Positions 1 through 64,000 of a stretch of DNA of 64,000 bases are shown piece by piece. Position 1 is the first letter of the stretch; every line of letters begins with the position of its first letter. Location of the stretch: the NCBI GenBank assembly GCA_030710605.1, contig CP092863.1:120385586-120449585 (forward strand). The letters are read 5' to 3'. The stretch comes from Cordylochernes scorpioides. Taxonomy: Eukaryota; Arthropoda; Arachnida; Pseudoscorpiones; Chernetidae. Under the pieces are notes generated by a model. It was not told where the DNA came from. It was given only the letters and a program-made list of their open reading frames with translations, and ran no database searches. The position numbers were made by a program, and so were the translations under genes.

Positions 1-24
1 AAATTATTTAGTCATTGTAAAAAA

Positions 25-75
25 CTAGAAGAATGCCCCGGCTTCGCCCGAGAAATCCCCCGAGTGAAGTATCCT
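25..75 (-). mobile_element. Helitron-like 3' terminus
   Basis: Read on the minus strand, a GC-rich imperfect hairpin (arms CTCGGGC and GCCGGGG) is followed by CATTCTT and then CTAG, with a T next to it. A hairpin a few bases before CTRR, inserted between A and T, is the hallmark of a Helitron 3' end. The same arrangement (hairpin, CATTCGG, CTAG, T) occurs at 63741, so the two are one family. The body is not identifiable. Confidence 0.5.
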
Positions 76-1140
76 TCATACTGAAAGTACATCAATAATA
101 AATAGTAGAAGTGCCATAGAATAGCAATACAGAAGAAACACATAAACTACAGGAAAAAAAGTGTGTAATGGCAAAAATTGTATTATATTAATGTTTAGGT
201 ATTTGATTTAATTATTTTTTGCAATCCATTTAGTTGTTTCAAAATTAATATAGTTTAAATAGACGGCAGCTTTTCCACCAAACCCCCATTAACCTTTGAA
301 ATTGCCTGAGTTGAGTGACTGACTGTAAAGAATCCTGACTGCGATGCCCATCTTCTTAGTAAGAATAAAAAAAGGTTTATAAAAAATATTAATCCAAAAT
401 ACTGGCATGTAAATATTTTTCTGTAAAAAAATAAAAGAGCATATGGAAATATTAGGCAAGCATATGTGTTCGCTAATGATTGCGACTGCATTTTAAACGA
501 TTTTAAAAAAGAGATTTAAACAAATAAAGGCCAGAACAAAAATTAATAAAAAATATGAAATCCATTATTTACATACATTCACAAAAGCAAACGATGACAG
601 AATTGATGACTCTGATACCTGTATTTTTTAATAGTTGTAAAATATTTTACACTGATGGCATTGTAACGTGGTTAATTTATTTACATAATTTTTAGATTGT
701 ATTGATTTACATAAGTTGTTAATTATGGCATAGCTATGTACGTAGATGTACTTTTAAGGTAGACCGTGACAGAGAATAAAGGCCTTTCGTGTTTACCTCG
801 TGTCTATTTTGAAACCCGACAATATATTTTTGAGATATATCTAAATAGATACATTCCATAAACTTAATAATAGAAAAAAAACTAAAAATGTAAATATATA
901 TATCATATACTTTTAAAATAATTTTAAAAAAATCAAATTTAATTTTCTTTTCGCAATTTCATTTATAAATATCCACATTGCATATCTATATTTGTAAACA
1001 CATATTTTAAGAAACAATCCATGTTTTTAATCAAGCTTGTTGAAGAAGGATTAATACTTGAAAGCTTGTATTTAAAAAAAAGAAAGAAAATCATTGTGAA
1101 AAAATATTTGTAGTTTTTTTTTTAAGATATAAAATAGTTA
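76..1140. other. AT-rich sequence without recognised gene
   Basis: I see no gene or structured RNA here. The stretch is dominated by A/T runs and short stop-rich frames. A sentence-like non-repetitive patch at about 740-820 (AATAAAGG followed by TTTCGTGTTTACC) resembles the 3' end of an LTR but has no partner in the window. Confidence 0.5.
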
Positions 1141-1325
1141 TATACACACACACAAAAGGCTTTATTAAGAAACACTGGTCTTATTGAGTATTCTCCCCGA
1201 GATTTCAAGAGAGATAGGCCTGTGAAAGTGGGGAATATACAGAAGAAGAAAGAAAATGTAAGTATGATATATACATACACATACATTAAAACATAACAAC
1301 AAAAGCCCCCATTAAGACCCAAAGT
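1141..1325. repeat. Dispersed repeat R1, copy 1
   Basis: The block starts with CACACACAAAAGGCTTTATT and ends in GCCCCCATTAAGACCCAAAG. It recurs at 39465-39565 (partial) and 39845-40025 (full length). The start contains GGCTTTATTAAGA and the end contains a near-complement, so a short terminal inversion is possible. No coding capacity is visible. Confidence 0.7.
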
Positions 1326-1936
1326 CTAAATAGTTAAATATAAATTTTTAAAATTGGCCTGTTGAATATTCCTTAGCTAGAAAGCCTTCCTTTAAAAAAC
1401 AGAATACATAACACAAAGATATAGGAAATATATTTTAAAACTCTAACAGATACATTTCGTAATTTCACATACAATCCTTAATAGCTCTAAACATAATGTA
1501 TAAAAATACAAACCCGAACAAACTATGGTCGGATACAACAAGAAAAAGTTTTATGGACCGGATTAAAGGAATGAGACCGTAATAACGGGGTTTAAAATAG
1601 CCATCTTAACGTGCTGTATAAAGTCTTATAGAAATGTATCAGATGTTTGGTGAAATACAGCAAGAAGACAGTAATGGCGACATTCATTCTCACGATAATA
1701 CTGGAACAATAGCCTTAACTATTGGAGAGAAATAGTTAACCCGGTGTGTGGTTAAAAGAGAGGGTTTAGGCTACCATTGTTTATTTACAACAATGAACTT
1801 TATCCCGGTCTTCCCCATTCTATAACAATGGGGGATTTGATATTTTCAACTCGCAGAGTATATTTGCTGCTCTAGATTTTCTTACTGTTATTTCTATTTA
1901 AAAATATTCGAAAAATCTTACGCAATACTATGAAAA
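1326..1936. other. Unassigned sequence
   Basis: Base composition is more mixed from about 1500 to 1830 than in the neighbouring sequence, but all frames are broken and no family is recognised. Confidence 0.4.
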
Positions 1937-2490
1937 AAGGCATCTCCTTATCGAGCAACTGAAATTTGCTGATGGCTTGCGCCATCTATCGGAATAAATA
2001 TAAACTATTCTCGTTGATTTTTAATTATTTCAGAATTGGCCAAATACCCATTCTTGATTTAAATTCATTTATTTATTTCAATTCAAAACGCTCTGTCTCC
2101 CTAGGGACACTTGCGCTAAATGTACATACAAATATAACAAAGAAAATATTCAACATGGAAAGATACACAGAAAGCGACTTAGAAAGATTCATAAATATTA
2201 TTTACATATATAGAGATATTCTTTGAATTTTGTTTACAGTTACATCATTAAATTTAAAAATATATACATATATACACACATATACACGCATACACCTATA
2301 TTAATTAAAGTATCAATTAAATTAATCAATATTCAATCAATAAATAAAAGAATTCTTGATTTAATCAAGAATTGGTATTTGGCCTATTCTCCAATAATTA
2401 AAAATCAACGAGAATAATTGATATTTATTCCGATAAATGGCGCAAGCCGTCAGTAAATTTTAGTTGCATGATAAGGAAATGCCTTTTTCA
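1937..2490. mobile_element. Foldback derivative of the 338-bp hammerhead element (ribozyme lost)
   Basis: The left arm (1937-2060, minus orientation) and right arm (2350-2487, plus orientation) are inverted copies of the 3' half of the retrozyme-like element at 15036-15617. They include the GATGGC...GCCATC hairpin and the ATCAACGAGAATA segment. The ribozyme half is absent between the arms. The same inverted-dimer form occurs at 32180-32440 and 48375-48625. Confidence 0.7.
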
Positions 2491-2574
2491 TAATTTATGC
2501 ACCTTATCCCAGTACAATATTACATTTGTACTGTTTTTTTTCACTTACGCAATATGTTTCTTTATTATTACAAA

Positions 2575-2745
2575 TAACACCGCGATCTTTCCAGATCTTG
2601 CTCTTTAACAGGCAAAATTACAATATAATATACCGTTGAAGAGCGAGAGCTCGAAAGCTTGCAGTGTTTATGTAATAAAAAATAATTTAAAAAAAACTTA
2701 TTTGCGTAAGATTTTTCGAATATTTTTATAAGAATAAATCGCAAA
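2575..2745 (+). repeat. Foldback with hammerhead-like relic, GAAAGCTT family
   Basis: At 2638-2665 TTGAAGA is followed by a perfect stem-loop (GAGC, GAGA, GCTC) and then GAAAGCTT. This is the hammerhead order of core, stem II, GAAA and palindromic stem III (AGCT). The core C is replaced by T, so it is probably inactive. An inverted partial arm lies at about 2590-2620. Confidence 0.4.
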
Positions 2746-2834
2746 AATTTTTACATCTTAAAATATGAATCCAAAAAAAAAAAAAAAATCGAATTTTCGG
2801 AATATTATAGAGTATTGCTATTTTATTTATTATT

Positions 2835-3200
2835 ATTCACTGCTACGGGACATGTTCCCAAGTGACAGATAGAGGAACAACATTCAGATATGAAGGCCAG
2901 CTGTGAAACAAGCAGAATAACTCTGACAAATAAACAGTCGTGGATCAACAGGAACATTGTTAGAAAAAGGAGAAAGACCTCTTTAAAAATCCTGAGTTCA
3001 ACTGACTCGGTTGATAGACCTCAGCAAGGGTCCCTCTATGTCTGTACTCATGTTAGAGTCAGCAGCAAAGGCTTCCATTGTTAGGAACGGCCTCAAATTA
3101 CAGTCAGACTTTCACTAAAGTTTGTCTGGATCATGGTAGCATGATCAACGAAAGATGCATGTGATCATATGGAATGGGGTGTAGGGGCACAGCTTTCAAT
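2835..3200. repeat. Dispersed repeat R2, copy 1
   Basis: Moderately GC-balanced repeat that matches 8205-8600 over most of its length, including the phrases GCCAGCTGTGAAACAAGCAG and AAAGACCTCTTTAAAAATCC. Copy 2 contains small extra segments. It has no open frame shared by the two copies, so it is probably non-coding or an old element body. Confidence 0.7.
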
Positions 3201-3240
3201 GATCATGAAACAACAACACAACAAATAAAGTACAAGTATT

Positions 3241-3458
3241 TGACACTAGAGAGTCCATCATAGCGGATTCGAAAAAGGTTTTGAAGAACATCCCGAAAGA
3301 TGCCTTTTCTAAATGTTTTAAATCATGGGAGAAGAGATGGAAATTATGTATAGATGCGGGAGGGGACTATTTTGAAAAATACTAATAATTTTTTTTTAAT
3401 CATTCTATTTTTTTCTTTATTTTTGACCAGTCTCATTATTTATTGGACACACCTTGTA
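3241..3458 (+). pseudogene. mariner transposase C-terminal fragment with 3' terminal repeat
   Basis: The frame ending with the stop at 3383-3385 encodes a mariner-like C-terminus. It contains a W-E-K-R-W-K-L-C-I sequence followed by G-G-D-Y-F, the usual last block of mariner transposases; the full-length copy at 21.2-22.3 kb ends in the same way. About 70 bp of untranslated sequence follow, then TATTGGACACACC and GTA, consistent with an outer inverted repeat and a TA target. Everything upstream of the last roughly 45 residues, including the catalytic triad, is missing. It is a dead 3' fragment of a different mariner lineage from the one at 21 kb, since the sequence is clearly divergent. Confidence 0.75.
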
Positions 3459-3559
3459 ACCCCTAAGATTCCATATCCCGACTACCCTTAATCTCATTAT
3501 ATTTTGACAGGAAAGGATATTTTAAAAGAAAAGCGTCAACTCGAATTGTCGGCAATAAA

Positions 3560-3780
3560 AGAACAGCCTTTTTAGATGACGTTGACCACATCAAGTCACG
3601 TGACCACAGTAGAATCTCATTGGCTAAGTATCTACGTGTCACGTCATTGGCTACTTATCCCTCCTTCTAACAACTTAACTCCTTCTAGATGTTCTTTGAG
3701 ACTTCATTCCAAGTCCCTACAGGTGCTTCTTGACGTGTTGTACCTACTTCTGACACGTATCTTCATTAAAAAATAATTCA
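3560..3780. promoter_or_regulatory. Promoter-like block with CACGTG and ATTGG boxes
   Basis: Within about 90 bp there are a TCACGTGA E-box, two direct copies of TCATTGGCTA about 33 bp apart, a further ATTGG and several TGACG/CGTCA half sites, in sequence clearly less AT-rich than its surroundings. No open reading frame of substance follows on either strand. It may be a decayed promoter or an LTR piece. Confidence 0.3.
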
Positions 3781-3869
3781 GGTTATTTATTCCTCTCTAT
3801 TACACCACTTACAACTCGACTGGAACACAAATAACACCAATATACCTAAATAATGGAAAATATTCATAT

Positions 3870-4068
3870 TGGATTTTGAAAAAATGATTTATTTGCCAAT
3901 TTTTTTGGTTGGCTTTTAAACTTATATACTTTAAATACAATATCCACTCATAGACAAAACTTAAGGGAGTTGTACCTTTTAGCATGTATATTGGGATTGA
4001 GACAATAACTCTGAAAGATATTACAGTGACCTTTATTGAAGACACACGAGATAACCAAATGTGGTTTC
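3870..4068. mobile_element. Tc1-like MITE fragment (118-bp unit family)
   Basis: One 118-bp unit (about 3941-4062) with the terminal motif ACTCATAGACAAAACTTAAG and the interior AGATATTACAGTGACC. The preceding 3880-3915 is a small fragment of the GAAATATT foldback family. Confidence 0.7.
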
Positions 4069-4194
4069 CACATTTCTTAAGTTTTGTTCAATTATATATT
4101 TTGTATATATCTCACTCATTTATCGGTTCAAAAATAGGAACAATTTCGTTAATATTCATTATCAGAGTTTGCAGATTTAGATAAATTACAAAAA

Positions 4195-4555
4195 GGTATA
4201 AGATGCCGCAACTCTTTTTTATTAATTGTATAAACAAGCTTTCGGGCAAACCCTTCTTCAGTAAACTAAAACATAAAAAAAAGGTAATGGAGAGAGATTA
4301 TATAAAATATTAAAGATATATCTATGCAAATATATGACATATGAATTTAATAATTTATATAATAGCAATTATTTGAAGAACAAACTATGAAAAAGTCGTA
4401 TGCCCTATATTTGCATAGATATATCTTTAAATTTTTATATAAACTCTCTCCATTACTTTTTTATGTTTTAATTTGCTGAGGAAGAGCATGTCCGAAAGCT
4501 TATTTATACAATTAATAAAAAATAGTTGCGGAGTCTTATATCTTTTCTTTATTAT
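4195..4555. mobile_element. Foldback element with hammerhead-like arms
   Basis: Long inverted repeat: the left arm (4195-4335) and right arm (4400-4550) share AAGATATATCTATGCAAAT, ACTCTCTCCATTAC and TTATACAATTAATAAAAAA in opposite orientation. In the left arm (minus strand) CTGAAGA, a GGG/CCC stem and GAAAGCTT stand in hammerhead order. In the right arm (plus strand) the same position reads CTGAGGA...TCCGAAAGCTT. No stem I is visible, so activity is unlikely. Confidence 0.6.
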
Positions 4556-4829
4556 TATTATTTCGTTAATGTCTTACAATTGCTATGCAACAATATTTAC
4601 ATTTGTAGCAATGTTCATGACTTGATTATTAGAGGAATCTTTTTGTTCTAATGAATATTTTAAAAACTTATTTTTAGTAAGGACTTCCTAAGAATAAGTT
4701 TCAAGAGTTGAGACACGATATTGGACTCCTCACCTACAGCCATTGAGAAGGGGATTGTTGGAATATTACACAGAGTAACAATGGCTATTGATGAGCTCGT
4801 ATTTGAAAAGGAACTTGTATATATATATA
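4556..4829. other. No gene seen
   Basis: AT-rich sequence. A 66-codon frame runs from 4721 to 4921 but it lies largely in a dispersed repeat (see next entry) and has no recognisable features. Confidence 0.4.
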
Positions 4830-5150
4830 TGTTATATTTAATAATGAGAGATTTTCTGCTTGTATTTAATTATCCTGAGGATTATAGTAATGCAGTCGTG
4901 GTTAAAATCTTGAAAGAATAACAATAAAAATGGTTTTGATCAAGGTTGTTTTAATTGAGCTAAGGAATATATATATAACATAATTTGATAAAAGTACTGC
5001 CTGGCTTAAGGCGTAAGAATAAAAAAAAAAATGAAAAACTTATTTACATAATGTACAAAAGTTTTGAGCCGGCCAACGGGGAACAACAATGAGAGTTTAT
5101 AGGGGAAAACGGCGACCTCCGGTGGTCGATTTAGCAGAGTATTTTGTCTA
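4830..5150 (+). repeat. Dispersed repeat R3, copy 1
   Basis: Recurs in inverted orientation at about 61500-61830. Shared phrases include AGTACTGCCTGGCTTAAGGC and GAGCCGGCCA. Both copies carry remnants of a coding-like segment (N-Y-P-E-D-Y in copy 1) that is disrupted in copy 2. Confidence 0.6.
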
Positions 5151-5299
5151 TGAAATATATTTTAAAAACATATTTTTATATAACATATATATAATGTTTA
5201 TTGTTGTTGATGTTTTCATGTAGACATATATACCAAGATATGTTTTGTATAATTGCTATTAATAATAAATAATATGTAAAGTTATATTGGTTACGTCCT

Positions 5300-5490
5300 T
5301 CTTACTTACTTCAATTACATAACAGATTTCGCAAGCTTTCAAGCAAATATTCTGCTCTTCAACATGCATATATTTCTATGTACAATAAGCATATTTAATA
5401 GAAGTATTTGCCCGATTAAGAGCAGAAATTTTGCTCGAAAACTTTCAAAATTGAAAGAAATTTTTAATCTTATTATTGTTTATTCTTTTT
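5300..5490. mobile_element. Foldback pair with hammerhead-like relics, GAAAGCTT family
   Basis: The minus strand at 5330-5365 reads TTGAAGA, a stem AGCA/TGCT, T, then GAAAGCTTGC. The plus strand at 5415-5450 reads TTAAGA, a stem GAGCA/TGCTC, then GAAA. The two arms are inverted copies. Stem II is conserved while the core C and G are lost, which suggests an inactive descendant of a ribozyme-bearing repeat. Confidence 0.45.
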
Positions 5491-5985
5491 TTTTTTTGAG
5501 TAATATCTAGAGAGGTAACAATTACTCATATAAAAGTTACATTGTTAATTATAAATATACATATAAATATATCCATCACACATTGTGTAAATATAGGATA
5601 CTGTAAAATCATTAATACATCCTCTTAACCTAGTCCTTGAAGCCAGTACAAAATTCTCCACAACATAAAAAAGTACGGAAAAGAAAGTTCTTTGTTTCAT
5701 CTCCTTGTTCACCTGATTTAACACTAATTAATTCCCCATTGTTAGAGAACATGGCGACAAAAAGTATCAAATTGTTTATTTTGGGACACACTGGTGTCAT
5801 TTAACTTTATTAATTATGGAAATAAATAATTAATTAATAAGGTAAACTATCTCAACGATTTATTTTAAAACTTCTTTTTTATATAATAAGTGAAAAATAA
5901 AACCATTAAACACTGAAATTTATTTTTTAAAGTAAAATAACTTTCCTACTAAAATTTATACTTAGTGGTTCGATTCATATATACG
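5491..5985. other. No gene seen
   Basis: AT-rich unique-looking sequence with stops in all frames. Confidence 0.4.
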
Positions 5986-5987
5986 AG

Positions 5988-6125
5988 TACATCATGGACA
6001 AAATTTAAGGAAGTGGAAAGATTTTGATATTGCCGGTCGTCAAAATTTTTTTTTTTTTTGAAGGAGACAGAGGTTGTTTACATTTGGTATCTCATGTGTT
6101 TTTCAACAAAGGTCACTACCTATCA
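5988..6125 (-). mobile_element. Tc1-like MITE, terminal part only
   Basis: Begins with a degenerate terminal motif (ATCATGGACAAAATTTAAGG), continues into the non-repeated end (GCCGGTCGTC, GAGACAGAGG) and stops after AAAGGTCACT, at the start of the first internal unit. Confidence 0.7.
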
Positions 6126-6212
6126 TTGTTGTTGGGAGTTATAATCTCCACGTAAATTAAAATATATTTATAATTATAAGCGATAGATGGCGCTTTTTTG
6201 CATATTAGTTTA

Positions 6213-6391
6213 ATAATTGTTGCATATTTACATAGGTATATTTGTTGCATATTTACATAGGTATATTTGTTACGTATTTACATAGGTATATTTGTTACAT
6301 ATTTGCATAGGTATATTTGTTACATATTTGCATAGATATATTTGTTACATATTTGCATAGATATATTTGTTACATATTTGCATAGATATAT
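6213..6391. repeat. 25-bp minisatellite, about 7 copies
   Basis: The unit is TTTGTTACATATTTGCATAG plus ATATA. Early copies have TTTACATAGG and later copies TTTGCATAGA, so variants are spatially grouped, as expected from local slippage or unequal exchange. Confidence 0.85.
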
Positions 6392-6723
6392 TCCTCTTTC
6401 CCAAAAGCGTATAAATAAATAAACATTGCCACCAGCAATAAAACAAGAATGTTTGAACTCAGATGGAACTTTGAATTGGTAAACACTTTATTTCCCTACC
6501 TCAAAGGAACTTAGAAATTCTTTGCAAGAAAATAAAGGTATTTTGGAAAACATTTTATATGGGTTTCCTAAGAGGATTATAGATTTTCTATCCTATATAT
6601 GGCAGTGTTTTTTGTATTATTCCTGGGAAAACTTGGTAAAACCCGCTCAAACGCATTTGTGAAAATAACAAAGTTAAAGATATTTCAGAAATATATTTGA
6701 TATTGTTTGTATATACTTGTATA
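6392..6723. other. No gene seen
   Basis: Mixed-composition sequence directly left of the assembly gap. No frame longer than about 40 codons is convincing. Confidence 0.35.
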
Positions 6724-6823
6724 NNNNNNNNNNNNNNNNNNNNNNNNNNNNNNNNNNNNNNNNNNNNNNNNNNNNNNNNNNNNNNNNNNNNNNNNNNNNN
6801 NNNNNNNNNNNNNNNNNNNNNNN
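6724..6823. other. Assembly gap of 100 N
   Basis: Exactly 100 N, the conventional placeholder for a gap of unknown size. Confidence 0.99.
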
Positions 6824-6909
6824 AAATAGAAATTTAATTAATTTGCATAATTTATATATTTGCATATTCACATATTATTTTGAATACAAAGCAATAAAAC
6901 ATCTATATC

Positions 6910-7460
6910 TAGCAAAATAAAAACATTAAGACCCGAATGTTTCTTTCATTGAGCCAAGCCCTCCCAATATTTTTTCATCGCAGTAAGGAATGCATAAGTT
7001 AGTTTTATGTATAAAATAAATATTCGCGTATAAATGTTTTCATTTGCTATATATCCTTTTGTTGAACTGGCGAAACAGCTAGGATGGTTCCCCACTGATG
7101 AGTCAGACCCTCTCAACATTTTAAACTACCATTCAAAAATTGTTAAAATTTATTTTTTAATATTTTTTTAAATTCGTAACTATCATAGGCGCGTATGATT
7201 CTTTTTAAAAAATAAACAATTTCTACTGTCCTTACTGCAATGGAAAAATTAATGGGAGGGCCTGGCTCATCAGTGGTGAACCCTCCCAGCAGTTTCGCCA
7301 GTTTAATCTACCATACCGCGGTTATATTGCATTTTTGGAAATTTCTTTTATAGTGATAGGCCCTGTCAATAATTTTCACATTGCAGTAAGGACAGTAGAA
7401 ATTGTTTATTTTTAAAAAGAATCATACACGTCTATAATAGTTTAGAATTTTGATAACAGA
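6910..7460. mobile_element. Foldback of dispersed repeat P
   Basis: Repeat P has the core GGCGAAAC, TGGGAGGG, CACTGATGAGCC, CCCTCCCA. One plus copy lies at 7065-7125 and one minus copy at 7240-7310. Outer arms around 7185-7240 and 7350-7440 (TTTCTACTGTCCTTACTGCA and complement) are inverted. The element ends near GATGGCGCGC at 7462. Confidence 0.65.
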
Positions 7461-8033
7461 TGGCGCGCTAATATATCATAATAATAATTTTTTGTTAAAT
7501 AAATCATGGTTCTATTTAAAATATTTTCATTTTTGGATATAAAATAACTTGTATATGATTTCTTGGGAAAATATTATTGATTTTTTGTCTCTGATATAAA
7601 TAATAAAATTATTCACAGAGTGTATGTCTCAATGTTATTTTGAATCTTGCCACCCTGCCAATAAATCAATGAGCGCATCAGCAGTGTGACCGAGCGCGAG
7701 ATTCCACAAAGTTGGGTCATCCATTCGTCTAACGCAATTCTAATGGCTTCTAATTAATGAATTCTACCGCCCAAATTAATTAATTTACTTCCCAAGAAGA
7801 TAATTAGAGAAGATCTGTTATGACGCCTCATATCATCTGTCTTTATTTACATCCTGCTCTGATGCTCTTCTATGAATTTTGACGTGGAAAAAATCAATAA
7901 AAATCGTTTGGGTTTGAGAATGATTTGTTGAAATTTGGTGCATTCTATAAAAGTATTCTATTAGGCTTGATGGAAGAGAAGTATAAACCGTCGAATTTAA
8001 ACAGCCACTTCCCGGGATTAAATCCCTCATTGG
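7461..8033. other. No gene seen
   Basis: Contains a less AT-rich patch at 7650-7730 (GAGCGCATCAGCAG, CCGAGCGCGAG) but no frame or family that I recognise. Confidence 0.35.
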
Positions 8034-8205
8034 ACTTTTTTTATTTTTTTTTTCTTAAATGTTCCCGATTCTTTTTCAAAAATTCATACCCCACCAGTGA
8101 GTGCAAGTAACCAAACAGGGCTCTGACACACTTGAAAATGAAAACGTTAAAATACTTTCCACACATACCGACATGCACATGTACTTACAGTAAAAGCCTT
8201 CGACA
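8034..8205 (+). mobile_element. SINE S1 body, partial
   Basis: Body segment of the tRNA-derived SINE seen complete at 49927-50245: poly-T, CCCGATTC, CACCAGTGAGTGCAAGTAAC, CAAACAGGGCTCTG, ACTTACAGTAAAAGC. The tRNA-like head is missing. It is interrupted on its right by repeat R2. Confidence 0.7.
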
Positions 8206-8600
8206 GAGCTGACTGCTACAGGGCATGTCCCCAGGTGGCAGATAGGGGAATGACCTTCAGATATAAAAGCCAGCTGTGAAACAAGCAGAATAACTCTGAC
8301 AAATAAGCAGTTGCAGACCACAACAGCAGTATTGTTAGAAAGAGGAGAAAGACCTCTTTAAAAATCCTGAGTTCAACTGTTGATAGACCTCAGCAAGGTT
8401 TCATCTCCAAGGATACGGAGGTCTGTACTCATGTTAGAGTCAGCAGCAAATGCTTCCATGTTATGAACGGCCTTAAAATATAGGCAAAGTCAGACTATCA
8501 CCAAAGTGTGCCTGGATCATGGTGCCATGATCAACGAAAGCTGCACCCTACACCCCATTCCATGAGATCATGAATTCATGGACAACTGATAAGGAACCAT
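8206..8600. repeat. Dispersed repeat R2, copy 2
   Basis: Second copy of the repeat at 2835-3200. It contains ATGATCAACGAAAG and a CACCCTACACCCCATTCCAT segment that in copy 1 appears in inverted order near 3170-3190, so one copy is rearranged internally. Confidence 0.7.
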
Positions 8601-8639
8601 AGAGATAGTTTCCATCATTCTTGGTACCAGGTAGAAACC

Positions 8640-8960
8640 CCCAAAAAACAGACCCTCCAACTAAACAGAAGGGAATCGACAGAGTTGTCCAGATGGAAAT
8701 CTGGTCACCTGCGCCCTCTAGTCTATAAAGAGGGAGCCAAAAGCTTCCCCATGTGCACTAGGTGCAAAACCGAAGAGACCACTCCCCAACATATACTAAA
8801 TTGTATTGGAAAGGACAAGAGATCCCTGCACAGAGAACCAAGAAGAGTTCTTGCGCTTATTTACGAGTACGACCTCCAAGATCTTGTCTAATTTAGACTA
8901 AAAGGATAAGTAAAAAAATGAATTCATGGAATTCGTGTAATCTTTACACAAGGGGATGAG
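8640..8960 (+). pseudogene. LINE pol C-terminal fragment with zinc-knuckle-like block
   Basis: The frame ending in the stop just after 8890 encodes a segment with G-H-L-R-P-L followed by C-T-R-C and H-I-L-N-C. This is the cysteine/histidine block (C-x2-C...H-x4-C) found after the RNase H-like region at the C-terminus of many arthropod LINE ORF2 proteins. The upstream part is absent, so it is a 5'-truncated copy, as usual for LINEs. An inverted fragment of the same end lies at 57740-57855. The 3' flank (CACAAGGGGATGAGAAAC) matches the tail at about 27385. It is not a functional gene. Confidence 0.65.
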
Positions 8961-9039
8961 AAACAACAACAGTAAAATCAGTCACTAACTACCTACCATG
9001 ATTAACATAACCTGTAATAGTGTTGCCTAAGGATAATTT

Positions 9040-9200
9040 AAAAAATCCTTACCCCACCAGTGAGTGCAAGTAACCAAACAGGGCTCTGATACATTTGTAA
9101 ATGCAAACGTTAAACTATGTTTCACATGTATAGACATAGTGATATACTTACAGTAAAAGCAGTCACTAACTATCCACTATGATTATCATAACCTTTAATA
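9040..9200 (+). mobile_element. SINE S1 body, partial
   Basis: Same body segment as at 8080-8200 (CACCAGTGAGTGCAAGTAAC to ACTTACAGTAAAAGCAGTC), followed by ATGATTATCATAACCT. No tRNA-like head. Confidence 0.75.
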
Positions 9201-9590
9201 CGAATGCTAGAGATAATTATAAAACAATCCTAACATCTTTTATAAACAAATATTTACATTTTAAAAAGTTTAATGGAGTTTTTAAACAAAAAAATATATA
9301 TTTAGGTTTCGATATCTATGGATTCTCCATCGTATTCGAAGAATTAATATGTAAGAGTATGTAAATAAAAAGGGGAAATATGTCAATAAGGTAGTCTAAC
9401 AAGGCTAGATGGATCAAACAAACATGTTAAACCCCCATTTGTTCATTAAAAGATCATCCCCCCTCCTTCCTTTATTGAAATTCAAGTCTATTAATCTTAA
9501 CAAAAACAACCAAAAGACTACAAGCTTTTAAGAGCACGCGTCGCCTGCTTTATTAATCTTGTAAGGCAACTCTCTATTTCACTTTTTTTT
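9201..9590. other. No gene seen
   Basis: AT-rich, with a C-rich spot at 9430-9470 (CATCCCCCCTCC). No family recognised. Confidence 0.35.
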
Positions 9591-9745
9591 TTCGTCTGCC
9601 TTCCTTCGGGAATTCTTAATGGCTCCATTCTTCCTCATCATTTATGGATTAAACAAATTTTTATTTTTATTTTCGTTTGCTGATAAAATTCGAAGCGCGG
9701 GAAAATTTTCCCGCCTTTTTTTTTCTTTTCAAATTTTCGTCTGCT
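9591..9745. promoter_or_regulatory. TTCGTCTGC motifs with an 18-bp E2F-like palindrome
   Basis: TTCGTCTGC occurs at 9591-9599 and 9736-9744. Between them is the perfect palindrome GCGGGAAAATTTTCCCGC (9697-9714), which contains two opposed TTCCCGC E2F-type cores. The same two motifs are paired near 49371-49405 and 59287-59351. The regulatory role is inferred from motif form only. Confidence 0.3.
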
Positions 9746-10527
9746 AACGGCTTTTCTGCTGTTTTATACATAATTTAATTCGTTTAGTGGTTATTTAATG
9801 ATTGTGTTTGTGTGGCATATACCTACTTAAAATATATTATACTTCTTTTTAACGTATAAATAGTATTTTAATATTGTCGCGGAGATAAATAAAGCAAGGG
9901 CAAGTTTGGGAATAATTAATTTATTATAAGGGGTATTTATAGGGAGAGAGAGGGAGTACAACTTACCCCAAGTTAAAGATAATCCTAATGAACGGCGTCA
10001 GCCACCCCGCCGACCAGATTCCGAGAACCCCTCACACCCGTGGCCCCCACCCCCGGAGTCCAGGGATGATTGACAGGTGTCCCATGGGGCTTCTTGTGAC
10101 TGGAGTTGTAGAGCTACTTGACAATATTTATATTAAAAACATACTATATGCAAATTTTGTCATCTCCAGAGGGTTTTTAGCCATATTATAATACAAATAT
10201 TCCTGGCAAAGATAGATACACCAATGTATAAACATTAGACTGACCATACTCAGTAGAATTTGAAGCTTATGAAGTGAAATCGATGCATCAAAGAAGCTTA
10301 AAGAATATGATGATAATGATGAAAATATTTGCAGCAGAATTAAATGACAGTAGATTTAAAAATTTAGTGAATAAATAAAAAGTAATAATAAATAATTGAT
10401 AATAATTTCTCTCTTTATGAATATAAAAAGCATATCTACTTATATAATTGCCTTATTCTGTCTGTGTGAAGTTCACTGTGTGAAGTTCACGGATAGATTT
10501 TGGTCAGAATGGATAAAATAAAAAAAG
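9746..10527. other. Unassigned, with a GC-rich patch
   Basis: 9895-10130 begins with AATAAAGCAAGGGC and contains a GC-rich stretch (CACCCCGCCGACCAG, GTGGCCCCCACCCCCGGAG). It may be part of an LTR or leader of an unidentified retroelement, but no partner copy is in the window. The rest is AT-rich. Confidence 0.3.
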
Positions 10528-10602
10528 TGTCAAGGGATGGGAATCGAACCCACGACCTTCCGCTTACCGGGCAGATGCCATGACCACTAGGCTACCCTGG
10601 AC
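10528..10602 (-). ncRNA. tRNA-like element (Thr-GGT-type), copy 1
   Basis: 75 nt fold as a tRNA: acceptor GTCCAGG/CCTTGAC (one mismatch), anticodon stem TCTGC/GCGGA with loop CCGGTAA, T-arm with TTCGATT and a B-box-like GGGTTCGATTCCC. The presumed anticodon is GGT, but position 33 is C instead of the universal U, which argues against a working tRNA. A second copy at 60681-60755 shares C33. Copy 1 is flanked by GAACGGAAAAAT on one side and a degenerate complement on the other, so the tRNA-like core sits in a palindromic element. Confidence 0.6.
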
Positions 10603-10935
10603 ATATTTTTCCGTTCATAAAGTTAATATATGATGCCAATATATATAATAATTGTATAAACGAATGCAAGACAAAATCACTGCGAATGTTTCTTTTTTTT
10701 TTTAAGGCAATTTCTTTTTAAGGCAATTATCGTTTTGCACAATTACTTAATCTTTTAAAATAAATAACAATACTTAAATGAAAATATGTTTCTTTAAATA
10801 AAATAAAATAAACTTTTAAATCGGTATCCTTTATGAGAACCTTTAAATATATATAAGTACCTTTAATCGATAATCTTTATAAGAATAATATATGTAATTC
10901 ATTAAATAGAAATTTAATTTTTAGTATCTCATTTA
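10603..10935. other. No gene seen
   Basis: AT-rich sequence with a short tandem duplication of TTTTTAAGGCAAT near 10700-10730. Confidence 0.4.
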
Positions 10936-11084
10936 TATTTTATTGCATTATATTATATATTATATTTTATATTATTATATATTATATTATATTTTATATT
11001 TGAACGATAGGCTCATTATTTCTTTATACCGTTATTATACCCTTATATTATATATATACCGTTTTGCACATATATGTTACACAT
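10936..11084. repeat. AT-rich host repeat, left part
   Basis: Repeated TATTATATTATATTTTATAT words are followed by GAACGATAGGCTCATT and TTTATACCGTTATTATACC. The same sequence is found at 14983-15035 and 19987-20060, showing that the copia, retrozyme and gypsy insertions are nested in this repeat. Confidence 0.75.
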
Positions 11085-11319
11085 TGTTGTGGGTCGGTGA
11101 TGCAAAAAGAACAGCCAAAAGAAATGATTTATGAATATAGGATTATTATTTAATATAAGGATATATGAGGATATATATGATAACACAGCAGTAAAAACAA
11201 AGGCAGGCTTAAGACTATATACAAGATGACGCACGGCAGAAGGGGAGGGCCGTTCCCATTGGTCAGTCATTTCCATGCAGCGCCGCCAAGCGGTGCCCGT
11301 GTCCACGCTTCTCTCATCA
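11085..11319 (-). repeat. copia 3' LTR
   Basis: 235 bp, nearly identical to 14748-14982; the differences seen are A/G changes in the AACACAGCAGTAAAAACAAA segment. It is preceded by the target duplicate CACAT at 11080-11084. Confidence 0.95.
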
Positions 11320-11329
11320 TTCCCCCACT
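11320..11329 (-). promoter_or_regulatory. copia polypurine tract
   Basis: AGTGGGGGAA on the minus strand directly abuts the 3' LTR, the place where plus-strand DNA synthesis is primed in LTR retrotransposons. Confidence 0.8.
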
Positions 11330-13770
11330 GAAGCGCTGGACTGGAGAACAGTTCATTAAGTCACAGGCGTTCTTGTGAGCCACTTTGCTCAGGGTCTTGG
11401 TGAAGACGTCGGCCAGGTTCTCCTTTGTAGGGATGTAGACAATCTTGATCTCTCCGCTAATTATTCTTTCTCTGACGTGATAGTATCTTATGTCAATGTG
11501 TTTGGATCTGTTGTTCTCCGCATTATTTTTGGAAAAGTCTATAGCGGATCTATTATCGCAATGAATTATCAAGGGAAAGGCAAAATTCGTTAAGAACTTT
11601 AATTCTTTCAAGATGGTAGCGATCCAAACTGCTTCCTTAGTGGTCTGGGATAGCGCTAAATATTCTGCCTCCATTGTGGAAAGTGAGACACACTTCTGTT
11701 TGCTAGTCTTCCATATGACTAAGGAATGTCCTATAGTGATAGCGGTCCCACTATTGGACCGTCTGTCATCGATGTTGCTAGCCCAATCTGCATCACTGTA
11801 TGCACAAACGTCATTGGAATCAGTCCGGCGATAAACGAGAGATAGATTTATGCTCCCGTGTAAATATCTTAAGACGTGTTTGGCAGCTTGCCAATGTCGA
11901 CGTCCAGGGTTGCTAGAGAATTGAGCTAATCTCGTAACGGAAAACATTAAGTCTGGCCTAGTACAATTCGCAAGATAAAGTCGCCATTCTAAGTCGCCAT
12001 ATAAATAAGCGTTATCTACGTCGAGATGTCTATTGTACCATTTCATGTTCAAACTTAACGTTATCAAAACTCTGATTACAGCTAAGTTAATAACAGGTGC
12101 ATAAGTTTCCTGAAAATCGATTCCTTGTTTCTGTGAGAAACCTCTAGCTACTAAACGTGCTTTGAAACGCTCTACATTTCCGCTCTCATTTGTCTTCACC
12201 TTATACACCCATCTGCTGCTAATCGGTTTCTTTCCCAGCGGTAATGTTGATAACTCCCAAGTGCCTCGTTCCTGAAGCACTCTAAGCTCATCTTCCATTG
12301 CTTTTCTCCAATACATGGCTTCGGGAGATTGGACTGCCTCTTCAAAACTTTGCGGCTCGGTAACATCTAAAAAATTTAACTCTACTCTTGGTTTACCTTT
12401 TCTCCCATATGGATTTCGAACAATGTTTTTGGAGGTGGAGGGTTGTGGTAGAGTGTCCTCTACCCCCACTGAATCCAAATTACTCGGTAATTCATTCTTT
12501 AGGTCGTTATCATGATTAGTCTCAGGTTCTAGCCAAACGTGGTTGTACCTTTCCGGTTCTGTCTCTTCGACTATTTTGGTCCACTCTAGTCCAATTTTAG
12601 ACTCATCGAATCTAACATGTTTTGTTTCAATCACCTTTTGTAATTCTGGGCACCAGAGACGATATCCACGTGTTTGAGTAGAGTATCCTACCAGAATACA
12701 TCTACATGCCCGATGGTCTAATTTTCGCCTTCTTTCTCTTGGTATATGGCTATATGCCAAACATCCAAATGCTTTTAGGTGTCTTACACTAGGATTTCTT
12801 TCTAACCAAAGTCCATCAGGTACTTTGTCTTTCAGAGCACTATTATAACATTTGTTTTTAATGTAAGCAGCTGTATTTACCGCCTCTGCCCAAAATCTTT
12901 GGGGGAGATTAGCGCTATGTAAACAAGCGCGGGCCATATCTAAAAGTGTTCGATTTACACGTTCTGCCACACCGTTAATTTGCGGAGAATACACGTTTGT
13001 GCGTTCATGCTTTATCCCTAGTTTTTGTAATTTGTCTTGGAATTCTCTATTGCAAAACTCAAGTCCATTATCCGATCGTAACACTTTAATTTTATTACCA
13101 GTTTGTCTCTCTACAGTGGCTCTATAGATATCGAAATGTTTTAATACCTCATCTTTGTTTTTAAGAAGATACACAGTAATCCTTCTTGAGAAATCATCAA
13201 CAAAAGATAGAAAGTATCTATTGCCTCCAGTTGATTTTACCGGCATTGGACCGCAAATATCTGTGTGGATAAGCTCCAAGGTCTGTTTAGATCTAATATT
13301 GCCTAGGTTTTTATGTGACGCTTTAGTGGATTTAGCGATACAACAATCGTCGCATAGGCCTTTGTCTCTAGAGGAAATTTCTAAGCCTATTACCAGCTCC
13401 TCCCGCGCCATCTTTTCAATGGCGTTACTGTCAATATGGCATAACCTTTGATGCCACGTTCTCAAGGAATTGTTCTGAAAATGGTCCCTTTCACTATTAA
13501 ATGCTGTTTTACTGGAGTTTAGGATCTTACCTTTCACAATGTAGAGGCCATTTACATTTGTCGCTTCCGCTATAATCCTGTTTTCTGGGTTGAAAACGCG
13601 AGCTACCATATTACGGAAGGTCACACGGTTGCCGTTTTCTTCTATCTTGGAGACTGACAGCAGATTCCTTCGCACATTTGGGACGTACAGCACATTGTTT
13701 AGCTTGATTTCGATGCTTTCATTATGGATAGACGTCTGGAGAAATATGTGTCCATATCCTTTGGCCTCAG
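11320..13770 (-). pseudogene. pol: copia pol (integrase, truncated RT, RNase H)
   Basis: The open frame 11267-13693 encodes 808 residues and runs into the 3' LTR. In order it has a GAG-pre-integrase segment with the zinc-binding H-x3-H...C-x2-C block (about residues 81-118), the integrase core with D145, D208 and E244 (D-D-35-E spacing), the N-terminal half of reverse transcriptase (about 455-570, including the S-S-R-W-V-Y-K motif and the D-V-D-N-A-Y first aspartate motif) and RNase H (about 635-770, Y-S-D-A-D-W). About residue 574 (near 11975) the sequence jumps from the first aspartate motif directly to N-C-T-R-P-D, which normally lies about 150 residues later. The Y-V-D-D active site is therefore deleted. 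The preceding protease reading frame continues at its 5' side in another frame. This copy cannot make functional RT. Confidence 0.92.
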
Positions 13771-14691
13771 TTGTCCACTCGCAGTCATAATAGGATCAGA
13801 TGACACCTCCCGAAAGTCAACGAACCAATCCTTGTTTCTGAATATATGGTTGGTTGCTCCGCTATCCAGCAGCCACGAATCCTCGTCGCTCGTTAGGTTG
13901 AGTGCAGCCAGGAAGTTATCTGATTTGTTTACCTTCCTCTGATAATGCTGATTATCGCGGTTTCTAGTTGTTTGCTTCATTCCTCGGCAGTTGGTGGCGA
14001 TGTGGCCGATCTTCCCGCATCGGTAGCATTTTCTTCGACTGTCGGTACTGTTGTTATTTTGAAGCTTGTTCACCTGTAGCACCTCCTTGGATGAATCCTC
14101 TTTTCTGGTTGTTCTCCTCTCGTGTTCCGTTAGCAGGACCTGCCTCACCTTGGATGACGTGAACTCATCATCCGTCATGTTGCTAAAGTTCATTATAATC
14201 CCATCATAGGAGTCTGGTAGTCCAGCTAGCATAGAGTATGCCAGATCTTCATCCTTTACTTCACATCCCGCTTCTCTGAGATGATCACTGCAGGTCTTGA
14301 ATCTTGATAGGTAATTTATCATATTTTCTTCTTCGATGAACTTGATGTTCACGAATTGTTTCTTGAGTTGAAGAATTCGCGCCCTTGATTTCGGTTCAAA
14401 TATTTGTTCCAGGGTCGTCCAGGCTTCACTTGCAGTCTTACAGTCGATAACGTGTATTTGTTGCTCTGTAGAAATCGATAGAGCAATCGTTGCCAGTGCC
14501 TTTTCTTGTTTAATTTTTGTCTTTTCATATTTTCTTTGATCCTCATCAGCGTCGATCGCTTCTTCGTTAATTACACATTCCCATAATCCTCTTTCGATCA
14601 GGAGCATCTTCATGTTAAATTTCCATGATCGATAATTGCTGCCGGTGAGCTTCTCGACGTTCAGGGCAAGCGCTTGGGAAGACGACGCCAT
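13699..14691 (-). CDS. gag: copia gag with protease start
   Basis: 330 residues, starting with M-A-S-S-S about 45 bp inside the primer-binding site. The N-terminal part (about 10-200) is the UBN2-type copia Gag fold, starting with the conserved L-x-G-x-N-Y-x-x-W motif. A CCHC zinc knuckle (C-Y-R-C-G-K-I-G-H...C) lies near residue 220. The aspartic protease motif D-S-G-A-T near residue 275 is followed shortly by the end of the frame. In copia elements gag and pol are normally one frame, so the break at about 13740-13770, after which the reading continues in a second frame, is most simply a frameshift mutation. Gag would form the particle shell and bind RNA. The frame itself is otherwise intact. 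Confidence 0.92.
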   Translation of the reverse strand: MASSSQALALNVEKLTGSNYRSWKFNMKMLLIERGLWECVINEEAIDADEDQRKYEKTKIKQEKALATIALSISTEQQIHVIDCKTASEAWTTLEQIFEPKSRARILQLKKQFVNIKFIEEENMINYLSRFKTCSDHLREAGCEVKDEDLAYSMLAGLPDSYDGIIMNFSNMTDDEFTSSKVRQVLLTEHERRTTRKEDSSKEVLQVNKLQNNNSTDSRRKCYRCGKIGHIATNCRGMKQTTRNRDNQHYQRKVNKSDNFLAALNLTSDEDSWLLDSGATNHIFRNKDWFVDFREVSSDPIMTASGQLRPKDMDTYFSRRLSIMKASKSS

Positions 14692-14736
14692 CTTGGTTTC
14701 ACTTACTTTTCGTTCTTTTTAATGCAGCTAACCACG

Positions 14737-14747
14737 CTCTGCTACCA
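14737..14747 (-). promoter_or_regulatory. copia primer-binding site (initiator tRNA-Met)
   Basis: TGGTAGCAGAG on the minus strand immediately follows the 5' LTR and is complementary to the 3' end of animal initiator tRNA-Met (CTCTGCTACCA). Confidence 0.9.
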
Positions 14748-14982
14748 TGTTGTGGGTCGGTGATGCAAAAAGAACAGCCAAAAGAAATGATTTATGAATA
14801 TAGGATTATTATTTAATATAAGGATATATGAGGATATATATGATGACACAGCAGTGAAAACGAAGGCAGGCTTAAGACTATATACAAGATGACGCACGGC
14901 AGAAGGGGAGGGCCGTTCCCATTGGTCAGTCATTTCCATGCAGCGCCGCCAAGCGGTGCCCGTGTCCACGCTTCTCTCATCA
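14748..14982 (-). repeat. copia 5' LTR
   Basis: 235 bp; followed in the plus reading by the target duplicate CACAT (14983-14987). It would carry the element's promoter. Confidence 0.95.
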
Positions 14983-15092
14983 CACATATATATTATATAT
15001 TATATTATATTTTATATTTGAACGATAGGCTCATTCATGATTTTTCAGGATGCCTTAATGACCAATTTTTTGGTCGTTGAGGTACAGCTTGC

Positions 15093-15134
15093 ACCACGCT
15101 GATGAGGGCCAACAGCCCGAAACGCGTCCGTGGT
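15093..15134 (+). ncRNA. Hammerhead ribozyme, type I, unit 1
   Basis: Stem I: ACCACG (15093-15098) pairs with CGTGGT (15129-15134), 6 of 6. Core: CTGATGA (15099-15105). Stem II: GGGC (15106-15109) and GCCC (15115-15118) with loop CAACA. Then GAA (15119-15121), stem III palindrome ACGCGT (15122-15127) and C (15128) at the cleavage position, giving a GUC-type site. All invariant core positions are present. Stem III is too short to close well in one molecule, so, as in other minimal-stem-III hammerheads, two motifs may pair as a dimer. Confidence 0.88.
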
Positions 15135-15430
15135 TAGCTTTTCTTGATTAATCAAGAATGGGTATTTGGCCAATTCTGGAATAATTAAATATCAACGAGA
15201 ATAGTTGATATTTATTCCGACAGATGGCGCCAGCCATCAGCAACTTTCAGTTGCACGATAAGGAGATGCCTTTTTCTTAATTTATGCACCCTTTCCCAGT
15301 ACAATGTTACATTTGTACTATTTTTTCACATTGTGTAGCGTCCTCACGCAATTCTGGCCTTAACTACCCGTTTCATGATTTTTCAGGATGCCTTAATGAC
15401 CAATTTTTTGGTCGTTGAGGTACAGCTTGC

Positions 15431-15472
15431 ACCACGCTGATGAGGGCCAACAGCCCGAAACGCGTCCGTGGT
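15431..15472 (+). ncRNA. Hammerhead ribozyme, type I, unit 2
   Basis: Identical to the motif at 15093-15134 and exactly 338 bp downstream. The predicted cleavage positions are C15128 and C15466, so self-cleavage of a read-through transcript would release a 338-nt RNA. Confidence 0.88.
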
Positions 15473-15634
15473 TAGCTTTTTTTGATTAATCAAGAATGGG
15501 TATTTGGCCAATTCTGGAATAATTAAAAATCAACGAGAATAGTTGATATTTATTCCGACAGATGGCGCCAGCCATCAGCAACTTTCAGTTGCACGATAAG
15601 GAGATGCCTTTTTCTTAATATTATATATTATATT

Positions 15635-15855
15635 TGTCGCATACCTCGACATATTTGCATGGTATTGTTTTATTTTGTATATTCTGTATATTTGCATATT
15701 TACTTTTTGTTTTTTAAAAAGGATGGTTGATTTTGCATGTCCGCAAAAAGCGCGAGGTATAAAATATAGGTCAAGAGAATAATAAAGTAGAGTTCTGTTG
15801 ATTAGAATCTTTTAGTGTTTCTTTAAAACTAGTTCTTATATTGGGAACTCGATAA
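15635..15855 (+). repeat. gypsy 5' LTR
   Basis: Starts TGTCGC and ends CGATAA, so it lacks the usual terminal CA. It contains GTATAAAATATAGG (TATA-like) at about 15757-15770 and AATAAAG about 20 bases later. Confidence 0.93.
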
Positions 15856-15857
15856 CT

Positions 15858-16832
15858 ATGGCGCAGCCGGCAGGATCACTAGTCTTATATTTCAGGGATG
15901 ATAAGGTGATTGGAGTTGGTTTACACTCTGGTGAGGAGATTATTGACATTCCAGAAGAATACCAGTCACCAGAGTGTCATGAAAGGACTTTTAGGTATGG
16001 CAAGAAACCAATGGCTTTTTATCTGAAAAAGGATTCAAACCGATTTGTTGGCGTTCCAACTGGCCTTATACAATGGTATGCAAATGGAGAATTTGATAAG
16101 ATTAAGCTTATTAAGCAAGACATGCAAGAGGAAGAAACGGACTTGGCAGATTCGACCATGGAGAGTATCCTCAGGACGATGGCCAACCAGCAGCGTTTAA
16201 TGACCGACTTTCTGCTTACTAATAAGAGTGAAATCAGGGTAGATAGGCCAGTCAAAATGGATGTGGCTACCTTTGATGGAAGAAACGTGGATCCTAAAAT
16301 TTGGATAAAAATATATGAAAACATCTGTGAAAACAACGGATGGGTTAGAGACAAGGCTAGAATCAATGGAATGCGATCATACCTAACAGGATCGGCCTTG
16401 TTATGGTTCGACAACAAATACCAGGATGAAGAGGAATATTGTTGGAAGGATTGGAAGCAGGAATTTATTGATTCTTTTAACGAAAATCCCATTGTGAGTT
16501 ATGACCGTGCTTTCAATTGGAGATATCGAGGAGGATCCTTGGTGGAGTATTTTTACCAGAAACAAGGAAAGATGCGACTTGGTATGCCTGGCCTTAGTGA
16601 GGAATTGTTGATTATTGGGATAATTCATGGACTTCCCCAGCATATGCAGGAACAACTGGCCACGGCAAATATCAAATGCAAGCAAAGTCTACTCAAACTC
16701 CTGGAGAACATCAGGCCGTCTGCAAGAACTCCTGGCACAGTCAAGAAACCAGTTCATTTCACTGGAAATAGTGACACGAGGTTATACCAGGCGGAAAATG
16801 ATGGAAATGGTTCGTATTTGTCAAAAAACTGA
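15858..16832 (+). CDS. gag: gypsy gag
   Basis: 324 residues starting with M-A-Q-P-A-G, only two bases after the 5' LTR, so the start codon overlaps the likely primer-binding site (TGGCGCAGCCGG). The C-terminal half (about 125-280) shows the pattern of a retrotransposon Gag capsid domain (W-x-x-x-Y...G...A-x-x-W-F...W-x-x-F). No CCHC zinc knuckle is visible, which is seen in some gypsy lineages. The stop TGA (16830-16832) is directly preceded by A-AAA-AAC in the correct frame, a canonical -1 slippery heptamer, so a fraction of ribosomes could continue into the protease frame. Gag would form the virus-like particle. The N-terminal 100 residues are not recognised. Confidence 0.85.
   Translation: MAQPAGSLVLYFRDDKVIGVGLHSGEEIIDIPEEYQSPECHERTFRYGKKPMAFYLKKDSNRFVGVPTGLIQWYANGEFDKIKLIKQDMQEEETDLADSTMESILRTMANQQRLMTDFLLTNKSEIRVDRPVKMDVATFDGRNVDPKIWIKIYENICENNGWVRDKARINGMRSYLTGSALLWFDNKYQDEEEYCWKDWKQEFIDSFNENPIVSYDRAFNWRYRGGSLVEYFYQKQGKMRLGMPGLSEELLIIGIIHGLPQHMQEQLATANIKCKQSLLKLLENIRPSARTPGTVKKPVHFTGNSDTRLYQAENDGNGSYLSKN
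16823..16829 (+). promoter_or_regulatory. Putative -1 ribosomal frameshift site (AAAAAAC)
   Basis: The heptamer A-AAA-AAC lies in the gag frame immediately before the gag stop codon. The protease frame is exactly -1 relative to gag. The position and form fit the X-XXY-YYZ rule. A downstream pseudoknot was not established by eye. Confidence 0.7.
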
Positions 16833-17047
16833 CGAGTATGGGTTCGCCGATCCCATGGTCAAAATCGACCATTTTTTCGATTTGTGATTCTCCCCATTCC
16901 TTAATTGATGTGACAATAAACTCTCACTTAGTAAAGGCCTATCTGGACAGCGGTTCTTCTCTTAACCTGATACACGAAAATTTAACACAAAAAAAACAAG
17001 TGGAAAACATACCCTACCAAGACTTTAATAAACACGATCAACCATAA
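16830..17047 (+). CDS. pro: gypsy protease (in -1 frame)
   Basis: The -1 frame from the slippery site contains the retropepsin active-site motif L-D-S-G-S-S (the D-S/T-G triad) about 40 residues after the shift, preceded by a hydrophobic strand as in other gypsy proteases. The frame stops at 17045-17047. The second half of the protease (including the P-F-D-L-L-I-G block) is encoded in the next frame, at the start of the pol reading frame (17082 onward, open from about 17019). A single-base indel, possibly in the A9 run at 16989-16997, or a second recoding event would be needed to join them. Protease cleaves the Gag and Gag-Pol polyproteins. Confidence 0.75.
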
Positions 17048-19742
17048 TAAATTCACTGCTACCGAAGCCATTGATCTGGTTTTGGAGGCTGGGGAGCAAA
17101 CAATCAAGATCCAGGCTATTGTCCTTCCAGATATGCCCTTTGATCTGTTAATTGGTAAGCCTACGTTAAAATCCTTGAAAGTGAAGTGGGACTTCTTTAC
17201 AGATCAAATCAGTTTCTTTTCTGAAACTGGCCCGAACTTTGTTACCAGGAGGGATGTCGAGGTCAAATACCCCAGCCTTTGCAAAAGGACTTCGCCAATA
17301 ATTTCAAAATTTGAGGTGGACTTTGGACTGCAAGAAAACTTTCGAGTTGTCAGTGCAAAGCCATATCGATTGGAGAATACCAAAAGAAACTGGTTAAATG
17401 TAAAAATTAGATCGATGCTAAGCGAAGGAATAATTAGACCATCGAACTCGGCATTTGCATCTCCATGCATAGTAATTCCAAAAAAGAATGGAGACTATCG
17501 ATTATGTGTCGACTATCGAAGGATTAACGATGAAACACTTTTGGATCCTTTTCCCTTTCCTCAAATAGACGACATTATTAATGTGTTCGGAGGATGTCGT
17601 TTTTTCTCAAAACTCGACTTGAAGGATGGATTTTGGCAACTTGGCGTATCAGAAAATACTCGAAAATACACTGCCTTCGTAACTCCATCTGGTCATTACG
17701 AGTTTCTAAAGCTTCCGTTTGGATGGAAGAATTCTCCAGCTAAGTTCCAGAGAATAATGACTACAATTCTAGGAGACCTACTGGGTGATAAGGTGGTAGC
17801 TTATATCGATGACATCTGTTGTGGTGGCTATACTCAGGAGGATTGCTCCATTTTGACGCATAGAATTCTTGAACGACTGACCACTGCGGGCCTAGTGTTA
17901 AATCTTGATAAGTGTCAATTTTGCGTCCCTCGCATAGACTTATTGGGGAGAGTTATTGATGGAGACACAAAGAAAATAAGGGCTGAAGTTACCGAAAAGG
18001 TTCGAAATATGAAACGTCCATACAATTTGAGGTCCTTACAGTGTTTCACCGGATTGACTAATCATTTCCGCGCCTTTATAAAAGATTATGCTCACATAGT
18101 AAGACCATTGGACAAATTAAAAGGAAAAGATGTAACCTTCGAATGGGATTCTGAATGCGAGACGGCCTACCAAAAACTTATCGCACTTATTACTGAGGAA
18201 CCAATTCTTAGGGTTCCTGATGGGAGATTGCCATTCGAGCTATCAACGGATGCCAGCTACTATGGAACGGGAGCCATTTTATATCAAAGGGACCTCCAAG
18301 AAAAAAGATGTAAACAACTTCGGGTAATTAGCTATTACTCCTACACCTTTACAAAAGCCGAACAAAATTATTCCGTTACCGAGAAAGAGTGCTTGGCGGT
18401 ATTAAAGGCTGTGAAACATTTTCGTTCCTACTTGGAGAGTCGCCCTTTTGTGGTACATACTGATCACAGAGCCTTAACTCAACTTTTAAGTTGTGGAGAA
18501 CTTAGAGACCGTTTAGCCAGGTGGCAGTTATTCCTGCGCTCCTTTAATATCATAATAAATCATCGGTCGGGAAAGGAACTGAGGGACGCCGACGCGTTGT
18601 CACGATTATGTGTAAGCGTCCCAGACAAGTCTGATGAACAGACGTTCTGGTTGAAGCATAAAGCTTTAGAGCTGGAATACGACGAACAGAGAAAGTCCTA
18701 TTTGGTGACTCCTGAACAAGTTTCTAGCATTCTCGGCTTGTATCATGATGATCCGAAATCCGGTGGCCACTCGGGATTCTGGAGGACTTATTATACAATT
18801 AAGAATCGATTTTGGTGGCGAAATATGAAGGGGGACATTCGACGTTATGTCCAAACGTGTTCCACCTGTCAGAGGGTAAAGGCCAAATATAGATCTACCT
18901 CTGACCAGATGAGTTTGCCTGTTCAATCTCATGTTCCCTTTCATACGGTTCATGTGGACTTCGCAGAACTCAAAAAGAAATCAGAATCCAATGCCTCTGC
19001 CCAGTCATTCTTAGTAGTGATTGATGAAGCTACTCGGATTGTATACGCCAAAAGTATGAAACAGTCGGGTAAAGCCCTAAAGGAATACTTTGCGGACCAT
19101 CCCATTCTTAAAAATGTAAAGAAAATTATTTCCGATCGAGGTACCTCCTTTACTCGAGGGGAATTTTACAACTGGACGCAGGAGAAGGGAATCGAGTTTC
19201 TTCATACCAGTCCATATCACCCTGCGGGAAATGGTCTGGCCGAGAGAGTAATTCAAGAAATTAAGACCTTCATGGAATGCTACCCACAGTTCCCTAAAGG
19301 ATGGAAATGTTGCTTGGAGGCAGCCGTCCATTATCATAATCGACATCATAATACCTATCTGGGATGCTCTCCATGGTACAAATGGAAGGGAACAGTGCCG
19401 GTAGTGCCTGCTGACGAGGAATTGGGCTTACAACTCCATAGAATTGAAACGGAGAATAATGACAAACAGCGCCATAACTACCGTCTGCGCACGAAATATT
19501 ATTACAACCGAAATCGAAGAAGACCTGCTGATGTCAAACCTGGAGATTCGATTCTGGTGAAACACCAATACACAGGTAAACAGCGACTGCAGACTGGACC
19601 TCATGTTGTTACTGATGTAAAGATGGTGGACGGCTGTGTTAAATATGTCCTCTATGAATCAGAACGAGGAACCCAGAGTGCCCACATCACCAACATCATT
19701 AAGTTTCATCATAGACCACCAGGAGTCCCATCACGGGAGTGA
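17043..19742 (+). CDS. pol: gypsy pol: protease end, reverse transcriptase, RNase H, integrase
   Basis: The 886-codon frame counted from the first ATG at 17082 is open further upstream, so it is probably read without its own ATG. Residue positions count from 17082. Protease C-terminal block D-L-L-I-G at 21-25. RT about 95-300, with L-D-L-K-D-G at 178-183, L-P-F-G at 211-214 and the catalytic Y-I-D-D at 241-244. RNase H about 385-500, with D390, E435 and D461. Integrase: zinc finger H555, H563, C593, C596, then the core D626, D685, E721 (D-D-35-E). The C-terminus after about 800 is basic, with no clear chromodomain. It copies element RNA into DNA and inserts it. Intact apart from the frame relation to the protease start. 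A polypurine tract follows at 19753-19763. Confidence 0.95.
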   Translation, partial: HNKFTATEAIDLVLEAGEQTIKIQAIVLPDMPFDLLIGKPTLKSLKVKWDFFTDQISFFSETGPNFVTRRDVEVKYPSLCKRTSPIISKFEVDFGLQENFRVVSAKPYRLENTKRNWLNVKIRSMLSEGIIRPSNSAFASPCIVIPKKNGDYRLCVDYRRINDETLLDPFPFPQIDDIINVFGGCRFFSKLDLKDGFWQLGVSENTRKYTAFVTPSGHYEFLKLPFGWKNSPAKFQRIMTTILGDLLGDKVVAYIDDICCGGYTQEDCSILTHRILERLTTAGLVLNLDKCQFCVPRIDLLGRVIDGDTKKIRAEVTEKVRNMKRPYNLRSLQCFTGLTNHFRAFIKDYAHIVRPLDKLKGKDVTFEWDSECETAYQKLIALITEEPILRVPDGRLPFELSTDASYYGTGAILYQRDLQEKRCKQLRVISYYSYTFTKAEQNYSVTEKECLAVLKAVKHFRSYLESRPFVVHTDHRALTQLLSCGELRDRLARWQLFLRSFNIIINHRSGKELRDADALSRLCVSVPDKSDEQTFWLKHKALELEYDEQRKSYLVTPEQVSSILGLYHDDPKSGGHSGFWRTYYTIKNRFWWRNMKGDIRRYVQTCSTCQRVKAKYRSTSDQMSLPVQSHVPFHTVHVDFAELKKKSESNASAQSFLVVIDEATRIVYAKSMKQSGKALKEYFADHPILKNVKKIISDRGTSFTRGEFYNWTQEKGIEFLHTSPYHPAGNGLAERVIQEIKTFMECYPQFPKGWKCCLEAAVHYHNRHHNTYLGCSPWYKWKGTVPVVPADEELGLQLHRIETENNDKQRHNYRLRTKYYYNRNRRRPADVKPGDSILVKHQYTGKQRLQTGPHVVTDVKMVDGCVKYVLYESERGTQSAHITNIIKFHHRPPGVPSRE

Positions 19743-19752
19743 TGGGGGGTCA

Positions 19753-19763
19753 TGGAGGGGGAG
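19753..19763 (+). promoter_or_regulatory. gypsy polypurine tract
   Basis: GGAGGGGGAG lies immediately upstream of the 3' LTR, at the expected place for plus-strand priming. Confidence 0.8.
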
Positions 19764-19765
19764 TC

Positions 19766-19986
19766 TGTCGCATACCTCGACATATTTGCATGGTATTGTT
19801 TTATTTTGTATATTCTGTATATTTGCATATTTACTTTTTGTTTTTTAAAAAGGATGGTTGATTTTGCATGTCCGCAAAAAGCGCGAGGTATAAAATATAG
19901 GTCAAGAGAATAATAAAGTAGAGTTCTGTTGATTAGAATCTTTTAGTGTTTCTTTAAAACTAGTTCTTATATTGGGAACTCGATAA
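19766..19986 (+). repeat. gypsy 3' LTR
   Basis: 221 bp, no difference found from the 5' LTR. It is followed by the target duplicate TATT and then by the interrupted AT-rich repeat. Confidence 0.93.
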
Positions 19987-20675
19987 TATTATATTTTATA
20001 TTTGAACGATAGGCTCATTATTTCTTTATACCGTTATTATACCGTTATATTATATATATTAAGGCGTTTTCACGTGTAAAGGAAAAAACAGGAGTTAAAG
20101 TCCAAGTCATCAATACACCATCTCAAGGACGCCTTTTGCCGGACAGTGACAAAGTATTCACAAAAAATATTGTCAATAAGAACATTCTATAAAATTAAAT
20201 ATTTCCTTTTAATTTTCTACTAACAAAACATCTATTCGTCTGCAATGCAAACATCTTAATTAAAAAAAATTGCTTTAGTAATTTTTAATTGTTATTTTCA
20301 TTGCATATTTATGATATGGGTTCATTCAAAAAACTTTTACCGCAGTTTAGAATATATATCTGTTTTCTATATCTATTATCTATTTACTTATATATTCACT
20401 GGCCGTGTGACCATTTAGAACCTTGCGGAAAATTATAGGGTCATTTTTTTGTGATTTTTTTTTTGTTTCGATTATATTGAAAAAAAAAAAACGATATGGT
20501 GCCTTTAAAAAATTATCTTTATTACTATGCAGTTTTCTATTTAGTCAATATACCTAAGTTCATGTTGCAAATATAATTATCTCTATCGATTTAGTAGGTG
20601 AAATGCAAAAAAAAAAAATCGACATGATGAAATCTTTATGAAAATTCACATTTTTATTTTTATATTTTCAAGACA
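19987..20675. other. AT-rich repeat remnant and unassigned sequence
   Basis: 19987-20060 is the right part of the AT-rich host repeat (GAACGATAGGCTCATT, ACCGTTATTATACC). 20061-20675 holds long T and A runs and one TTCGTCTGC motif (20235-20243) but no gene. Confidence 0.5.
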
Positions 20676-20885
20676 CACACAGTTTGGGGCGGGACGTTTC
20701 ACAAGAGAGACATCCACGGCGCCAATTTATAATTGTAACGAATAGTATTTTAATTAAAACATTTTAAAAACACACAGTTTGGAACGGGACGTTTCACAAG
20801 AGTGACATCCATGGCGCCAATTTATAATAACCTTTATAATAGTATTTAAATTAAAACGTTTTTAAAATATATACGCACTCGGGTA
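20676..20885 (+). repeat. 95-bp tandem duplication, Helitron-associated repeat
   Basis: Two copies with a 95-bp period (starting at AGTTTGG, 20681 and 20776) contain GGGACGTTTCACAAGAG and GGCGCCAATTTATAAT. The segment GGCGCCAATTTATAATTGTA plus ACGAATAGTATT reappears inverted at 63795-63835 beside the Helitron-like end, so this is probably the body of the same family. Confidence 0.55.
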
Positions 20886-20889
20886 ATAT

Positions 20890-21072
20890 TTGTATAATAA
20901 CCTCTAATTAAGTTAACAAAACGATGGTTAAGCACAGCATCAATTAGTTTTCTCCATAGTTATGAGTGGGGCACTGTGTATCGAAAGCCTTTTTCAAATC
21001 CACTAACAACATGTTGCTTTTTCTTCTCTTTAGACTTAGGATGATTTGAATCAAGGATAAAATAGTGATCTA
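20890..21072 (-). pseudogene. LINE reverse transcriptase fragment, downstream part
   Basis: The minus strand encodes a segment with I-L-S-L-I-Q-I-I-L-S followed by L-L-V-D-L-K-K-A-F-D-T, matching the conserved RT motif (V/L-D-x-x-K-A-F-D) that carries the first catalytic aspartate. A stop follows after the motif. It belongs together with 22376-22520: the mariner insertion separates the two, and about ten residues between them are not represented. Confidence 0.7.
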
Positions 21073-22371
21073 GGTGTGTTCAAAAATTATCGCGACTTTT
21101 GAATTTTCGCGGGTTACGTATATTCGAATTTCGATCTTTCTGTTGCTTTATGTTGGTACTCATGTCTCTCACTTATGCCGAGAAGCTCGGCCATTTTGAA
21201 TGTTCAATTAATTGTTGACAGCTGCTTTGCTTGCAGGTGTTTTGGATCGTCTTCGATTTTTACCTATTAAAAAAATGGATCAAAGAACCTGTATCAAATT
21301 TTGTGTGAAAAACGAAATTAAGTGCGCGGATGCATTCCGAATGTTGACTGTGGCATACGGAGAAGCTACCTTGGACCGAAGCAGCGTTTATCGGTGGTAC
21401 AAAATGTTCTCAGGAGGCCGAGAAGATGTGAACGACGAAGAGCGTGCCGGACGCCCGAGCACTTCAACAACAGACGAAAAAATTAATGAAGCGGAGAAAA
21501 TGATATTGGCCAATCGTCGAATCACCGTTAGAGAAGTTGCTGAGGACCTAAACATATCGATTGGCTCGTGCCATCCGATTTTTATCAATGATTCGGGCAT
21601 GAGACGGGTCGCCGTGAAATTCGTACCAAAATTGCTCAATTGCGACCAAAAACAGCATCGCATGAACATTGCTAATGAGATGTTGGACTCTGTCCGCGAC
21701 GACCCAAATTTGCTCCAGAGGGTCATAACTGGTGACGAAGCGTGGGTTTATGGTTATGACGTGGAAACCAAAGCCCAATCATCTCAATGGAAGCTGCCGC
21801 ACGAACCAAGACCGAAAAAAGCGCGCCAAGTTCGGTCGAATGTGAAAGTTTTGCTAACAGTTTTCTTCGATTGCAGGGGCGTGGTGCAGCATGAGTTCTT
21901 GCCACAGGGTAGGAAGGTCAATAAGGAATATTACCTGCAAGTTATGCGCAATTTGCGGAAGCAATCCGCTAGAAACGCCCGGATTTGTGGAAGAACAAAA
22001 ATTGGCTTTTGCACCACGATAACGCCCCTGCTCACACATCGTTGCTTGTGCGCGACTTTTTGGCCAAAAACAACACACTAATGATGCCGCAGCCACCGTA
22101 TTCCCCAGATCTAGCCCCCTGTGACTTTTTCTTGTTCCCTAAACTGAAGAGGCCCATGAAAGGACGACGTTACGCTACGCTTGACGAGATAAAGACGGCA
22201 TCGAAGGAGGAGCTGAAAAAGATTTTAAAAAATGATTTTTTGAAGCGCTTCGAAGATTGGAAAAACCGTTGGCACAAGTGTATAATATCTCATGGGGATT
22301 ACTTTGAAGGGGACAAAATAGGTATTCATGAATAAATAAATAAGTTTTGAAAACACAAAAGTCGCGATACT
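21073..22371 (+). mobile_element. mariner transposon inserted in LINE RT fragment
   Basis: The left end GGTGTGTTCAAAAATTATCG follows a TA. Inverted repeats TCGCGACTTTTG...TTTTC (left) and the complement at 22340-22371 (right) bracket a transposase gene. The outermost bases of the right repeat are missing, so no TA is visible there. Size of about 1.3 kb is typical of mariner. Confidence 0.9.
21275..22335 (+). pseudogene. mariner transposase, one frameshift
   Basis: From M-D-Q-R-T-C (21275) the frame runs about 230 codons through the N-terminal paired helix-turn-helix DNA-binding region (about residues 1-110), then reaches T-G-D-E-A-W with the first catalytic aspartate. The frame shifts at about 21975-21985. 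The rest continues from 21985 to 22335 in another frame with H-H-D-N-A-P-A-H (second aspartate), Y-S-P-D-L-A-P-C-D-F-F (third aspartate, 34-residue spacing as in D,D34D mariners) and the C-terminal G-D-Y-F-E block. All three catalytic residues are present. The only visible defect is the frame change, so decay is recent. Transposase would bind the terminal repeats and perform cut-and-paste at TA. Confidence 0.9.
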
Positions 22372-22375
22372 GAAT

Positions 22376-22520
22376 CCCGCCAGGAACAATCTCTTTCCTT
22401 CTATCCAGCTGCTTAGACGAGATTCGAGGATTGATGTGAATAGTTTTGCTAGATTACTTAAGAGTGCGATGCATCGATAGTTAGAGGGATCGTCTTGATC
22501 ACCATTCTTAAAAATAAATA
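22376..22520 (-). pseudogene. LINE reverse transcriptase fragment, upstream part
   Basis: The minus strand translates to a run with D-P-S-N-Y-R-C-I-A-L-L-S-N-L followed by S-R-L-S-S-W and F-L-A-G-F. This is the typical LINE RT segment (N-Y-R-P-I-S-L-L ... F-Q-x-G-F) located just upstream of the D-x-x-K-A-F-D motif. It shows the mariner landed inside an already truncated LINE. Confidence 0.75.
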
Positions 22521-22554
22521 AATTTATATATATATATACATTATTTTAAAATGC

Positions 22555-22830
22555 TTATTTTCGATCATATAATTTTTATTTTCCAATATTTCTTATGGCA
22601 ACTCGCCAAACTTCTTCGGGGAACAAGATTGTATTTGAGATGCTCGCGTATCAATTCACGAGTATGTAAAACTGCTATAAAATTTAAAATATATAAAACC
22701 TACAACTTATTGTACATACTCGAGAATTAATACGCGAGTATCTCAAAAACACAATCTTGTTCACCGAAGAAGTTTGTCGAGTTGCCACATACGAAATATT
22801 GGAAAAAGAAATATATATGATCGAAAATAA
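22555..22830. mobile_element. Foldback element
   Basis: The left arm (about 22555-22660) and right arm (about 22720-22828) are inverted copies: CAACTCGCCAAACTTCTTCG against CGAAGAAGTTTGTCGAGTTG and ACTCGCG against CGCGAGT. The outer parts share TTTCGATCATAT in opposite orientation. The centre of about 60 bp is AT-rich. No protein and no clear hammerhead core. Confidence 0.75.
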
Positions 22831-23432
22831 ACATTTTTAATAATTGAATATATGGATAGCTCAATTTTCAAACAAATTTATATTTTTGTCGGCTCTTCAA
22901 GTCCTCAATACGTAATTAATCTGGCTAAAATTTCAACAGGACATACAATTAAGTTTGGAAGTGAATTTTGTCGCATTTTTTTTTAACCAATAAAAATAAA
23001 ATTAATCAAGTACTGGGCAAAAAAAATGTTTTTTTTATCGGAAAATGATGACAATTTTTTTATATCATGTTTAATTGCAATGATTTTCTTTATTTAATAA
23101 ATATCTGAAAATGAACACCAATCTTCAGTACCGATATCTCCGGGTATCGTAACTCTGAGAGCTGATGTAGTGTACCAAAAGAATTCAGGATTTCGGGAAT
23201 TTTTTGGCATCTCTTGTTGATCATTTTAAAATTTATTCCTTTTTCTTTGTAATAGTTTTAAATTTCGAAATTTTGGATGACACTATTACTTTTATATGAA
23301 AAAAATAGACACTACACTTTCTTCCAATGAACATTTTGAAATAATAATAATAACCTTGTTTTTATCAAAAAGATTTTCTAAAAAATATAGATATTTATGG
23401 CGAGATATAAGGTCAACAATGGGGCTGTAAAA
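22831..23432. other. No gene seen
   Basis: AT-rich with homopolymer runs. At 23120-23180 slightly richer sequence (CGATATCTCCGGGTATCG) without a frame. Confidence 0.4.
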
Positions 23433-24510
23433 TTACATTATTAGTCCCAGAGTCGCTGTCGTTTCATAAAGTTTTTGCTCACCTCCAGCCTCCCATAGAA
23501 CCACCAGCCACCCACCATGACCACCTCCCCCGACCCCACGAACTCCCCCCATCCCCAACCAATAGTCCCCAGCACCATGGAGGTCCCACCAACCACCAGC
23601 AGGCAGGGGGGCAGAAACATCGCCCCCCACATCACCATCTGCACTCAGCTCCGGGTCAAACGGTTCAGTGCAGAGGAAGCCCCCAAGAAGATCCGAACCA
23701 AATCGTGGGAGATGATGCCCGAGGACAGCCTCTTCGTAGCGGGGGAGGAAAAAAAACCCTCCCCCTCTCCCCCCGCTCCGACCCCCAAGAAGAGGCTGCG
23801 ACATTTCTTCGTGTGCGGAAGGAGAAGGAGATACAGCCCAAGCAACACCATTGGGCTTCTCCGGGCGGCGGCCAAGATGCTCCATCAAGTCGAGCTGGAG
23901 CAAGCTCGCGAGGAGGCGGCCGGAGAAATGGCCGTCCGGCGAGAATGGCGGCGCAGGAGGGAGGCGATGTCCTCCTCCGAGATAGAGCTCCGCCAACTCG
24001 AATCGGAGGAGTGACATGGTGGTTGAGGTGAGTTTCTACTACTGGGGTTGAGCAGGCTAGAGAGACTAATGCTGAGTGTGTGTTGTGTAGGAGGCTCCTG
24101 TGAAACGCCAACATCCTCACAGGAGCTCCTGTCACGTGGGGGCCAGACAATCCGCCCCACCGTGCTGCCCCCCGTGGCAGATAAACCCTCAGCCACCTCC
24201 TCCTTCCTGGCGCCCCACCGGCCGTCTCTCGCCCGCTCCAGCTCCCCGCCGCCCCCTTCCGCACATCCTCGGGCATCATCGGCTTCCTCTGCCTGGACCC
24301 CGGGGCTGCAGATGGTGCCTGCGGCCTCCATGGTGCCCCCATCCCCAACCCATTCCTTCGCCCCGTCCCTCCATCTCCCATCCCTTCTCCACCCCGGTCC
24401 TCCACCCATCACATCCTGTCCCCTCCCCATCCCGGCTCCCCTAACCTCCCGCGGCAGCGACGGGTCCCCCCTCCCCTACCATCTCCCCCTACCCTGGCCA
24501 AAAAAAAAAA
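23433..24510 (+). other. GC-rich island with overlapping ORFs, possible retrocopy
   Basis: About 1.1 kb of GC-rich DNA in an AT-rich region, ending in a poly-A-like tract (CCAAAAAAAAAATAAAAAG). The plus strand has frames of 165 codons (23517-24014) and 157 codons (24048-24521), and the minus strand is open in several frames too, as expected from low stop frequency in GC-rich sequence. The 165-codon frame has a basic, then acidic C-terminal third (K-K-R-L-R, R-R-E-W-R-R-R-R-E) that could form a coiled coil. The second frame is proline/serine-rich. I do not recognise either. The terminal A-run and abrupt composition change suggest reverse-transcribed origin, with transcription in plus direction, but it could also be a host CpG-rich exon. 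Confidence 0.35.
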
Positions 24511-24551
24511 TAAAAAGATAAAAAATATATATAAAACTTTAATTATTACAT

Positions 24552-24733
24552 ATACACTAGAACCACCCTGTAAAGAACCCTTTATTGCATAGCTAAACTG
24601 TCCTTTAAGGAGAGCTGTCCTCTTACCAGAAAGTTACTAAATAGTAAAAATGGTAATTTTGCAAATGAAAACGGTTCTTTGTAGAGAGCTGTTTTCTAGC
24701 GCGAGTCTCCTCTCATGTAGATTCTATTGTGTA
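24552..24733. mobile_element. pogo-type MITE
   Basis: Ends ACACTAGAAC and its complement GATTCTATTGTGT frame about 180 bp with the interior phrases CTTTAAGGAGAGCTGTCCTC and TCTCCTCTCATG. A diverged relative lies at 39604-39782 (ACAGTAGAAC / GTTCTATTGTA), with fragments at 34560-34700, 37747-37795 and 44870-44925. TA flanks and CAGTAGAACC-like tips are typical of pogo/Tigger-derived MITEs. Confidence 0.7.
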
Positions 24734-25189
24734 TTATGTATTTGAAAGAAAAAAAATGCTTTTTATAATAATGTATGCCAGTAAAACAGAACTCTAAATC
24801 AGATCTGATCTGGTCAGCTACTCAACTTGTATTTGTAACACTGTTTGTATTCTATTTTAACACACTCTTTATATATACCACAATTCCATTGACCACTAAT
24901 TTCAATAATTGGGATCACTAATAATTATGACTGCTGATAACTGGTCAAATAAATGTGTGCGTTACACTTTTTGATTGGTGCACTATGACGTTGATTCGTT
25001 TAGATTAAAATGGTCTCAAGCAAAGGTGATAATATATATTTAAAGAGGATCAACTTTATATTGGGGTGGTTCGTTTGATTTTGAAAAATTATTCAATTAT
25101 TCATTCGTGATATTTTAATTTATTAAGGATAAATATAAATATTAATAAAATGTTACAAATTAAATATTTAGTAAAAAAGAAGTTGAAAA
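24734..25189. other. No gene seen
   Basis: AT-rich, no repeat family recognised. Confidence 0.4.
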
Positions 25190-25450
25190 ATGTTTGATTC
25201 AAATGGATGGATGGGAAAGAATGTCCGCCTGTGATGGCCGTCGATTTCGAACGTACCCTCGCCCGTGCTTCCCACGTGACCACCGCCGCCGCGCATGCGC
25301 GCCGACCTTGGCGTCACCGCCGTCAGGATGGTGGTGGTTGAAAGGCCGTTCAAACTGTTTTCTTTTCTTCTCGCGCGGGCGTGCCTTGCCTCTCGCAGAC
25401 CACGTGAGGCCCAGCGCAAATTACCTTTCACTAACATTCCTCCCACCAAT
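25190..25450. promoter_or_regulatory. CpG-rich promoter-like block
   Basis: CpG-dense 260 bp containing CGCGCATGCGCG (about 25288-25300), a perfect NRF-1-type palindrome, two CACGTG/CACGTGA E-boxes (about 25272 and 25400) and GGCGTCACCGCC. Frames of 80-90 codons are open on both strands only because of composition. It resembles a CpG-rich housekeeping promoter, but no clear first exon is visible on either side. It might belong to the GC island at 23.4-24.5 kb read in the minus direction. Confidence 0.4.
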
Positions 25451-25535
25451 TTAATTGATATAAATTAAAGTCTAATACTATATTTTCTTGGCTATAGTAG
25501 AGGCTAATCTAAATTTGTTTTATTTCTAATGGAAA

Positions 25536-25800
25536 AAGTCGCTGTACTGGACGAAGAAAAACTCCCGATGATGTCTTCACTCTTGCGACTCTAACTTGTC
25601 CATCGGCCCCAGGTAGCACCTCCTCCACTTTTCCTAATGGCCATGAAATCCTTCTCCTTTTTTTTTTTTTTTGTTGAAGTGTGTGACGACTGCCTTTCTC
25701 AGTTCACTATTGACTTCTTCGATTGACTCCTTTTCTACAGACTGTGTCCAAAATTGTTCTTCTTTCTTAAGCCAAACTGGTCCCTCCCACCATCTAGTGT
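25536..25800 (-). pseudogene. BEL/Pao retrotransposon pol C-terminal remnant
   Basis: The minus strand has R-W-W-E-G-P-V-W-L-K-K near 25765-25800 and, after an internal rearrangement with a poly-A run at 25657-25672, W-P-L-G-K-V-E-E-V, G-A-D-G-Q-V-R-V and T-S-S-G-V-F-L-R-P-V. These are the two conserved blocks of the C-terminal end of BEL/Pao pol: the W-x-G-P-x-W-L segment in the integrase region and the domain with the W-P...R-V-x-x-V-R-T end. The sequence between them is mostly deleted. It is a dead fragment with no LTR nearby. Confidence 0.75.
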
Positions 25801-25864
25801 AAATATAATGCTATTTACACATAGTAAAACAGAGATGTCGAAAATCGTGATGAAAAACAAAATA

Positions 25865-26165
25865 AAAGGTGCATCTTCTGATCGTGCAACTAAAAATTGC
25901 TGATAGCTTGCGCCATCTATCGGAATAAATATCAACATTTTTTTTTTTTTTTGTATTATTCCAAAATTGACCCAATACCTTTTTTTTTATTATTAAGAAA
26001 GTTAATTATGTACGAGTTTCGGGCTGTTGGCCCTCATCAGCATGGTACAAGCTGTACCTCAGCGACCAACAAAGTTGGTCTTGGGAACATCCTAAATAAT
26101 CATGAAACGGGTATTTAGGGCGGAAAGGTGTGAGAACGCCAAACTATGTGAAAACATAGTATAAA
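25865..26165 (-). mobile_element. Retrozyme-like element, subfamily A, minus-strand copy
   Basis: Diverged single copy of the unit at 15036. The 3' tail (TGATCGTGCAACT, TTGCTGATAGCTTGCGCCAT) is at 25872-25935, a T/A-rich expansion lies in the middle, then the ribozyme at 26005-26046 and the head (CATGAAACGGGTATTTAGGG in plus reading). Confidence 0.8.
26005..26046 (-). ncRNA. Hammerhead ribozyme, degenerate
   Basis: CTGATGA (26034-26040), stem II GGGC (26030-26033) / GCCC (26021-26024) and GAAA (26017-26020) are intact. Stem III is ACTCGT, with A at the cleavage position. Stem I is reduced to about 3 pairs. The catalytic core is preserved, but low activity is expected. Confidence 0.65.
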
Positions 26166-26600
26166 ACTTGAATTGTACTTGAATATGATGGGTATATTAA
26201 GAAAAGAGGCATTTTCCAATTATTATTATTATTATTATTATTATTAAAAGAGAAGAAAGAAATATTTCAAGCAAATAGTAACCAGAATTCAATAATTGAA
26301 TAAAATTAGGCTTAATAAAGGAACAAATTTGCTTAACAATAAATTTGTTGCGCAATTACTATTAGTGATACTATTTGAATATATGATAATAAGAGGCTAT
26401 ATAATAAATGTGTATACTGAGAAAATACCTTTCTTTTATTTAGTTATCCTAAATCCCAAGCTTTCGGACATGGCTCTTCTTCAAGTGTTGCGTAAAATAT
26501 AACTATACGAATAGAGGGGCTTTATAAGTATAACTGCTATAATTTGTTCATTAATATAACTCTATATTCAATTAGATGTAAAAAAGCATCAATAGAAAAA
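26166..26600. other. Unassigned, with (ATT)n run and a GAAAGCTT relic
   Basis: An (ATT)n microsatellite of about 9 units lies at 26218-26246. At 26455-26490 the minus strand reads TTGAAGA, GAGCCATGTCC, GAAAGCTTG, a degenerate hammerhead-like relic of the family at 4195-4555. Confidence 0.45.
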
Positions 26601-26916
26601 TACACTAATGAACAAAACTTAATAAAATGGAAGGTATTTGATGTCGCCGGTCGTCAGTTTTTTTTTTTAAGGCTGTTCACACTTGGTTATCTCGTGCGTA
26701 TTCAATAAAGGTCACTGTAATATCTTTCAGAGTTATTGTCTCAATCCCAATATACATGCTAAAAGGTACAACTTCCTTAAGTTTTGTCCATGAGTGTATA
26801 TTGGTTATCTCGTGTGTCTTCAATAAAGGTCACTGTAATATATTTCAGAGTTATTGTCTCAATCCCGATATACATGCTAAAAGGTACAACTTCCTTAAGT
26901 TTTGTCCATGAGTGTT
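26601..26916 (-). mobile_element. Tc1-like MITE with two 118-bp units
   Basis: It has the non-repeated end (TACACTAATGAACAAAAC, GCCGGTCGTC), then two copies of the internal 118-bp unit, closing with TTTTGTCCATGAGTG. Confidence 0.85.
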
Positions 26917-26999
26917 ATACGTAATCAAGCCATTATAGACGAAATTATCTTTTGAAAAAAGGAAAACTTCTTTCTGATAATGCTGTTCTCTATGCTTAT

Positions 27000-27235
27000 G
27001 TCCATAGTGAGCTTACATATTAAAACCATTTCTGAGATTCCACCCTTCAGTGTAACATATATAAGTAGAATGATCCAATACAGTATTAGGGCTCTAAGAA
27101 GCTGTCTGGTAGATTAAATTGGCAAAACCGCTGGGAGGGTTCACCGCTGATGAGCCAAGACCTCCCAATATTTTCATATCAATAAGGATAGTATAAAGTT
27201 TGTTTTATTTGTAAATGAACTATTTAGGCCTAATT
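27000..27235 (+). repeat. Dispersed repeat P with upstream segment
   Basis: The upstream part (CTTATGTCCATAGTGAGC, TTTCTGAGATTCCACCCTTC, CAATACAGTATTAGGGCTC) is shared with 34130-34250 and 35210-35310. The core at 27118-27170 reads GGCAAAACCGCTGGGAGGG then CGCTGATGAGCC and CCTCCCA. Confidence 0.7.
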
Positions 27236-27269
27236 GTATCTGTTATGTATATAAATCGCTCGTTATTGC

Positions 27270-27420
27270 AACATGTCTAGAGAAAATTGTCAGGTGGATA
27301 ATCAGGAAAGATAACACTCAAAACACACACAATACGCTTATCATCAAACAGCTTGAGGAGCATGGATTCATGTAATTTGTGTATTTTTTGCACAAGGGGA
27401 TAAAAAACTAAGAAACACAC
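27270..27420 (+). pseudogene. LINE pol C-terminal tail
   Basis: Encodes about 35 residues ending E-E-H-G-F-M-stop, preceded by V-R-W-I-I-R-K-D. Its 3' flank TTGCACAAGGGGAT also follows the LINE fragment at 8640-8960, so both are tails of related LINEs. Confidence 0.5.
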
Positions 27421-28489
27421 ACACAATACCCTTAAATTTATTTATTAAAAAACAAATTGAAACATATATATGAAAAATAGAAAAATGGTCAGGTGTCGAT
27501 ATTTAAAAAAAAAGCATACTCTGAACATTCAAATTGGCTGAATATCATGAAACAATACTAAATAACCGTTTAGTTGAGTTTTGTTCCACTAGATAAAACT
27601 GTGTCATCTAAAATTCTTATGTGAGCGGGATGGATATGCCTCTTTTTGTTTTCAATATTTATTTGGTGTTAAAACCCCCAGGATATTGGAGTCACCATAT
27701 ACAGAAGTCACCAACTACCCGGTCTACCTTTTGGTTTATTTACAAAACCTGAAGATAAATTAATGAAATACATCTCCTGATCTGAAAGTTACTGATTGCT
27801 TGCACCTTCTATCGGAATAAATCATTAACAACTATCAGATAAACGTATAGAAAAGAAGGAAGAATTCTTTTTTCTTTCAAAATATTTGAAGAGTTGCAAA
27901 ATGTTTCAATATATCTTTTAAGTAAATAAATTTATCTATTTTTTGTGAAAAAAAAACAATTTAAAAAATATCATTGAAATAGATAATATATATATACATA
28001 AAGAATAAATATATATATACTCTATCAAAAATAATTTATTTAAAAAATATATCATTATATCATTGAGAAATAAGAAACTACTCGGAGACCAATAAAAAAA
28101 AACGTCTAAAAATATTAATAAATAAAAAAACGAAAGTAAATTTTAAAAAATTTATATTCTCCATTCCATTTCTAGTGCTATTATCGTTTTTTTTTCCAAC
28201 GGGAATATTATTGTTATTAATTTTATATCGTTGACATTTTTATGGTCCAATCGTAGAAAACTATTTGGCACGCCTGCTGGTTTCACTGTGACCCAATCGG
28301 TTTTCTAATTTACTTTTTTTTTACATTTCGGGCTACTTAAAATTGTTACTTTAAATTTTTTTAGAAATTATTATTCGAGTAGAGAGAGAAACTGAAACTG
28401 TTTTTTTTAAAACTATTTCTTAACTATTACTGGAATAAACATCACTCGATATCTATATATATGTGATTTTGACACTATAAACATTTACA
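27421..28489. other. No gene seen; two retrozyme-tail fragments
   Basis: 27530-27650 and 27770-27830 contain short tails of the hammerhead element family (TTCCACTAGAT, CACCTTCTATCGGAATAAAT). The rest is strongly AT-rich. Confidence 0.45.
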
Positions 28490-28525
28490 CTCATGGACAA
28501 TACTTAAGGAAGTTGTACCTTTTAT
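28490..28525 (+). mobile_element. Tc1-like MITE end cut by the assembly gap
   Basis: ACTCATGGACAATACTTAAG runs into the N-gap after ACCTTTTAT, so the gap probably hides further 118-bp units. Confidence 0.7.
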
Positions 28526-28625
28526 NNNNNNNNNNNNNNNNNNNNNNNNNNNNNNNNNNNNNNNNNNNNNNNNNNNNNNNNNNNNNNNNNNNNNNNNNNN
28601 NNNNNNNNNNNNNNNNNNNNNNNNN
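28526..28625. other. Assembly gap of 100 N
   Basis: Exactly 100 N of unknown true size. The left flank is the start of a 118-bp repeat unit. Confidence 0.99.
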
Positions 28626-28874
28626 TATAGACTTGTATGTAACTAAGTTACAATTGTAAAGGTTTGTTATAACATCCTTTTGTTTATTTACACTAGAATT
28701 GATGTCGCAGTATTTCTTTATCAAATTTTATATATCTATTTATATGAATATTAATATTAATAAATAGGAGTTATTTTGGGTCCAAATAAAATATTTTTAT
28801 TATTATAAAATATAAATATTTCGTGAAGCTGTACACCTATCTTTTCATTGGGGTCTATCTTTATTTGTACAATA
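28626..28874. other. No gene seen
   Basis: AT-rich spacer between the gap and the next MITE. Confidence 0.4.
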
Positions 28875-29198
28875 TACACTCATGGACAAAACTTAAGGAA
28901 GTTGTACCTTTCATCATGTATATCGGGATTGAGACAATAACTCTGAAAGATATTACAGTGACCTTTATTGAAGACACACGAGATAACCAATATACACTCA
29001 TGGACAAAACTTAAGGAAGTTGTACCTTTCAGCATGTATATCGGGATTGAGACAATAACTCTGAAAGATATTACAGTGACCTTTATTGAAGACACACGAG
29101 ATAACTAAGTGTGAACAGCTTCTGTCTACTTAAAAAATAAACAGACGACTAGCGACATCAAAGACTTTCCACTTCCAAAAGTTTTGTCTATGAATGTA
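28875..29198 (+). mobile_element. Tc1-like MITE with two 118-bp units
   Basis: Two tandem units (starts 28875 and 28993) followed by the non-repeated end and a terminal complement (TTTTGTCTATGAATGTA). It is complete at both ends. Confidence 0.85.
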
Positions 29199-29249
29199 TA
29201 TTGTTTTGAAAATAGACCAATCCATAAATAAATCATTAAATAAAAAGGC

Positions 29250-29565
29250 ATATATTGGATCAAAATATCATTTATTTTACCAATATTTCAGTTGGCTGAA
29301 CGCCAACCTTTATCAAGGTGTTATAACATATTAATGTGTGTCAACAACAAACTCAGCGCCACATAACGTCAATAATATATTTTTTTAAATAGAAGTTTTA
29401 AAAATATATTTTTATTTAAACTTAATTCTATTGACGTTATGTGGCGCTGAGTTTGTTGTTGACACACATTAATATGTTATAACACCTTGATAAAGGTTGT
29501 CGTTCAGCCAACTGAAATATTGGTAAAATAAATGATATTTTGATCCAATATATGCCTTTTTATTT
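29250..29565. mobile_element. Foldback element, GAAATATT family
   Basis: Nearly perfect inverted repeat with arms of about 150 bp (GGCATATATTGGATCAAAAT at the left, complement at the right) and an AT-rich centre at 29370-29420. Each arm carries TTGATAA, a strong stem (GTTGGC/GCCAAC) and GAAATATTGG, which copies hammerhead order with stem I ACC/GGT and palindromic stem III ATAT, but with C3 and G8 of the core replaced. Partial copies: 51997-52125 and 62938-63020. Confidence 0.75.
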
Positions 29566-29899
29566 AATGAATGTATATATGTTGTAAAATGTGGAGCCAA
29601 CATCGACGTAGGCTTCTTATTCAACTTGCAGTCATGGGAGCGCATTAGCCTAGAGACAAAAATCCACACGCATTTGGAACATGGCTTACTTCGGTTTAGA
29701 GGGGGCAGTACCCGGAAAGGTGAGAAATACTAAGGAAAAGTCCTGGGACAATCGGGAAGCATGGAAACCTAACTGCTACTGTCTTGTTTTCTCTTTATCT
29801 TGGGCTCAGAAACAAGCCAGATTATATGGTGACGTCATAGAGGGCGGACTTTATTGTCCAATCATTGTATGTTTACATTCTCCCTGAGTTGCTTGGGCA
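29566..29899 (+). promoter_or_regulatory. Mixed-composition segment with CRE and CCAAT box
   Basis: GGTGACGTCATAG (about 29828-29840) contains a perfect TGACGTCA, and TTGTCCAATCATTG about 15 bp later contains CCAAT. Both lie 40-70 bp upstream of the small ORF at 29900. A 68-codon frame at 29681-29887 overlaps these sites and is not recognised. Confidence 0.35.
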
Positions 29900-30028
29900 A
29901 TGTCAACGACCTATTATTCGATCTTCCTGGGTGCCATCCCTGTTATTATCGGTGGTATCTTAATTGAATACCATTTTAAAGTTACCCTGAAGATAGAGGC
30001 TGCTTGGCCAGCATTCATATTTATATAA
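29900..30028 (+). CDS. Small ORF, 42 residues, predicted membrane peptide
   Basis: Starts M-S-T-T-Y-Y and contains one clear hydrophobic segment (about residues 5-22, I-F-L-G-A-I-P-V-I-I-G-G-I-L-I) followed by a charged stretch (E-Y-H-F-K) and K-I-E-A-A-W-P-A-F-I near the end. The last block, K-I-E-A-A-W-P-A-F-I, is repeated on the minus strand at about 45050-45085, next to a copy of the same hammerhead-like repeat that flanks this ORF on the right (30045). Codon use is less AT-biased than the surroundings. It may be a small single-pass membrane protein gene or coding remnant of an element. No family is recognised. Low confidence because it is so short. Confidence 0.3.
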   Translation: MSTTYYSIFLGAIPVIIGGILIEYHFKVTLKIEAAWPAFIFI

Positions 30029-30066
30029 AAAAATAGACACACTTCGGCCAGTTGGAGTTTTTTATT

Positions 30067-30109
30067 TTCTCAACGTTTCGACAAAAATCTTTTGTCTTCG
30101 TCAGGAGAA
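30067..30109 (-). ncRNA. Hammerhead-like motif, left arm
   Basis: Minus strand: stem I TTCTC / GAGAA (5 pairs), core CTGACGA, extra A, stem II GACAAAA / TTTTGTC (7 pairs), GAAA, stem III ACGT, T at the cleavage position. The extra A between core and stem II is not standard, so this is called hammerhead-like. Confidence 0.55.
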
Positions 30110-30132
30110 GTAAATAAAAATAAAGCATTTAC

Positions 30133-30175
30133 TTCTCCTGACGAAGACAAAATATTTTTGTCGAAACGTTGAGAA
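30133..30175 (+). ncRNA. Hammerhead-like motif, right arm
   Basis: Plus strand: TTCTC (30133-30137) pairs with GAGAA (30171-30175); CTGACGA 30138-30144; bulged A 30145; stem II 30146-30152 / 30156-30162; GAAA 30163-30166; ACGT 30166-30169; T30170. Confidence 0.55.
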
Positions 30176-30269
30176 AATAAGAAACTCTAACTGGCCGAAA
30201 TGTCTATTTTTCATAGAAATTTTAAAGTTACATCATTCTTAGTTTGAGTCAAAAGGCGATCCATTAATT

Positions 30270-30460
30270 AAGATTATATAAAAGGGCTTACCTGGATCTG
30301 TAAAGAAAAAAAAAAAACTTTTTCTCAAAATATTTCGAGAGATTGCTCCCTCTGCAATGAATTGATAAAGAGGGAGCAATCTCTCGAAATATTTTGAGAA
30401 AAAAAATGTTTTTTTTTCTTTACAGATCCAGGTACGCCCTTTTATATAATCTTTCATAGT
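30270..30460. mobile_element. Foldback element, second family with GAAATATT
   Basis: Arms share CTGGATCTGTAAAGAAAAA and ATATTTCGAGAGATTGCTCC with complements. A larger copy with longer centre is at 42018-42305. The strand motif TTGATAAAGAGGG...CTCTCGAAATATT again mimics hammerhead order with a defective core. Confidence 0.7.
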
Positions 30461-30884
30461 GTTTCTCTATATAAAACATTCCTATGTATAACCTATTGTA
30501 TAAGTACAAAATATAAAAAATACGACATATATATATTTTACACAGTTAATGAATCATATTTCCCAATACTTCTCATAAATACCCTTTAAAAGAATACTTC
30601 CGAAATTTTCCATATATTCTTCGATCATTCTAATACAAATGTATTCTAGTACAATAGAAATTCAATATATTGCTACGACAATGACCGATAAGAGTGACAT
30701 CCTTGTCACCAAGGATCATTCTGACGGCGGAGGTTATAGACAAGTCCTACTTATATTGTATTCTTTACAGTTCGTACATCTCTAATAAACCCCTAGCTGC
30801 ATCCCTTCACTAACTTACCTGTCATCTTTGTACCATTCTGATAAGACAAGTTACACAAACGGCTTCGAGAAATCGACGCAATAA
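30461..30884. other. No gene seen
   Basis: AT-rich; 30680-30750 (GACATCCTTGTCACCAAGG, an imperfect palindrome) is slightly richer. Confidence 0.4.
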
Positions 30885-31150
30885 TATCTAAATTTGACCT
30901 TAAATACCCATTTCTTGGTTTCTCAAGAAGCCTCTGGGACCAAAAATCTTTTTGATAACAGTGGTACAGCTTGCTCCACGCTGACGAGCGCCAACAGCGC
31001 GAAACGCGTTCGTGGATGGCTTGATTTATCAAGAAATTGGGTTGGCCAAATATCAGGGAACAGGCTAAATCAATGTTTAGTTGATTTCTATTCCACCAGA
31101 TGACGCTCTGAAAAGCATATGTGCTCCTGGTCAGGATATACCTACTTTGT
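30885..31150 (+). mobile_element. Retrozyme-like element, subfamily B
   Basis: Same layout as the unit at 15036 (head TACCCATTTCTTGGTTTCTC, TGGTACAGCTTGC, ribozyme, CTTGATTTATCAAG, tail ATTTCTATTCCACCAGATGA), but diverged throughout. It ends near TGGTCAGGATATACC. Shared with 35980-36140. Confidence 0.8.
30976..31015 (+). ncRNA. Hammerhead ribozyme, subfamily B
   Basis: Stem I CCACG (30976-30980) / CGTGG (31011-31015); CTGACGA (30981-30987); stem II GCGC (30988-30991) / GCGC (30997-31000), loop CAACA; GAAA (31001-31004); stem III ACGCGT (31004-31009); T31010 at the cleavage position. Against subfamily A, a stem II pair changes from G-C to C-G on both sides (GGGC/GCCC to GCGC/GCGC), a compensatory change. 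U in place of C at position 17 predicts slower cleavage. Confidence 0.82.
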
Positions 31151-31164
31151 TTTTAATATATAAA

Positions 31165-31560
31165 TATTGAACTACGAAACTACTGGGATGGTTTCCCACT
31201 GATGAGCCAGGACCTTCCCAATATTTAAAATTACGAATCAGGTCTGTAGTAAATTTCTTTCAATTAGAACCATATAGAGTTAAAATATTTTATTTACATA
31301 TAAGCTGCATTAGCCTTCCATATGTTATAAGGAATTGACACTTTTTTATAACGCGTATGATTCTTTTCAAAATTAAACAATATTCTACATCCCTTATTGC
31401 AATCATAAATTAATGGGAGGGCTTGGCTCATCAGATTAAACTGGCGAAACCGCTTGGAGAGTTCACCACTGATGAGCCAGGCCCACCATTAATTCACTGT
31501 TGCAGGAAAGGCAGTTGAAAATTGTTTAAATTTGAGAAGAATCATACGCGTCTATAATAT
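31165..31560. mobile_element. Foldback of dispersed repeat P
   Basis: A partial plus copy (31165-31225) is followed by an inverted pair: minus 31410-31435, plus 31440-31490, with outer arms AACGCGTATGATTCTTTTC (31340) and complement (31540). Confidence 0.65.
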
Positions 31561-32179
31561 TTTCGATTTCTCATTTTTTAATTTCAATGAATTAAAGTCA
31601 TGCTGATATTTTCGTAACTATTCCGTATAAAAAAAAAGCGTTAGCCAATTCTGCACATATAGGTAATATTTTTAAAATCTATTAACTATTTTTTTTTATA
31701 AATTATTTCAAGGTAACTGAAAAAAAAAACTTTTTAAAAAGATTCTGCGCATGTAACTGCGCATCCCAATTAAATTTTCAGACGACGGGTTAAAATTCAT
31801 GAGGCGGACCTGATTATTTAGGGGATTGGCAGTGTCGCCAGCTGGTAAATAAAACATGGCCGGACAAAGATTCGTCTGCCAATAATTGTTTTCTGCTTCG
31901 TCAGATCGTCTGCCTTTTTTTTTTATTCCGCACCTTCCACCGGTTAACTCCATCTTGTTGGGAGTCTTTTCAAGCCTTTCCTTAATCACATTCATTCTTC
32001 TACTTCATCGAATTCAGCGATGAGAGGATTACATACTTACATATCTCATTTTTTTAATTATACGTTGAGAGAAGGTTTGAAAAATTGTCGAAAGCTCTTC
32101 TCTAAAATTAAAAGAAAATATATTTAGTCAAAAAGTGAAATTTTAATGGGAAATCAGGTTGATAAAAAAAATAAAAAAG
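31561..32179. other. Unassigned; mixed-composition block at 31740-32000
   Basis: 31740-32000 is less AT-rich, contains two TGCGCAT words, GCCAGCTGG, CACCGGTTAACTCCATC and one TTCGTCTGC (31871-31879). A minus frame of 95 codons is open there but ends in poly-lysine/phenylalanine runs and is not recognised. It may be a first exon or promoter region. Confidence 0.3.
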
Positions 32180-32440
32180 TATCTCCTAATCGTGCAATTG
32201 AAATTTGCTGATGAGTTGCGCCATCTATCGGAATTAATATCAACTAATCGATGATTTTTAAATATTTAATTACAAAATATTAGCCTAAATAGTCTTTTTA
32301 ATTAATCCAATAAAATCCTAAGAATAGTTGGGATTATTCTGGAAAAATTAAAATTTAACGATTAATTGATATGTATTCCGATAGATGGCGCAAGCCATCA
32401 TCAACCTTAAATTTAAATATTCAGGAAGGGATTTTTGTTT
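32180..32440. mobile_element. Foldback derivative of hammerhead element (ribozyme lost)
   Basis: Left arm minus-type tail (TCCTAATCGTGCAATTGAAA, GCGCCATCTATCGGAAT); right arm plus-type tail (ATTCCGATAGATGGCGCAAG). The centre keeps a little of the middle region. The ribozyme segment is absent. Confidence 0.7.
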
Positions 32441-32690
32441 ATTTATCAAACTAATCTCGGTATAGTTTCATTTTTTAATTATTATTTTTTTATTATTCTA
32501 AAATGGTTTGGGGTTTAATGAAATAAATTTTGTAGTATATGCGTGCTATACCCACGAATATGTAAATTTTGCCATCGAAAAGGCTCATGTGAGCGATCAG
32601 GAAATTCTTATTTTGTTTTTAATATCAAAACTTGACCATTTTTTCTATTTTTACTTGTTTTTTCACATATATATGTCATAATATATACTT
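32441..32690. other. No gene seen
   Basis: AT-rich with a short retrozyme-tail-like end (GCTCATGTGAGCGATCAGG). Confidence 0.35.
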
Positions 32691-33140
32691 TTCCTGGAAT
32701 AATAAAGTAAACCTAGAGTCAGCCCAGAGAGAGACAGCAGCTAAAGTCCGGTCATTTGAGACACCAGCGACATTCCAGGGGGTGAGCACAGGGGCGTTAC
32801 TTGGAACCTCGAGACAATTAAGACAGTTGGTGATTGTGTGCGATACGAACGGCCGGCCGCTCAGCGGCAGCCGGCCCCGGGCCTCTCCCATCTCTCTCTC
32901 TGGTTGTCAGGGTTCATCTTCCAAATTGTGGTGTGATTATTTCTCTTACCCCACACTATTATTATATTGTCACATTAAAATTCGACAGGATCTTATCACA
33001 TATATATCGTATATTTTAAACTGTATAATAATGACACTTTCTATTTTTGTATTTTAACCCCCTATTTGTATTTAAAACTAAAAATGTTGAAATCAAAATA
33101 AAGATCCAAAGAGTTTTCTGTCAGCTGGTGGCAGGGACAG
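32691..33140 (+). repeat. Possible LTR / leader of an unidentified retroelement
   Basis: 32691-32930 is GC-balanced and contains GGCCGGCCGCTCAGCGGCAG, a strong local palindrome. 33098-33104 is AATAAAG. CTGTCA ends at about 33123, followed by GCTGGTGGCAGGGAC, whose TGGTGGCAG resembles a tRNA-Leu-type primer-binding site. No second LTR is in the window. Confidence 0.3.
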
Positions 33141-33600
33141 AGGGGAGGAAAATGCCAACGCCCATGTGGGGCCGGTCCCGAGGGACATTCTTATAGACGA
33201 CCCCCCTGTAAACAGGACCGATTTTGGCAGGGGGTCAGCAGATGGTTCTAGGAGGTGTCTCTCGGCAGACGGCTTCTGTCTAACACACAGTCTCTCCCTC
33301 CATGTCTAGGTGATAAGCATCCAAGTTTGTGTCATGGCCTCTACCTCTATCCCGTGGGCTGTCCCCGATCACTCTCGGTGTTAACATCCAGCCCTGCCTC
33401 TGCTTCTTGTTGTTCGCGTGTGGGAAGAATATCAACACTCGCCTCACGTACACGACTGCCAGCTTATCCATTCGTCGGAACATTTGCAACAATATTACAT
33501 ATATATGTAACAAAGGTTTTACCTCTCCCTTTAAAAATGCTCAGAGTAGTGAATGTGTCCATTACCTCAGTACAAGCGGTAATGATAAACCCTAAATAGA
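33141..33600. other. Unassigned, GC-balanced
   Basis: It continues the possible retroelement leader (CCGGTCCCGAGGGACATTC, CCCCTGTAAACAGG). Frames of 77-114 codons overlap on both strands; none is recognised, so no gene is called. Confidence 0.3.
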
Positions 33601-34129
33601 TTTTACAAATGTATTTTCAAAAGGAGAAGTGCTTCTTTTGATGCACAAATAATTAATATCAACAAAATGAACAACTCCGTACCGGTTTCTGTGCTATTGG
33701 TTCTGATCAGTAGAGTGTAGGCGATCAATTAGTAGAAAATACCTTCATGATAATTGATGACATCGCTAATGATTATTAATTAAGCCCTAAAAGCATTCGT
33801 AGTCTAATAAAAGATTAATTAAGGCAGAGATGCCAGGAAAATTAAATAGAGAAAATGTTCGTTTGTTCTCTCGCTTTTGAATATGCAAATTCGATTTATA
33901 TCATGCAAATTGGAATGTATACTAATTTACATATACGAGATCACATCAGCTCGTCCTACCTGAGATAGAATAATTCCCGAGAATATCGTTATTTAATGAT
34001 ATCATTTCGTATATCTAGATGGCGCGTTTTATTGCTTTTATAATAAACTTAAGCCTAACTCGTCCTTATTGTTTTCGGAAGAGAATTGCTCGATGCAAAT
34101 ATTTATATGTAATTCTACTGTTCTAAAAG
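33601..34129. other. No gene seen
   Basis: AT-rich sequence ending near AGATGGCGCG (34018), which is the end motif of several repeats here. Confidence 0.4.
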
Positions 34130-34440
34130 CTTATGTCCATAGTTTACTTAAATACCATTTCTAAGATTTCATCCTTCAGTGTAACATATATAAGCAGAAT
34201 GATCCAATACAGTATTGGAGCTCTAAGAAGCAGTCTGGTAGATTAAATTGGCGAAACCGCTGGGAGATTTACTACTGATGAGCCAGGCATTCCCAATATT
34301 TTTTTCATCACAGTGAGGAGAGTAGGAAGAAAATATAAATGAAAATAACAGCCAATTATAGAAGAAAGAGAACATGCCAAGATCCGACACCACAAAGGTA
34401 TAACCATGTAAATATGCAAATACAATGTAAATGTTATTTG
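34130..34440 (+). repeat. Dispersed repeat P with upstream segment
   Basis: Upstream segment as at 27000, core at 34250-34300 (GGCGAAACCGCTGGGAG, CTACTGATGAGCCAGGC). Confidence 0.7.
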
Positions 34441-35205
34441 TACATATTATCCATGGTAAATATCATAAGTTAGGTTTTTATTTTTGAACGATACCTACAA
34501 CATGTTTTATCTTGATTAGGTGAAGTAGAATGCGTGTGATTTTGTCATTAAAACTGAAAACACTTTTCGAGTTATAGGCTGTGGTCTTTCATGGGAGACT
34601 CTACTGTATAACCCAACCTCCAATAAGAGACCACTACCTCCAAGAGAGACCAGTTTTACTTATGTATTTACGCTATGGTCCCTCACAGGATACTACTGTA
34701 TAATAAAATGATTTTAAAAATCAATTCACAATAGATAACGATTTATAAAAATTCCATTTTCAAACTTTTTAATATCTCGAAAACTTAAAAAAATACGTTA
34801 GTTTAATTTCGTTTTAGTTATTGGTTAAAACCACATCACTAACTATCACATCTTGTTATAGCTATTAAGATAGTTTAATTGTGTAAAGTAGTGGGGGGAG
34901 AGATAACGAGAGAAGTAGGGTTAATGGTAATTGGAATACCCAATTAGAATAATTACATAATTAATAATAGATATATCTAGGAGTAAAATCGAAGGAGAGA
35001 TGTTGGGTTTATCTAATTTTAATTCTTTGCTAATAATGAATATTTACCCCTTCTCCTTAGTGTATGGAGACGCCGGTTATGTAAATTTGTCTTTTTGCAA
35101 TTCAGAAGATTTATATACTTATAAAATGAAAGAATTTAAAAGCGCGATTGTTTCTTTTATACATAATACAAACTTCGACTGCCCTTACTCTATGAAAATA
35201 TATAT
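34441..35205. other. pogo-type MITE fragment, otherwise no gene
   Basis: 34560-34700 carries two outward copies of the MITE word (GACTCTACTGTATAACC and GATACTACTGTATA). The rest is AT-rich. A 102-codon frame from 35000 lies partly in repeat P and is not convincing. Confidence 0.4.
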
Positions 35206-35480
35206 ATTCTTGAAAACCATTTCTGAGATTCCATCCTTCAGTGCTGCGTATATAAGCAGAATCGTCCAATACAGTATTAGAGCTCTGAGAAGCGGTCTGG
35301 TGGATTAAATTGGCGAAACCGCTGGGAGGGTTCACCACTAATGAGCCAAACTCTCCCAATATATTTTTTCATCGCAGTAAGGGCAGTAGAAGTTTGTATT
35401 ATGTATAAAAGAAACATTCGTGCTTTTAAATCCTTTCATTTTATATGTATAGATGGCGCTTTATTGGTTTGTGTTAATTT
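35206..35480 (+). repeat. Dispersed repeat P with upstream segment
   Basis: Core at 35305-35365 (TTGGCGAAACCGCTGGGAGG, CACTAATGAGCCA). The A in CTAATGAG distinguishes this copy. Ends near AGATGGCGCT. Confidence 0.7.
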
Positions 35481-35884
35481 ACATACTTGTAAATATAATT
35501 GTCTATATAAGAATGTGTAAGTTTAATAAAGGTGTGTCAGTAACAATCGGGTATTGGTGAATTATTAGTGTCATCAGTGTGTTTTGGGCACTTTTAAGGA
35601 AGCAAATAGGCTTCGGTTGAAGACCAGAAGAAGTCTGGCAAGAAGATACAGTCAAGCTCTGCCATAACGATTTAGATAAGACTAGACATATCCAGGATGC
35701 GGCAAGCTTTCCGAGCTTAGCAAAGGAGGCAGTAATCATATCCGAAACAATGTGTGTACAAACAATGATTTCATCAAAATGTATTGAAATTATACAACAG
35801 CTTTCTGGAGATATTTCTTTTCATTTTTATTAACACAATCTCAAGCTTTTGGATATTTCTGTCCTTCTCCAGGAGTACATAAAA
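35481..35884. other. Unassigned; GAAAGCTT-type relic at the right
   Basis: 35515-35760 is GC-balanced (AATAAAGGTGTGTCAGTAAC, GAAGACCAGAAGAAGTCTGG) and may be the junction between an LTR and the interior of a retroelement, without a recognised protein. 35840-35880 minus strand has a degenerate hammerhead-like relic (CTGGAGA, GGAC, TCC, AAAAGCTTG). Confidence 0.3.
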
Positions 35885-36140
35885 ACGTATAAACGCTATG
35901 GTCAGGATAGGCTTTCTTTATTTTTAATATCAACACCTGAACCACTTTTTTTCTATTGTTTTGTTCGTGTGTTAAGCGTATTTACGCAAATTTGGCCTTA
36001 AATACCCATTTCTTGGTTTCCCAAGAAAGCCTCTTAGACCAAAAATCTTTTTGGTCGCAGTGGTACAGCCTACTCCACGCTGACGAACGCCAAAAGCGCG
36101 AAACGCGTTCGTGGATGGCTTTTCTTGATTTATCAAAGCG
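35885..36140 (+). mobile_element. Retrozyme-like element, subfamily B
   Basis: Preceded by a tail fragment of a previous unit (GGTCAGGATAGGCTTTCTTT to about 35960), then the head TACGCAAATTTGGCC, ribozyme and CTTGATTTATCAA. The order tail then head fits the remains of a head-to-tail dimer. Confidence 0.75.
36075..36114 (+). ncRNA. Hammerhead ribozyme, subfamily B, copy 2
   Basis: CCACG / CGTGG stem I; CTGACGA (36080-36086); stem II ACGC / GCGC with one A-C mismatch, loop CAAAA; GAAA; stem III ACGCGT; T at position 17. Slightly degenerate relative to 30976-31015. Confidence 0.75.
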
Positions 36141-36166
36141 AGAGAGAGAGAGAGAGAGAGAGAGAT
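36139..36166 (+). repeat. (GA)n microsatellite
   Basis: Fourteen GA dinucleotides at the junction of the retrozyme copy and the next foldback. Confidence 0.95.
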
Positions 36167-36270
36167 TGAAAGAAGAACGAAACTTGTTGAAAACCATTAG
36201 AGAAAGACAAATAATATATATAATTTGTCTTTCTATAATGGTTTTCATATATATAAACAAATATCACTTC
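36167..36270. mobile_element. Short palindrome (AAACCATTAGAGAAAGAC family)
   Basis: GAAAACCATTAGAGAAAGAC and its complement flank an AT-rich centre. The same unit, again directly left of a C-type foldback, occurs at 46880-46970. Confidence 0.7.
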
Positions 36271-36545
36271 TCTCGTCAAAATAGACGTCAAAACTAGACG
36301 CCATCTATTGACCGTCGCCGCAAACTAGCGGCCTCGGGTCAGTGACAAAGCCACAACACCAGCTTTGGCAAACTGAAAAACGTCCACCTAGAGATCATGG
36401 TTTCGGGCTAATGGCCCTCGTCAGCCTAGGGCGGCTTTTCAGTTTGCCAAATCTGGTTTTGTGGCTTTGTCACCGACCCGAGGCTGTTAGTTTGCGACGA
36501 CGGTCAATAGATGGCGTCTAGATTTGATGTCTATTTTGACGGAAA
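36271..36545. mobile_element. Foldback element C with central hammerhead
   Basis: Arms of about 110 bp: TCGTCAAAATAGACGTCAAA, GACGCCATCTATTGACCGTC, CCTCGGGTCAGTGACAAAGC and GGCAAACTGAAAA on the left, inverted complements on the right. The two arms meet around a hammerhead motif on the minus strand. The arms alone are found at 38825-38950, and a rearranged copy at 46975-47345. Confidence 0.85.
36384..36430 (-). ncRNA. Hammerhead ribozyme in foldback C
   Basis: Minus strand: stem I CCTAGG (36425-36430) pairs with TCTAGG after the cleavage position (6 pairs, one G-U); CTGACGA (36418-36424); stem II GGGC (36414-36417) / GCCC (36405-36408), loop CATTA; GAAA (36401-36404); stem III ACCATGAT with one mismatch; C36393 at position 17. 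The related copy at 47107-47114 has the perfect stem III palindrome ACCATGGT, indicating the ancestral form. Confidence 0.75.
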
Positions 36546-37140
36546 AGGCGACCTGGGTCTCTTTAGATCAATATCCTCCCGGCAAAATTTCCATCTATAC
36601 TCTAGTATGTAAATATGTAGCATGTGTAAATATGAAAACAAACAAATTAATCATATAATAGACATATATCTTGTATTATTTTCTATTTTATTAATAAAAA
36701 ATATAAAAGAATATAAGACATTTTTCTAAGAACATGATAGCTTTTATTATGTTAACACACAGAAGAACTTTTTTTTTACTGAAGTCTTACCAGAATTCAA
36801 GTTTTTTTTTTTTCCTATCTTTTTTTTTCTTTTTAAAGGCTTTCTCGATTACTTTCAGTGGAAAAGTTTGGGGAGAGAAAAAAATACAAATTTTCTAATA
36901 CCAATAATGTAGTGATTTGAAAAGTGGGATGTGGGCTTTTTTACTGTATCACTTTCATATACTTTGGGAGTTCTTTTTTTATCTTTTTTTTTTTGATGGA
37001 GAAAATAATCTTTTGGGTTAATTTTATTGCTTTTATCATTAAAGCTTTTCTGTTTTCTACACAGCTCCATTAAAAAACTTGAATATAATTAATTAATATA
37101 ATTAATATAGATTTGTTTTTCGTATATTTACGCTTTATAT
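36546..37140. other. No gene seen
   Basis: AT-rich with long T runs. Confidence 0.4.
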
Positions 37141-37345
37141 AAATGTTTTTATTATTATTATCCCTAGTACACGTGGTACAGGCCATGATAATCATGGTGG
37201 GTAGAAGTTGGCGACTGTGGTGGTGCTTATCTCCATGGTTAAACCAATTCCTGAAGTCCACTCCTCTCCAATTTTGCGATGGTAGTTATAGGTCTTGTTT
37301 TTACTGTAAGTGCACCACATGTCTACACATGTGAAAAGCAGTTAT
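37141..37345 (-). mobile_element. SINE S1 body, partial, minus strand
   Basis: Read in reverse: GCTTTTCACATGTGTAGAC, ACTTACAGTAAAAAC, an inserted foreign segment, ATGATTATCATGGCCTGTAC and GTACTAGGGATAATAATAAT. Tail type as in the full SINE at 49927-50245. Confidence 0.65.
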
Positions 37346-37480
37346 ATATATGTTGTGTTTATAATATTGTCAGGTGGAAAATTAGGAAAAACAAACTTCA
37401 GGATGACACAGCAATTTTCGGCAACCGATGGTCGTTCTTTTTCAGTGGTGGAAAACTTTTAAACCAAGTGTAAACCCCCA
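37346..37480 (+). pseudogene. LINE pol C-terminal fragment (V-R-W-K-I-R-K-N-K-L-Q type)
   Basis: A short coding-like block V-R-W-K-I-R-K-N-K-L-Q-D-D-T-A-I. The same block is found on the minus strand at about 43000-43118 and 55560-55690, so it is a dispersed LINE tail rather than a gene. Confidence 0.55.
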
Positions 37481-37620
37481 TCTCTAATTAATCATAATCT
37501 AACCTACAATAGTGTGTTTGTATTCTATATATCACGTTTTATATATTATTTATACCGATAGATGGCGAAACTTATCATTGAAAATTTGACCATACCTTTA
37601 TTTTTTTTAACGTTTCGATA
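37481..37620. other. Short retrozyme-tail fragment
   Basis: TTATACCGATAGATGGCGAA at 37548 is a small tail of the hammerhead element. Confidence 0.4.
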
Positions 37621-37800
37621 TACATTTATGAACAAAATTAAGGAAGTAAAAAAAAAATTGATGTCGCCGGTCGTCTTTTTTTTTTTTTTTGTAGGAGACA
37701 GAGGCAATTCTGTTCAAACTTGGTTATCTCGTGTGTCTTCAACAAAGTCTCTCCTGGAAGGTGGTCTCTTATTGGAGGTTGTTGGTTTCACATAGTTTTT
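37621..37800 (-). mobile_element. Tc1-like MITE end joined to a pogo-type MITE piece
   Basis: 37621-37747 is the non-repeated MITE end (GCCGGTCGTC, GACAGAGGCAATTCTGTTC, GGTTATCTCGTGTGTCTTCA). At AACAAAG it switches to TCTCCTGGAAGGTGGTCTCT, which belongs to the pogo-type group. Confidence 0.65.
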
Positions 37801-38690
37801 GAAAAAGTCTAAAGTTATTATATTTACATCCTAGCTTGCTGTCCATAGGTTCCTTAAACACCCCTAAGCTGCCTTCCATAGTAAATACAGAGTTTAATTA
37901 AAAAAACAATCCAATACAATAATAGAAAGGTACCTTAGATCAAACTGCCACTGATGAGCCAAGCCCACTCATCTAATAATTTTTATCATTTCAGTAAACT
38001 ATGCAAAGATAATATATACATAATATATTTTTAATATCAACACCTGACATTTTTACAATTTATTTTTTCTATTGTTTTTTCATAATATATATCGTAAGTA
38101 ACACATACCTGCATAAAATATATTACAAATTTTTATATTATAAACGAAATGGCTATGCAAATTGATTAAGAACACACCATTATTCCCCTATGTACATATT
38201 TCCATCGTTTGGTGGCAGTGGTAATTTGAAGCAGACGAAATAAGTGATCATCCATATATCATGGTGGAAAGTTATGGAACAGCTTTAATCTTCTACTCCG
38301 GGGCTAATATGTAAAATATGGGCCCCGGTGTTGGGCGCCATATTATTTTATAGGATCAATAGATGGGAAGTGGCGTAATTTTTCAAACCAACCACCAACA
38401 ACATATTAAATTGTGATCTCAACGATAAGGTCTTTTAGAGAAGAGGAATTTTGAAAGGTATTTTAGGCTTAATAGAGTTATATAACATCGCGTTGGAAAA
38501 TATTTCAGAAATTATTTTAAATATATGAGAAATATAAACTATTTTTGAAGCGTATGATTCTTTTTTTTTTATAAAAATAATTTTCCACTGCCTCCTTTAC
38601 TTCAATGATATATTGGGTAGGACCTGACTCATCAGTGGTGAACTCTTTCAGCGGTTTCGCCAGTTTATCAAACATAATCAATTACTCCCG
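37801..38690. repeat. Copies of repeat P and unassigned sequence
   Basis: 37850-37990 has a plus copy missing part of the core (CCACTGATGAGCCAAGCCC), and 38560-38675 a minus copy (GACTCATCAGTGGTGAAC, GGTTTCGCCAG). Between them, 38030-38560 contains one GCAGACGAA (38231-38239) and no gene. Confidence 0.55.
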
Positions 38691-39260
38691 CAAAAAAAAG
38701 TTTACTTTTCGTATTTATTAGAATTTGCAAGCTTTCGAGTTAAAGAACTCTTTCTCAGACGCTTCTTCCAAATATATATTTAGATGGAAATTTTTCTGGG
38801 AGGATATTGTTCTAAAGAGATAAAGGTCGCCTCTCCCGTCAAAATAGACGTCAAAACTAGACGCCATCTATTGACCATCGCCGCAAACTAGCGGCCTCGG
38901 GTCGGTGACAAAGCCACAACACCAGATTTGACGTCTATTTTGACGGGAGAGGCGACATTTGTCTCTTTAGATATATATATATATATGTATTACATAAATA
39001 TTTACACAGTTTATCCATATATAACAAGACAAGGTCACATGTTCCACCACAACAGTGAAGGTATCAGTAAGGTGACATAAAAGTATCAGTGAATATTTGA
39101 AGTGAATTTATAAAACCAATATGCAAAAGTAAGTCCGATGGGCTCGAGTCCAGCTGTTTACAAATATCTATTTTTAAAATGTTTATTACCTTCAATAAAA
39201 GCTCGTGAAAAATATATTTAACTCGAAAGCTTGTCTCTATATGCAAATAAATTAGATTTT
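38691..39260. mobile_element. Foldback of GAAAGCTT family invaded by foldback C
   Basis: Outer arms: CTCCCGCAAAAAAAAG...TTTGCAAGCTTTCGAGTT at 38688-38750, complement AACTCGAAAGCTTG at 39208-39222. Minus strand at 38740-38785 shows CTGAGAA, stem GAGTT/AACTC, GAAAGCTTGC (hammerhead order, G8 lost). Inside lies a ribozyme-less foldback C (38825-38950). Confidence 0.6.
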
Positions 39261-39464
39261 TTTTTGCGGAGTACTTGATTAATTATAAGGCAATAACATG
39301 CCCATCTATGAATAAAGAATGGGAGCATTAAATCACGAATGTTTCTTTTAAACATAAAAAAAAAACTTATTGACTTATGGACTTTGTGGCTTCATGGCTT
39401 TTTCTTGATTTATTAAGAAAGTGAGATGGTCAAATATTACGGTACAAGTTATATATATACACAC
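39261..39464. other. No gene seen
   Basis: AT-rich with a retrozyme B fragment near 39395-39430 (TGGCTTTTTCTTGATTTATT). Confidence 0.35.
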
Positions 39465-39565
39465 ACAAAAGGCTTTATTAAGACACCCTGGTCTTATAGA
39501 GGATTCTCCCCGAGATTACAAGAGAGATAGGCCTGTGAAAGTGGGGAATATACAGAAGAAGAAAA
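39465..39565. repeat. Dispersed repeat R1, partial
   Basis: Matches 1141-1250 and 39845-39950; ends at GGGGAATATACAGAAGAAGA, then joins a MITE tip. Confidence 0.7.
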
Positions 39566-39603
39566 GGTTTTGTCCATGAGTGTATATAGTCAAAGTTACA
39601 TAA

Positions 39604-39782
39604 TACAGTAGAACAACCTCTCTGTAAAGGACAACACCTAATTACAGGTTCAAAGTATCTTCTAGAGAAAGGTATCCTCTTACTGGAGAGTTACTAAATA
39701 GTGAAATTTTTTATGGTGAAAACTGTACTTTGTAGAGAGGCGTACTCTAGTGCGAGTGTCCTCTCATGGAAGTTCTATTGTA
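39604..39782. mobile_element. pogo-type MITE
   Basis: Tips TACAGTAGAAC and GTTCTATTGTA are inverted; interior TCCTCTTACTGGAGAGTTAC. It sits between two copies of R1. Confidence 0.7.
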
Positions 39783-39844
39783 ATAATAGCCAGTTCGTTT
39801 TTTGACTACAGTGATTTCTTCTTCTTTCTTATCTCTACTTAATC

Positions 39845-40025
39845 ACACACAAAAGCCTTTATTAAGACACACTGGTCTTATAGAGGATTCTCCCCGAGAT
39901 TACAAGAGAGATAGGCCTGTGAAAGTGGGGAATATACAGAAAAAGAAAGATTATGTAAGTATGATATATACATACATATATACAACATAACAACAAAAGC
40001 CCCCATTAAGACCCAAAGTCTTACA
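39845..40025. repeat. Dispersed repeat R1, full copy
   Basis: From CACACACAAAAGCCTTTATT to GCCCCCATTAAGACCCAAAG, as at 1141-1325. Confidence 0.75.
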
Positions 40026-41245
40026 AAAGACTCGACTGCAGGATCCAAGAAGCAAAGTAAGAAAGATATAAAGAAGTGAACAAAAAAAATTGTTTAATAA
40101 TATATATATATATACACACATTCTTATCAGTTTGCTCCTTGAGTTTTAAATGTAGAATCACTGTTATATTTTTATTATATAGTTTTTACACTATATATAT
40201 ACACATATATACACATTCACTCAAAACAAGTTATATATAAGGTGTTGATATATAAAAAAAAAAAAATTAGGCATACCCTGACCATTAACATGAACGTTTG
40301 AGAATATGGGTTGGTTAAAAATCAGGGAGAAAGTTAAATTAACGTTTACTTTATTTTTGTTGCAATAGATGGCGTTCTGCCATCTTATAAAATGCTCATA
40401 CAAGTATAAGCGGCCAGGGTATGTCCTTTTTAAATTTTGAAACATAAGTTTATAATACAATATAATGCGGCTTATAATTGTAGAAACGACATTTGAAAAT
40501 TATCCCGCATATGTTTCTTTGGAACGAAAAATCTAAATTTAAAGAGAAATAACGATTATTTCTAACCTTTGGGATGAAGTATGAAAGGATGAATTGTAAA
40601 GAGTAATGTAGGGGACATGTAAAAATTATTGTTTTGTATTTCTATTTTATGTAAATTTTATTTGATTTTGAAAATTCTTATTTTTTGTTGCAAATATGCA
40701 AATTTTATTATCTAATTTATATATATATATTTTTTCTATTTAATTGAATTCATTCTTCTTCTTCTCATTTTTTGGTTGTCTGAATATAATAGCAATAGCG
40801 AGGTGTAGGCATAGTGATTGCAATAAAAAGGCTTGATTTTATAAGGTAAATGTTTTATGTGGATTGTCGTTAAGTAATCACCACAGTAATAATAAACTGA
40901 AAAATAAAAGTGTCCAGGGATGGGAAGTGTTGAAGAATATGGAAGTTACTGAAAGGTGTTCCTGAAAATTAACCAAAATGTCTTTAATTTAATTAAGACA
41001 ACGGTAATCTCTCTAGTCACTATAGAATAAGAACACAAGTCAGGGAGAAGATATTCTTTTACAAGAGGATGATTGTACAAGTTTTCATGCAAGACGTCTA
41101 TCTACAGGCGCAAAATGACAAGAATGGCACTGACTTATATACACTTCAATATCTTTTTACATAATTCTTAATTATATAAAAAGCAACAAGAATAACCCAA
41201 TCAAAGTTATATTCCCACTATAGAGATATATATACAACGTTTACC
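40026..41245. other. Unassigned; retrozyme tail and foldback fragment
   Basis: 40225-40445 contains inverted ends of a third retrozyme-tail subfamily (AGATGGCGTTCTGCCATCT hairpin at 40371-40389, GGGTATGTCCTTTTT). 40445-40580 is one arm of the foldback seen at 47575-47800. 40880-40925 has the flank and first bases of the tRNA-like element (AAAAGTGTCCAGGGATGGGA). No gene is seen in 40600-41245. Confidence 0.5.
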
Positions 41246-41248
41246 ACC

Positions 41249-41660
41249 GAAGAATATTTCTTAAGTGAACTCCCTTTTCCTGTCATTAGATTAATCGCAC
41301 AATTTAGAACCCTTTCAATTTTTTTCAGAGAACACCATCTGATTTTATTGAGGCGTGAAGACCTGAAATGCACTTTCTGTGGATCAGGAATAACAACGGA
41401 GATGTTGCACTACTTATTTGACTGTGCTGCTCTGTCTGAGGAAAGACGAAAACTAAATGATAAAACGGGGCAACTTTGTCCTTCATTTCCGGCACTAATT
41501 AATGAAATATCAAAGAATAGGTATATAGCGATGGCGATATTTGGATTCCACAAGACTATATCCCGGAAAAAGGCCACACAGTGTTCTCCCTATCCCTTTT
41601 GAACTGGCGAATCCTGTATAGGGCGAGAGGCCCTAAATAAAGGCTTTTTGTTGTTGTAAT
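41249..41660 (+). pseudogene. LINE pol C-terminal fragment, copy 1
   Basis: Open from about 41249 to the stop at 41600-41602. Before the first ATG (41348) it already encodes L-P-F-P-V-I-R-L-I. The core is C-T-F-C-G...E-M-L-H-Y-L-F-D-C, the C-x2-C...H-x4-C block at the end of many LINE ORF2 proteins, followed by about 45 residues (N-R-Y-I-A-M-A-I-F-G-F-H-K). The 3' end reads TGGCGAATCCTGTATAGGGC, GGCCCTAAATAAAGGC, TTTTGTTGTTGT. It is a 5'-truncated retrocopy of a LINE. Confidence 0.75.
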
Positions 41661-41674
41661 TATATAAAAGGGCG

Positions 41675-42017
41675 ACTATACTTTTGATTGCTCTGCTCTG
41701 AAAGAAGAAAGAAGAACCCTTATGCTTAAAACTGGGCAACTCTGTGCATCAATAATTGACAATATGACCCAGAATAAGTATATTGCTACGGCGTTTTATG
41801 GTTTTCACAAGTCCATATCTCAGAAGAAAGCCAAGTGTCACTCACTCCTCACTTTCTTACTGCTACTCTTTTTGTGTTGTTTTTTTTCTTGCTTCCCTCT
41901 TTCTCTTTCTTTTTTTTCTGCTTATATTGTTGTTTCCTTTGTTTCACTGCTTTGTTCTTATGCATACCTCTGGTGAATCCTGTATAGGGTCAGTGACCCT
42001 AAATTAAGGCTTTTGTT
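41675..42017 (+). pseudogene. LINE pol C-terminal fragment, copy 2
   Basis: Truncated relative of the preceding fragment: F-D-C-S-A-L-K-E-E-R-R...N-K-Y-I-A-T-A-F-Y-G-F-H-K, then a T/C-rich 3' region (41850-41960) and the same 3' end (GTGAATCCTGTATAGGGTCA, CCCTAAATTAAGGC). It is clearly diverged from copy 1, so the two are separate insertions. Another 3' end is at 51240-51310. Confidence 0.7.
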
Positions 42018-42305
42018 GTTTTTATAAAAGGGCGTACCTGGATCTGTAAAGAAAAAATAATAATCAAAATATTTCGAGAGATTGCTCCCTCTTTATCAAT
42101 TTATTGCACAGTGAATTTAATTTACAAATTATTGTAGATCATATGAAAACAAACAAACAAACAAATTTGTTTTCATATGATCTACAATAATTTGTTAATT
42201 AAATTCACTGTGCAATAAATTGATAAAGAGGGAGCAATCTCTCGAAATATTTTGATTAAAAAAATGTTTTTTTTTTCTTTACAGATACAGGTACGCCCTT
42301 TTATA
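42018..42305. mobile_element. Foldback element, nearly perfect, about 288 bp
   Basis: Arms of about 140 bp match almost base for base (ATTTCGAGAGATTGCTCCCT, GTGAATTTAATTTACAAATT, TAGATCATATGAAAACAAAC and complements) and meet at an AAC repeat (ACAAACAAACAAACAAA). The family is the same as 30270-30460, which lacks the inner 130 bp. Confidence 0.85.
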
Positions 42306-42665
42306 TAATCTTAATTAATGGATCGCCTTTCGACTCAAATAATTCTAAATATTTTCTTAAACTATATTAATAAACCCACCACACAAAATATATAAAACCT
42401 TGAAATTTGTAACAAATATATTTACTGACAATGAATTTCTTTTCAATAATACCATCAAATATACCAATCTCTACAGACCTTACAGCAATGATAAGTTATT
42501 GAATGAGAGGGCTTTGCTCATCAGTAGTGAACCCTCTCAGCGGTTTCGCCAAATTGATCTCCAAACCACTCTACTATTGTATTGGACTGGTTTTCTTATA
42601 TACCCTGTATTTACTATGGAAGGTAGCTTAGGAGGGTTTAGGGAACCTATGGACATAAGCTTATA
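42306..42665 (-). repeat. Dispersed repeat P, minus copy
   Basis: GCTCATCAGTAGTGAACCCT and CTCAGCGGTTTCGCCAA at 42513-42555, followed by the P upstream segment in reverse (ACTATGGAAGGTAGCTTAGG, CCTATGGACATAAGC). Confidence 0.65.
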
Positions 42666-42689
42666 GTTCTGTAGAGGTACATACATAGA

Positions 42690-42775
42690 ATTTAAGTCGG
42701 TGGACAAGTGGGTAACCCCCTCGATTCCCGACAGTCATAAACCAGGATTGAATCCCGCGTTAAAATTTGTTTATT
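42690..42775 (+). repeat. tRNA-like remnant
   Basis: GTCGGTGGACAAGTGGGTAA resembles an A box and AGGATTGAATCCCGC a B box; it is probably a diverged SINE head. No clean cloverleaf. Confidence 0.35.
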
Positions 42776-42999
42776 ATGTAAATAACCTTCACATATTATT
42801 CACTGTTTCAATTATCATAAACTAGGTTGCTCTTGTTGAGCGGTACCTAATAAAGTGGTTTTGAACCGGAACATATAATTTCAAGGTGTTGCATCGAGAA
42901 AAGCTCTTCCAAAAATATAGTTTCATATCAAATAATATTGTAACAAAGTATATATTATTTTATTAACAGAGTATCATTTTTGATGTTTAAACTTTGCTA

Positions 43000-43118
43000 C
43001 TCTGTAAACTTTCCTCATTGCTTATCTTTTGTTTATTATTCTTAGTTTGTTCTTGCCTGATATAAATTGCTGTGTCATCCTGAAGTTGGTTTTCCCTAAT
43101 TTTCCACGTAGCAATATA
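43000..43118 (-). pseudogene. LINE pol C-terminal tail (T-W-K-I-R-E-N type)
   Basis: The minus strand encodes I-A-T-W-K-I-R-E-N-Q-L-Q-D-D-T-A-I and about 20 more hydrophilic residues. It matches 55560-55690 closely and 37360-37420 partly. Confidence 0.6.
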
Positions 43119-43189
43119 AACCATTACCACTCAGGTTATTTTGTAGACGTAGAAATACATCTTGACTGAAATCTTGTGCAATTGTCTAC

Positions 43190-43640
43190 TTATATAAATA
43201 CACCTTTAACCTCAACTTGCGTTTTTTCTGTTCTGATTCTATATTTCCACACATCCCCGATTCTGATAAATTCACCACTTTATTCTTAACAGGCAAAGGA
43301 CCCTTCTTAAGTTTCCTATTCAAACTGAATGTTATTAATGATCCAACATGTGAATGCCGCTTAGATGTTGAATCACCAGAGCATCTTCTTTTAACTTGCC
43401 CTCTGACTAATCATATTTTATGCAAATACTTTGACACATTACCAAATTGTCTTAGTGTATATACTCTATCTTATGAGAACTTTGTTAAGTTTAGAACTAT
43501 TTGTACAATAATTTACAAAACACTACTAATCCATCGTGTAAATAATTAATCATATATATGTAAATAATACTAGCACAGCACAATAGTCCTTTGGACTTCG
43601 TGCTTTTTGTAACAATAAATAAATAATAAATTAATCCCCG
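43190..43640 (+). pseudogene. LINE (R1/jockey-like) ORF2 C-terminal fragment
   Basis: A 110-codon frame (43217-43549), open to about 43190, encodes F-L-T-G-K-G-P-F-L-S-F-L-F-K followed by C-E-C...E-S-P-E-H-L-L-L-T-C-P-L. The T-G-H/K-G-P-F block and the C-x-C...H-x4-C block are the usual C-terminal end of R1/jockey-type proteins, after the reverse transcriptase. Seventy bases of untranslated sequence follow, ending in a TAACAATAAATAAATAATAA tail. It is a 5'-truncated insertion, a different LINE family from 41249-41660. Confidence 0.75.
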
Positions 43641-43948
43641 AGGCAATTACCAAATTCCCAACACATACCAATACGAAAATAACTTATTGAATATCTTTCA
43701 CATAAATTCAATCTCTTAACCGAAGAACATCTATCAAAGAGACAACCTCCACAAATGACTTCAAAGGGAGATGTTTAATTGAAAGGTATTGCCTCGAGAT
43801 ACAAGAATAAACATTTCCACTTTTTGAATTCCTTTCAACGAAGGAATGAGAAAGCTGTTCGATGTCAATATTAGCGGAGTCTTAGAAATTCCATGTAGAA
43901 ATTTAAACCTTTATTGGCCTCTTTAATATAGCGGTTTATAGATAGATA
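43641..43948. other. No gene seen
   Basis: Mixed-composition unique sequence with stops in all frames. Confidence 0.4.
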
Positions 43949-44753
43949 AACATTTATAGACAGAATTTAAGGAAGTTGTACCTTTTACCATGTATATTCG
44001 GATTGGGACAATGACTCTGAAAGATATTACAGTGACCTCTATTGAAGACACACGAGATAACCAATATACACTCATGGACAAAAATCAAGGAAGTTGTACC
44101 TTTCAGCATGTATATCGGGATTGAGACAATAACTCTGAAAGATATTACAGTGACCTTTATTGAAGATACACGAGATAACCAATATACACTCATGGACAAA
44201 AATCAAGGAAGTTGTACCTTTCAGCATGTATATCGGGATTGAGACAATAACTCTGAAAGATATTACAGTGACCTTTATTGAAGATACACGAGATAACCAA
44301 TATACACTCATGGACAAAAATCAAGGAAGTTGTACCTTTCAGCATGTATATCGGGATTGAGACAATAACTCTGAAATATATTACAGTGACCTATATTGAA
44401 AACACACGAGATAACCAATATACAGTCATGGACAAAAATCAAAGAAGTTGTACCTTTCAGCATGTATATCGGGATTGAGACAATAACTCTGAAAGATATT
44501 ACAGTGACCTTTATTGAAGACACACGAGATAACCAATATACACTCATGGACAAAACTTAAGGAAGTTGTACCTTTTACCATGTATATCGGGATTGAGACA
44601 ATAACTCTGAAAGATATTACAGTGACCTTTATTGAAGATACACGAGATAACCAAATGTGAACAACCTCTGCCTCCTTCAAAAAATAATAATAATACAAAC
44701 GATCAGTGACATCAAAGACTTTTCACTTTCTATTTTTTCCCCATGAGAGTGTA
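43949..44753 (+). repeat. 118-bp satellite array in a Tc1-like MITE, 6 units, plus orientation
   Basis: Unit starts recur every 118 bp (about 43949, 44067, 44185, 44303, 44421, 44539). Each begins with the MITE terminal repeat ACACTCATGGACAAAA and continues GGAAGTTGTACC, GGGATTGAGACAATAACTC, TATTACAGTGACC. After the last unit come the non-repeated end and the outer inverted tip CCATGAGAGTGTA (44753). Open frames of about 81 codons on both strands are a by-product of the repeat. Confidence 0.95.
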
Positions 44754-44967
44754 CACTTAGTTCAAATATTTTCTCTGGAGGAGGTTAAATTATTCTACTA
44801 TTCTATTTTTTCTGTTATGGATGTACTCTAGATGGGAATAGGAATAATAGCATATATATATATACTGTAGAACCTCCCTGAGAGGACACCCACGCAAACT
44901 TTAAGCAAAAAAAAACATTTGGCAAGGCGTTAAAATAATTGTTTTGCTAAATGTTTTAATTTTTGTT
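44754..44967. other. Spacer with pogo-type MITE tip
   Basis: A (TA)n run, then ACTGTAGAACCTCCCTGAGA (44870) as a MITE fragment. No gene. Confidence 0.5.
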
Positions 44968-45011
44968 TGCTCCTGACGAGGACAAAAGAATTTTGTCGAA
45001 ACGTCGAGATA
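44968..45011 (+). ncRNA. Hammerhead-like motif with GUC site
   Basis: CTGACGA (44973-44979), extra G, stem II GACAAAA / TTTTGTC (7 pairs, loop GAA), GAAA (44998-45001), stem III ACGT, C45005 at position 17. Stem I is short (CTC/GAG). Same family as 30067 and 30133 but with the preferred C at the cleavage site. The extra purine before stem II is the reservation. Confidence 0.55.
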
Positions 45012-45563
45012 ATAAAAATATTTACTGGACGAAGTATCTTTAATTTTCAAGAACTATGAATGCCGGCCAGGCAGCCTCTATCTTTACGTTATAGAAAGTT
45101 GTATTCTACCTACATTATAATTACGTGCCAATATGTAGATAGGTTTGTAAGGCCATTGAAGACATCCCATTGGCCAGAGGCACCACCATTCCAGAGGTTT
45201 ATGGCGTCTGCTAATTTAGGAAGACCGTTAGCAGAAGATTTAAAGGAGGTTTATTCAGCGAGCCCTTATTAGGGCCTATGTATTTTAATTTGTGGCCATC
45301 TCACTAGGGCATGAAATATGAGGCGCCTTACGTCATCACTGAATTTACTGTTAACACAGCCTTGTGTGTTTTTTTTTATCTATATATATGTAGATCCATA
45401 ACACTTCATCTCTCTTTTTTTTTTTTGTGTGAAAAACTGATTGTGTGGGGAGAATTCATTAGAGGTAAACCATAAATATATCGGGGTAGCTTGTTTTAAG
45501 TAGGAATTTGCATATATGGGAAAGTATGTATATTTGGTAAAAATAATTGCATATTAGATTATA
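45012..45563 (-). pseudogene. Possible relative of the small ORF at 29900, decayed
   Basis: On the minus strand at about 45045-45110 the block E-Y-N-F, then, after a 2-nt length difference, K-I-E-A-A-W-P-A-F-I aligns with the end of the 42-residue ORF at 29900-30028. A CGTCA site and CCAAT (CCCATTGGCC complement) lie upstream (45170-45335), as at the first locus. The frame is broken, so this is probably a pseudogene or a repeat-borne remnant. 45300-45563 is AT-rich. Confidence 0.3.
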
Positions 45564-46720
45564 AACACTCATGGACTAAACTTAAGAAAGTGGAAAGACT
45601 TTGATGTCGAAGGTCGTCTCTTTTTTTTATTTAAGAAGACAGAGTTAATTTTGTTCATGTTTGGTTATCTCGTGTATCTTCAATGAAGGTCACTGTAATA
45701 TCTTTCAGAGTTATTGTCTCAATCCCGATATATATGCTGAAAGGTACAACTTCCTTAAGTTTTGTCCATGAGTGTATATTGGTTATCTTGTGTGTCTTCA
45801 ATAAAGGTCACTGTAATATCTTTCAGAGTTATTGTCTCAACCCCGATATACATGCTGAAAGGTACAACTTCCTTAAGTTTTGTCCATGAGTGTATATTGG
45901 TTATCTCGAGTGTCTACAATAAAGGTCACTGTGATATCTTTCAGAGTTATTGTCTCAATCCCGATATACATGCTGAAAGGTACAACTTCCTTAAGTTTTG
46001 TCCATGAGTGTATATTGGTTATCTCGTGTATCTTCAATAAAGGTCACTGTAATATCTTTCAGAGTTATTGTCTCAATCCCGATATACATGCTGAAAGGTA
46101 CAACTTCCTTAAGTTTTGTACATGAGTGTATATTGGTTATCTCGTGTATCTTCAATAGAGGTCACTGTAATATCTTTCAGAGTTATTGTCTCAATCCCGA
46201 TATACATGCTGAAAGGTACAACTTCCTTAAGTTTTGTCCATGAGTGTATATTGGTTATCTCGTGTTCTCAATAAAGGTCACTGTAATATCTTTCAGAGTT
46301 ATTGTCTCAATCCCGATATACATGCTAAAAGGTACAACTTCCTTAAGTTTTGTCCATGAGTGTATATTGGTTATCTCGTATGTCTTCAATAAAGGTCACT
46401 GTAATATCTTTCAGAGTTATTGTCTCAATCCCGATATACATGCTAAAAGGTACAACTTCCTTAAGTTTTGTCCATGAGTGTATATTGGTTATCTCGTGCG
46501 TCTTCAATAAAGGTCACTGTAATATCTTTCAGAGTTATTGTCTCAATCCCGATATACATGCTAAAAGGTACAACTTCCTTAAGTTTTGTCCATGAGTGTA
46601 TATTGGTTATCTCGTATGTCTTCAATAAAGGTCACTGTAATATCTTTCAGAGTTATTGTCTCAATCCCGATATACATGCTAAAAGGTACAACTTCCTTAA
46701 GTTTTGTCCATGAGTGTATA
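45564..46720 (-). repeat. 118-bp satellite array in a Tc1-like MITE, 9 units, minus orientation
   Basis: It starts with the non-repeated MITE end (ACACTCATGGACTAAACTTA, GTCGAAGGTCGTC), followed by about nine units (period 118; one unit at 46244-46349 is about 12 bp shorter) and closes with TTTTGTCCATGAGTGTA. Neighbouring units share variants (GTATGTC in alternate units, GCTAAAAGG in the last five), which indicates local duplication of two-unit blocks. Confidence 0.95.
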
Positions 46721-46974
46721 TCGGTTGAAATTGTTTTAATTCGACACTGTATGGAGATAGAAAATATGGTCAATGGAGATATTGAGGAAGGAAAATTGTG
46801 GGCAGTATTTGAAAGTAGAGATTCGGAAGAGAATGAGAAAAAATGAGTTGATAAGATAAAAAATAAAGATATCTTGAAAAGAGATTGAAAGAGGAACGAA
46901 GCTTGTTAAAAACCATTAGAGAAAGACAAATTATATATATAATTTCTCTAATGGTTTTCATATATATAAACAAA
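46721..46974. mobile_element. Unassigned plus short palindrome
   Basis: 46860-46970 repeats the AAACCATTAGAGAAAGAC palindrome of 36167-36270. 46721-46860 is unassigned. Confidence 0.5.
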
Positions 46975-47092
46975 GATCACTTCTCTCGTCAAAATAGACG
47001 TCAAAACTAGACGCCATCTATTGACCTTCGCCGCAAACTAGCGTCCTTGGGTCGGTGACAAAGCCACAACACCAGCTTTGGCAAATTGAGAA

Positions 47093-47140
47093 GTGTCCAC
47101 CTAGAGACCATGGTTTCGGGCTAATGGCCCTTGTCAGTAC
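47093..47140 (-). ncRNA. Hammerhead relic with perfect stem III palindrome
   Basis: Minus strand: CTGACAA (47131-47137; the core G is mutated to A), stem II GGGC/GCCC with loop CATTA, GAAA, stem III ACCATGGT (47107-47114) and C at position 17. The 5' half of stem I is replaced by unrelated sequence, so it is inactive. Confidence 0.6.
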
Positions 47141-47574
47141 AGAGCGGACTTTATTCCATAAGATCTACATAGGATCCAATGGAATCTTCACAATCTGCCA
47201 AAGAGTTGTTTAGCTGGTAAAGTGGCTAGTTCAAATCTATGGTCAAAATACAGATGGAATTTTTGACCGGAGGATATTGATCTATAAAAAAAAAAAAGGT
47301 CACCTCTCCCGTCAAAATAGACGTCAAAATATACGAAAAAAGTTTCCGACGTATGATATTCATGTACCTATACAGAGAGGCACCTCTCCCTTTATACTCA
47401 GATATACAGGTTGTTGGATTTTGTCAGAAGTTTCTAAAACTGCTATTTTTTCCTTTTTTATCACTACTAGTGAAGTATTTTACTGTGTGGGTGGATAAAC
47501 ATAATTTGTCGTTTCGATTCATATTTAAAGGGAAAGATGATTTTCTAGGAACATATATAATTTCTAATACAATA

Positions 47575-47800
47575 TAATACGGCTTGTAGTTGTAAAAACG
47601 ACATTTTAAAAATTATTCCGCATGAGTTTCTTTCCAACGAAAAATCAAAATTTATTCCAAGGAGAAATAACGATTATTTCTAACCTTTTCATACCTCATT
47701 CCTAAGGTTAGAAATAATCGTTATTTCTCCTTGGGATAAATTTTGATTTTTCGTTGAAAAGAAACTCATTGACATTTTAAAAATGTCATTTTACGTATAT
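47575..47800. mobile_element. Foldback element
   Basis: Left arm GAAAAATCAAAATTTATTCC, AAGGAGAAATAACGATTATT, TCTAACC; right arm is the complement; loop TTTTCATACCTCATTCC. Single arms at 40465-40580 and 60780-60890. Confidence 0.8.
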
Positions 47801-48374
47801 AATTTCATTATTTTAAAATAGATATAGTATTTTTTAACTCCCCACACACAGACACAAGCCTAAAATATATATGGCAATTCTTAATAGACGAAAACCTATT
47901 ACTAAATGATAAACCCACTTTTTTTTTCCCTAAATTGGTTTAAAAATAAATAAACCTAAAAAACGTAGAATAGAGGATTAGAAAATATAAATAGATTTAC
48001 AAGCACTTATTATAGAATCTTTCCAGTTTTATTTCTGAAAGGAATATTTACATATGCAAATTGATTTGCATAACATTCCGATTCGTTTATATTGGTAGGA
48101 ATAATGTAAAAATAAATATGTAAGAGAAAAATTGTACTGAGATCAGTGATAAAGAAGGAAAAAATAGCAGTTTTAGAAACTTCTGACAAAATCCAACAAC
48201 TTGCCTATCTGAAAAAATAGGGGGAGGTGACTCTATATAGGTACATAAATATCATCCGCCCGCAACTTTTTATCGTCTATTTTTGACGTCTATTTTGACG
48301 GGAGAGGTGCCCTTTATTTTTATATATAAATATCCTCCCGGAAAATTTCTATCTATATTTAAGAAAAAGAAAGG

Positions 48375-48625
48375 CTATCTCTGGATCGTGAAACTAAAAT
48401 TAGCTGATGGTTTGCGCCATCTATCGGAATAAATATCAACTAATCGTTGATTGTCTAGGGTAACAGTCTGATACGAGTATGTGGTTGGTTTTTCTTTATT
48501 TATTAATAAAAGGCATTTAGTCAATATTCTGGAATAATTTAAAAAAAAAACGATTAGGTAATATTTATCCCGGTAGCTGGCGCAAACCAATAGGCAATTT
48601 TTAGTTTCACGAACAGAAGTGGACT
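48375..48625. mobile_element. Foldback derivative of hammerhead element (ribozyme lost)
   Basis: Left arm TAGCTGATGGTTTGCGCCAT and right arm GTAGCTGGCGCAAACCAATA are inverted tails of the 15036 family, with an unrelated centre. Confidence 0.65.
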
Positions 48626-48756
48626 TTTTTGTTAATTAGAATATAAGTGTTGTATAAGTTTTTATCACTCTATTTTCACAAACCTCTTCTTGATTAGATT
48701 CATGCGAAATGACAGTGCAGATTTGTGTTGCACATCAACAATTATCCGAAATGCCA

Positions 48757-49097
48757 AGATAACCAATATACACTCATGGACAAAACTTAAGGAAGTTGTA
48801 CCTTTTACCATGTATATCGGGATTGAGACAATAACTCTGAAAGATATTACAGTGACCTTTATTGAAGACACACGAGATAACCAATATACACTCATGGACA
48901 AAACTTAAGGAAGTTGTACCTTTCAGCATGTATATCGGGATTCAGACAATAACTCTAAAAGATAATACAGTGACCTTTATTGAAGACATCTGAGATAACC
49001 AAGTGTAAACAACCTGTCTCAAATAAATAAATAAATAAAATAGACCACTGGCAACATCAAAGACTTTTTACTTCCTTAAGGTTTGTTCACGAATGTA
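48757..49097 (+). mobile_element. Tc1-like MITE with two 118-bp units
   Basis: Two units (from 48768 and 48886) plus the non-repeated end and a diverged tip (TTGTTCACGAATGTA). Confidence 0.85.
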
Positions 49098-49926
49098 GCT
49101 CTTGAAAAATAAATTTCGAAAAATGAAATAATAAATAGAACCGTTATTTCGCAGCTTTGTGTTTTATATATCATACATATTATAAAATATATATATGGCG
49201 CATATATTTTTTATAATATATTAAAAATACTATTTCCTTTTCAAAGAATAAATTCAAAAGATACACTATATCTCACAAACCTAGGAAATACCTGGAAGTA
49301 AACACAGACAATAATGAATTAATGCAATTAATTTGGCAACCCGACTGACGTGGCCAAACGACTCTGCCATCTTTTCCCGCCTTTATTAAATAAATTGCAG
49401 ACGAAGTAATAACAAGGGTGTGAGATAGAAGCTGCTTCGCTTGGTAAGATTTGAAGACAGAAATGGCTGCTTCTATGAATTTTTCAAAAGTATATTGTTA
49501 CCTACTTTCACAGAGTAAAAAGGAAAATTTATATTTTAATTCGGAGAGAGTTAAGTAAATATTTTGTTCACCAGGCAATGCTGCATATTTGCAAGGTTTA
49601 AATATTAATCATTGAGTAATTAGACTCTGTGGGGGCATTGTCACTTGATACTTTAACTGTCTTTAAAATAAGCAACGCTGCATTATTTTTGAGGCGTCTG
49701 TTTGAAGTTGAGAAAATGGATTTTTAGACTTAATTATTGTTTCTTTTTTTTTTTGAAGCTCTTTTGGATTTCGGTTTTTATTCTTAATTTTTTTAATGAA
49801 TAATATTCAGTTTTTACGTGTATTTTAGGTATTTATAATTATTCTAAGTTTATGGAAGCATTATAAAGCCCGAATGTCCTTCTGTCTGTCCACAAATCTT
49901 GTAATCAATTTTTAATATATTTCTAT
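49098..49926. other. Unassigned; E2F-like and TTCGTCTGC motif pair
   Basis: GGCGGGAAAAG (minus, 49371-49381) and TTCGTCTGC (minus, 49397-49405) repeat the motif pair seen at 9.7 and 59.3 kb. No open frame of interest. The rest is AT-rich. Confidence 0.35.
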
Positions 49927-50250
49927 AGCACGTAGTGGCTCGGTGGAAGGATGGTCTAAACCGTTGGTTTTCGACCGCTACGACCGGGGTTCGATTCCCA
50001 CATTGGGCACTTTTTTTCTCATAAAAAAAAAATGCTCCAATGGCCCCCGATTCTTGTAAAAGTCCAACCCCACCAGCGAGTGCAAGTAACCAAACAGGGA
50101 TTTGAAACATATGTAAGTGAAAAGTCGAACTGCTTTTCACATGTGTAGATATATGGCGCACTTACAGTAAAAGCAGTCGCCTATTTCCATCCACCATGAT
50201 TATCATGGCCTGTACCACATGTACTAAAGATAAGCAAAAAAAAAAAATAA
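49927..50250 (+). mobile_element. SINE S1, full-length copy
   Basis: The tRNA-like head (49927-50010) has an A box TGGCTCGGTGG (49936-49946) and a perfect B box GGTTCGATTCC (49988-49998), i.e. an internal RNA polymerase III promoter. The body has AATGGCCCCCGATTCTTG, CCACCAGCGAGTGCAAGTAA, CCAAACAGGGATTTG, ACTTACAGTAAAAGCAGTCG and ATGATTATCATGGCCTGTAC, and ends in GTACTAAAG plus an A-rich tail. At least eight further complete or partial copies are in the window. Confidence 0.85.
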
Positions 50251-50398
50251 TAATAGCACGTAGGAATCTGAAATTTGGTATGCTCTTCAGAACCCGATGA
50301 CAATGCAACTTGAAAAATGCAAATCCATTTATTTGAAAGCTTGCTGGTTCTCTGTTATCTTTTTCGTGAGTTATTCTCTAATTAGGGAAGTAATTATT

Positions 50399-50610
50399 TA
50401 CACTCATGGACAAAACTTAAGGGAATTGTACCTTTTAGCATGTATATAGGGATTGAGACAATAACTCTGAAAGATATTTGATACACAGTGACCTTTATTA
50501 AAGATACACGAGTTAACCAAGTGTGAACAAATTGCCTCTGTCTCCTAAAAATAAAAGACGGCCCTTGACATCAAAGACTTTCCACTTTCTTAAGTTTTCC
50601 CATGAGTGTA
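50399..50610 (+). mobile_element. Tc1-like MITE, single-unit form
   Basis: One unit with a small internal duplication (GATATTTGATACACAGTGACC), the non-repeated end and the outer tip CCCATGAGTGTA. About 210 bp, this is the basic element without array expansion. Confidence 0.85.
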
Positions 50611-50699
50611 GTTATAAAATAATTTCTGACTATGAGTAAAGACAATAGAAATATTTTTCAATTGAAAACAAACAAGCACTCTATACAATATATTAATTT

Positions 50700-50945
50700 A
50701 TATAACAGCTTGCACCACACTGATGAGGGCCAACAGCCCGAAACGCCTACGTGGTTAGCTTTTCTTGATTAATCAAGAATTGGTATTTGGACATATCTGG
50801 AATAATTAAAAATCAACGAATAATTGGTATTTATTCCGATAGATGGCGCAACCAATCAGTAACTTTTAGTTGCATAATCAGGAGATGTCTTTTTCTTTAT
50901 TTATTTACATATGACCCTAGTACAATATCACTTTTGTACTATTTA
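50700..50945 (+). mobile_element. Retrozyme-like element, subfamily A, single copy
   Basis: Starts in AACAGCTTGC, ribozyme, CTTGATTAATCAAG palindrome, ATTCCGATAGATGGCGCAAC, TAGTTGCATAATCAGGAGAT, CCTAGTACAATATC. The head before the ribozyme is missing. Confidence 0.8.
50714..50755 (+). ncRNA. Hammerhead ribozyme, subfamily A, degenerate stem III
   Basis: Stem I ACCACA / CGTGGT (5 of 6 pairs), CTGATGA (50720-50726), stem II GGGC/GCCC, GAAA (50740-50743). Stem III reads ACGCCT instead of ACGCGT and position 17 is A, which is permitted but not optimal. Confidence 0.72.
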
Positions 50946-51019
50946 TATATGTTGTGGCGAAGAAATAATTTATATTTTATTATTTAATTTAATTATTTAG
51001 GTGAAGAAAGAGAAAAAAC

Positions 51020-51310
51020 TCTTAAAAACACCTTCTAGAGATTTAGCAACCCACTGAAGACGCTGAGAACTATCTCAGAAAAGAAAAATATAGCAATAGA
51101 ACTCTATAATTTCTACAGATCATTTGTGAATAGATTCAAACACAAAAGAGGTAGTGAGGAAAGTTTTAGAACAGATATGTAAATAAATCCCTTTTCAAAC
51201 AAAGGCTCACGTGCACATGGGGAAAGGGAGAAAAAATTACAGTATTGTTTTGTTGTTGTATGGCGAATCCATACAGGGCAATGGGCCCTAATAAAAGCCT
51301 TTTGATTGAT
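51020..51310 (+). pseudogene. LINE pol C-terminal tail with 3' end
   Basis: Frame ending with TAA at about 51180: L-R-T-I-S-E-K-K-N-I-A-I-E-L-Y-N-F-Y-R-S, similar in position to the K-N-R-Y-I-A-M-A-I tail at 41.5 kb. The 3' end (TATGGCGAATCCATACAGGG, GGGCCCTAATAAAAGCC) is the same type as at 41610-41650. Confidence 0.6.
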
Positions 51311-51996
51311 TTAAATTAATTATTCAATGAGGACATCTAACACAGAATATTACTATGTATTTATGAAAGCATCATACATGGTTCAATATTCTCTAGCTGT
51401 AGATAGTTGTTTGTCGACTGGTCGTAATGACGTCATCAATAAATACCTCCACATCTTAACATATTCCCAGACTGTGATTTCTACGCTACAATATATATAT
51501 ATATAAAGCATATATCTATAAAATATAGGTAAATATGCAAATACGTACGGAGAGAAGGGAGTATGTAATATTGGTAAAAAAGAGGATCAATGGATATTTT
51601 TAACCCAAATGTTGACACAACTCGACCTGCATCATCGATTTGAAGGGAATTCCAGATGAGCCCACGCCGTTGAGTATGCAAATAGGGAGGGATGTACATA
51701 TATACATACATGCAGGTGTAGATTTATTCTACTTCCCCCATCAAATGGAATATATTACATTGGAAGACATATGTATATGCAAATTAAAAGCTTTTTCCGC
51801 TCCCTATACGGCTTTGAAATTCAAAGGCAACAAACTAGAAAAGTATATGAAGAAAGTCGAAATGGAATACACAATGCTGTTGTTAGTTGTTAATTTTCCT
51901 TGATAGATTTAATAGTATTTCGTAGAGAATTTAGGTGATTATAAATAAGTGAATATCAAATGTTTAAATTATATTTACATATTATTGATTATGTAT
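51311..51996. other. No gene seen
   Basis: It includes AATGACGTCATC (51425) and a 87-codon frame (51640-51903) with no recognisable features. Mostly AT-rich. Confidence 0.35.
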
Positions 51997-52125
51997 TTAG
52001 ATAACAAAAGACATATATTGGATTGAATAAAATATTTATTTGCCAATATTTCGGTTGGCTGAACGCCAAGGCATTACATTTGATGTATAAACAAACTCAG
52101 CGCCGCATAGTGTTATAATTCTATT
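51997..52125. mobile_element. GAAATATT-family foldback, single arm
   Basis: GACATATATTGGATTGAATA, GCCAATATTTCGGTTGGCTG and AACGCCAAGG. Here the stem II complement is perfect (GGTTGGC/GCCAACC on the minus strand). Confidence 0.65.
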
Positions 52126-52239
52126 ATCTAAAGATTTAAATATGCGTTGATCTATTTTCAGAATGATTATATATCTATATGTGCAAATAAGGCATCTTAA
52201 TTATTGTATAATAGATTATCTTGATATATATATATATTA

Positions 52240-52593
52240 CAAAACTATTTTAGAGGCGTAATATTCTTTTTAAAATAAAACAATTTCTACTGTCCTTACT
52301 GCGATGGAAAAATTAAAGAGAGGGCCTGGCTCATCAGTGGTGAACCCTCCCAGCGGTTTCGCCAGTTTAATCTACCATACCGCTGTTATATTGCATTTTT
52401 GGAACTTCCTTTTATAGTTGACTGTTGTAAGACTCTTGGAATGGGTATTTTAGAAGAACTATGGACATAAGCTTTTAGGACAGCAGAATTAAATATAATT
52501 ATAAATATATAATATGCTTCGAGCAATCGCTCTTCCGCAAATATCTCTAAAATAGTTTTGTAATTTGATAACAGATGGCGCGCTAGTGCATCG

Positions 52594-52647
<54 letters not shown>

Positions 52648-52880
52648 CAAGATTTTTATATATAAAAATGTAAAACTACTTTTGTTCCCCGTAGGTTCTT
52701 TAGGTAATAAAATAAATGTCTACTGCTTTTACTGCAATATTATAAATATGATGTGGCAAACACTCCTGGCGGTTTCGCCAGTTTAATCTACCATTGGCGA
52801 AACCGCCGGGAGTGTTTACCACCTGATGAGCCAGGCCCTCCCACTATTTTTATCGCAATAAGGACAGTAGAAAGTTTTTC
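52240..52880. mobile_element. Repeat P copies in inverted arrangement, with (TA)n
   Basis: Minus copy 52320-52375, a (TA)n microsatellite at about 52596-52641, then a minus half (52765-52785) facing a plus copy (52793-52850) across only a few bases. The end motif AGATGGCGCGCTAGTG is at 52573. Confidence 0.7.
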
Positions 52881-52927
52881 ATTTATAAAATAGACATTCG
52901 TGCTTTTATATTTGTGTTTATTATAAA

Positions 52928-53255
52928 TACACTAATGGACAAAACTTAAAGAAGTGAAAAGTATTTTATGTCGCCGTATTTTATTTTTTTGAAGTAAACA
53001 TAGGCAATTTTGTTCACACTTGGTCATCTCGTGTCTTCAATAAAGGTCACTGTAATATCTTTCGGAGTTATTGTCTCAATCCCAATATACATGCTGAAAG
53101 GTACAACTTCCTTATGTTTTTTTTTCATGAGTGTATATTAGTTATCTCGTGTGTCTTCAATAAAGGTCACTGTAATATTTTTCAGAGTTATTGTCTCAAT
53201 CCCGATATACATGATAAAAGGTACAACTTCCTTAAGTTTTGTCCATGTGTGGATA
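52928..53255 (-). mobile_element. Tc1-like MITE with two 118-bp units
   Basis: Non-repeated end at left (TACACTAATGGACAAAAC), two internal units, closing tip TTTTGTCCATGTGTGGATA. Confidence 0.85.
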
Positions 53256-53570
53256 TATGTAGATAAGTTAATCAGACACGCCCTAAGGGTGTATCCATCC
53301 AGGTCATCTAAAGAAAATCCAATCCAACCATAAGTCACACACCTAGAGGTATTGTGATCCAAAAAATTATGTAAGTTAATCAGTGATGGTAATCAAGAAT
53401 CTATCTATCTGTGTGTGCAGGAGCTAAACTATACTTTACAATCAAGTCAACTCTATATATGTCCAACCACAATATCTATCCAATCAGAGCACAAAAAAGA
53501 ACAGGACAAAATAAAGTCAACAAATACCTGTGCAATCAAACAACTGACAAACCAAAGAAACCAGCCAATA
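53256..53570. other. Flank of the minisatellite
   Basis: Mixed-composition sequence (CACGCCCTAAGGGTGTATCC, a near palindrome). Open frames continue from the minisatellite and are not taken as genes. Confidence 0.35.
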
Positions 53571-54700
53571 TCTGTTCAGCCAACAAACCAAAGAAGCCAG
53601 ACAATATCTGTCCATATTTGCGCAATCAAAACCCCAGGTCACAAACCAAAGTGCCAGCCAATATCTGTCCAACCATTAACCCAAAGAAGCCAGCCAATAT
53701 CTGTCCATATTTGCACAGCCAAAGTAACCAGCCAATATCTGTCCATATTTGCACAGCCAAAGTAACCAGCCAATATCTGTCCATATTTGCACAGCCAAAG
53801 TAACCAGCCAATATCTGTTCATATTTGCACAGCCAAAGTAACCAGCCAATATCTGTCCATATTTGCACAGCCAAAGTAACCAGCCAATATCTGTCCATAT
53901 TTGCACAGCCAAAGTAACCAGCCAATATCTGTCCATATTTGCACAGCCAAAGTAACCAGACAATATCTGTCCATATTTGCACAACCAAAGAAGCCAGACA
54001 ATATCAGTCCATATTTGCACAACCAAAGAAACCAGCCAATATCTGTCCATATTTTACACAACCAAAGAAGCCAGACAATATCTGTCCATATTTGCACAGT
54101 CAAAGAAGCCAGACAATATCTGTCCATATTTACACAACCAAAGAAGCCAGACAATATATATCCATATTAGCACAACCAAACAACCCAGATCACACAAAGA
54201 AGCCAGCCAATATCTGACCATAGTTTCACAACCAAAGAAGCCAGACAATATCTGTCCATATTTGCACAAGCAAAGAAGCCAGGCAATATCTGTCCATATT
54301 TGCACAACCAAAGAAACCAGACTATCTGTCCATATTTGCACAACCAAACAACAAACCAAAGTAACCAGTCAATATCTGTCCATATTTTACACAACCAAAG
54401 AAGCCAGACAATATCTGTCCATATTCACACAACCAAAGAAGCCAGACAATATATATCCATATTAGCACAACCAAAGAAGCCAGACAATATCAGTCCATAT
54501 TTGCACAACCAAAGAAGCCAGACAATATCTGTCCATATTTGCACAACCAGACAACAAACCAGATCACAAACCAAAGAAACCAGCCAATATATCTGTCCAT
54601 ATTTGCACAACCAGACAAGAAACCAAAGAAACCAGCCAATATCTGTCCATAGTTGCACAACCAAAGAAATCAGCCAATATCTGCCCAACCTTGAAACCAA
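53571..54700. repeat. 38-bp minisatellite, about 30 copies
   Basis: The unit is CCAGCCAATATCTGTCCATA plus TTTGCACAGCCAAAGTAA. Left copies carry GTAACCAGCC; right copies carry GAAGCCAGAC or GAAACCAGCC, and some are extended by ACAACAAACC segments. Since 38 is not a multiple of 3, translation passes through all three frames every 114 bp, and no frame has a stop on either strand, giving long spurious ORFs (up to 203 codons). Confidence 0.93.
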
Positions 54701-55190
54701 CCAGAACACCCCAGTCTATACCAGCAGGACAACCAACCTGACAATGAAACAATTCAACCCATATTTCACTCGACATTCAGTCCCATTAGCGGGTTACAAG
54801 TCGTTGCCTCAGCTAATTATGTCTTTTCGCTTAATTGGCTTTAATTGGTGCGCTAATGACGCCCCAAAGTTGTCTTTTTCTGCCTTCTCTCGCGTCACTT
54901 TGTCGATGTAGTGTTAATAATGTTTCTTTAATAAGCCCGCGTCGCCATGATGTCCAGATAGGTTTTGCTTGGCCAGGTTAGGTTAGGTTTAGGTAAGGTT
55001 AACGGCTTGCCGTGTTAGATGATGTTTGACTAATTGATGATCAGACATTATTAGCTTTTTTATAATGATTGGATTAGGGTAGGTTATGGGCCGTTATTGC
55101 CTCGTTAAAAGATAGTTAGTATTAAAGGATGGACTAACATAAAAAAAAAGATGTTTGTTTTTACTTTTTTTAGAATAGCTTCACTTCCAT
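54701..55190. other. Unassigned; short TTAGG-like run
   Basis: 54770-54915 is GC-balanced unique sequence. 54975-55005 contains AGGTTAGGTTAGGTTTAGG, a short degenerate run of the arthropod telomere motif TTAGG. Confidence 0.4.
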
Positions 55191-55460
55191 ATACAAATTC
55201 TGCTATTGAAGAAAAATTTTATCTTTTAAAAAAAAGTATGTCAAATGCGGGATTCGATCCCCGGGTAGCTATTGTAGGAAATTGGTTTATACCATTCATC
55301 CACCATTCCCTATTGATTTAAAAATAGACAAAAATAGTTCACCCCCCTCTATCGTCAAAAAATAAACAAAAACTGTAAAATTTATATTTTGCGTCTATTT
55401 TGACGGGAGAGGGAGACTTTTATTTTATACACAATATATCCCCAGTGGAAATTTTCACCT
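55191..55460 (-). mobile_element. SINE S1 head, minus strand, with foldback C end
   Basis: Reverse reading gives a tRNA-like head with B box GGATCGAATCCC (55248-55260) and the anticodon-arm segment. 55385-55420 (GTCTATTTTGACGGGAGAGG) is an arm of foldback C. Confidence 0.6.
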
Positions 55461-55559
55461 ATATTTCAGGTAAAATAAAATGGTAAAAAGATATTAGGAT
55501 GAAGCTGTCATATTCCAGTGGCAAAGTGTATCATTCTATCAATATTGTAGAGTATAATT

Positions 55560-55690
55560 TTTTATATTTTACTACTCTGTAAACTTCCATCATTGCTTAT
55601 CTTTTGTTTATCATTCATAGTTTGTTCTTGTCTGAAATAAATTGTTGTTTCATCCCGAAGTTTTGGTCTTCCCTAATTTTCCACGTGGCA
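55560..55690 (-). pseudogene. LINE pol C-terminal tail
   Basis: Same block as 43000-43118 (A-T-W-K-I-R...D-E-T-T-I-Y), mildly diverged. Confidence 0.55.
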
Positions 55691-55694
55691 ATAT

Positions 55695-56180
55695 AATAAA
55701 TCTGATAACTTCAGAGTATATATACTATCAGTGAATAAATAATAAAAATAATATATTTTGACTATCTTCAGAAGAAATTTGATAATACAGAGAGTATACT
55801 ATCAGTGAATAATTGTAAAATATTATTTTTGACAATTTTCAGAAATTTGATTACTCCAGAGATATATATTATCATACATAGAATAAATTAAAAATAATAT
55901 ATTTTGACCATCTTCAGAAAAATAATTATGACCCCAGATTATGTTTTAAAAAAAAATTGGCATATCTTTATCGTGCAACTGAAAGTCACAGAGAATATAT
56001 ACTATCAGTGAATAAATCATAAAAATAATATATTTTGACCATCTTCAGAAGAATTTTGATAACCCCAGAGTATATTAATAAAAATAAAGGCATCTCCTTA
56101 TCGTGCAACTGAAAGTCACAGAGAGTATATACTATCAGTGAATAAATGATAAAAATAATATATTTTGACCATCTTCACAG
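55695..56180. repeat. Degenerate tandem repeat with retrozyme-tail pieces
   Basis: About five irregular units containing ATACTATCAGTGAATAAAT, AATAATATATTTTGACCATC and TTCAGAAGAATTTTGATAAC. Two units include the retrozyme tail GGCATCTCCTTATCGTGCAA, showing that part of that element was captured and multiplied. Confidence 0.7.
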
Positions 56181-56780
56181 AAGGACCAAATTAATAAACC
56201 ACATGACATGAAAGAGGTCACATAAATATGGAAGTCCCCAAAGTTGATTGAAGGGTACAGACGATTGATTCTACTTTTTTTACCACCACGTCAAGATAAA
56301 GAATGGACCCAATTCATACAAACCCGTCCTGATTGATTACTCTGTGAGATTTCCTAAATATACTTCCCCCAGTGTATCTCCTTTTGAAAGGAGCGCTCAA
56401 GAAACTGACCAAACGACCACTATGAAGAAATTACCGAAACTTCTACTTAATACACTATTTTTTTATCTTTAGTATTTATTTATTTATGAGTGTTTAAGCT
56501 CTCTCATAACTAAGTCTCATATTTTATAAGATTTTTAGATCTCTTTTTATCAATAATGGATACTAAAAAAACTGTTTTGTTTTTTATTATCTGTGATTAA
56601 TGAATTCGCTTTTTATTTTTTACAAATAATATAAAGAATGATTGAAAATTCTTTATTGATATTTGTTTTTTATTGAATTATATCAAATATTTGATTGATA
56701 TTTAGATGAAGCAAACATTTTTTATATATTTAATTTAATAATTTATCTCTTTTTTTTTTTACTATATATATGTGATATTG
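56181..56780. other. No gene seen
   Basis: 56200-56450 is mixed-composition, 56450-56780 strongly AT-rich. No frame or repeat recognised. Confidence 0.4.
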
Positions 56781-56892
56781 TGTTGAGGTCCTGTCTGTGA
56801 TTAGGGATCCTGTCGACTATCTGTGATAATACGTTGAGATCCTTATCTGTGATTAGGGATCCTGTCGACTAGCTGTAATAATATGTTGGGGT

Positions 56893-57213
56893 TTAGTAAG
56901 CCTGTTGTAGAACCTCGTCGACTCTCGCTATAAGTTGTGGCAACCGAGGGTCAAACCTGTAGTAACCGCGAGGGACAGTCAGGGGTGGAGAGTTTTCCCG
57001 TACCTCTCTGCACCTTGTAGGATCTTTAACAGTTCTCACAGGGTACAGGCAGTCGTGGTCGAGGCAGAGTGGAAAACTGGGGATGTCCACACACACAAAA
57101 CGAAGAGACACAGTTGAAAGAAAGTTCCTTGAATAGATAAAAGCGAGCCAAAAGCAAAGATGGAGATTGAGAAGTTTTCTTACTGTTTTACATCGTCGAT
57201 GAGTTGGTGACAA
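56893..57213 (-). CDS. 106-residue ORF downstream of the core promoter
   Basis: The first ATG after the initiator (37 nt downstream) opens a 106-codon frame. It has a basic start (R-R-C-K-T-V-R-K), a hydrophobic stretch at about 15-30 (L-H-L-C-F-W-L-A-F-I-Y) and a hydrophilic C-terminal half with several prolines. I do not recognise it. If the surrounding block is an LTR, the frame is fortuitous leader sequence. If not, it could be a small secreted or membrane protein. The promoter position supports transcription but not translation. Confidence 0.25.
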   Translation of the reverse strand: MSPTHRRCKTVRKLLNLHLCFWLAFIYSRNFLSTVSLRFVCVDIPSFPLCLDHDCLYPVRTVKDPTRCREVRENSPPLTVPRGYYRFDPRLPQLIARVDEVLQQAY

Positions 57214-57246
57214 CCGGCGACACGCAGATGGGGAACTTACTGGAAC

Positions 57247-57281
57247 AACTGAACTGGCTGTTGCTACGCGGCCTTTTTATA
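57247..57281 (-). promoter_or_regulatory. TATA box and arthropod-type initiator
   Basis: TATAAAAAGG (57272-57281) and TCAGTT (57247-57252) on the minus strand put the initiator A (57250) 31 bases from the first T of the TATA box, the canonical spacing of a focused promoter. Confidence 0.65.
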
Positions 57282-57359
57282 CGACCGCTCTGACTAAGAG
57301 AATTGGGTCATGCACGTGTCGATGGACACTGGACACTGGCGACAGACTGGCGGCTAACA

Positions 57360-57735
57360 ATCTATCTTTAGAAGTTACTTTGTAAATCTCTCTCTGGCTC
57401 TTAACTCAGCTTTTAATCTATTATATAGTTTTTTATTTATTCATCCTCAGTACATTACATTTGGTGATGCAAGGAGACATGTCAATTATGCGTATAATTA
57501 GTTGTAGTTTATAATTAGTTCTATATACAACATGACAAGCTTGTTATACGTATTACATAATATAGGGTTATTGGTTTAAATTATCATATATATATATTTT
57601 AGTTTATTATTAATTTTTCTTTTGAGTGTTATCAAATATTTGATTGATACTTAGATGCAAGAAAAAATGTTGGAGATATAAATTTATGATTTTTTTCCTT
57701 TTTAATATATATATTTTTAGATTGTTATTAACTTT
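57360..57735. other. No gene seen
   Basis: AT-rich sequence. Confidence 0.4.
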
Positions 57736-57739
57736 TTTT

Positions 57740-57855
57740 ATTTTTTACTTATCCTTTTATTAGTCTAAATTAGACAAGATCTTGGAGGTCGTGTTCATAA
57801 AGAAGTTCAAGAATTCTTCTTGGTTCTCTGTAGAGAGATCCTTTATTAACTTTTG
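57740..57855 (-). pseudogene. LINE pol C-terminal fragment
   Basis: Inverted, diverged copy of 8811-8893 (GAACCAAGAAGAATTCTTGA, GACCTCCAAGATCTTGTCTA). Confidence 0.6.
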
Positions 57856-57877
57856 ATTTATAAAACCATGATGTATG

Positions 57878-58270
57878 GACGGTCAGTGGATGAGTGGTAT
57901 AAACCGTTGTTTTCTACCGCTACGACCCGGGATCAATTCCCGTATTTGGATTTTTTTTTCCTAATTGAAAAAATTGCTTCAATGGCTCCCGATTCTTGCA
58001 AAAGTCGTAAATTCACCAGTGAGTGCAAGTAACCAAACGGGGCTCTGGCATATTTGTAAAATGCAAAAGTTAAACTGCTTTTTACATGTATAGACATTAA
58101 AAAACCAAAGAAAAAATAAAAGATAAAAAGATCATGTGTTGAAATCAATATTAAAAATGGCATATCCTGATATACATGTATTATACTTACAGTAAAAGCA
58201 GTTGCTTACTACCCATCATGATTATCATGGCCTGTACCACCTGTACTAAGAATAGTTGAAAAATATATTT
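57878..58270 (+). mobile_element. SINE S1, full-length with internal insertion
   Basis: Head with diverged B box (GGGATCAATTCCC) at 57878-57955, body from 57975. An 80-bp A-rich foreign segment (about 58098-58182, ending like the retrozyme tail GGCATATCCTGATATACATG) splits the body before ACTTACAGTAAAAGCAGTTG. Confidence 0.75.
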
Positions 58271-58349
58271 ATATATGAAAATGTATTGTTTTGATGCAAT
58301 TTTATTGGTTCCTCTTTTGGTATATTTACATATATGTTTATTAGCTTAA

Positions 58350-58415
58350 ACACATTTTTGTCATTTCATGATTATCATGGCCTTTACAACGTGTACTAGG
58401 GATAGGCAAAAAAAA
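58350..58415 (+). mobile_element. SINE S1 3' end fragment
   Basis: ATGATTATCATGGCCTTTAC, ACGTGTACTAGGGATAGGC and an A run. Confidence 0.6.
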
Positions 58416-58640
58416 ACTAGTAGAGTATTTTTTACAAGGGTGATGTACAGTGCCATCGGTCTGAAGCATAATTAAAGGGAGAGGTGCCTCTTTTTGTACA
58501 TGAATATCATATTCCTGTAACTTATTGTTATAAGCCGTCAACTTTCGGTGAAAAACACCATGCTTGAAAGCTTACGTCTTAACCATCAAAAATATCAAAG
58601 TCGCCAAACGAACAAGTCACCATATGTATAAATCATTATT
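58416..58640. other. No gene seen
   Basis: Short spacer between two SINE copies; includes AAGGGAGAGGTGCCTC, shared with the foldback C outer flanks. Confidence 0.4.
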
Positions 58641-58642
58641 TT

Positions 58643-58955
58643 CATGGGGGGTTGGTGAAAGTATGGTCCAAACCGTTGGTTTTCGACCGCTACGACCCGG
58701 GTTCGATTCCTGCATTGGGCACTTTTTTCTGATAAAAAAATGCTCCAATGGCCCCTGATTCTTGCAAAAATTCAACCCCATCATGTTGAGTTTAAGTAAC
58801 CAAACGGAGCTCTGGCACATTTGTAAATGCAAAAGCTGAACTGCTTTTCATATGTATAGACATGTGGTATACTTACAGTAAAAATAGTCGCCAACCTCTA
58901 CCTATCCTGATTATCATGTCCTGTACCATGTGTACTAAAATTAAGCAAAAATATA
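58643..58955 (+). mobile_element. SINE S1, full-length copy
   Basis: Head 58643-58722 with perfect B box GGTTCGATTCC and the conserved ACCGTTGGTTTTCGACCGC segment; body as in the 49927 copy, ending GTACTAAAATTAAGC and AT-rich tail. Confidence 0.85.
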
Positions 58956-59845
58956 TATATATTTTCACGAAAAACATTTTTTATTTTTCATATGCTTATA
59001 AAATGTTAATTATAATTATGTTATAATAGGTATTATATACCTTAATGATTAACGCAAAAAAAAAGAACTGTGGTCAGCTTTTAAAAAAATAATGCTTAAT
59101 AAATTAAGCAAAATTTGTTAATTGAAGCATATATTTTTACCTTTAACTCTCTTTTTTAAAACAATTATAATTTAATATTCATTAAGAGAGAGAGGCTTAA
59201 TAAATAAAATAGTAACCAATCAGCATAAAAATGTCATTTTAAGCAAAAATAGTTGAACAAAACGTAATTAAGAACTTTTTTAAAAATTCGTCTGCCAAAG
59301 AAAAAAAAACCGTTGAAAATGGCGGGAAAAAAATTGAAAATGGCGGGAAAAAATTAAAAATAGCGGAGTAAGTTTCTATATAATATCATCGATTCTTAAT
59401 CAATTTATCAATCAAATTAAGACCTAATTAATTAGGTGGATTATTGATTAATATTTAACGTAGATAATTAACAATTAATCATAATGAATGAACCATGTTA
59501 TAGGCCATACGATCAAGTTCATTACATCAGCAAATATAATTTGATTTATCTTGAAGCCTTGCCATTAATTTAATATTCTTTTATATTTAAATTTAAAGCT
59601 TCTTTGTAACCTTTTTTTTAATGTAAATTAGATTTATTTAATCGTTTGGGGAATCTGAATGATTCTCTTTTTAAAATCATTAAATATTTTTTCTTTGTCT
59701 TTAAATTACATAAGCAAATTTATATTTCTTTTGAATATTTGAGATTTGATAAGGTTTGATGTTAACCACATTATTATATTAGAAGAAGATCTCTGGCAAG
59801 ATATGACGTCACAATTAATTTAATTATATTACATATTTACATATA
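58956..59845. other. Unassigned; TTCGTCTGC and GGCGGGAAAA motifs
   Basis: TTCGTCTGC at 59287-59295, GGCGGGAAAA at 59321-59330 and again at 59342-59351. AT-rich elsewhere, no gene. Confidence 0.4.
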
Positions 59846-60285
59846 TACATTCATGGACAAAACTTAAGGAAGTTGAACCTTTCAGCATGTATATCGGTAT
59901 TGAGACAATAACTCTGAAAGATATTACAGTGACCTTTATTGAAGACACACGAGATAACCAATATACACTCATGGACAAAACTTAAGGAAGTTGTACCTTT
60001 CAGCATGTATATCGGGATTATAACTCTGAAATATATTACAGTGACCTTTATTGAAGACACACGAGATAACCAATATACACTCATGGACAAAACTTAAGGA
60101 AGTTGTAACTTTTAGCATGTATATCGGTATTGAGACAATAACTCTGAAAGATATTACAGTGACTTTATTGAAGACACACGAGATAACCAAGTATAAACAG
60201 AATTGCCTCTGTCTTCTTCTTCTTAAGAAAAATAGAAGACAGGCGAAATCAAAGACTTTCCACTTAAGTTTCATCCATAAGTGTA
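59846..60285 (+). mobile_element. Tc1-like MITE with three 118-bp-type units
   Basis: Units start at about 59846, 59964 and 60076. The second lacks about 6 bp (GAGACA missing). The non-repeated end follows with a diverged tip (TTCATCCATAAGTGTAG). Confidence 0.85.
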
Positions 60286-60680
60286 GTTTGCTTTATAATC
60301 ATTTCAAATTTTAATACAGTTCTCCTGTTGGAACACAGAGGTCCTATAAACCCTAAAAAATAAGGGTTATAAAAAATATATCGATTTGAACACCGTTTGG
60401 TTACCTGTACTAACTATTATACTTTCTTAGGTAAGAAATCAGAAAGCCGTTAAAATATTTTTTTTTTTATAAAAAAAAAGTTGCGAGTGTTGGATTCGAT
60501 CCTGTATCGTGTTGGGATTCCAGTCACCTGCTTATTGAATGTCCAATCTTCCAGAACTACAGAAAGCTGTAAAACATTGAATACAAGGATATTTTTAAGT
60601 GTTGTTTTATAATCATATGCCGCAGTCCTTTATAATGCATTTTAAGTTACTTTAAGTATTATTTACGAACGGAAAAATAC
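60286..60680 (-). mobile_element. SINE S1-like copy, minus strand, degenerate
   Basis: Reverse reading: B-box-like GGATCGAATCC (60492-60505), T-run, then body traces (GTACAGGTAACCAAACGGTG). Strongly diverged. Confidence 0.45.
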
Positions 60681-60755
60681 GTCCAGGGTAGACTAGTGGA
60701 CATGGCATCTGCCCGGTAAGCGGAACGTTGTGGGTTCGATTCCCGCCCCTGGACA
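60681..60755 (+). ncRNA. tRNA-like element (Thr-GGT-type), copy 2
   Basis: 75 nt with perfect acceptor GTCCAGG/CCTGGAC, anticodon arm TCTGC-CCGGTAA-GCGGA, T arm GTGGG/CCCGC. C at position 33 instead of U. It is flanked by a perfect 12-bp inverted repeat GAACGGAAAAAT (60668-60679) / ATTTTTCCGTTC, so the cloverleaf sits on a longer stem. Probably a mobile tRNA-derived element rather than a working tRNA. Confidence 0.65.
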
Positions 60756-60900
60756 CTTTTATTTTTCCGTTCGCCATTACTCTTCATATTTTCCCCCTTT
60801 CATACTTCATCCAAAAAAGTTAGAAATAGTAAATATTTCTCTTTGAAATAAATATAGATTTTTCACAGAAAAGAAACTTATGCGGTGAAACTTTAAGTGT
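60756..60900. mobile_element. Foldback arm (47575 family)
   Basis: TTTCATACTTCATCC, AAAGTTAGAAATAGTAAATA, AGAAAAGAAACTTATGCGG: one diverged arm. Confidence 0.55.
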
Positions 60901-61253
60901 TGTTTTATATATATTTGTATTTATTTCATTGGTTGTTCCTAGGTAGGATGTGGAATCAAACATGATTTTAATGTCCTTTATTTTTTTAAACTTCTACTCA
61001 AACCTTGAAATTCACCAATTGTTTATGTAAAATAGTGAATTTAGTGTTGTTACTTGACATCCCTTGTGGGGATATCGTGTCTGATTTGAGGATAAAAAAT
61101 AATAAATAAACAAATTATGATACATTAGCGCGCCATCTGTTATTGCATTTTTCGGTTTTCTTTTTATAGTGATACTGATGCTAGACTCTTGAAATGCGTA
61201 TTTTATATGAAGTATGGATATAAGATTTGAGTACAGTAGAAATATAGTCAATT
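60901..61253. other. No gene; end piece of repeat P
   Basis: TTAGCGCGCCATCTGTTATT at 61127 and the segment after it belong to the outer part of repeat P. The rest is AT-rich. Confidence 0.4.
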
Positions 61254-61441
61254 ATATATACAGTTAAACCTGTCTATAGTACCCCTCTTGGGACTCACCA
61301 AAATAGGGTGCTATAGAGAGGGGGTGTTATAGACAGGTCACTTTTAATGTAAATCGCATCGTACTATATTTTAAAATCGGGCGCTTTAGAGAGGGAGGCG
61401 TTATTTTGAGGGGGCGCTATAGACAAGTTTAACTGTATATA
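61254..61441. mobile_element. pogo-type MITE, complete
   Basis: Ends ATACAGTTAAACCTGTCTAT and ATAGACAAGTTTAACTGTAT are inverted. The interior contains two GGGTGCTATAGAGAGGGGG-like words and is about 188 bp. A TA target is consistent. Tip CAGTTAAACC is typical of pogo/Tigger-derived elements. Confidence 0.8.
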
Positions 61442-61499
61442 ATATGCTTCGAGCATTCGCTCTTCCGGAAAATAAATATATATGTTATATTAAAATATT

Positions 61500-61830
61500 A
61501 TTTCATAGATTCAAATACTCTGTTAAATCGACCGCCAGAGGTCACGCACACCCTATAAAAACTCATTGTTGTTGTTTCCCGATGGCCGGCTCAAACCTTT
61601 TGTACATTATGTAAATACGTTTTTCATTTTTTTTTATTCTTACGCCTTAAGCCAGGCAGTACTTTTATCAAATTATGTTTTTTATATATTCCTTTAGTTC
61701 AATTAAAGAAATATCAAAACTATTTTTATTATTATACTTTCAAGATTTTAACCACGACTGAATTGACATAGCTTAATCCTCAAGATAATCAAAAATCAAA
61801 CAGAAAATATTTTTTATTTATAACATATTT
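61500..61830 (-). repeat. Dispersed repeat R3, copy 2
   Basis: Inverted relative to 4830-5150 (CGATGGCCGGCTC, GCCTTAAGCCAGGCAGTACT). Confidence 0.6.
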
Positions 61831-62335
61831 ATCACTACCGTACAGACATATGGAGGAGAATCAGAGAGTTAATGTAAAAAAACAGCGGGTGGGACCAGAT
61901 ATTAAACTCTCCAGTAAAATGCTGATTCTCACAGATTTCCCTGAGTGGAAATGGGGAAAAATCTCGATAATGTTGGAGCAGTTTTTCCCTCATTTAGATT
62001 AGGCCTAAAATATGCGTCGTCAAATCCTTTCTAAACTCGGAAAAAAATCATTTTTTAATATTTAATATCGCGAAGATATAAAAAAATTTTTTAAATGTTA
62101 TCTTAAAATATTTGAAGGTTCTATATAAGAATTGTTAATTCAAATATATTATATAAATCATATTTTATAATCGCAGTATGACAGTAAAAGTTTGTTTTAT
62201 ATGTAAATAAGAAACATTCGTGTTTTAACGTTTTAAATTTATATATATAGATGGCGCGTTATTTATCTATAAATAAAGCATTATATGTAAAAAAGAGGCA
62301 ACTCTCCCTTTAACTAAATGCATTTTGAATGATTT
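61831..62335. other. No gene seen
   Basis: Mixed composition to 62000 (CAGCGGGTGGGACCAG), then AT-rich; AGATGGCGCG at 62250 marks a repeat end. Confidence 0.35.
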
Positions 62336-62636
62336 TGAAGGGAGATGTGCCTTTTGTGCATATGCATTGTAAATGCAGCGCATGTTTACACATGTAGAAG
62401 GCATATTCGATTCTTACACTAAATAGGTTGTCAGAGCCCTATTTGGTTACTTACATTTACTGATTAGGTTTGAATTTTTTAAAGAATCGGGGACCCAGTG
62501 AAGCACACAAATATTTTTTTTTACTTCAGTAAAAAAAAAAAGAGAAAAAAAAGATAGCCAATGCGGGATTCGAACCCAGGACGTCTCTGTCAGAAATAGA
62601 CGGTTTCTACCAATCCTCCACCAATCCCTCAGTCTA
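62336..62636 (-). mobile_element. SINE S1, minus strand, near full length
   Basis: Reverse reading: head with B box GGGTTCGAATCCC (62568-62580), body with CCCGATTC, AGTAACCAAATAGGGCTCTG and ACATGTGTAAACATG. Confidence 0.75.
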
Positions 62637-62639
62637 AAC

Positions 62640-62895
62640 GTTTAATTTATATTACGATGCACTAGCGCGCCATCTGTTATGAAAATTAGAAACTATTATA
62701 GACACGTATGTTTATTTTTTGAAATTAAACGATTTCTACTGCCCTTACTGCAATGGAAACTTGGCGAAACCGCTGGGAGGGTTCACCACTGATGAGCCAG
62801 GCCCCCTCTTTAATTTTTCCATTACAGTAAGGGCAGTAGAAATTGTTTTAATTTCAGAAAGAATCTTACGAGTATAAAATAATTTATAATTTTCA
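62640..62895. mobile_element. Foldback of repeat P
   Basis: The core at 62762-62812 (GGCGAAACCGCTGGGAGGG, CACCACTGATGAGCCAGG) is framed by inverted arms TTTCTACTGCCCTTACTGCA (62730) and complement (62825). Confidence 0.7.
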
Positions 62896-62937
62896 AAACG
62901 TATAATTTATTAATATTTATATATTCTTCAGTTTAAT

Positions 62938-63020
62938 TGAAAAGACATATATTGGATCAAAAATATCATTTATTTTACCAATATTTCAGTTGGCTGAATG
63001 CCAACCTTTATCAAAATTTT
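62938..63020. mobile_element. GAAATATT-family foldback, single arm
   Basis: GACATATATTGGATCAAAAA, CCAATATTTCAGTTGGCTGA, GCCAACCTTTATCAA. Confidence 0.65.
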
Positions 63021-63740
63021 CCAAACGATATTTTTCAGTGTCTGTGGAAAGGCGTGCTATAGAGAGATGGTGTGTATTAACTTTCATTACTGTATACATA
63101 TTATTAAAATACAATTTGTATTATGCATAGGTTTAAATTTATTTAAAATTTTGTATATTATTTTCCTCAAAATATTTTAACAACCATTTTATATCTTTTA
63201 TATTATTTTTTGTCTAAAAGTTTTCATGAAAAATTAATTCACCTTTGTATTTTTTTTCATTCTGTTGAGATTTCAGGGAATAAAAAAAACATGGCTTAAA
63301 TATTTCTTTTTTTTACGTTAAAAGAGATAAATATAAATAACTTAAATCTCTTCCTTTTTTATATATAAAAAAAATTTAATAACAAGGCTTTTTTATATAT
63401 ATAGAAATGTTTTATTCTTTTTAGGTCAAATTTTAAACCTTTATTTTTTTTAGATTCCGATTTTTTTTTTTAGGAAATAATTTTTTTCGTATAAATATAT
63501 TGAATTTGGTTGTATAAAAAAGGAATAAAGGAAATGATAAAAAAAATTGAGTTTGTTATCGAATATAAATGATACATCATTAGAATCATTTTTTAAAAAA
63601 GAATTGTTTATCTTATTGTATTTTTTTGTCGGAAAAATGTCTTTGACATTCCTTTAATGTTTTTGTTTATGTTAAATAGACGGAAATTTCGATATTGTGT
63701 AGTCTTTAACAATGTAAACATTACTCATACATATGTTCTA
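63021..63740. other. No gene seen
   Basis: Very AT-rich, long T runs. Confidence 0.45.
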
Positions 63741-63860
63741 CTAGCCGAATGACCCGGGCAACGCCCGGGTTTTACCCGATTAAATGCTTTTATTCAAATA
63801 CTATTCGTTACAATTATAAATTGGCGCCGTGGATGTCATTCTTGTATAATATATAAATGG
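63741..63860 (-). mobile_element. Helitron-like 3' terminus
   Basis: Minus strand: perfect hairpin ACCCGGGC-GTT-GCCCGGGT, then CATTCGG, CTAG and host T. Inward of this, GGCGCCAATTTATAATTG-type sequence is shared with 20690-20830. No Rep/helicase coding. Confidence 0.6.
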
Positions 63861-63884
63861 GTTTTAAAAATTGTAAAAAAAAAA

Positions 63885-63955
63885 TGCATCGGCCGGGAAT
63901 CGAACCCGGGTCGCCCGCGTGGCAGGCGAGCATTCTACCACTGAACCACCGATGG
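63885..63955 (-). tRNA. tRNA-Gly(GCC)
   Basis: 71 nt with all tRNA-Gly features: A box TGGTTCAGTGG, anticodon loop CTGCCAC with GCC, T arm and B box GGTTCGATTCC, acceptor CCGATGC plus A73. The 5' acceptor strand reads CCATCGG, so the first pair is C-C instead of G-C; the other six pairs hold. The T-run expected after the gene in its direction of transcription is present (TTTTTTTTTT, 63875-63884). It is either a real gene with a 5' change or a recent pseudogene. Confidence 0.75.
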
Positions 63956-64000
63956 TTATGAGAAATGGCCATATTTGGGTATTTATTCCATTCATTTTAG

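Follow-up and report, generated by a model that had tools for sequence, protein, structure and literature searches.

The tandem 338-bp hammerhead unit studied here, which lies in a 64,000-nucleotide stretch of DNA from the pseudoscorpion Cordylochernes scorpioides (the window), most probably represents a metazoan non-LTR retrozyme family of this species that is mobilised in trans by Penelope-like elements (PLEs). The predominant insertion form among the loci mapped in the genome is a pair of head-to-head arms whose outer ends lie at two different fixed sites and whose units share the same template sequence, and selected PLEs of the same genome display a matching tail asymmetry.

The focal copy consists of a full 338-bp unit (15034-15371, plus strand; its 5' end is element position 91, numbering from 15282) and a second unit of 248 bp (15372-15619, plus strand), the 3' end of which lies at start site I. 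The first-pass annotation described two near-identical units with a period of 338 bp; period and near-identity hold (two differences, at 15143 and 15190, across the 248 common positions), but copy 2 stops at 248 bp, so the focal copy amounts to 1.73 units. Two further unit 1 differences, at 15282/15284, are situated beyond the end of copy 2. The 338-bp unit contains no long ORF (the longest stretch free of stops on the circle has 49 codons) and no LTR, PBS or PPT of its own (PBS and PPT were judged by eye; the adjacent LTRs belong to a Copia and a Gypsy element). Folded as a circular 338-nt RNA it reaches -114.7 kcal/mol versus -70.7 +/- 5.4 kcal/mol for 200 shuffles (z -8.2). An 18-bp perfect palindrome, TTCTTGATTAATCAAGAA (15141-15158, plus strand), is located directly 3' of the predicted cleavage site and is intact in 129 of 145 genomic units. 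The start site I region (..GATGCCTTTTTCTTA) occupies 15261-15281 and again 15599-15619, the latter being the real 3' end of the focal copy, and a 'tail' (15282-15331) leads from site I to site II (..TTTGTACTATTTTTTCA, about 15328), all on the plus strand.

Both focal units carry a type I hammerhead with a complete invariant core. Hammerhead 1, including an outer helix AGC/GCT, spans 15086-15139 and hammerhead 2 spans 15424-15477 (both on the plus strand); by direct reading of the sequence, their CTGATGA cores begin at 15099 and 15437, respectively. Helix I is ACCACG/CGTGGT (6 bp) and helix II is GGGC-CAACA-GCCC, accompanied by GAAA and by a GTC triplet with predicted cleavage after C15128 and C15466, so that the core, the paired 6-bp stem I and the triplet are present in the sequence just as the first-pass annotation had claimed. 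A hammerhead descriptor found four sites in the window (15099, 15437 and 30981 on the plus strand and 36424 on the minus strand) and one site in total on both strands of 300 dinucleotide shuffles of the window. Rfam at the gathering threshold returned three tRNAs and no hammerhead across the window. In a permissive search the best model was Hammerhead_HH9 (RF02275), with which the whole motif aligns, yet at 27.3 and 26.5 bits (whole-window E = 0.013 and 0.024 for the two focal hammerheads), about half of the gathering cut-off of 52 bits; a covariance-model score below threshold is what the first-pass annotation had named as evidence against its own proposal. We do not consider this score decisive: HH9 represents another and narrow family, and the remaining evidence is stronger. 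The hammerhead pattern of the focal family had no match in collections of viral contigs and genome contigs, and a looser pattern with the ACGCGT helix III matched six viral contigs, none of which (0/6) had both helix I and helix II.

Despite the sub-threshold Rfam scores, covariation and constraint support the predicted motif. In the six window copies with a preserved hammerhead, three base pairs are changed on both sides, and these double changes include helix I A-U to U-A and helix II G-C to C-G in subfamily B (from 30968 and 36064). The number of doubly changed cells (5) and the covariation score were each reached by 1 of 500 shuffles, six rows being few; two measures are weaker, as 28 of 500 shuffles reached the count of doubly changed pairs and 181 of 500 that of pair types. 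The 43 hammerhead columns hold 12 distinct variant events versus 159 in the 249 columns elsewhere (P 0.0015), and complete hammerheads are identical in 129 of 139 genomic units (locus L031 dropped). No consensus structure emerged when the 3' domain of 12 copies was analysed with alifold.

Helix III in both focal units is A-CGCG-U, that is, one A-U base pair capped by a palindromic tetraloop (ACGCGT at 15122-15127 and 15460-15465, plus strand), and the hammerhead is therefore probably dimeric. The hammerhead organisation of the first-pass annotation thus stands for the complete core but probably not for a simple monomeric ribozyme. ACGCGT is intact in 141 of 143 genomic units, and ACGCGU is self-complementary between copies (-7.5 kcal/mol). 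In a 586-nt transcript the helix I strands pair across the two copies already in the free minimum; the folding energies are -210.9 kcal/mol unconstrained, -210.4 kcal/mol for the double hammerhead with free cores and -207.9 kcal/mol for two single ones, which places the double hammerhead 0.5 kcal/mol above the minimum and 2.5 kcal/mol better than two singles. With such a helix III, cleavage probably needs two copies, as in the newt/axolotl type, and the folding energies are compatible with this. The hammerhead HHR_Amex1 of the axolotl likewise has a one-base-pair helix III under a palindromic tetraloop, as does the newt satellite hammerhead, and HHR_Amex1 cuts poorly alone and better as a dimer (PMC7229834, in part); the host phylum differs from ours, and the likeness is to the description in that paper, not to body sequences. 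Among the type I hammerheads of invertebrates, the majority are able to fold a stable helix III and cleave in monomeric form (PMC7761336, in part).

The 2.62 Gb genome of C. scorpioides was searched with the unit; the best 40 of 1362 candidate places were scored and yielded 173 matches, and 36 loci from among the matches listed were mapped, making 37 with the focal one, a sample that favours long, well-matched copies. At 29 of the 37 loci a minus arm is followed head-to-head by a plus arm (one of them, L020, is cut by the stretch end). One outer end lies at site I and the other at site II in 27 of the 28 uncut two-armed loci, while I/I or II/II combinations do not occur (0). Site I corresponds to element position about 338 and site II to about 50, i.e. 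388, approximately 48 nt downstream. The exception, L018, has its left end at 123 and its right end at II. Since L030 and L031 look like copies of one insertion, 26 of the 27 I/II loci are independent. The tailed arm may be on either side (left arm II in 17, I in 10). One-armed loci are the focal one, L015, L037 and L047 (site I) and L038 (site II), L015 having a second block at the stretch edge that ends at II; the other loci that are not two-armed are L049 (a foldback), L050 (ending at 145) and L035 (cut). The head-to-tail dimer described in the first-pass annotation is not the usual form: with its single arm and an end at site I, the focal copy is a minority product. In L049 (G000:C20:35361100-35363100) the arms are joined tail-to-tail inside an AGTACAA..TTGTACT hairpin, as if synthesis had reversed there.

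The arms comprise 0.27-6.01 contiguous units, and 59 of 69 (cut arms included) exceed one unit; in these 59 no ORF is found between successive units, which directly adjoin. Unlike the outer ends, the 5' ends of the arms are scattered around the unit (Rayleigh P about 0.08, n=69), with 3 of 69 lying within 10 nt of the cleavage site, and the junctions between arms range from a 12-nt overlap to a 3-nt gap, once 22. Long homogeneous arrays at few loci were not seen among the 40 best places; the copies are dispersed over many contigs.

Insertion favours AT-rich targets: (AT)n of at least four repeats occurs within 30 nt of 40 of 63 arm ends versus 2.6% of random window stretches. Flank repeats of at least 8 bp were found in 29 of 32 insertions (L018, L020, L035, L049 and L050 are left out of this count) versus 53% of flank pairs from different loci; as unrelated flanks are AT-rich and so often reach this length, the comparison is a weak test of target site duplication (TSD) at (AT)n targets. 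Where they can be judged, the target duplications are about 10-16 bp long. Because (AT)n flanks match by chance, the case for duplication rests on four clear non-(AT)n loci (L021 ATAAATATTGTTA, L025 ACAAAGAAAAATTA, L033 CAAATAAAACTAT and L045 ACATACATATATG) together with a pair in the window, pair A.

The window contains 13 family copies (E up to 3.4e-5), 12 beyond the focal one. Pair A (1934-2539) is an older two-armed copy with arms at 1934-2059 (minus) and 2353-2539 (plus) and 293 bp of filler; one 11-bp repeat, CTTACGCAATA, brackets the pair as a whole rather than its individual members, and none of 400 random pairs of flanks has a repeat as long. Both arms of pair A start at the 18-bp palindrome, but the palindrome was rejected as the arm-joining point because genome-wide just 3 of 69 starts lie there. 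Pairs B (32125-32487) and C (48359-48637) are decayed head-to-head pairs, and copy c26 (25861-26216, minus) is a diverged copy of 1.04 units with a decayed hammerhead; no TSD was seen at these three. A further diverged copy (50705-50956, plus) ends at site II. Of the two subfamily B copies, the one at 30891-31143 (plus) has an intact hammerhead with the compensatory helix I and II changes and the one at 35944-36138 (plus) a hammerhead with one helix II mismatch.

Three weaker family matches were also found in the window, two of which belong to a second, distinct hammerhead family (GGGC-CATTA-GCCC, helix III ACCATGRT) at 36274-36541 (hammerhead at 36424, minus) and 46943-47152. This hammerhead sits at the tip of a 268-bp foldback and scores 32.6 and 21.9 bits with the R1 model; related foldback copies without it occur at 38781-38978, and the foldback is possibly a MITE-like element carrying a hammerhead. 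Other repeats of the window are a 118-bp satellite-like repeat in seven short arrays (26683, 28870, 43969-44654, 45661-46726, 48757, 53031 and 59843), a dispersed repeat with GGTTCACCACTGATGAGCCAGGCCC or close variants (7273, 27147, 31199, 31469, 34275, 52823, 62789 and others) that resembles the hammerhead core with the rest absent, and a 130-bp tandem repeat (55881-56177) that contains retrozyme 3' end fragments. Two runs of 100 N (6724-6823 and 28526-28625) are probably assembly gaps.

The focal copy is flanked by a 44-bp direct repeat. Its left copy (14992-15035, plus strand) ends in a TT that also fits the unit, and the right copy is interrupted after 15 bp (15620-15634, plus strand) and resumes from 19991 past a Gypsy LTR element (15635-19986, plus strand; 4-bp TSD TATT) whose LTRs (15635-15855 and 19766-19986) are identical at 221 of 221 positions; once the Gypsy element and its 4-bp duplication are removed, the right flank repeats exactly the 44 bp left of the retrozyme. 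Upstream lies a Copia LTR element (11085-14982, minus strand; LTRs 98.7% identical, 5-bp TSD CACAT), and the best matches of its gag frame are C. scorpioides proteins, with 94 and 92% identity (94% of the query) and 99% identity (41% of the query). Neither LTR element is part of the retrozyme. The 44-bp repeat may be a long TSD or, given a third copy left of the Copia element (from 10973) and duplications of about 10-16 bp at the judgeable two-armed loci, an older tandem target. Among 18 chosen ORFs of the window, including an antisense frame within the Gypsy element, Pfam searches identified a mariner transposase and a sub-threshold zf-RVT match and no PLE domain.

The head-to-head arms with unequal ends have a counterpart in the PLEs of this genome. 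A search for the GIY-YIG family, in which 150 of 17015 candidate places were scored (146 matches), provided seven PLE places (L071-L077) that were picked for two matches facing away from each other within about 4 kb, the head-to-head arrangement being hence a selection criterion. In all seven selected pairs one arm ends near TTTTTTCAAGAAA and the other continues for about 34-48 nt (..GAATGCCGGCCAGGCAGCCTCTATCTTCACGATA). Four pairs have flank repeats of 14, 14, 12 and 12 bp, a length of 12 being reached by 2 of 42 cross-pair controls; of the remaining pairs, one has a flank repeat of 9 bp, a length seen in the controls too, and the other two are located in (AT)n and in a tandem repeat, respectively. 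A minimal hammerhead-like core is present at the PLE ends that were read. The DNA common to the unit and three of the PLE pairs (L071-L073) does not exceed 17 bp, and family fragments occur in 3 of 20 GIY-YIG stretches of about 3.2 kb (L054, L062 and L063), which is about what chance would give, or less, at a family density of 13 in 64 kb. The short PLE end and retrozyme sites I and II (15261-15328 in the window) are each preceded by 5-6 consecutive T and then C, and CACGATAAG is found near a start site in the PLEs (L071-L077) and the retrozyme alike; these could be a common recognition feature or chance.

In rotifer PLEs the inverted pLTRs lie head-to-head, one of the two bears a tail, the TSDs measure 8-10 bp and filler has been captured (PMC3846280, in part), and a lizard PLE cuts and extends both strands at AT-rich DNA and has two internal start sites, the interval between which equals the genomic tail (PMC11167929). 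The unit hence shares with PLEs (PMC3846280, in part; PMC11167929; L071-L077) the head-to-head arms, the one-sided tail, the AT-rich target, a palindrome, a hammerhead and a short TSD (about 8-14 bp in PLEs), and differs in that PLEs encode a reverse transcriptase and a GIY-YIG endonuclease and have a minimal hammerhead, whereas the unit is noncoding with a full-size one. Two properties of the lizard PLE count against the reading that we prefer: its hammerhead activity is dispensable for insertion in vitro, and its start sites do not differ between strands (PMC11167929).

The two arms of a locus were copied from the same sequence. Units differ by 0.40% within an arm, by 0.38% between the arms of one locus and by 1.25% between loci. 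Mixing of alleles within arms at seven informative columns amounts to 6 of 314 cells versus 27.7% when units are dealt randomly (lowest of 500: 22.1%), and a minor allele is also present in the partner arm in 42 of 45 cases versus 752 of 3435 (22%) in arms of other loci. Columns 1-10, 37-60 and 327-338 were omitted from the mixing and constraint counts, because the apparent mixing there (columns 1 and 48) comes from flank letters aligned beyond arm ends, and so was locus L031, the apparent copy of L030; gap alleles were dropped from the mixing count, and blocks of at most 94% identity (one block, in L048) from the unit comparison and both of these counts. From the alleles common to partner arms it follows that the RNA sequence copied is the same in both. 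Each arm is a repetition of a single unit, which is what repeated passage round one circle should produce; the template may instead have been sister molecules or a multimer from a single, very uniform array. At element position 264 the minor allele T occurs just in the target-adjoining unit of the site-I arm (L019, L030/L031 and L048).

We propose that in read-through transcripts of an array two hammerheads would pair through the ACGCGU palindrome and then cut, and that the 338-nt unit RNA would be ligated into a circle, as the sequence and the known members of this class of elements suggest. A PLE-type enzyme would make a staggered cut, offset by about 10-16 bp, in an (AT)-rich target. The circle would then be reverse-transcribed from both DNA 3' ends, starting at site I from one of them and at site II, some 48 nt downstream, from its partner. 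Each cDNA would roll round the circle over a variable distance, and the two cDNAs, joined head-to-head mostly at a short overlap, would give a two-armed insertion flanked by the target duplication. Cleavage, circularity of the RNA and the identity of the mobilising enzyme are the parts of this scheme that we infer. We see an even chance that one circle is copied twice per insertion, that a PLE-type enzyme gives each end of the break its own fixed start and that PLEs are built likewise.

The circle itself has a possible, albeit less probable, substitute in a long multimeric transcript of a genomic array, in which case hammerhead cleavage would not be needed for insertion. Arms of up to six units, uniform if they come from one uniform array, would suit such a template, as would the arm 5' ends, which do not cluster at the cleavage site, and PAc inserts unprocessed RNA in vitro (PMC11167929). 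However, the units of existing arms do differ by about 0.4%, yet alleles are rarely mixed at the informative sites, and the hammerhead is under constraint. Ordinary satellite DNA that had spread by unequal exchange and whose hammerhead was decayed or fortuitous would account for the head-to-tail 338-bp units, but hardly for copies that are dispersed on many contigs (at the 40 scored places) in arms of at most about six units with conserved ends, or for a hammerhead that varies less than the remaining unit; we find this explanation highly improbable.

The unit would be no independent circular retrozyme if it were a PLE pseudo-LTR or a deletion derivative of a PLE and its head-to-tail units were pLTR tandems. 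The arm architecture, the alternation of the tail, the palindrome and the hammerhead are all as in PLEs, retrozymes have been proposed to derive from PLEs by reduction (PMC11722881, in part) and family fragments do occur in GIY-YIG stretches, though at a frequency expected by chance. This origin is nevertheless unlikely, given an arm structure devoid of ORFs between units, a longest stop-free run of 49 codons, the similarity of at most 17 bp to the PLEs L071-L073 and a hammerhead that is full and not of the minimal PLE type. A LINE that mobilises the retrozyme by ordinary one-sided target-primed reverse transcription, with twin priming as the source of the inverted arms, seems more doubtful still. 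Fixed 3' ends with scattered 5' ends suit any target-primed process, and the sub-threshold zf-RVT match in the window is weakly LINE-like; twin priming, however, yields an inverted internal piece without a fixed outer end, whereas both outer ends are fixed and different in 27 of 28 uncut two-armed loci, and the PLE pairs of the same genome behave alike (7/7 selected).

The retrozyme-like identity put forward by the first-pass annotation is borne out by the features of metazoan non-LTR retrozymes (Acropora, Mytilus, axolotl; PMC7229834, in part) that can be checked in sequence: a type I hammerhead, tandem repeats of about 150-450 bp with a GC content below 50% (338 bp and 0.414 in the unit), a noncoding unit without LTR, PBS or PPT of its own, strongly self-paired RNA, an abundance of copies and dispersed mobile copies with a TSD >4 bp when present, as at the clear non-(AT)n loci and pair A. 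Plant LTR retrozymes are noncoding too, with hammerhead dimers and a proposed circular RNA intermediate (PMC4918200, in part), but unlike the focal family they have type III hammerheads in LTRs, a PBS and a PPT and a 4-bp TSD (PMC7229834 and PMC7761336, both in part). The focal family differs from the metazoan retrozymes by a weak helix III like that of amphibians, here in an arthropod, and, as far as the metazoan retrozymes are described in PMC7229834 (in part), by insertions in which two arms lie head-to-head and the 3' ends are fixed at two alternative sites. The main text of that paper, which already names PLEs as candidate partners of metazoan retrozymes, does not contain the words 'inverted', 'head-to-head' or 'microsatellite' (PMC7229834, in part). 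In the literature collection searched, no paper mentioned both retrozymes and a head-to-head arrangement and, judged by titles, none on arachnid hammerhead ribozymes dealt with such an element. The element is a new retrozyme family, and its novelty lies in the two-armed pattern, the common template and the resemblance to PLEs within one genome. The 12 further window copies, the weak helix III, the 44-bp flanking repeat with the Gypsy element in its right copy and the genome-wide two-armed form go beyond the first-pass annotation, whose interpretation likewise did not include the Penelope-type insertion signature.

If the proposed two-ended copying is true, every complete insertion with two arms has a single short end and a single tailed end. 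The genome offers about 1300 more candidate places for scoring. The question of the partner is directly testable, because the start sites and the target are known and a purified PLE system exists (PMC11167929). The insertions of this family carry the signature of PLEs, with one start site per arm and evidence of a common template sequence, and thereby hint at the machinery by which such RNA circles spread in animals. Two-ended copying would also explain the inverted structure of PLEs themselves, i.e. their inverted pLTRs and one-sided tail, and retrozymes would be trans-parasites of this two-ended reaction.
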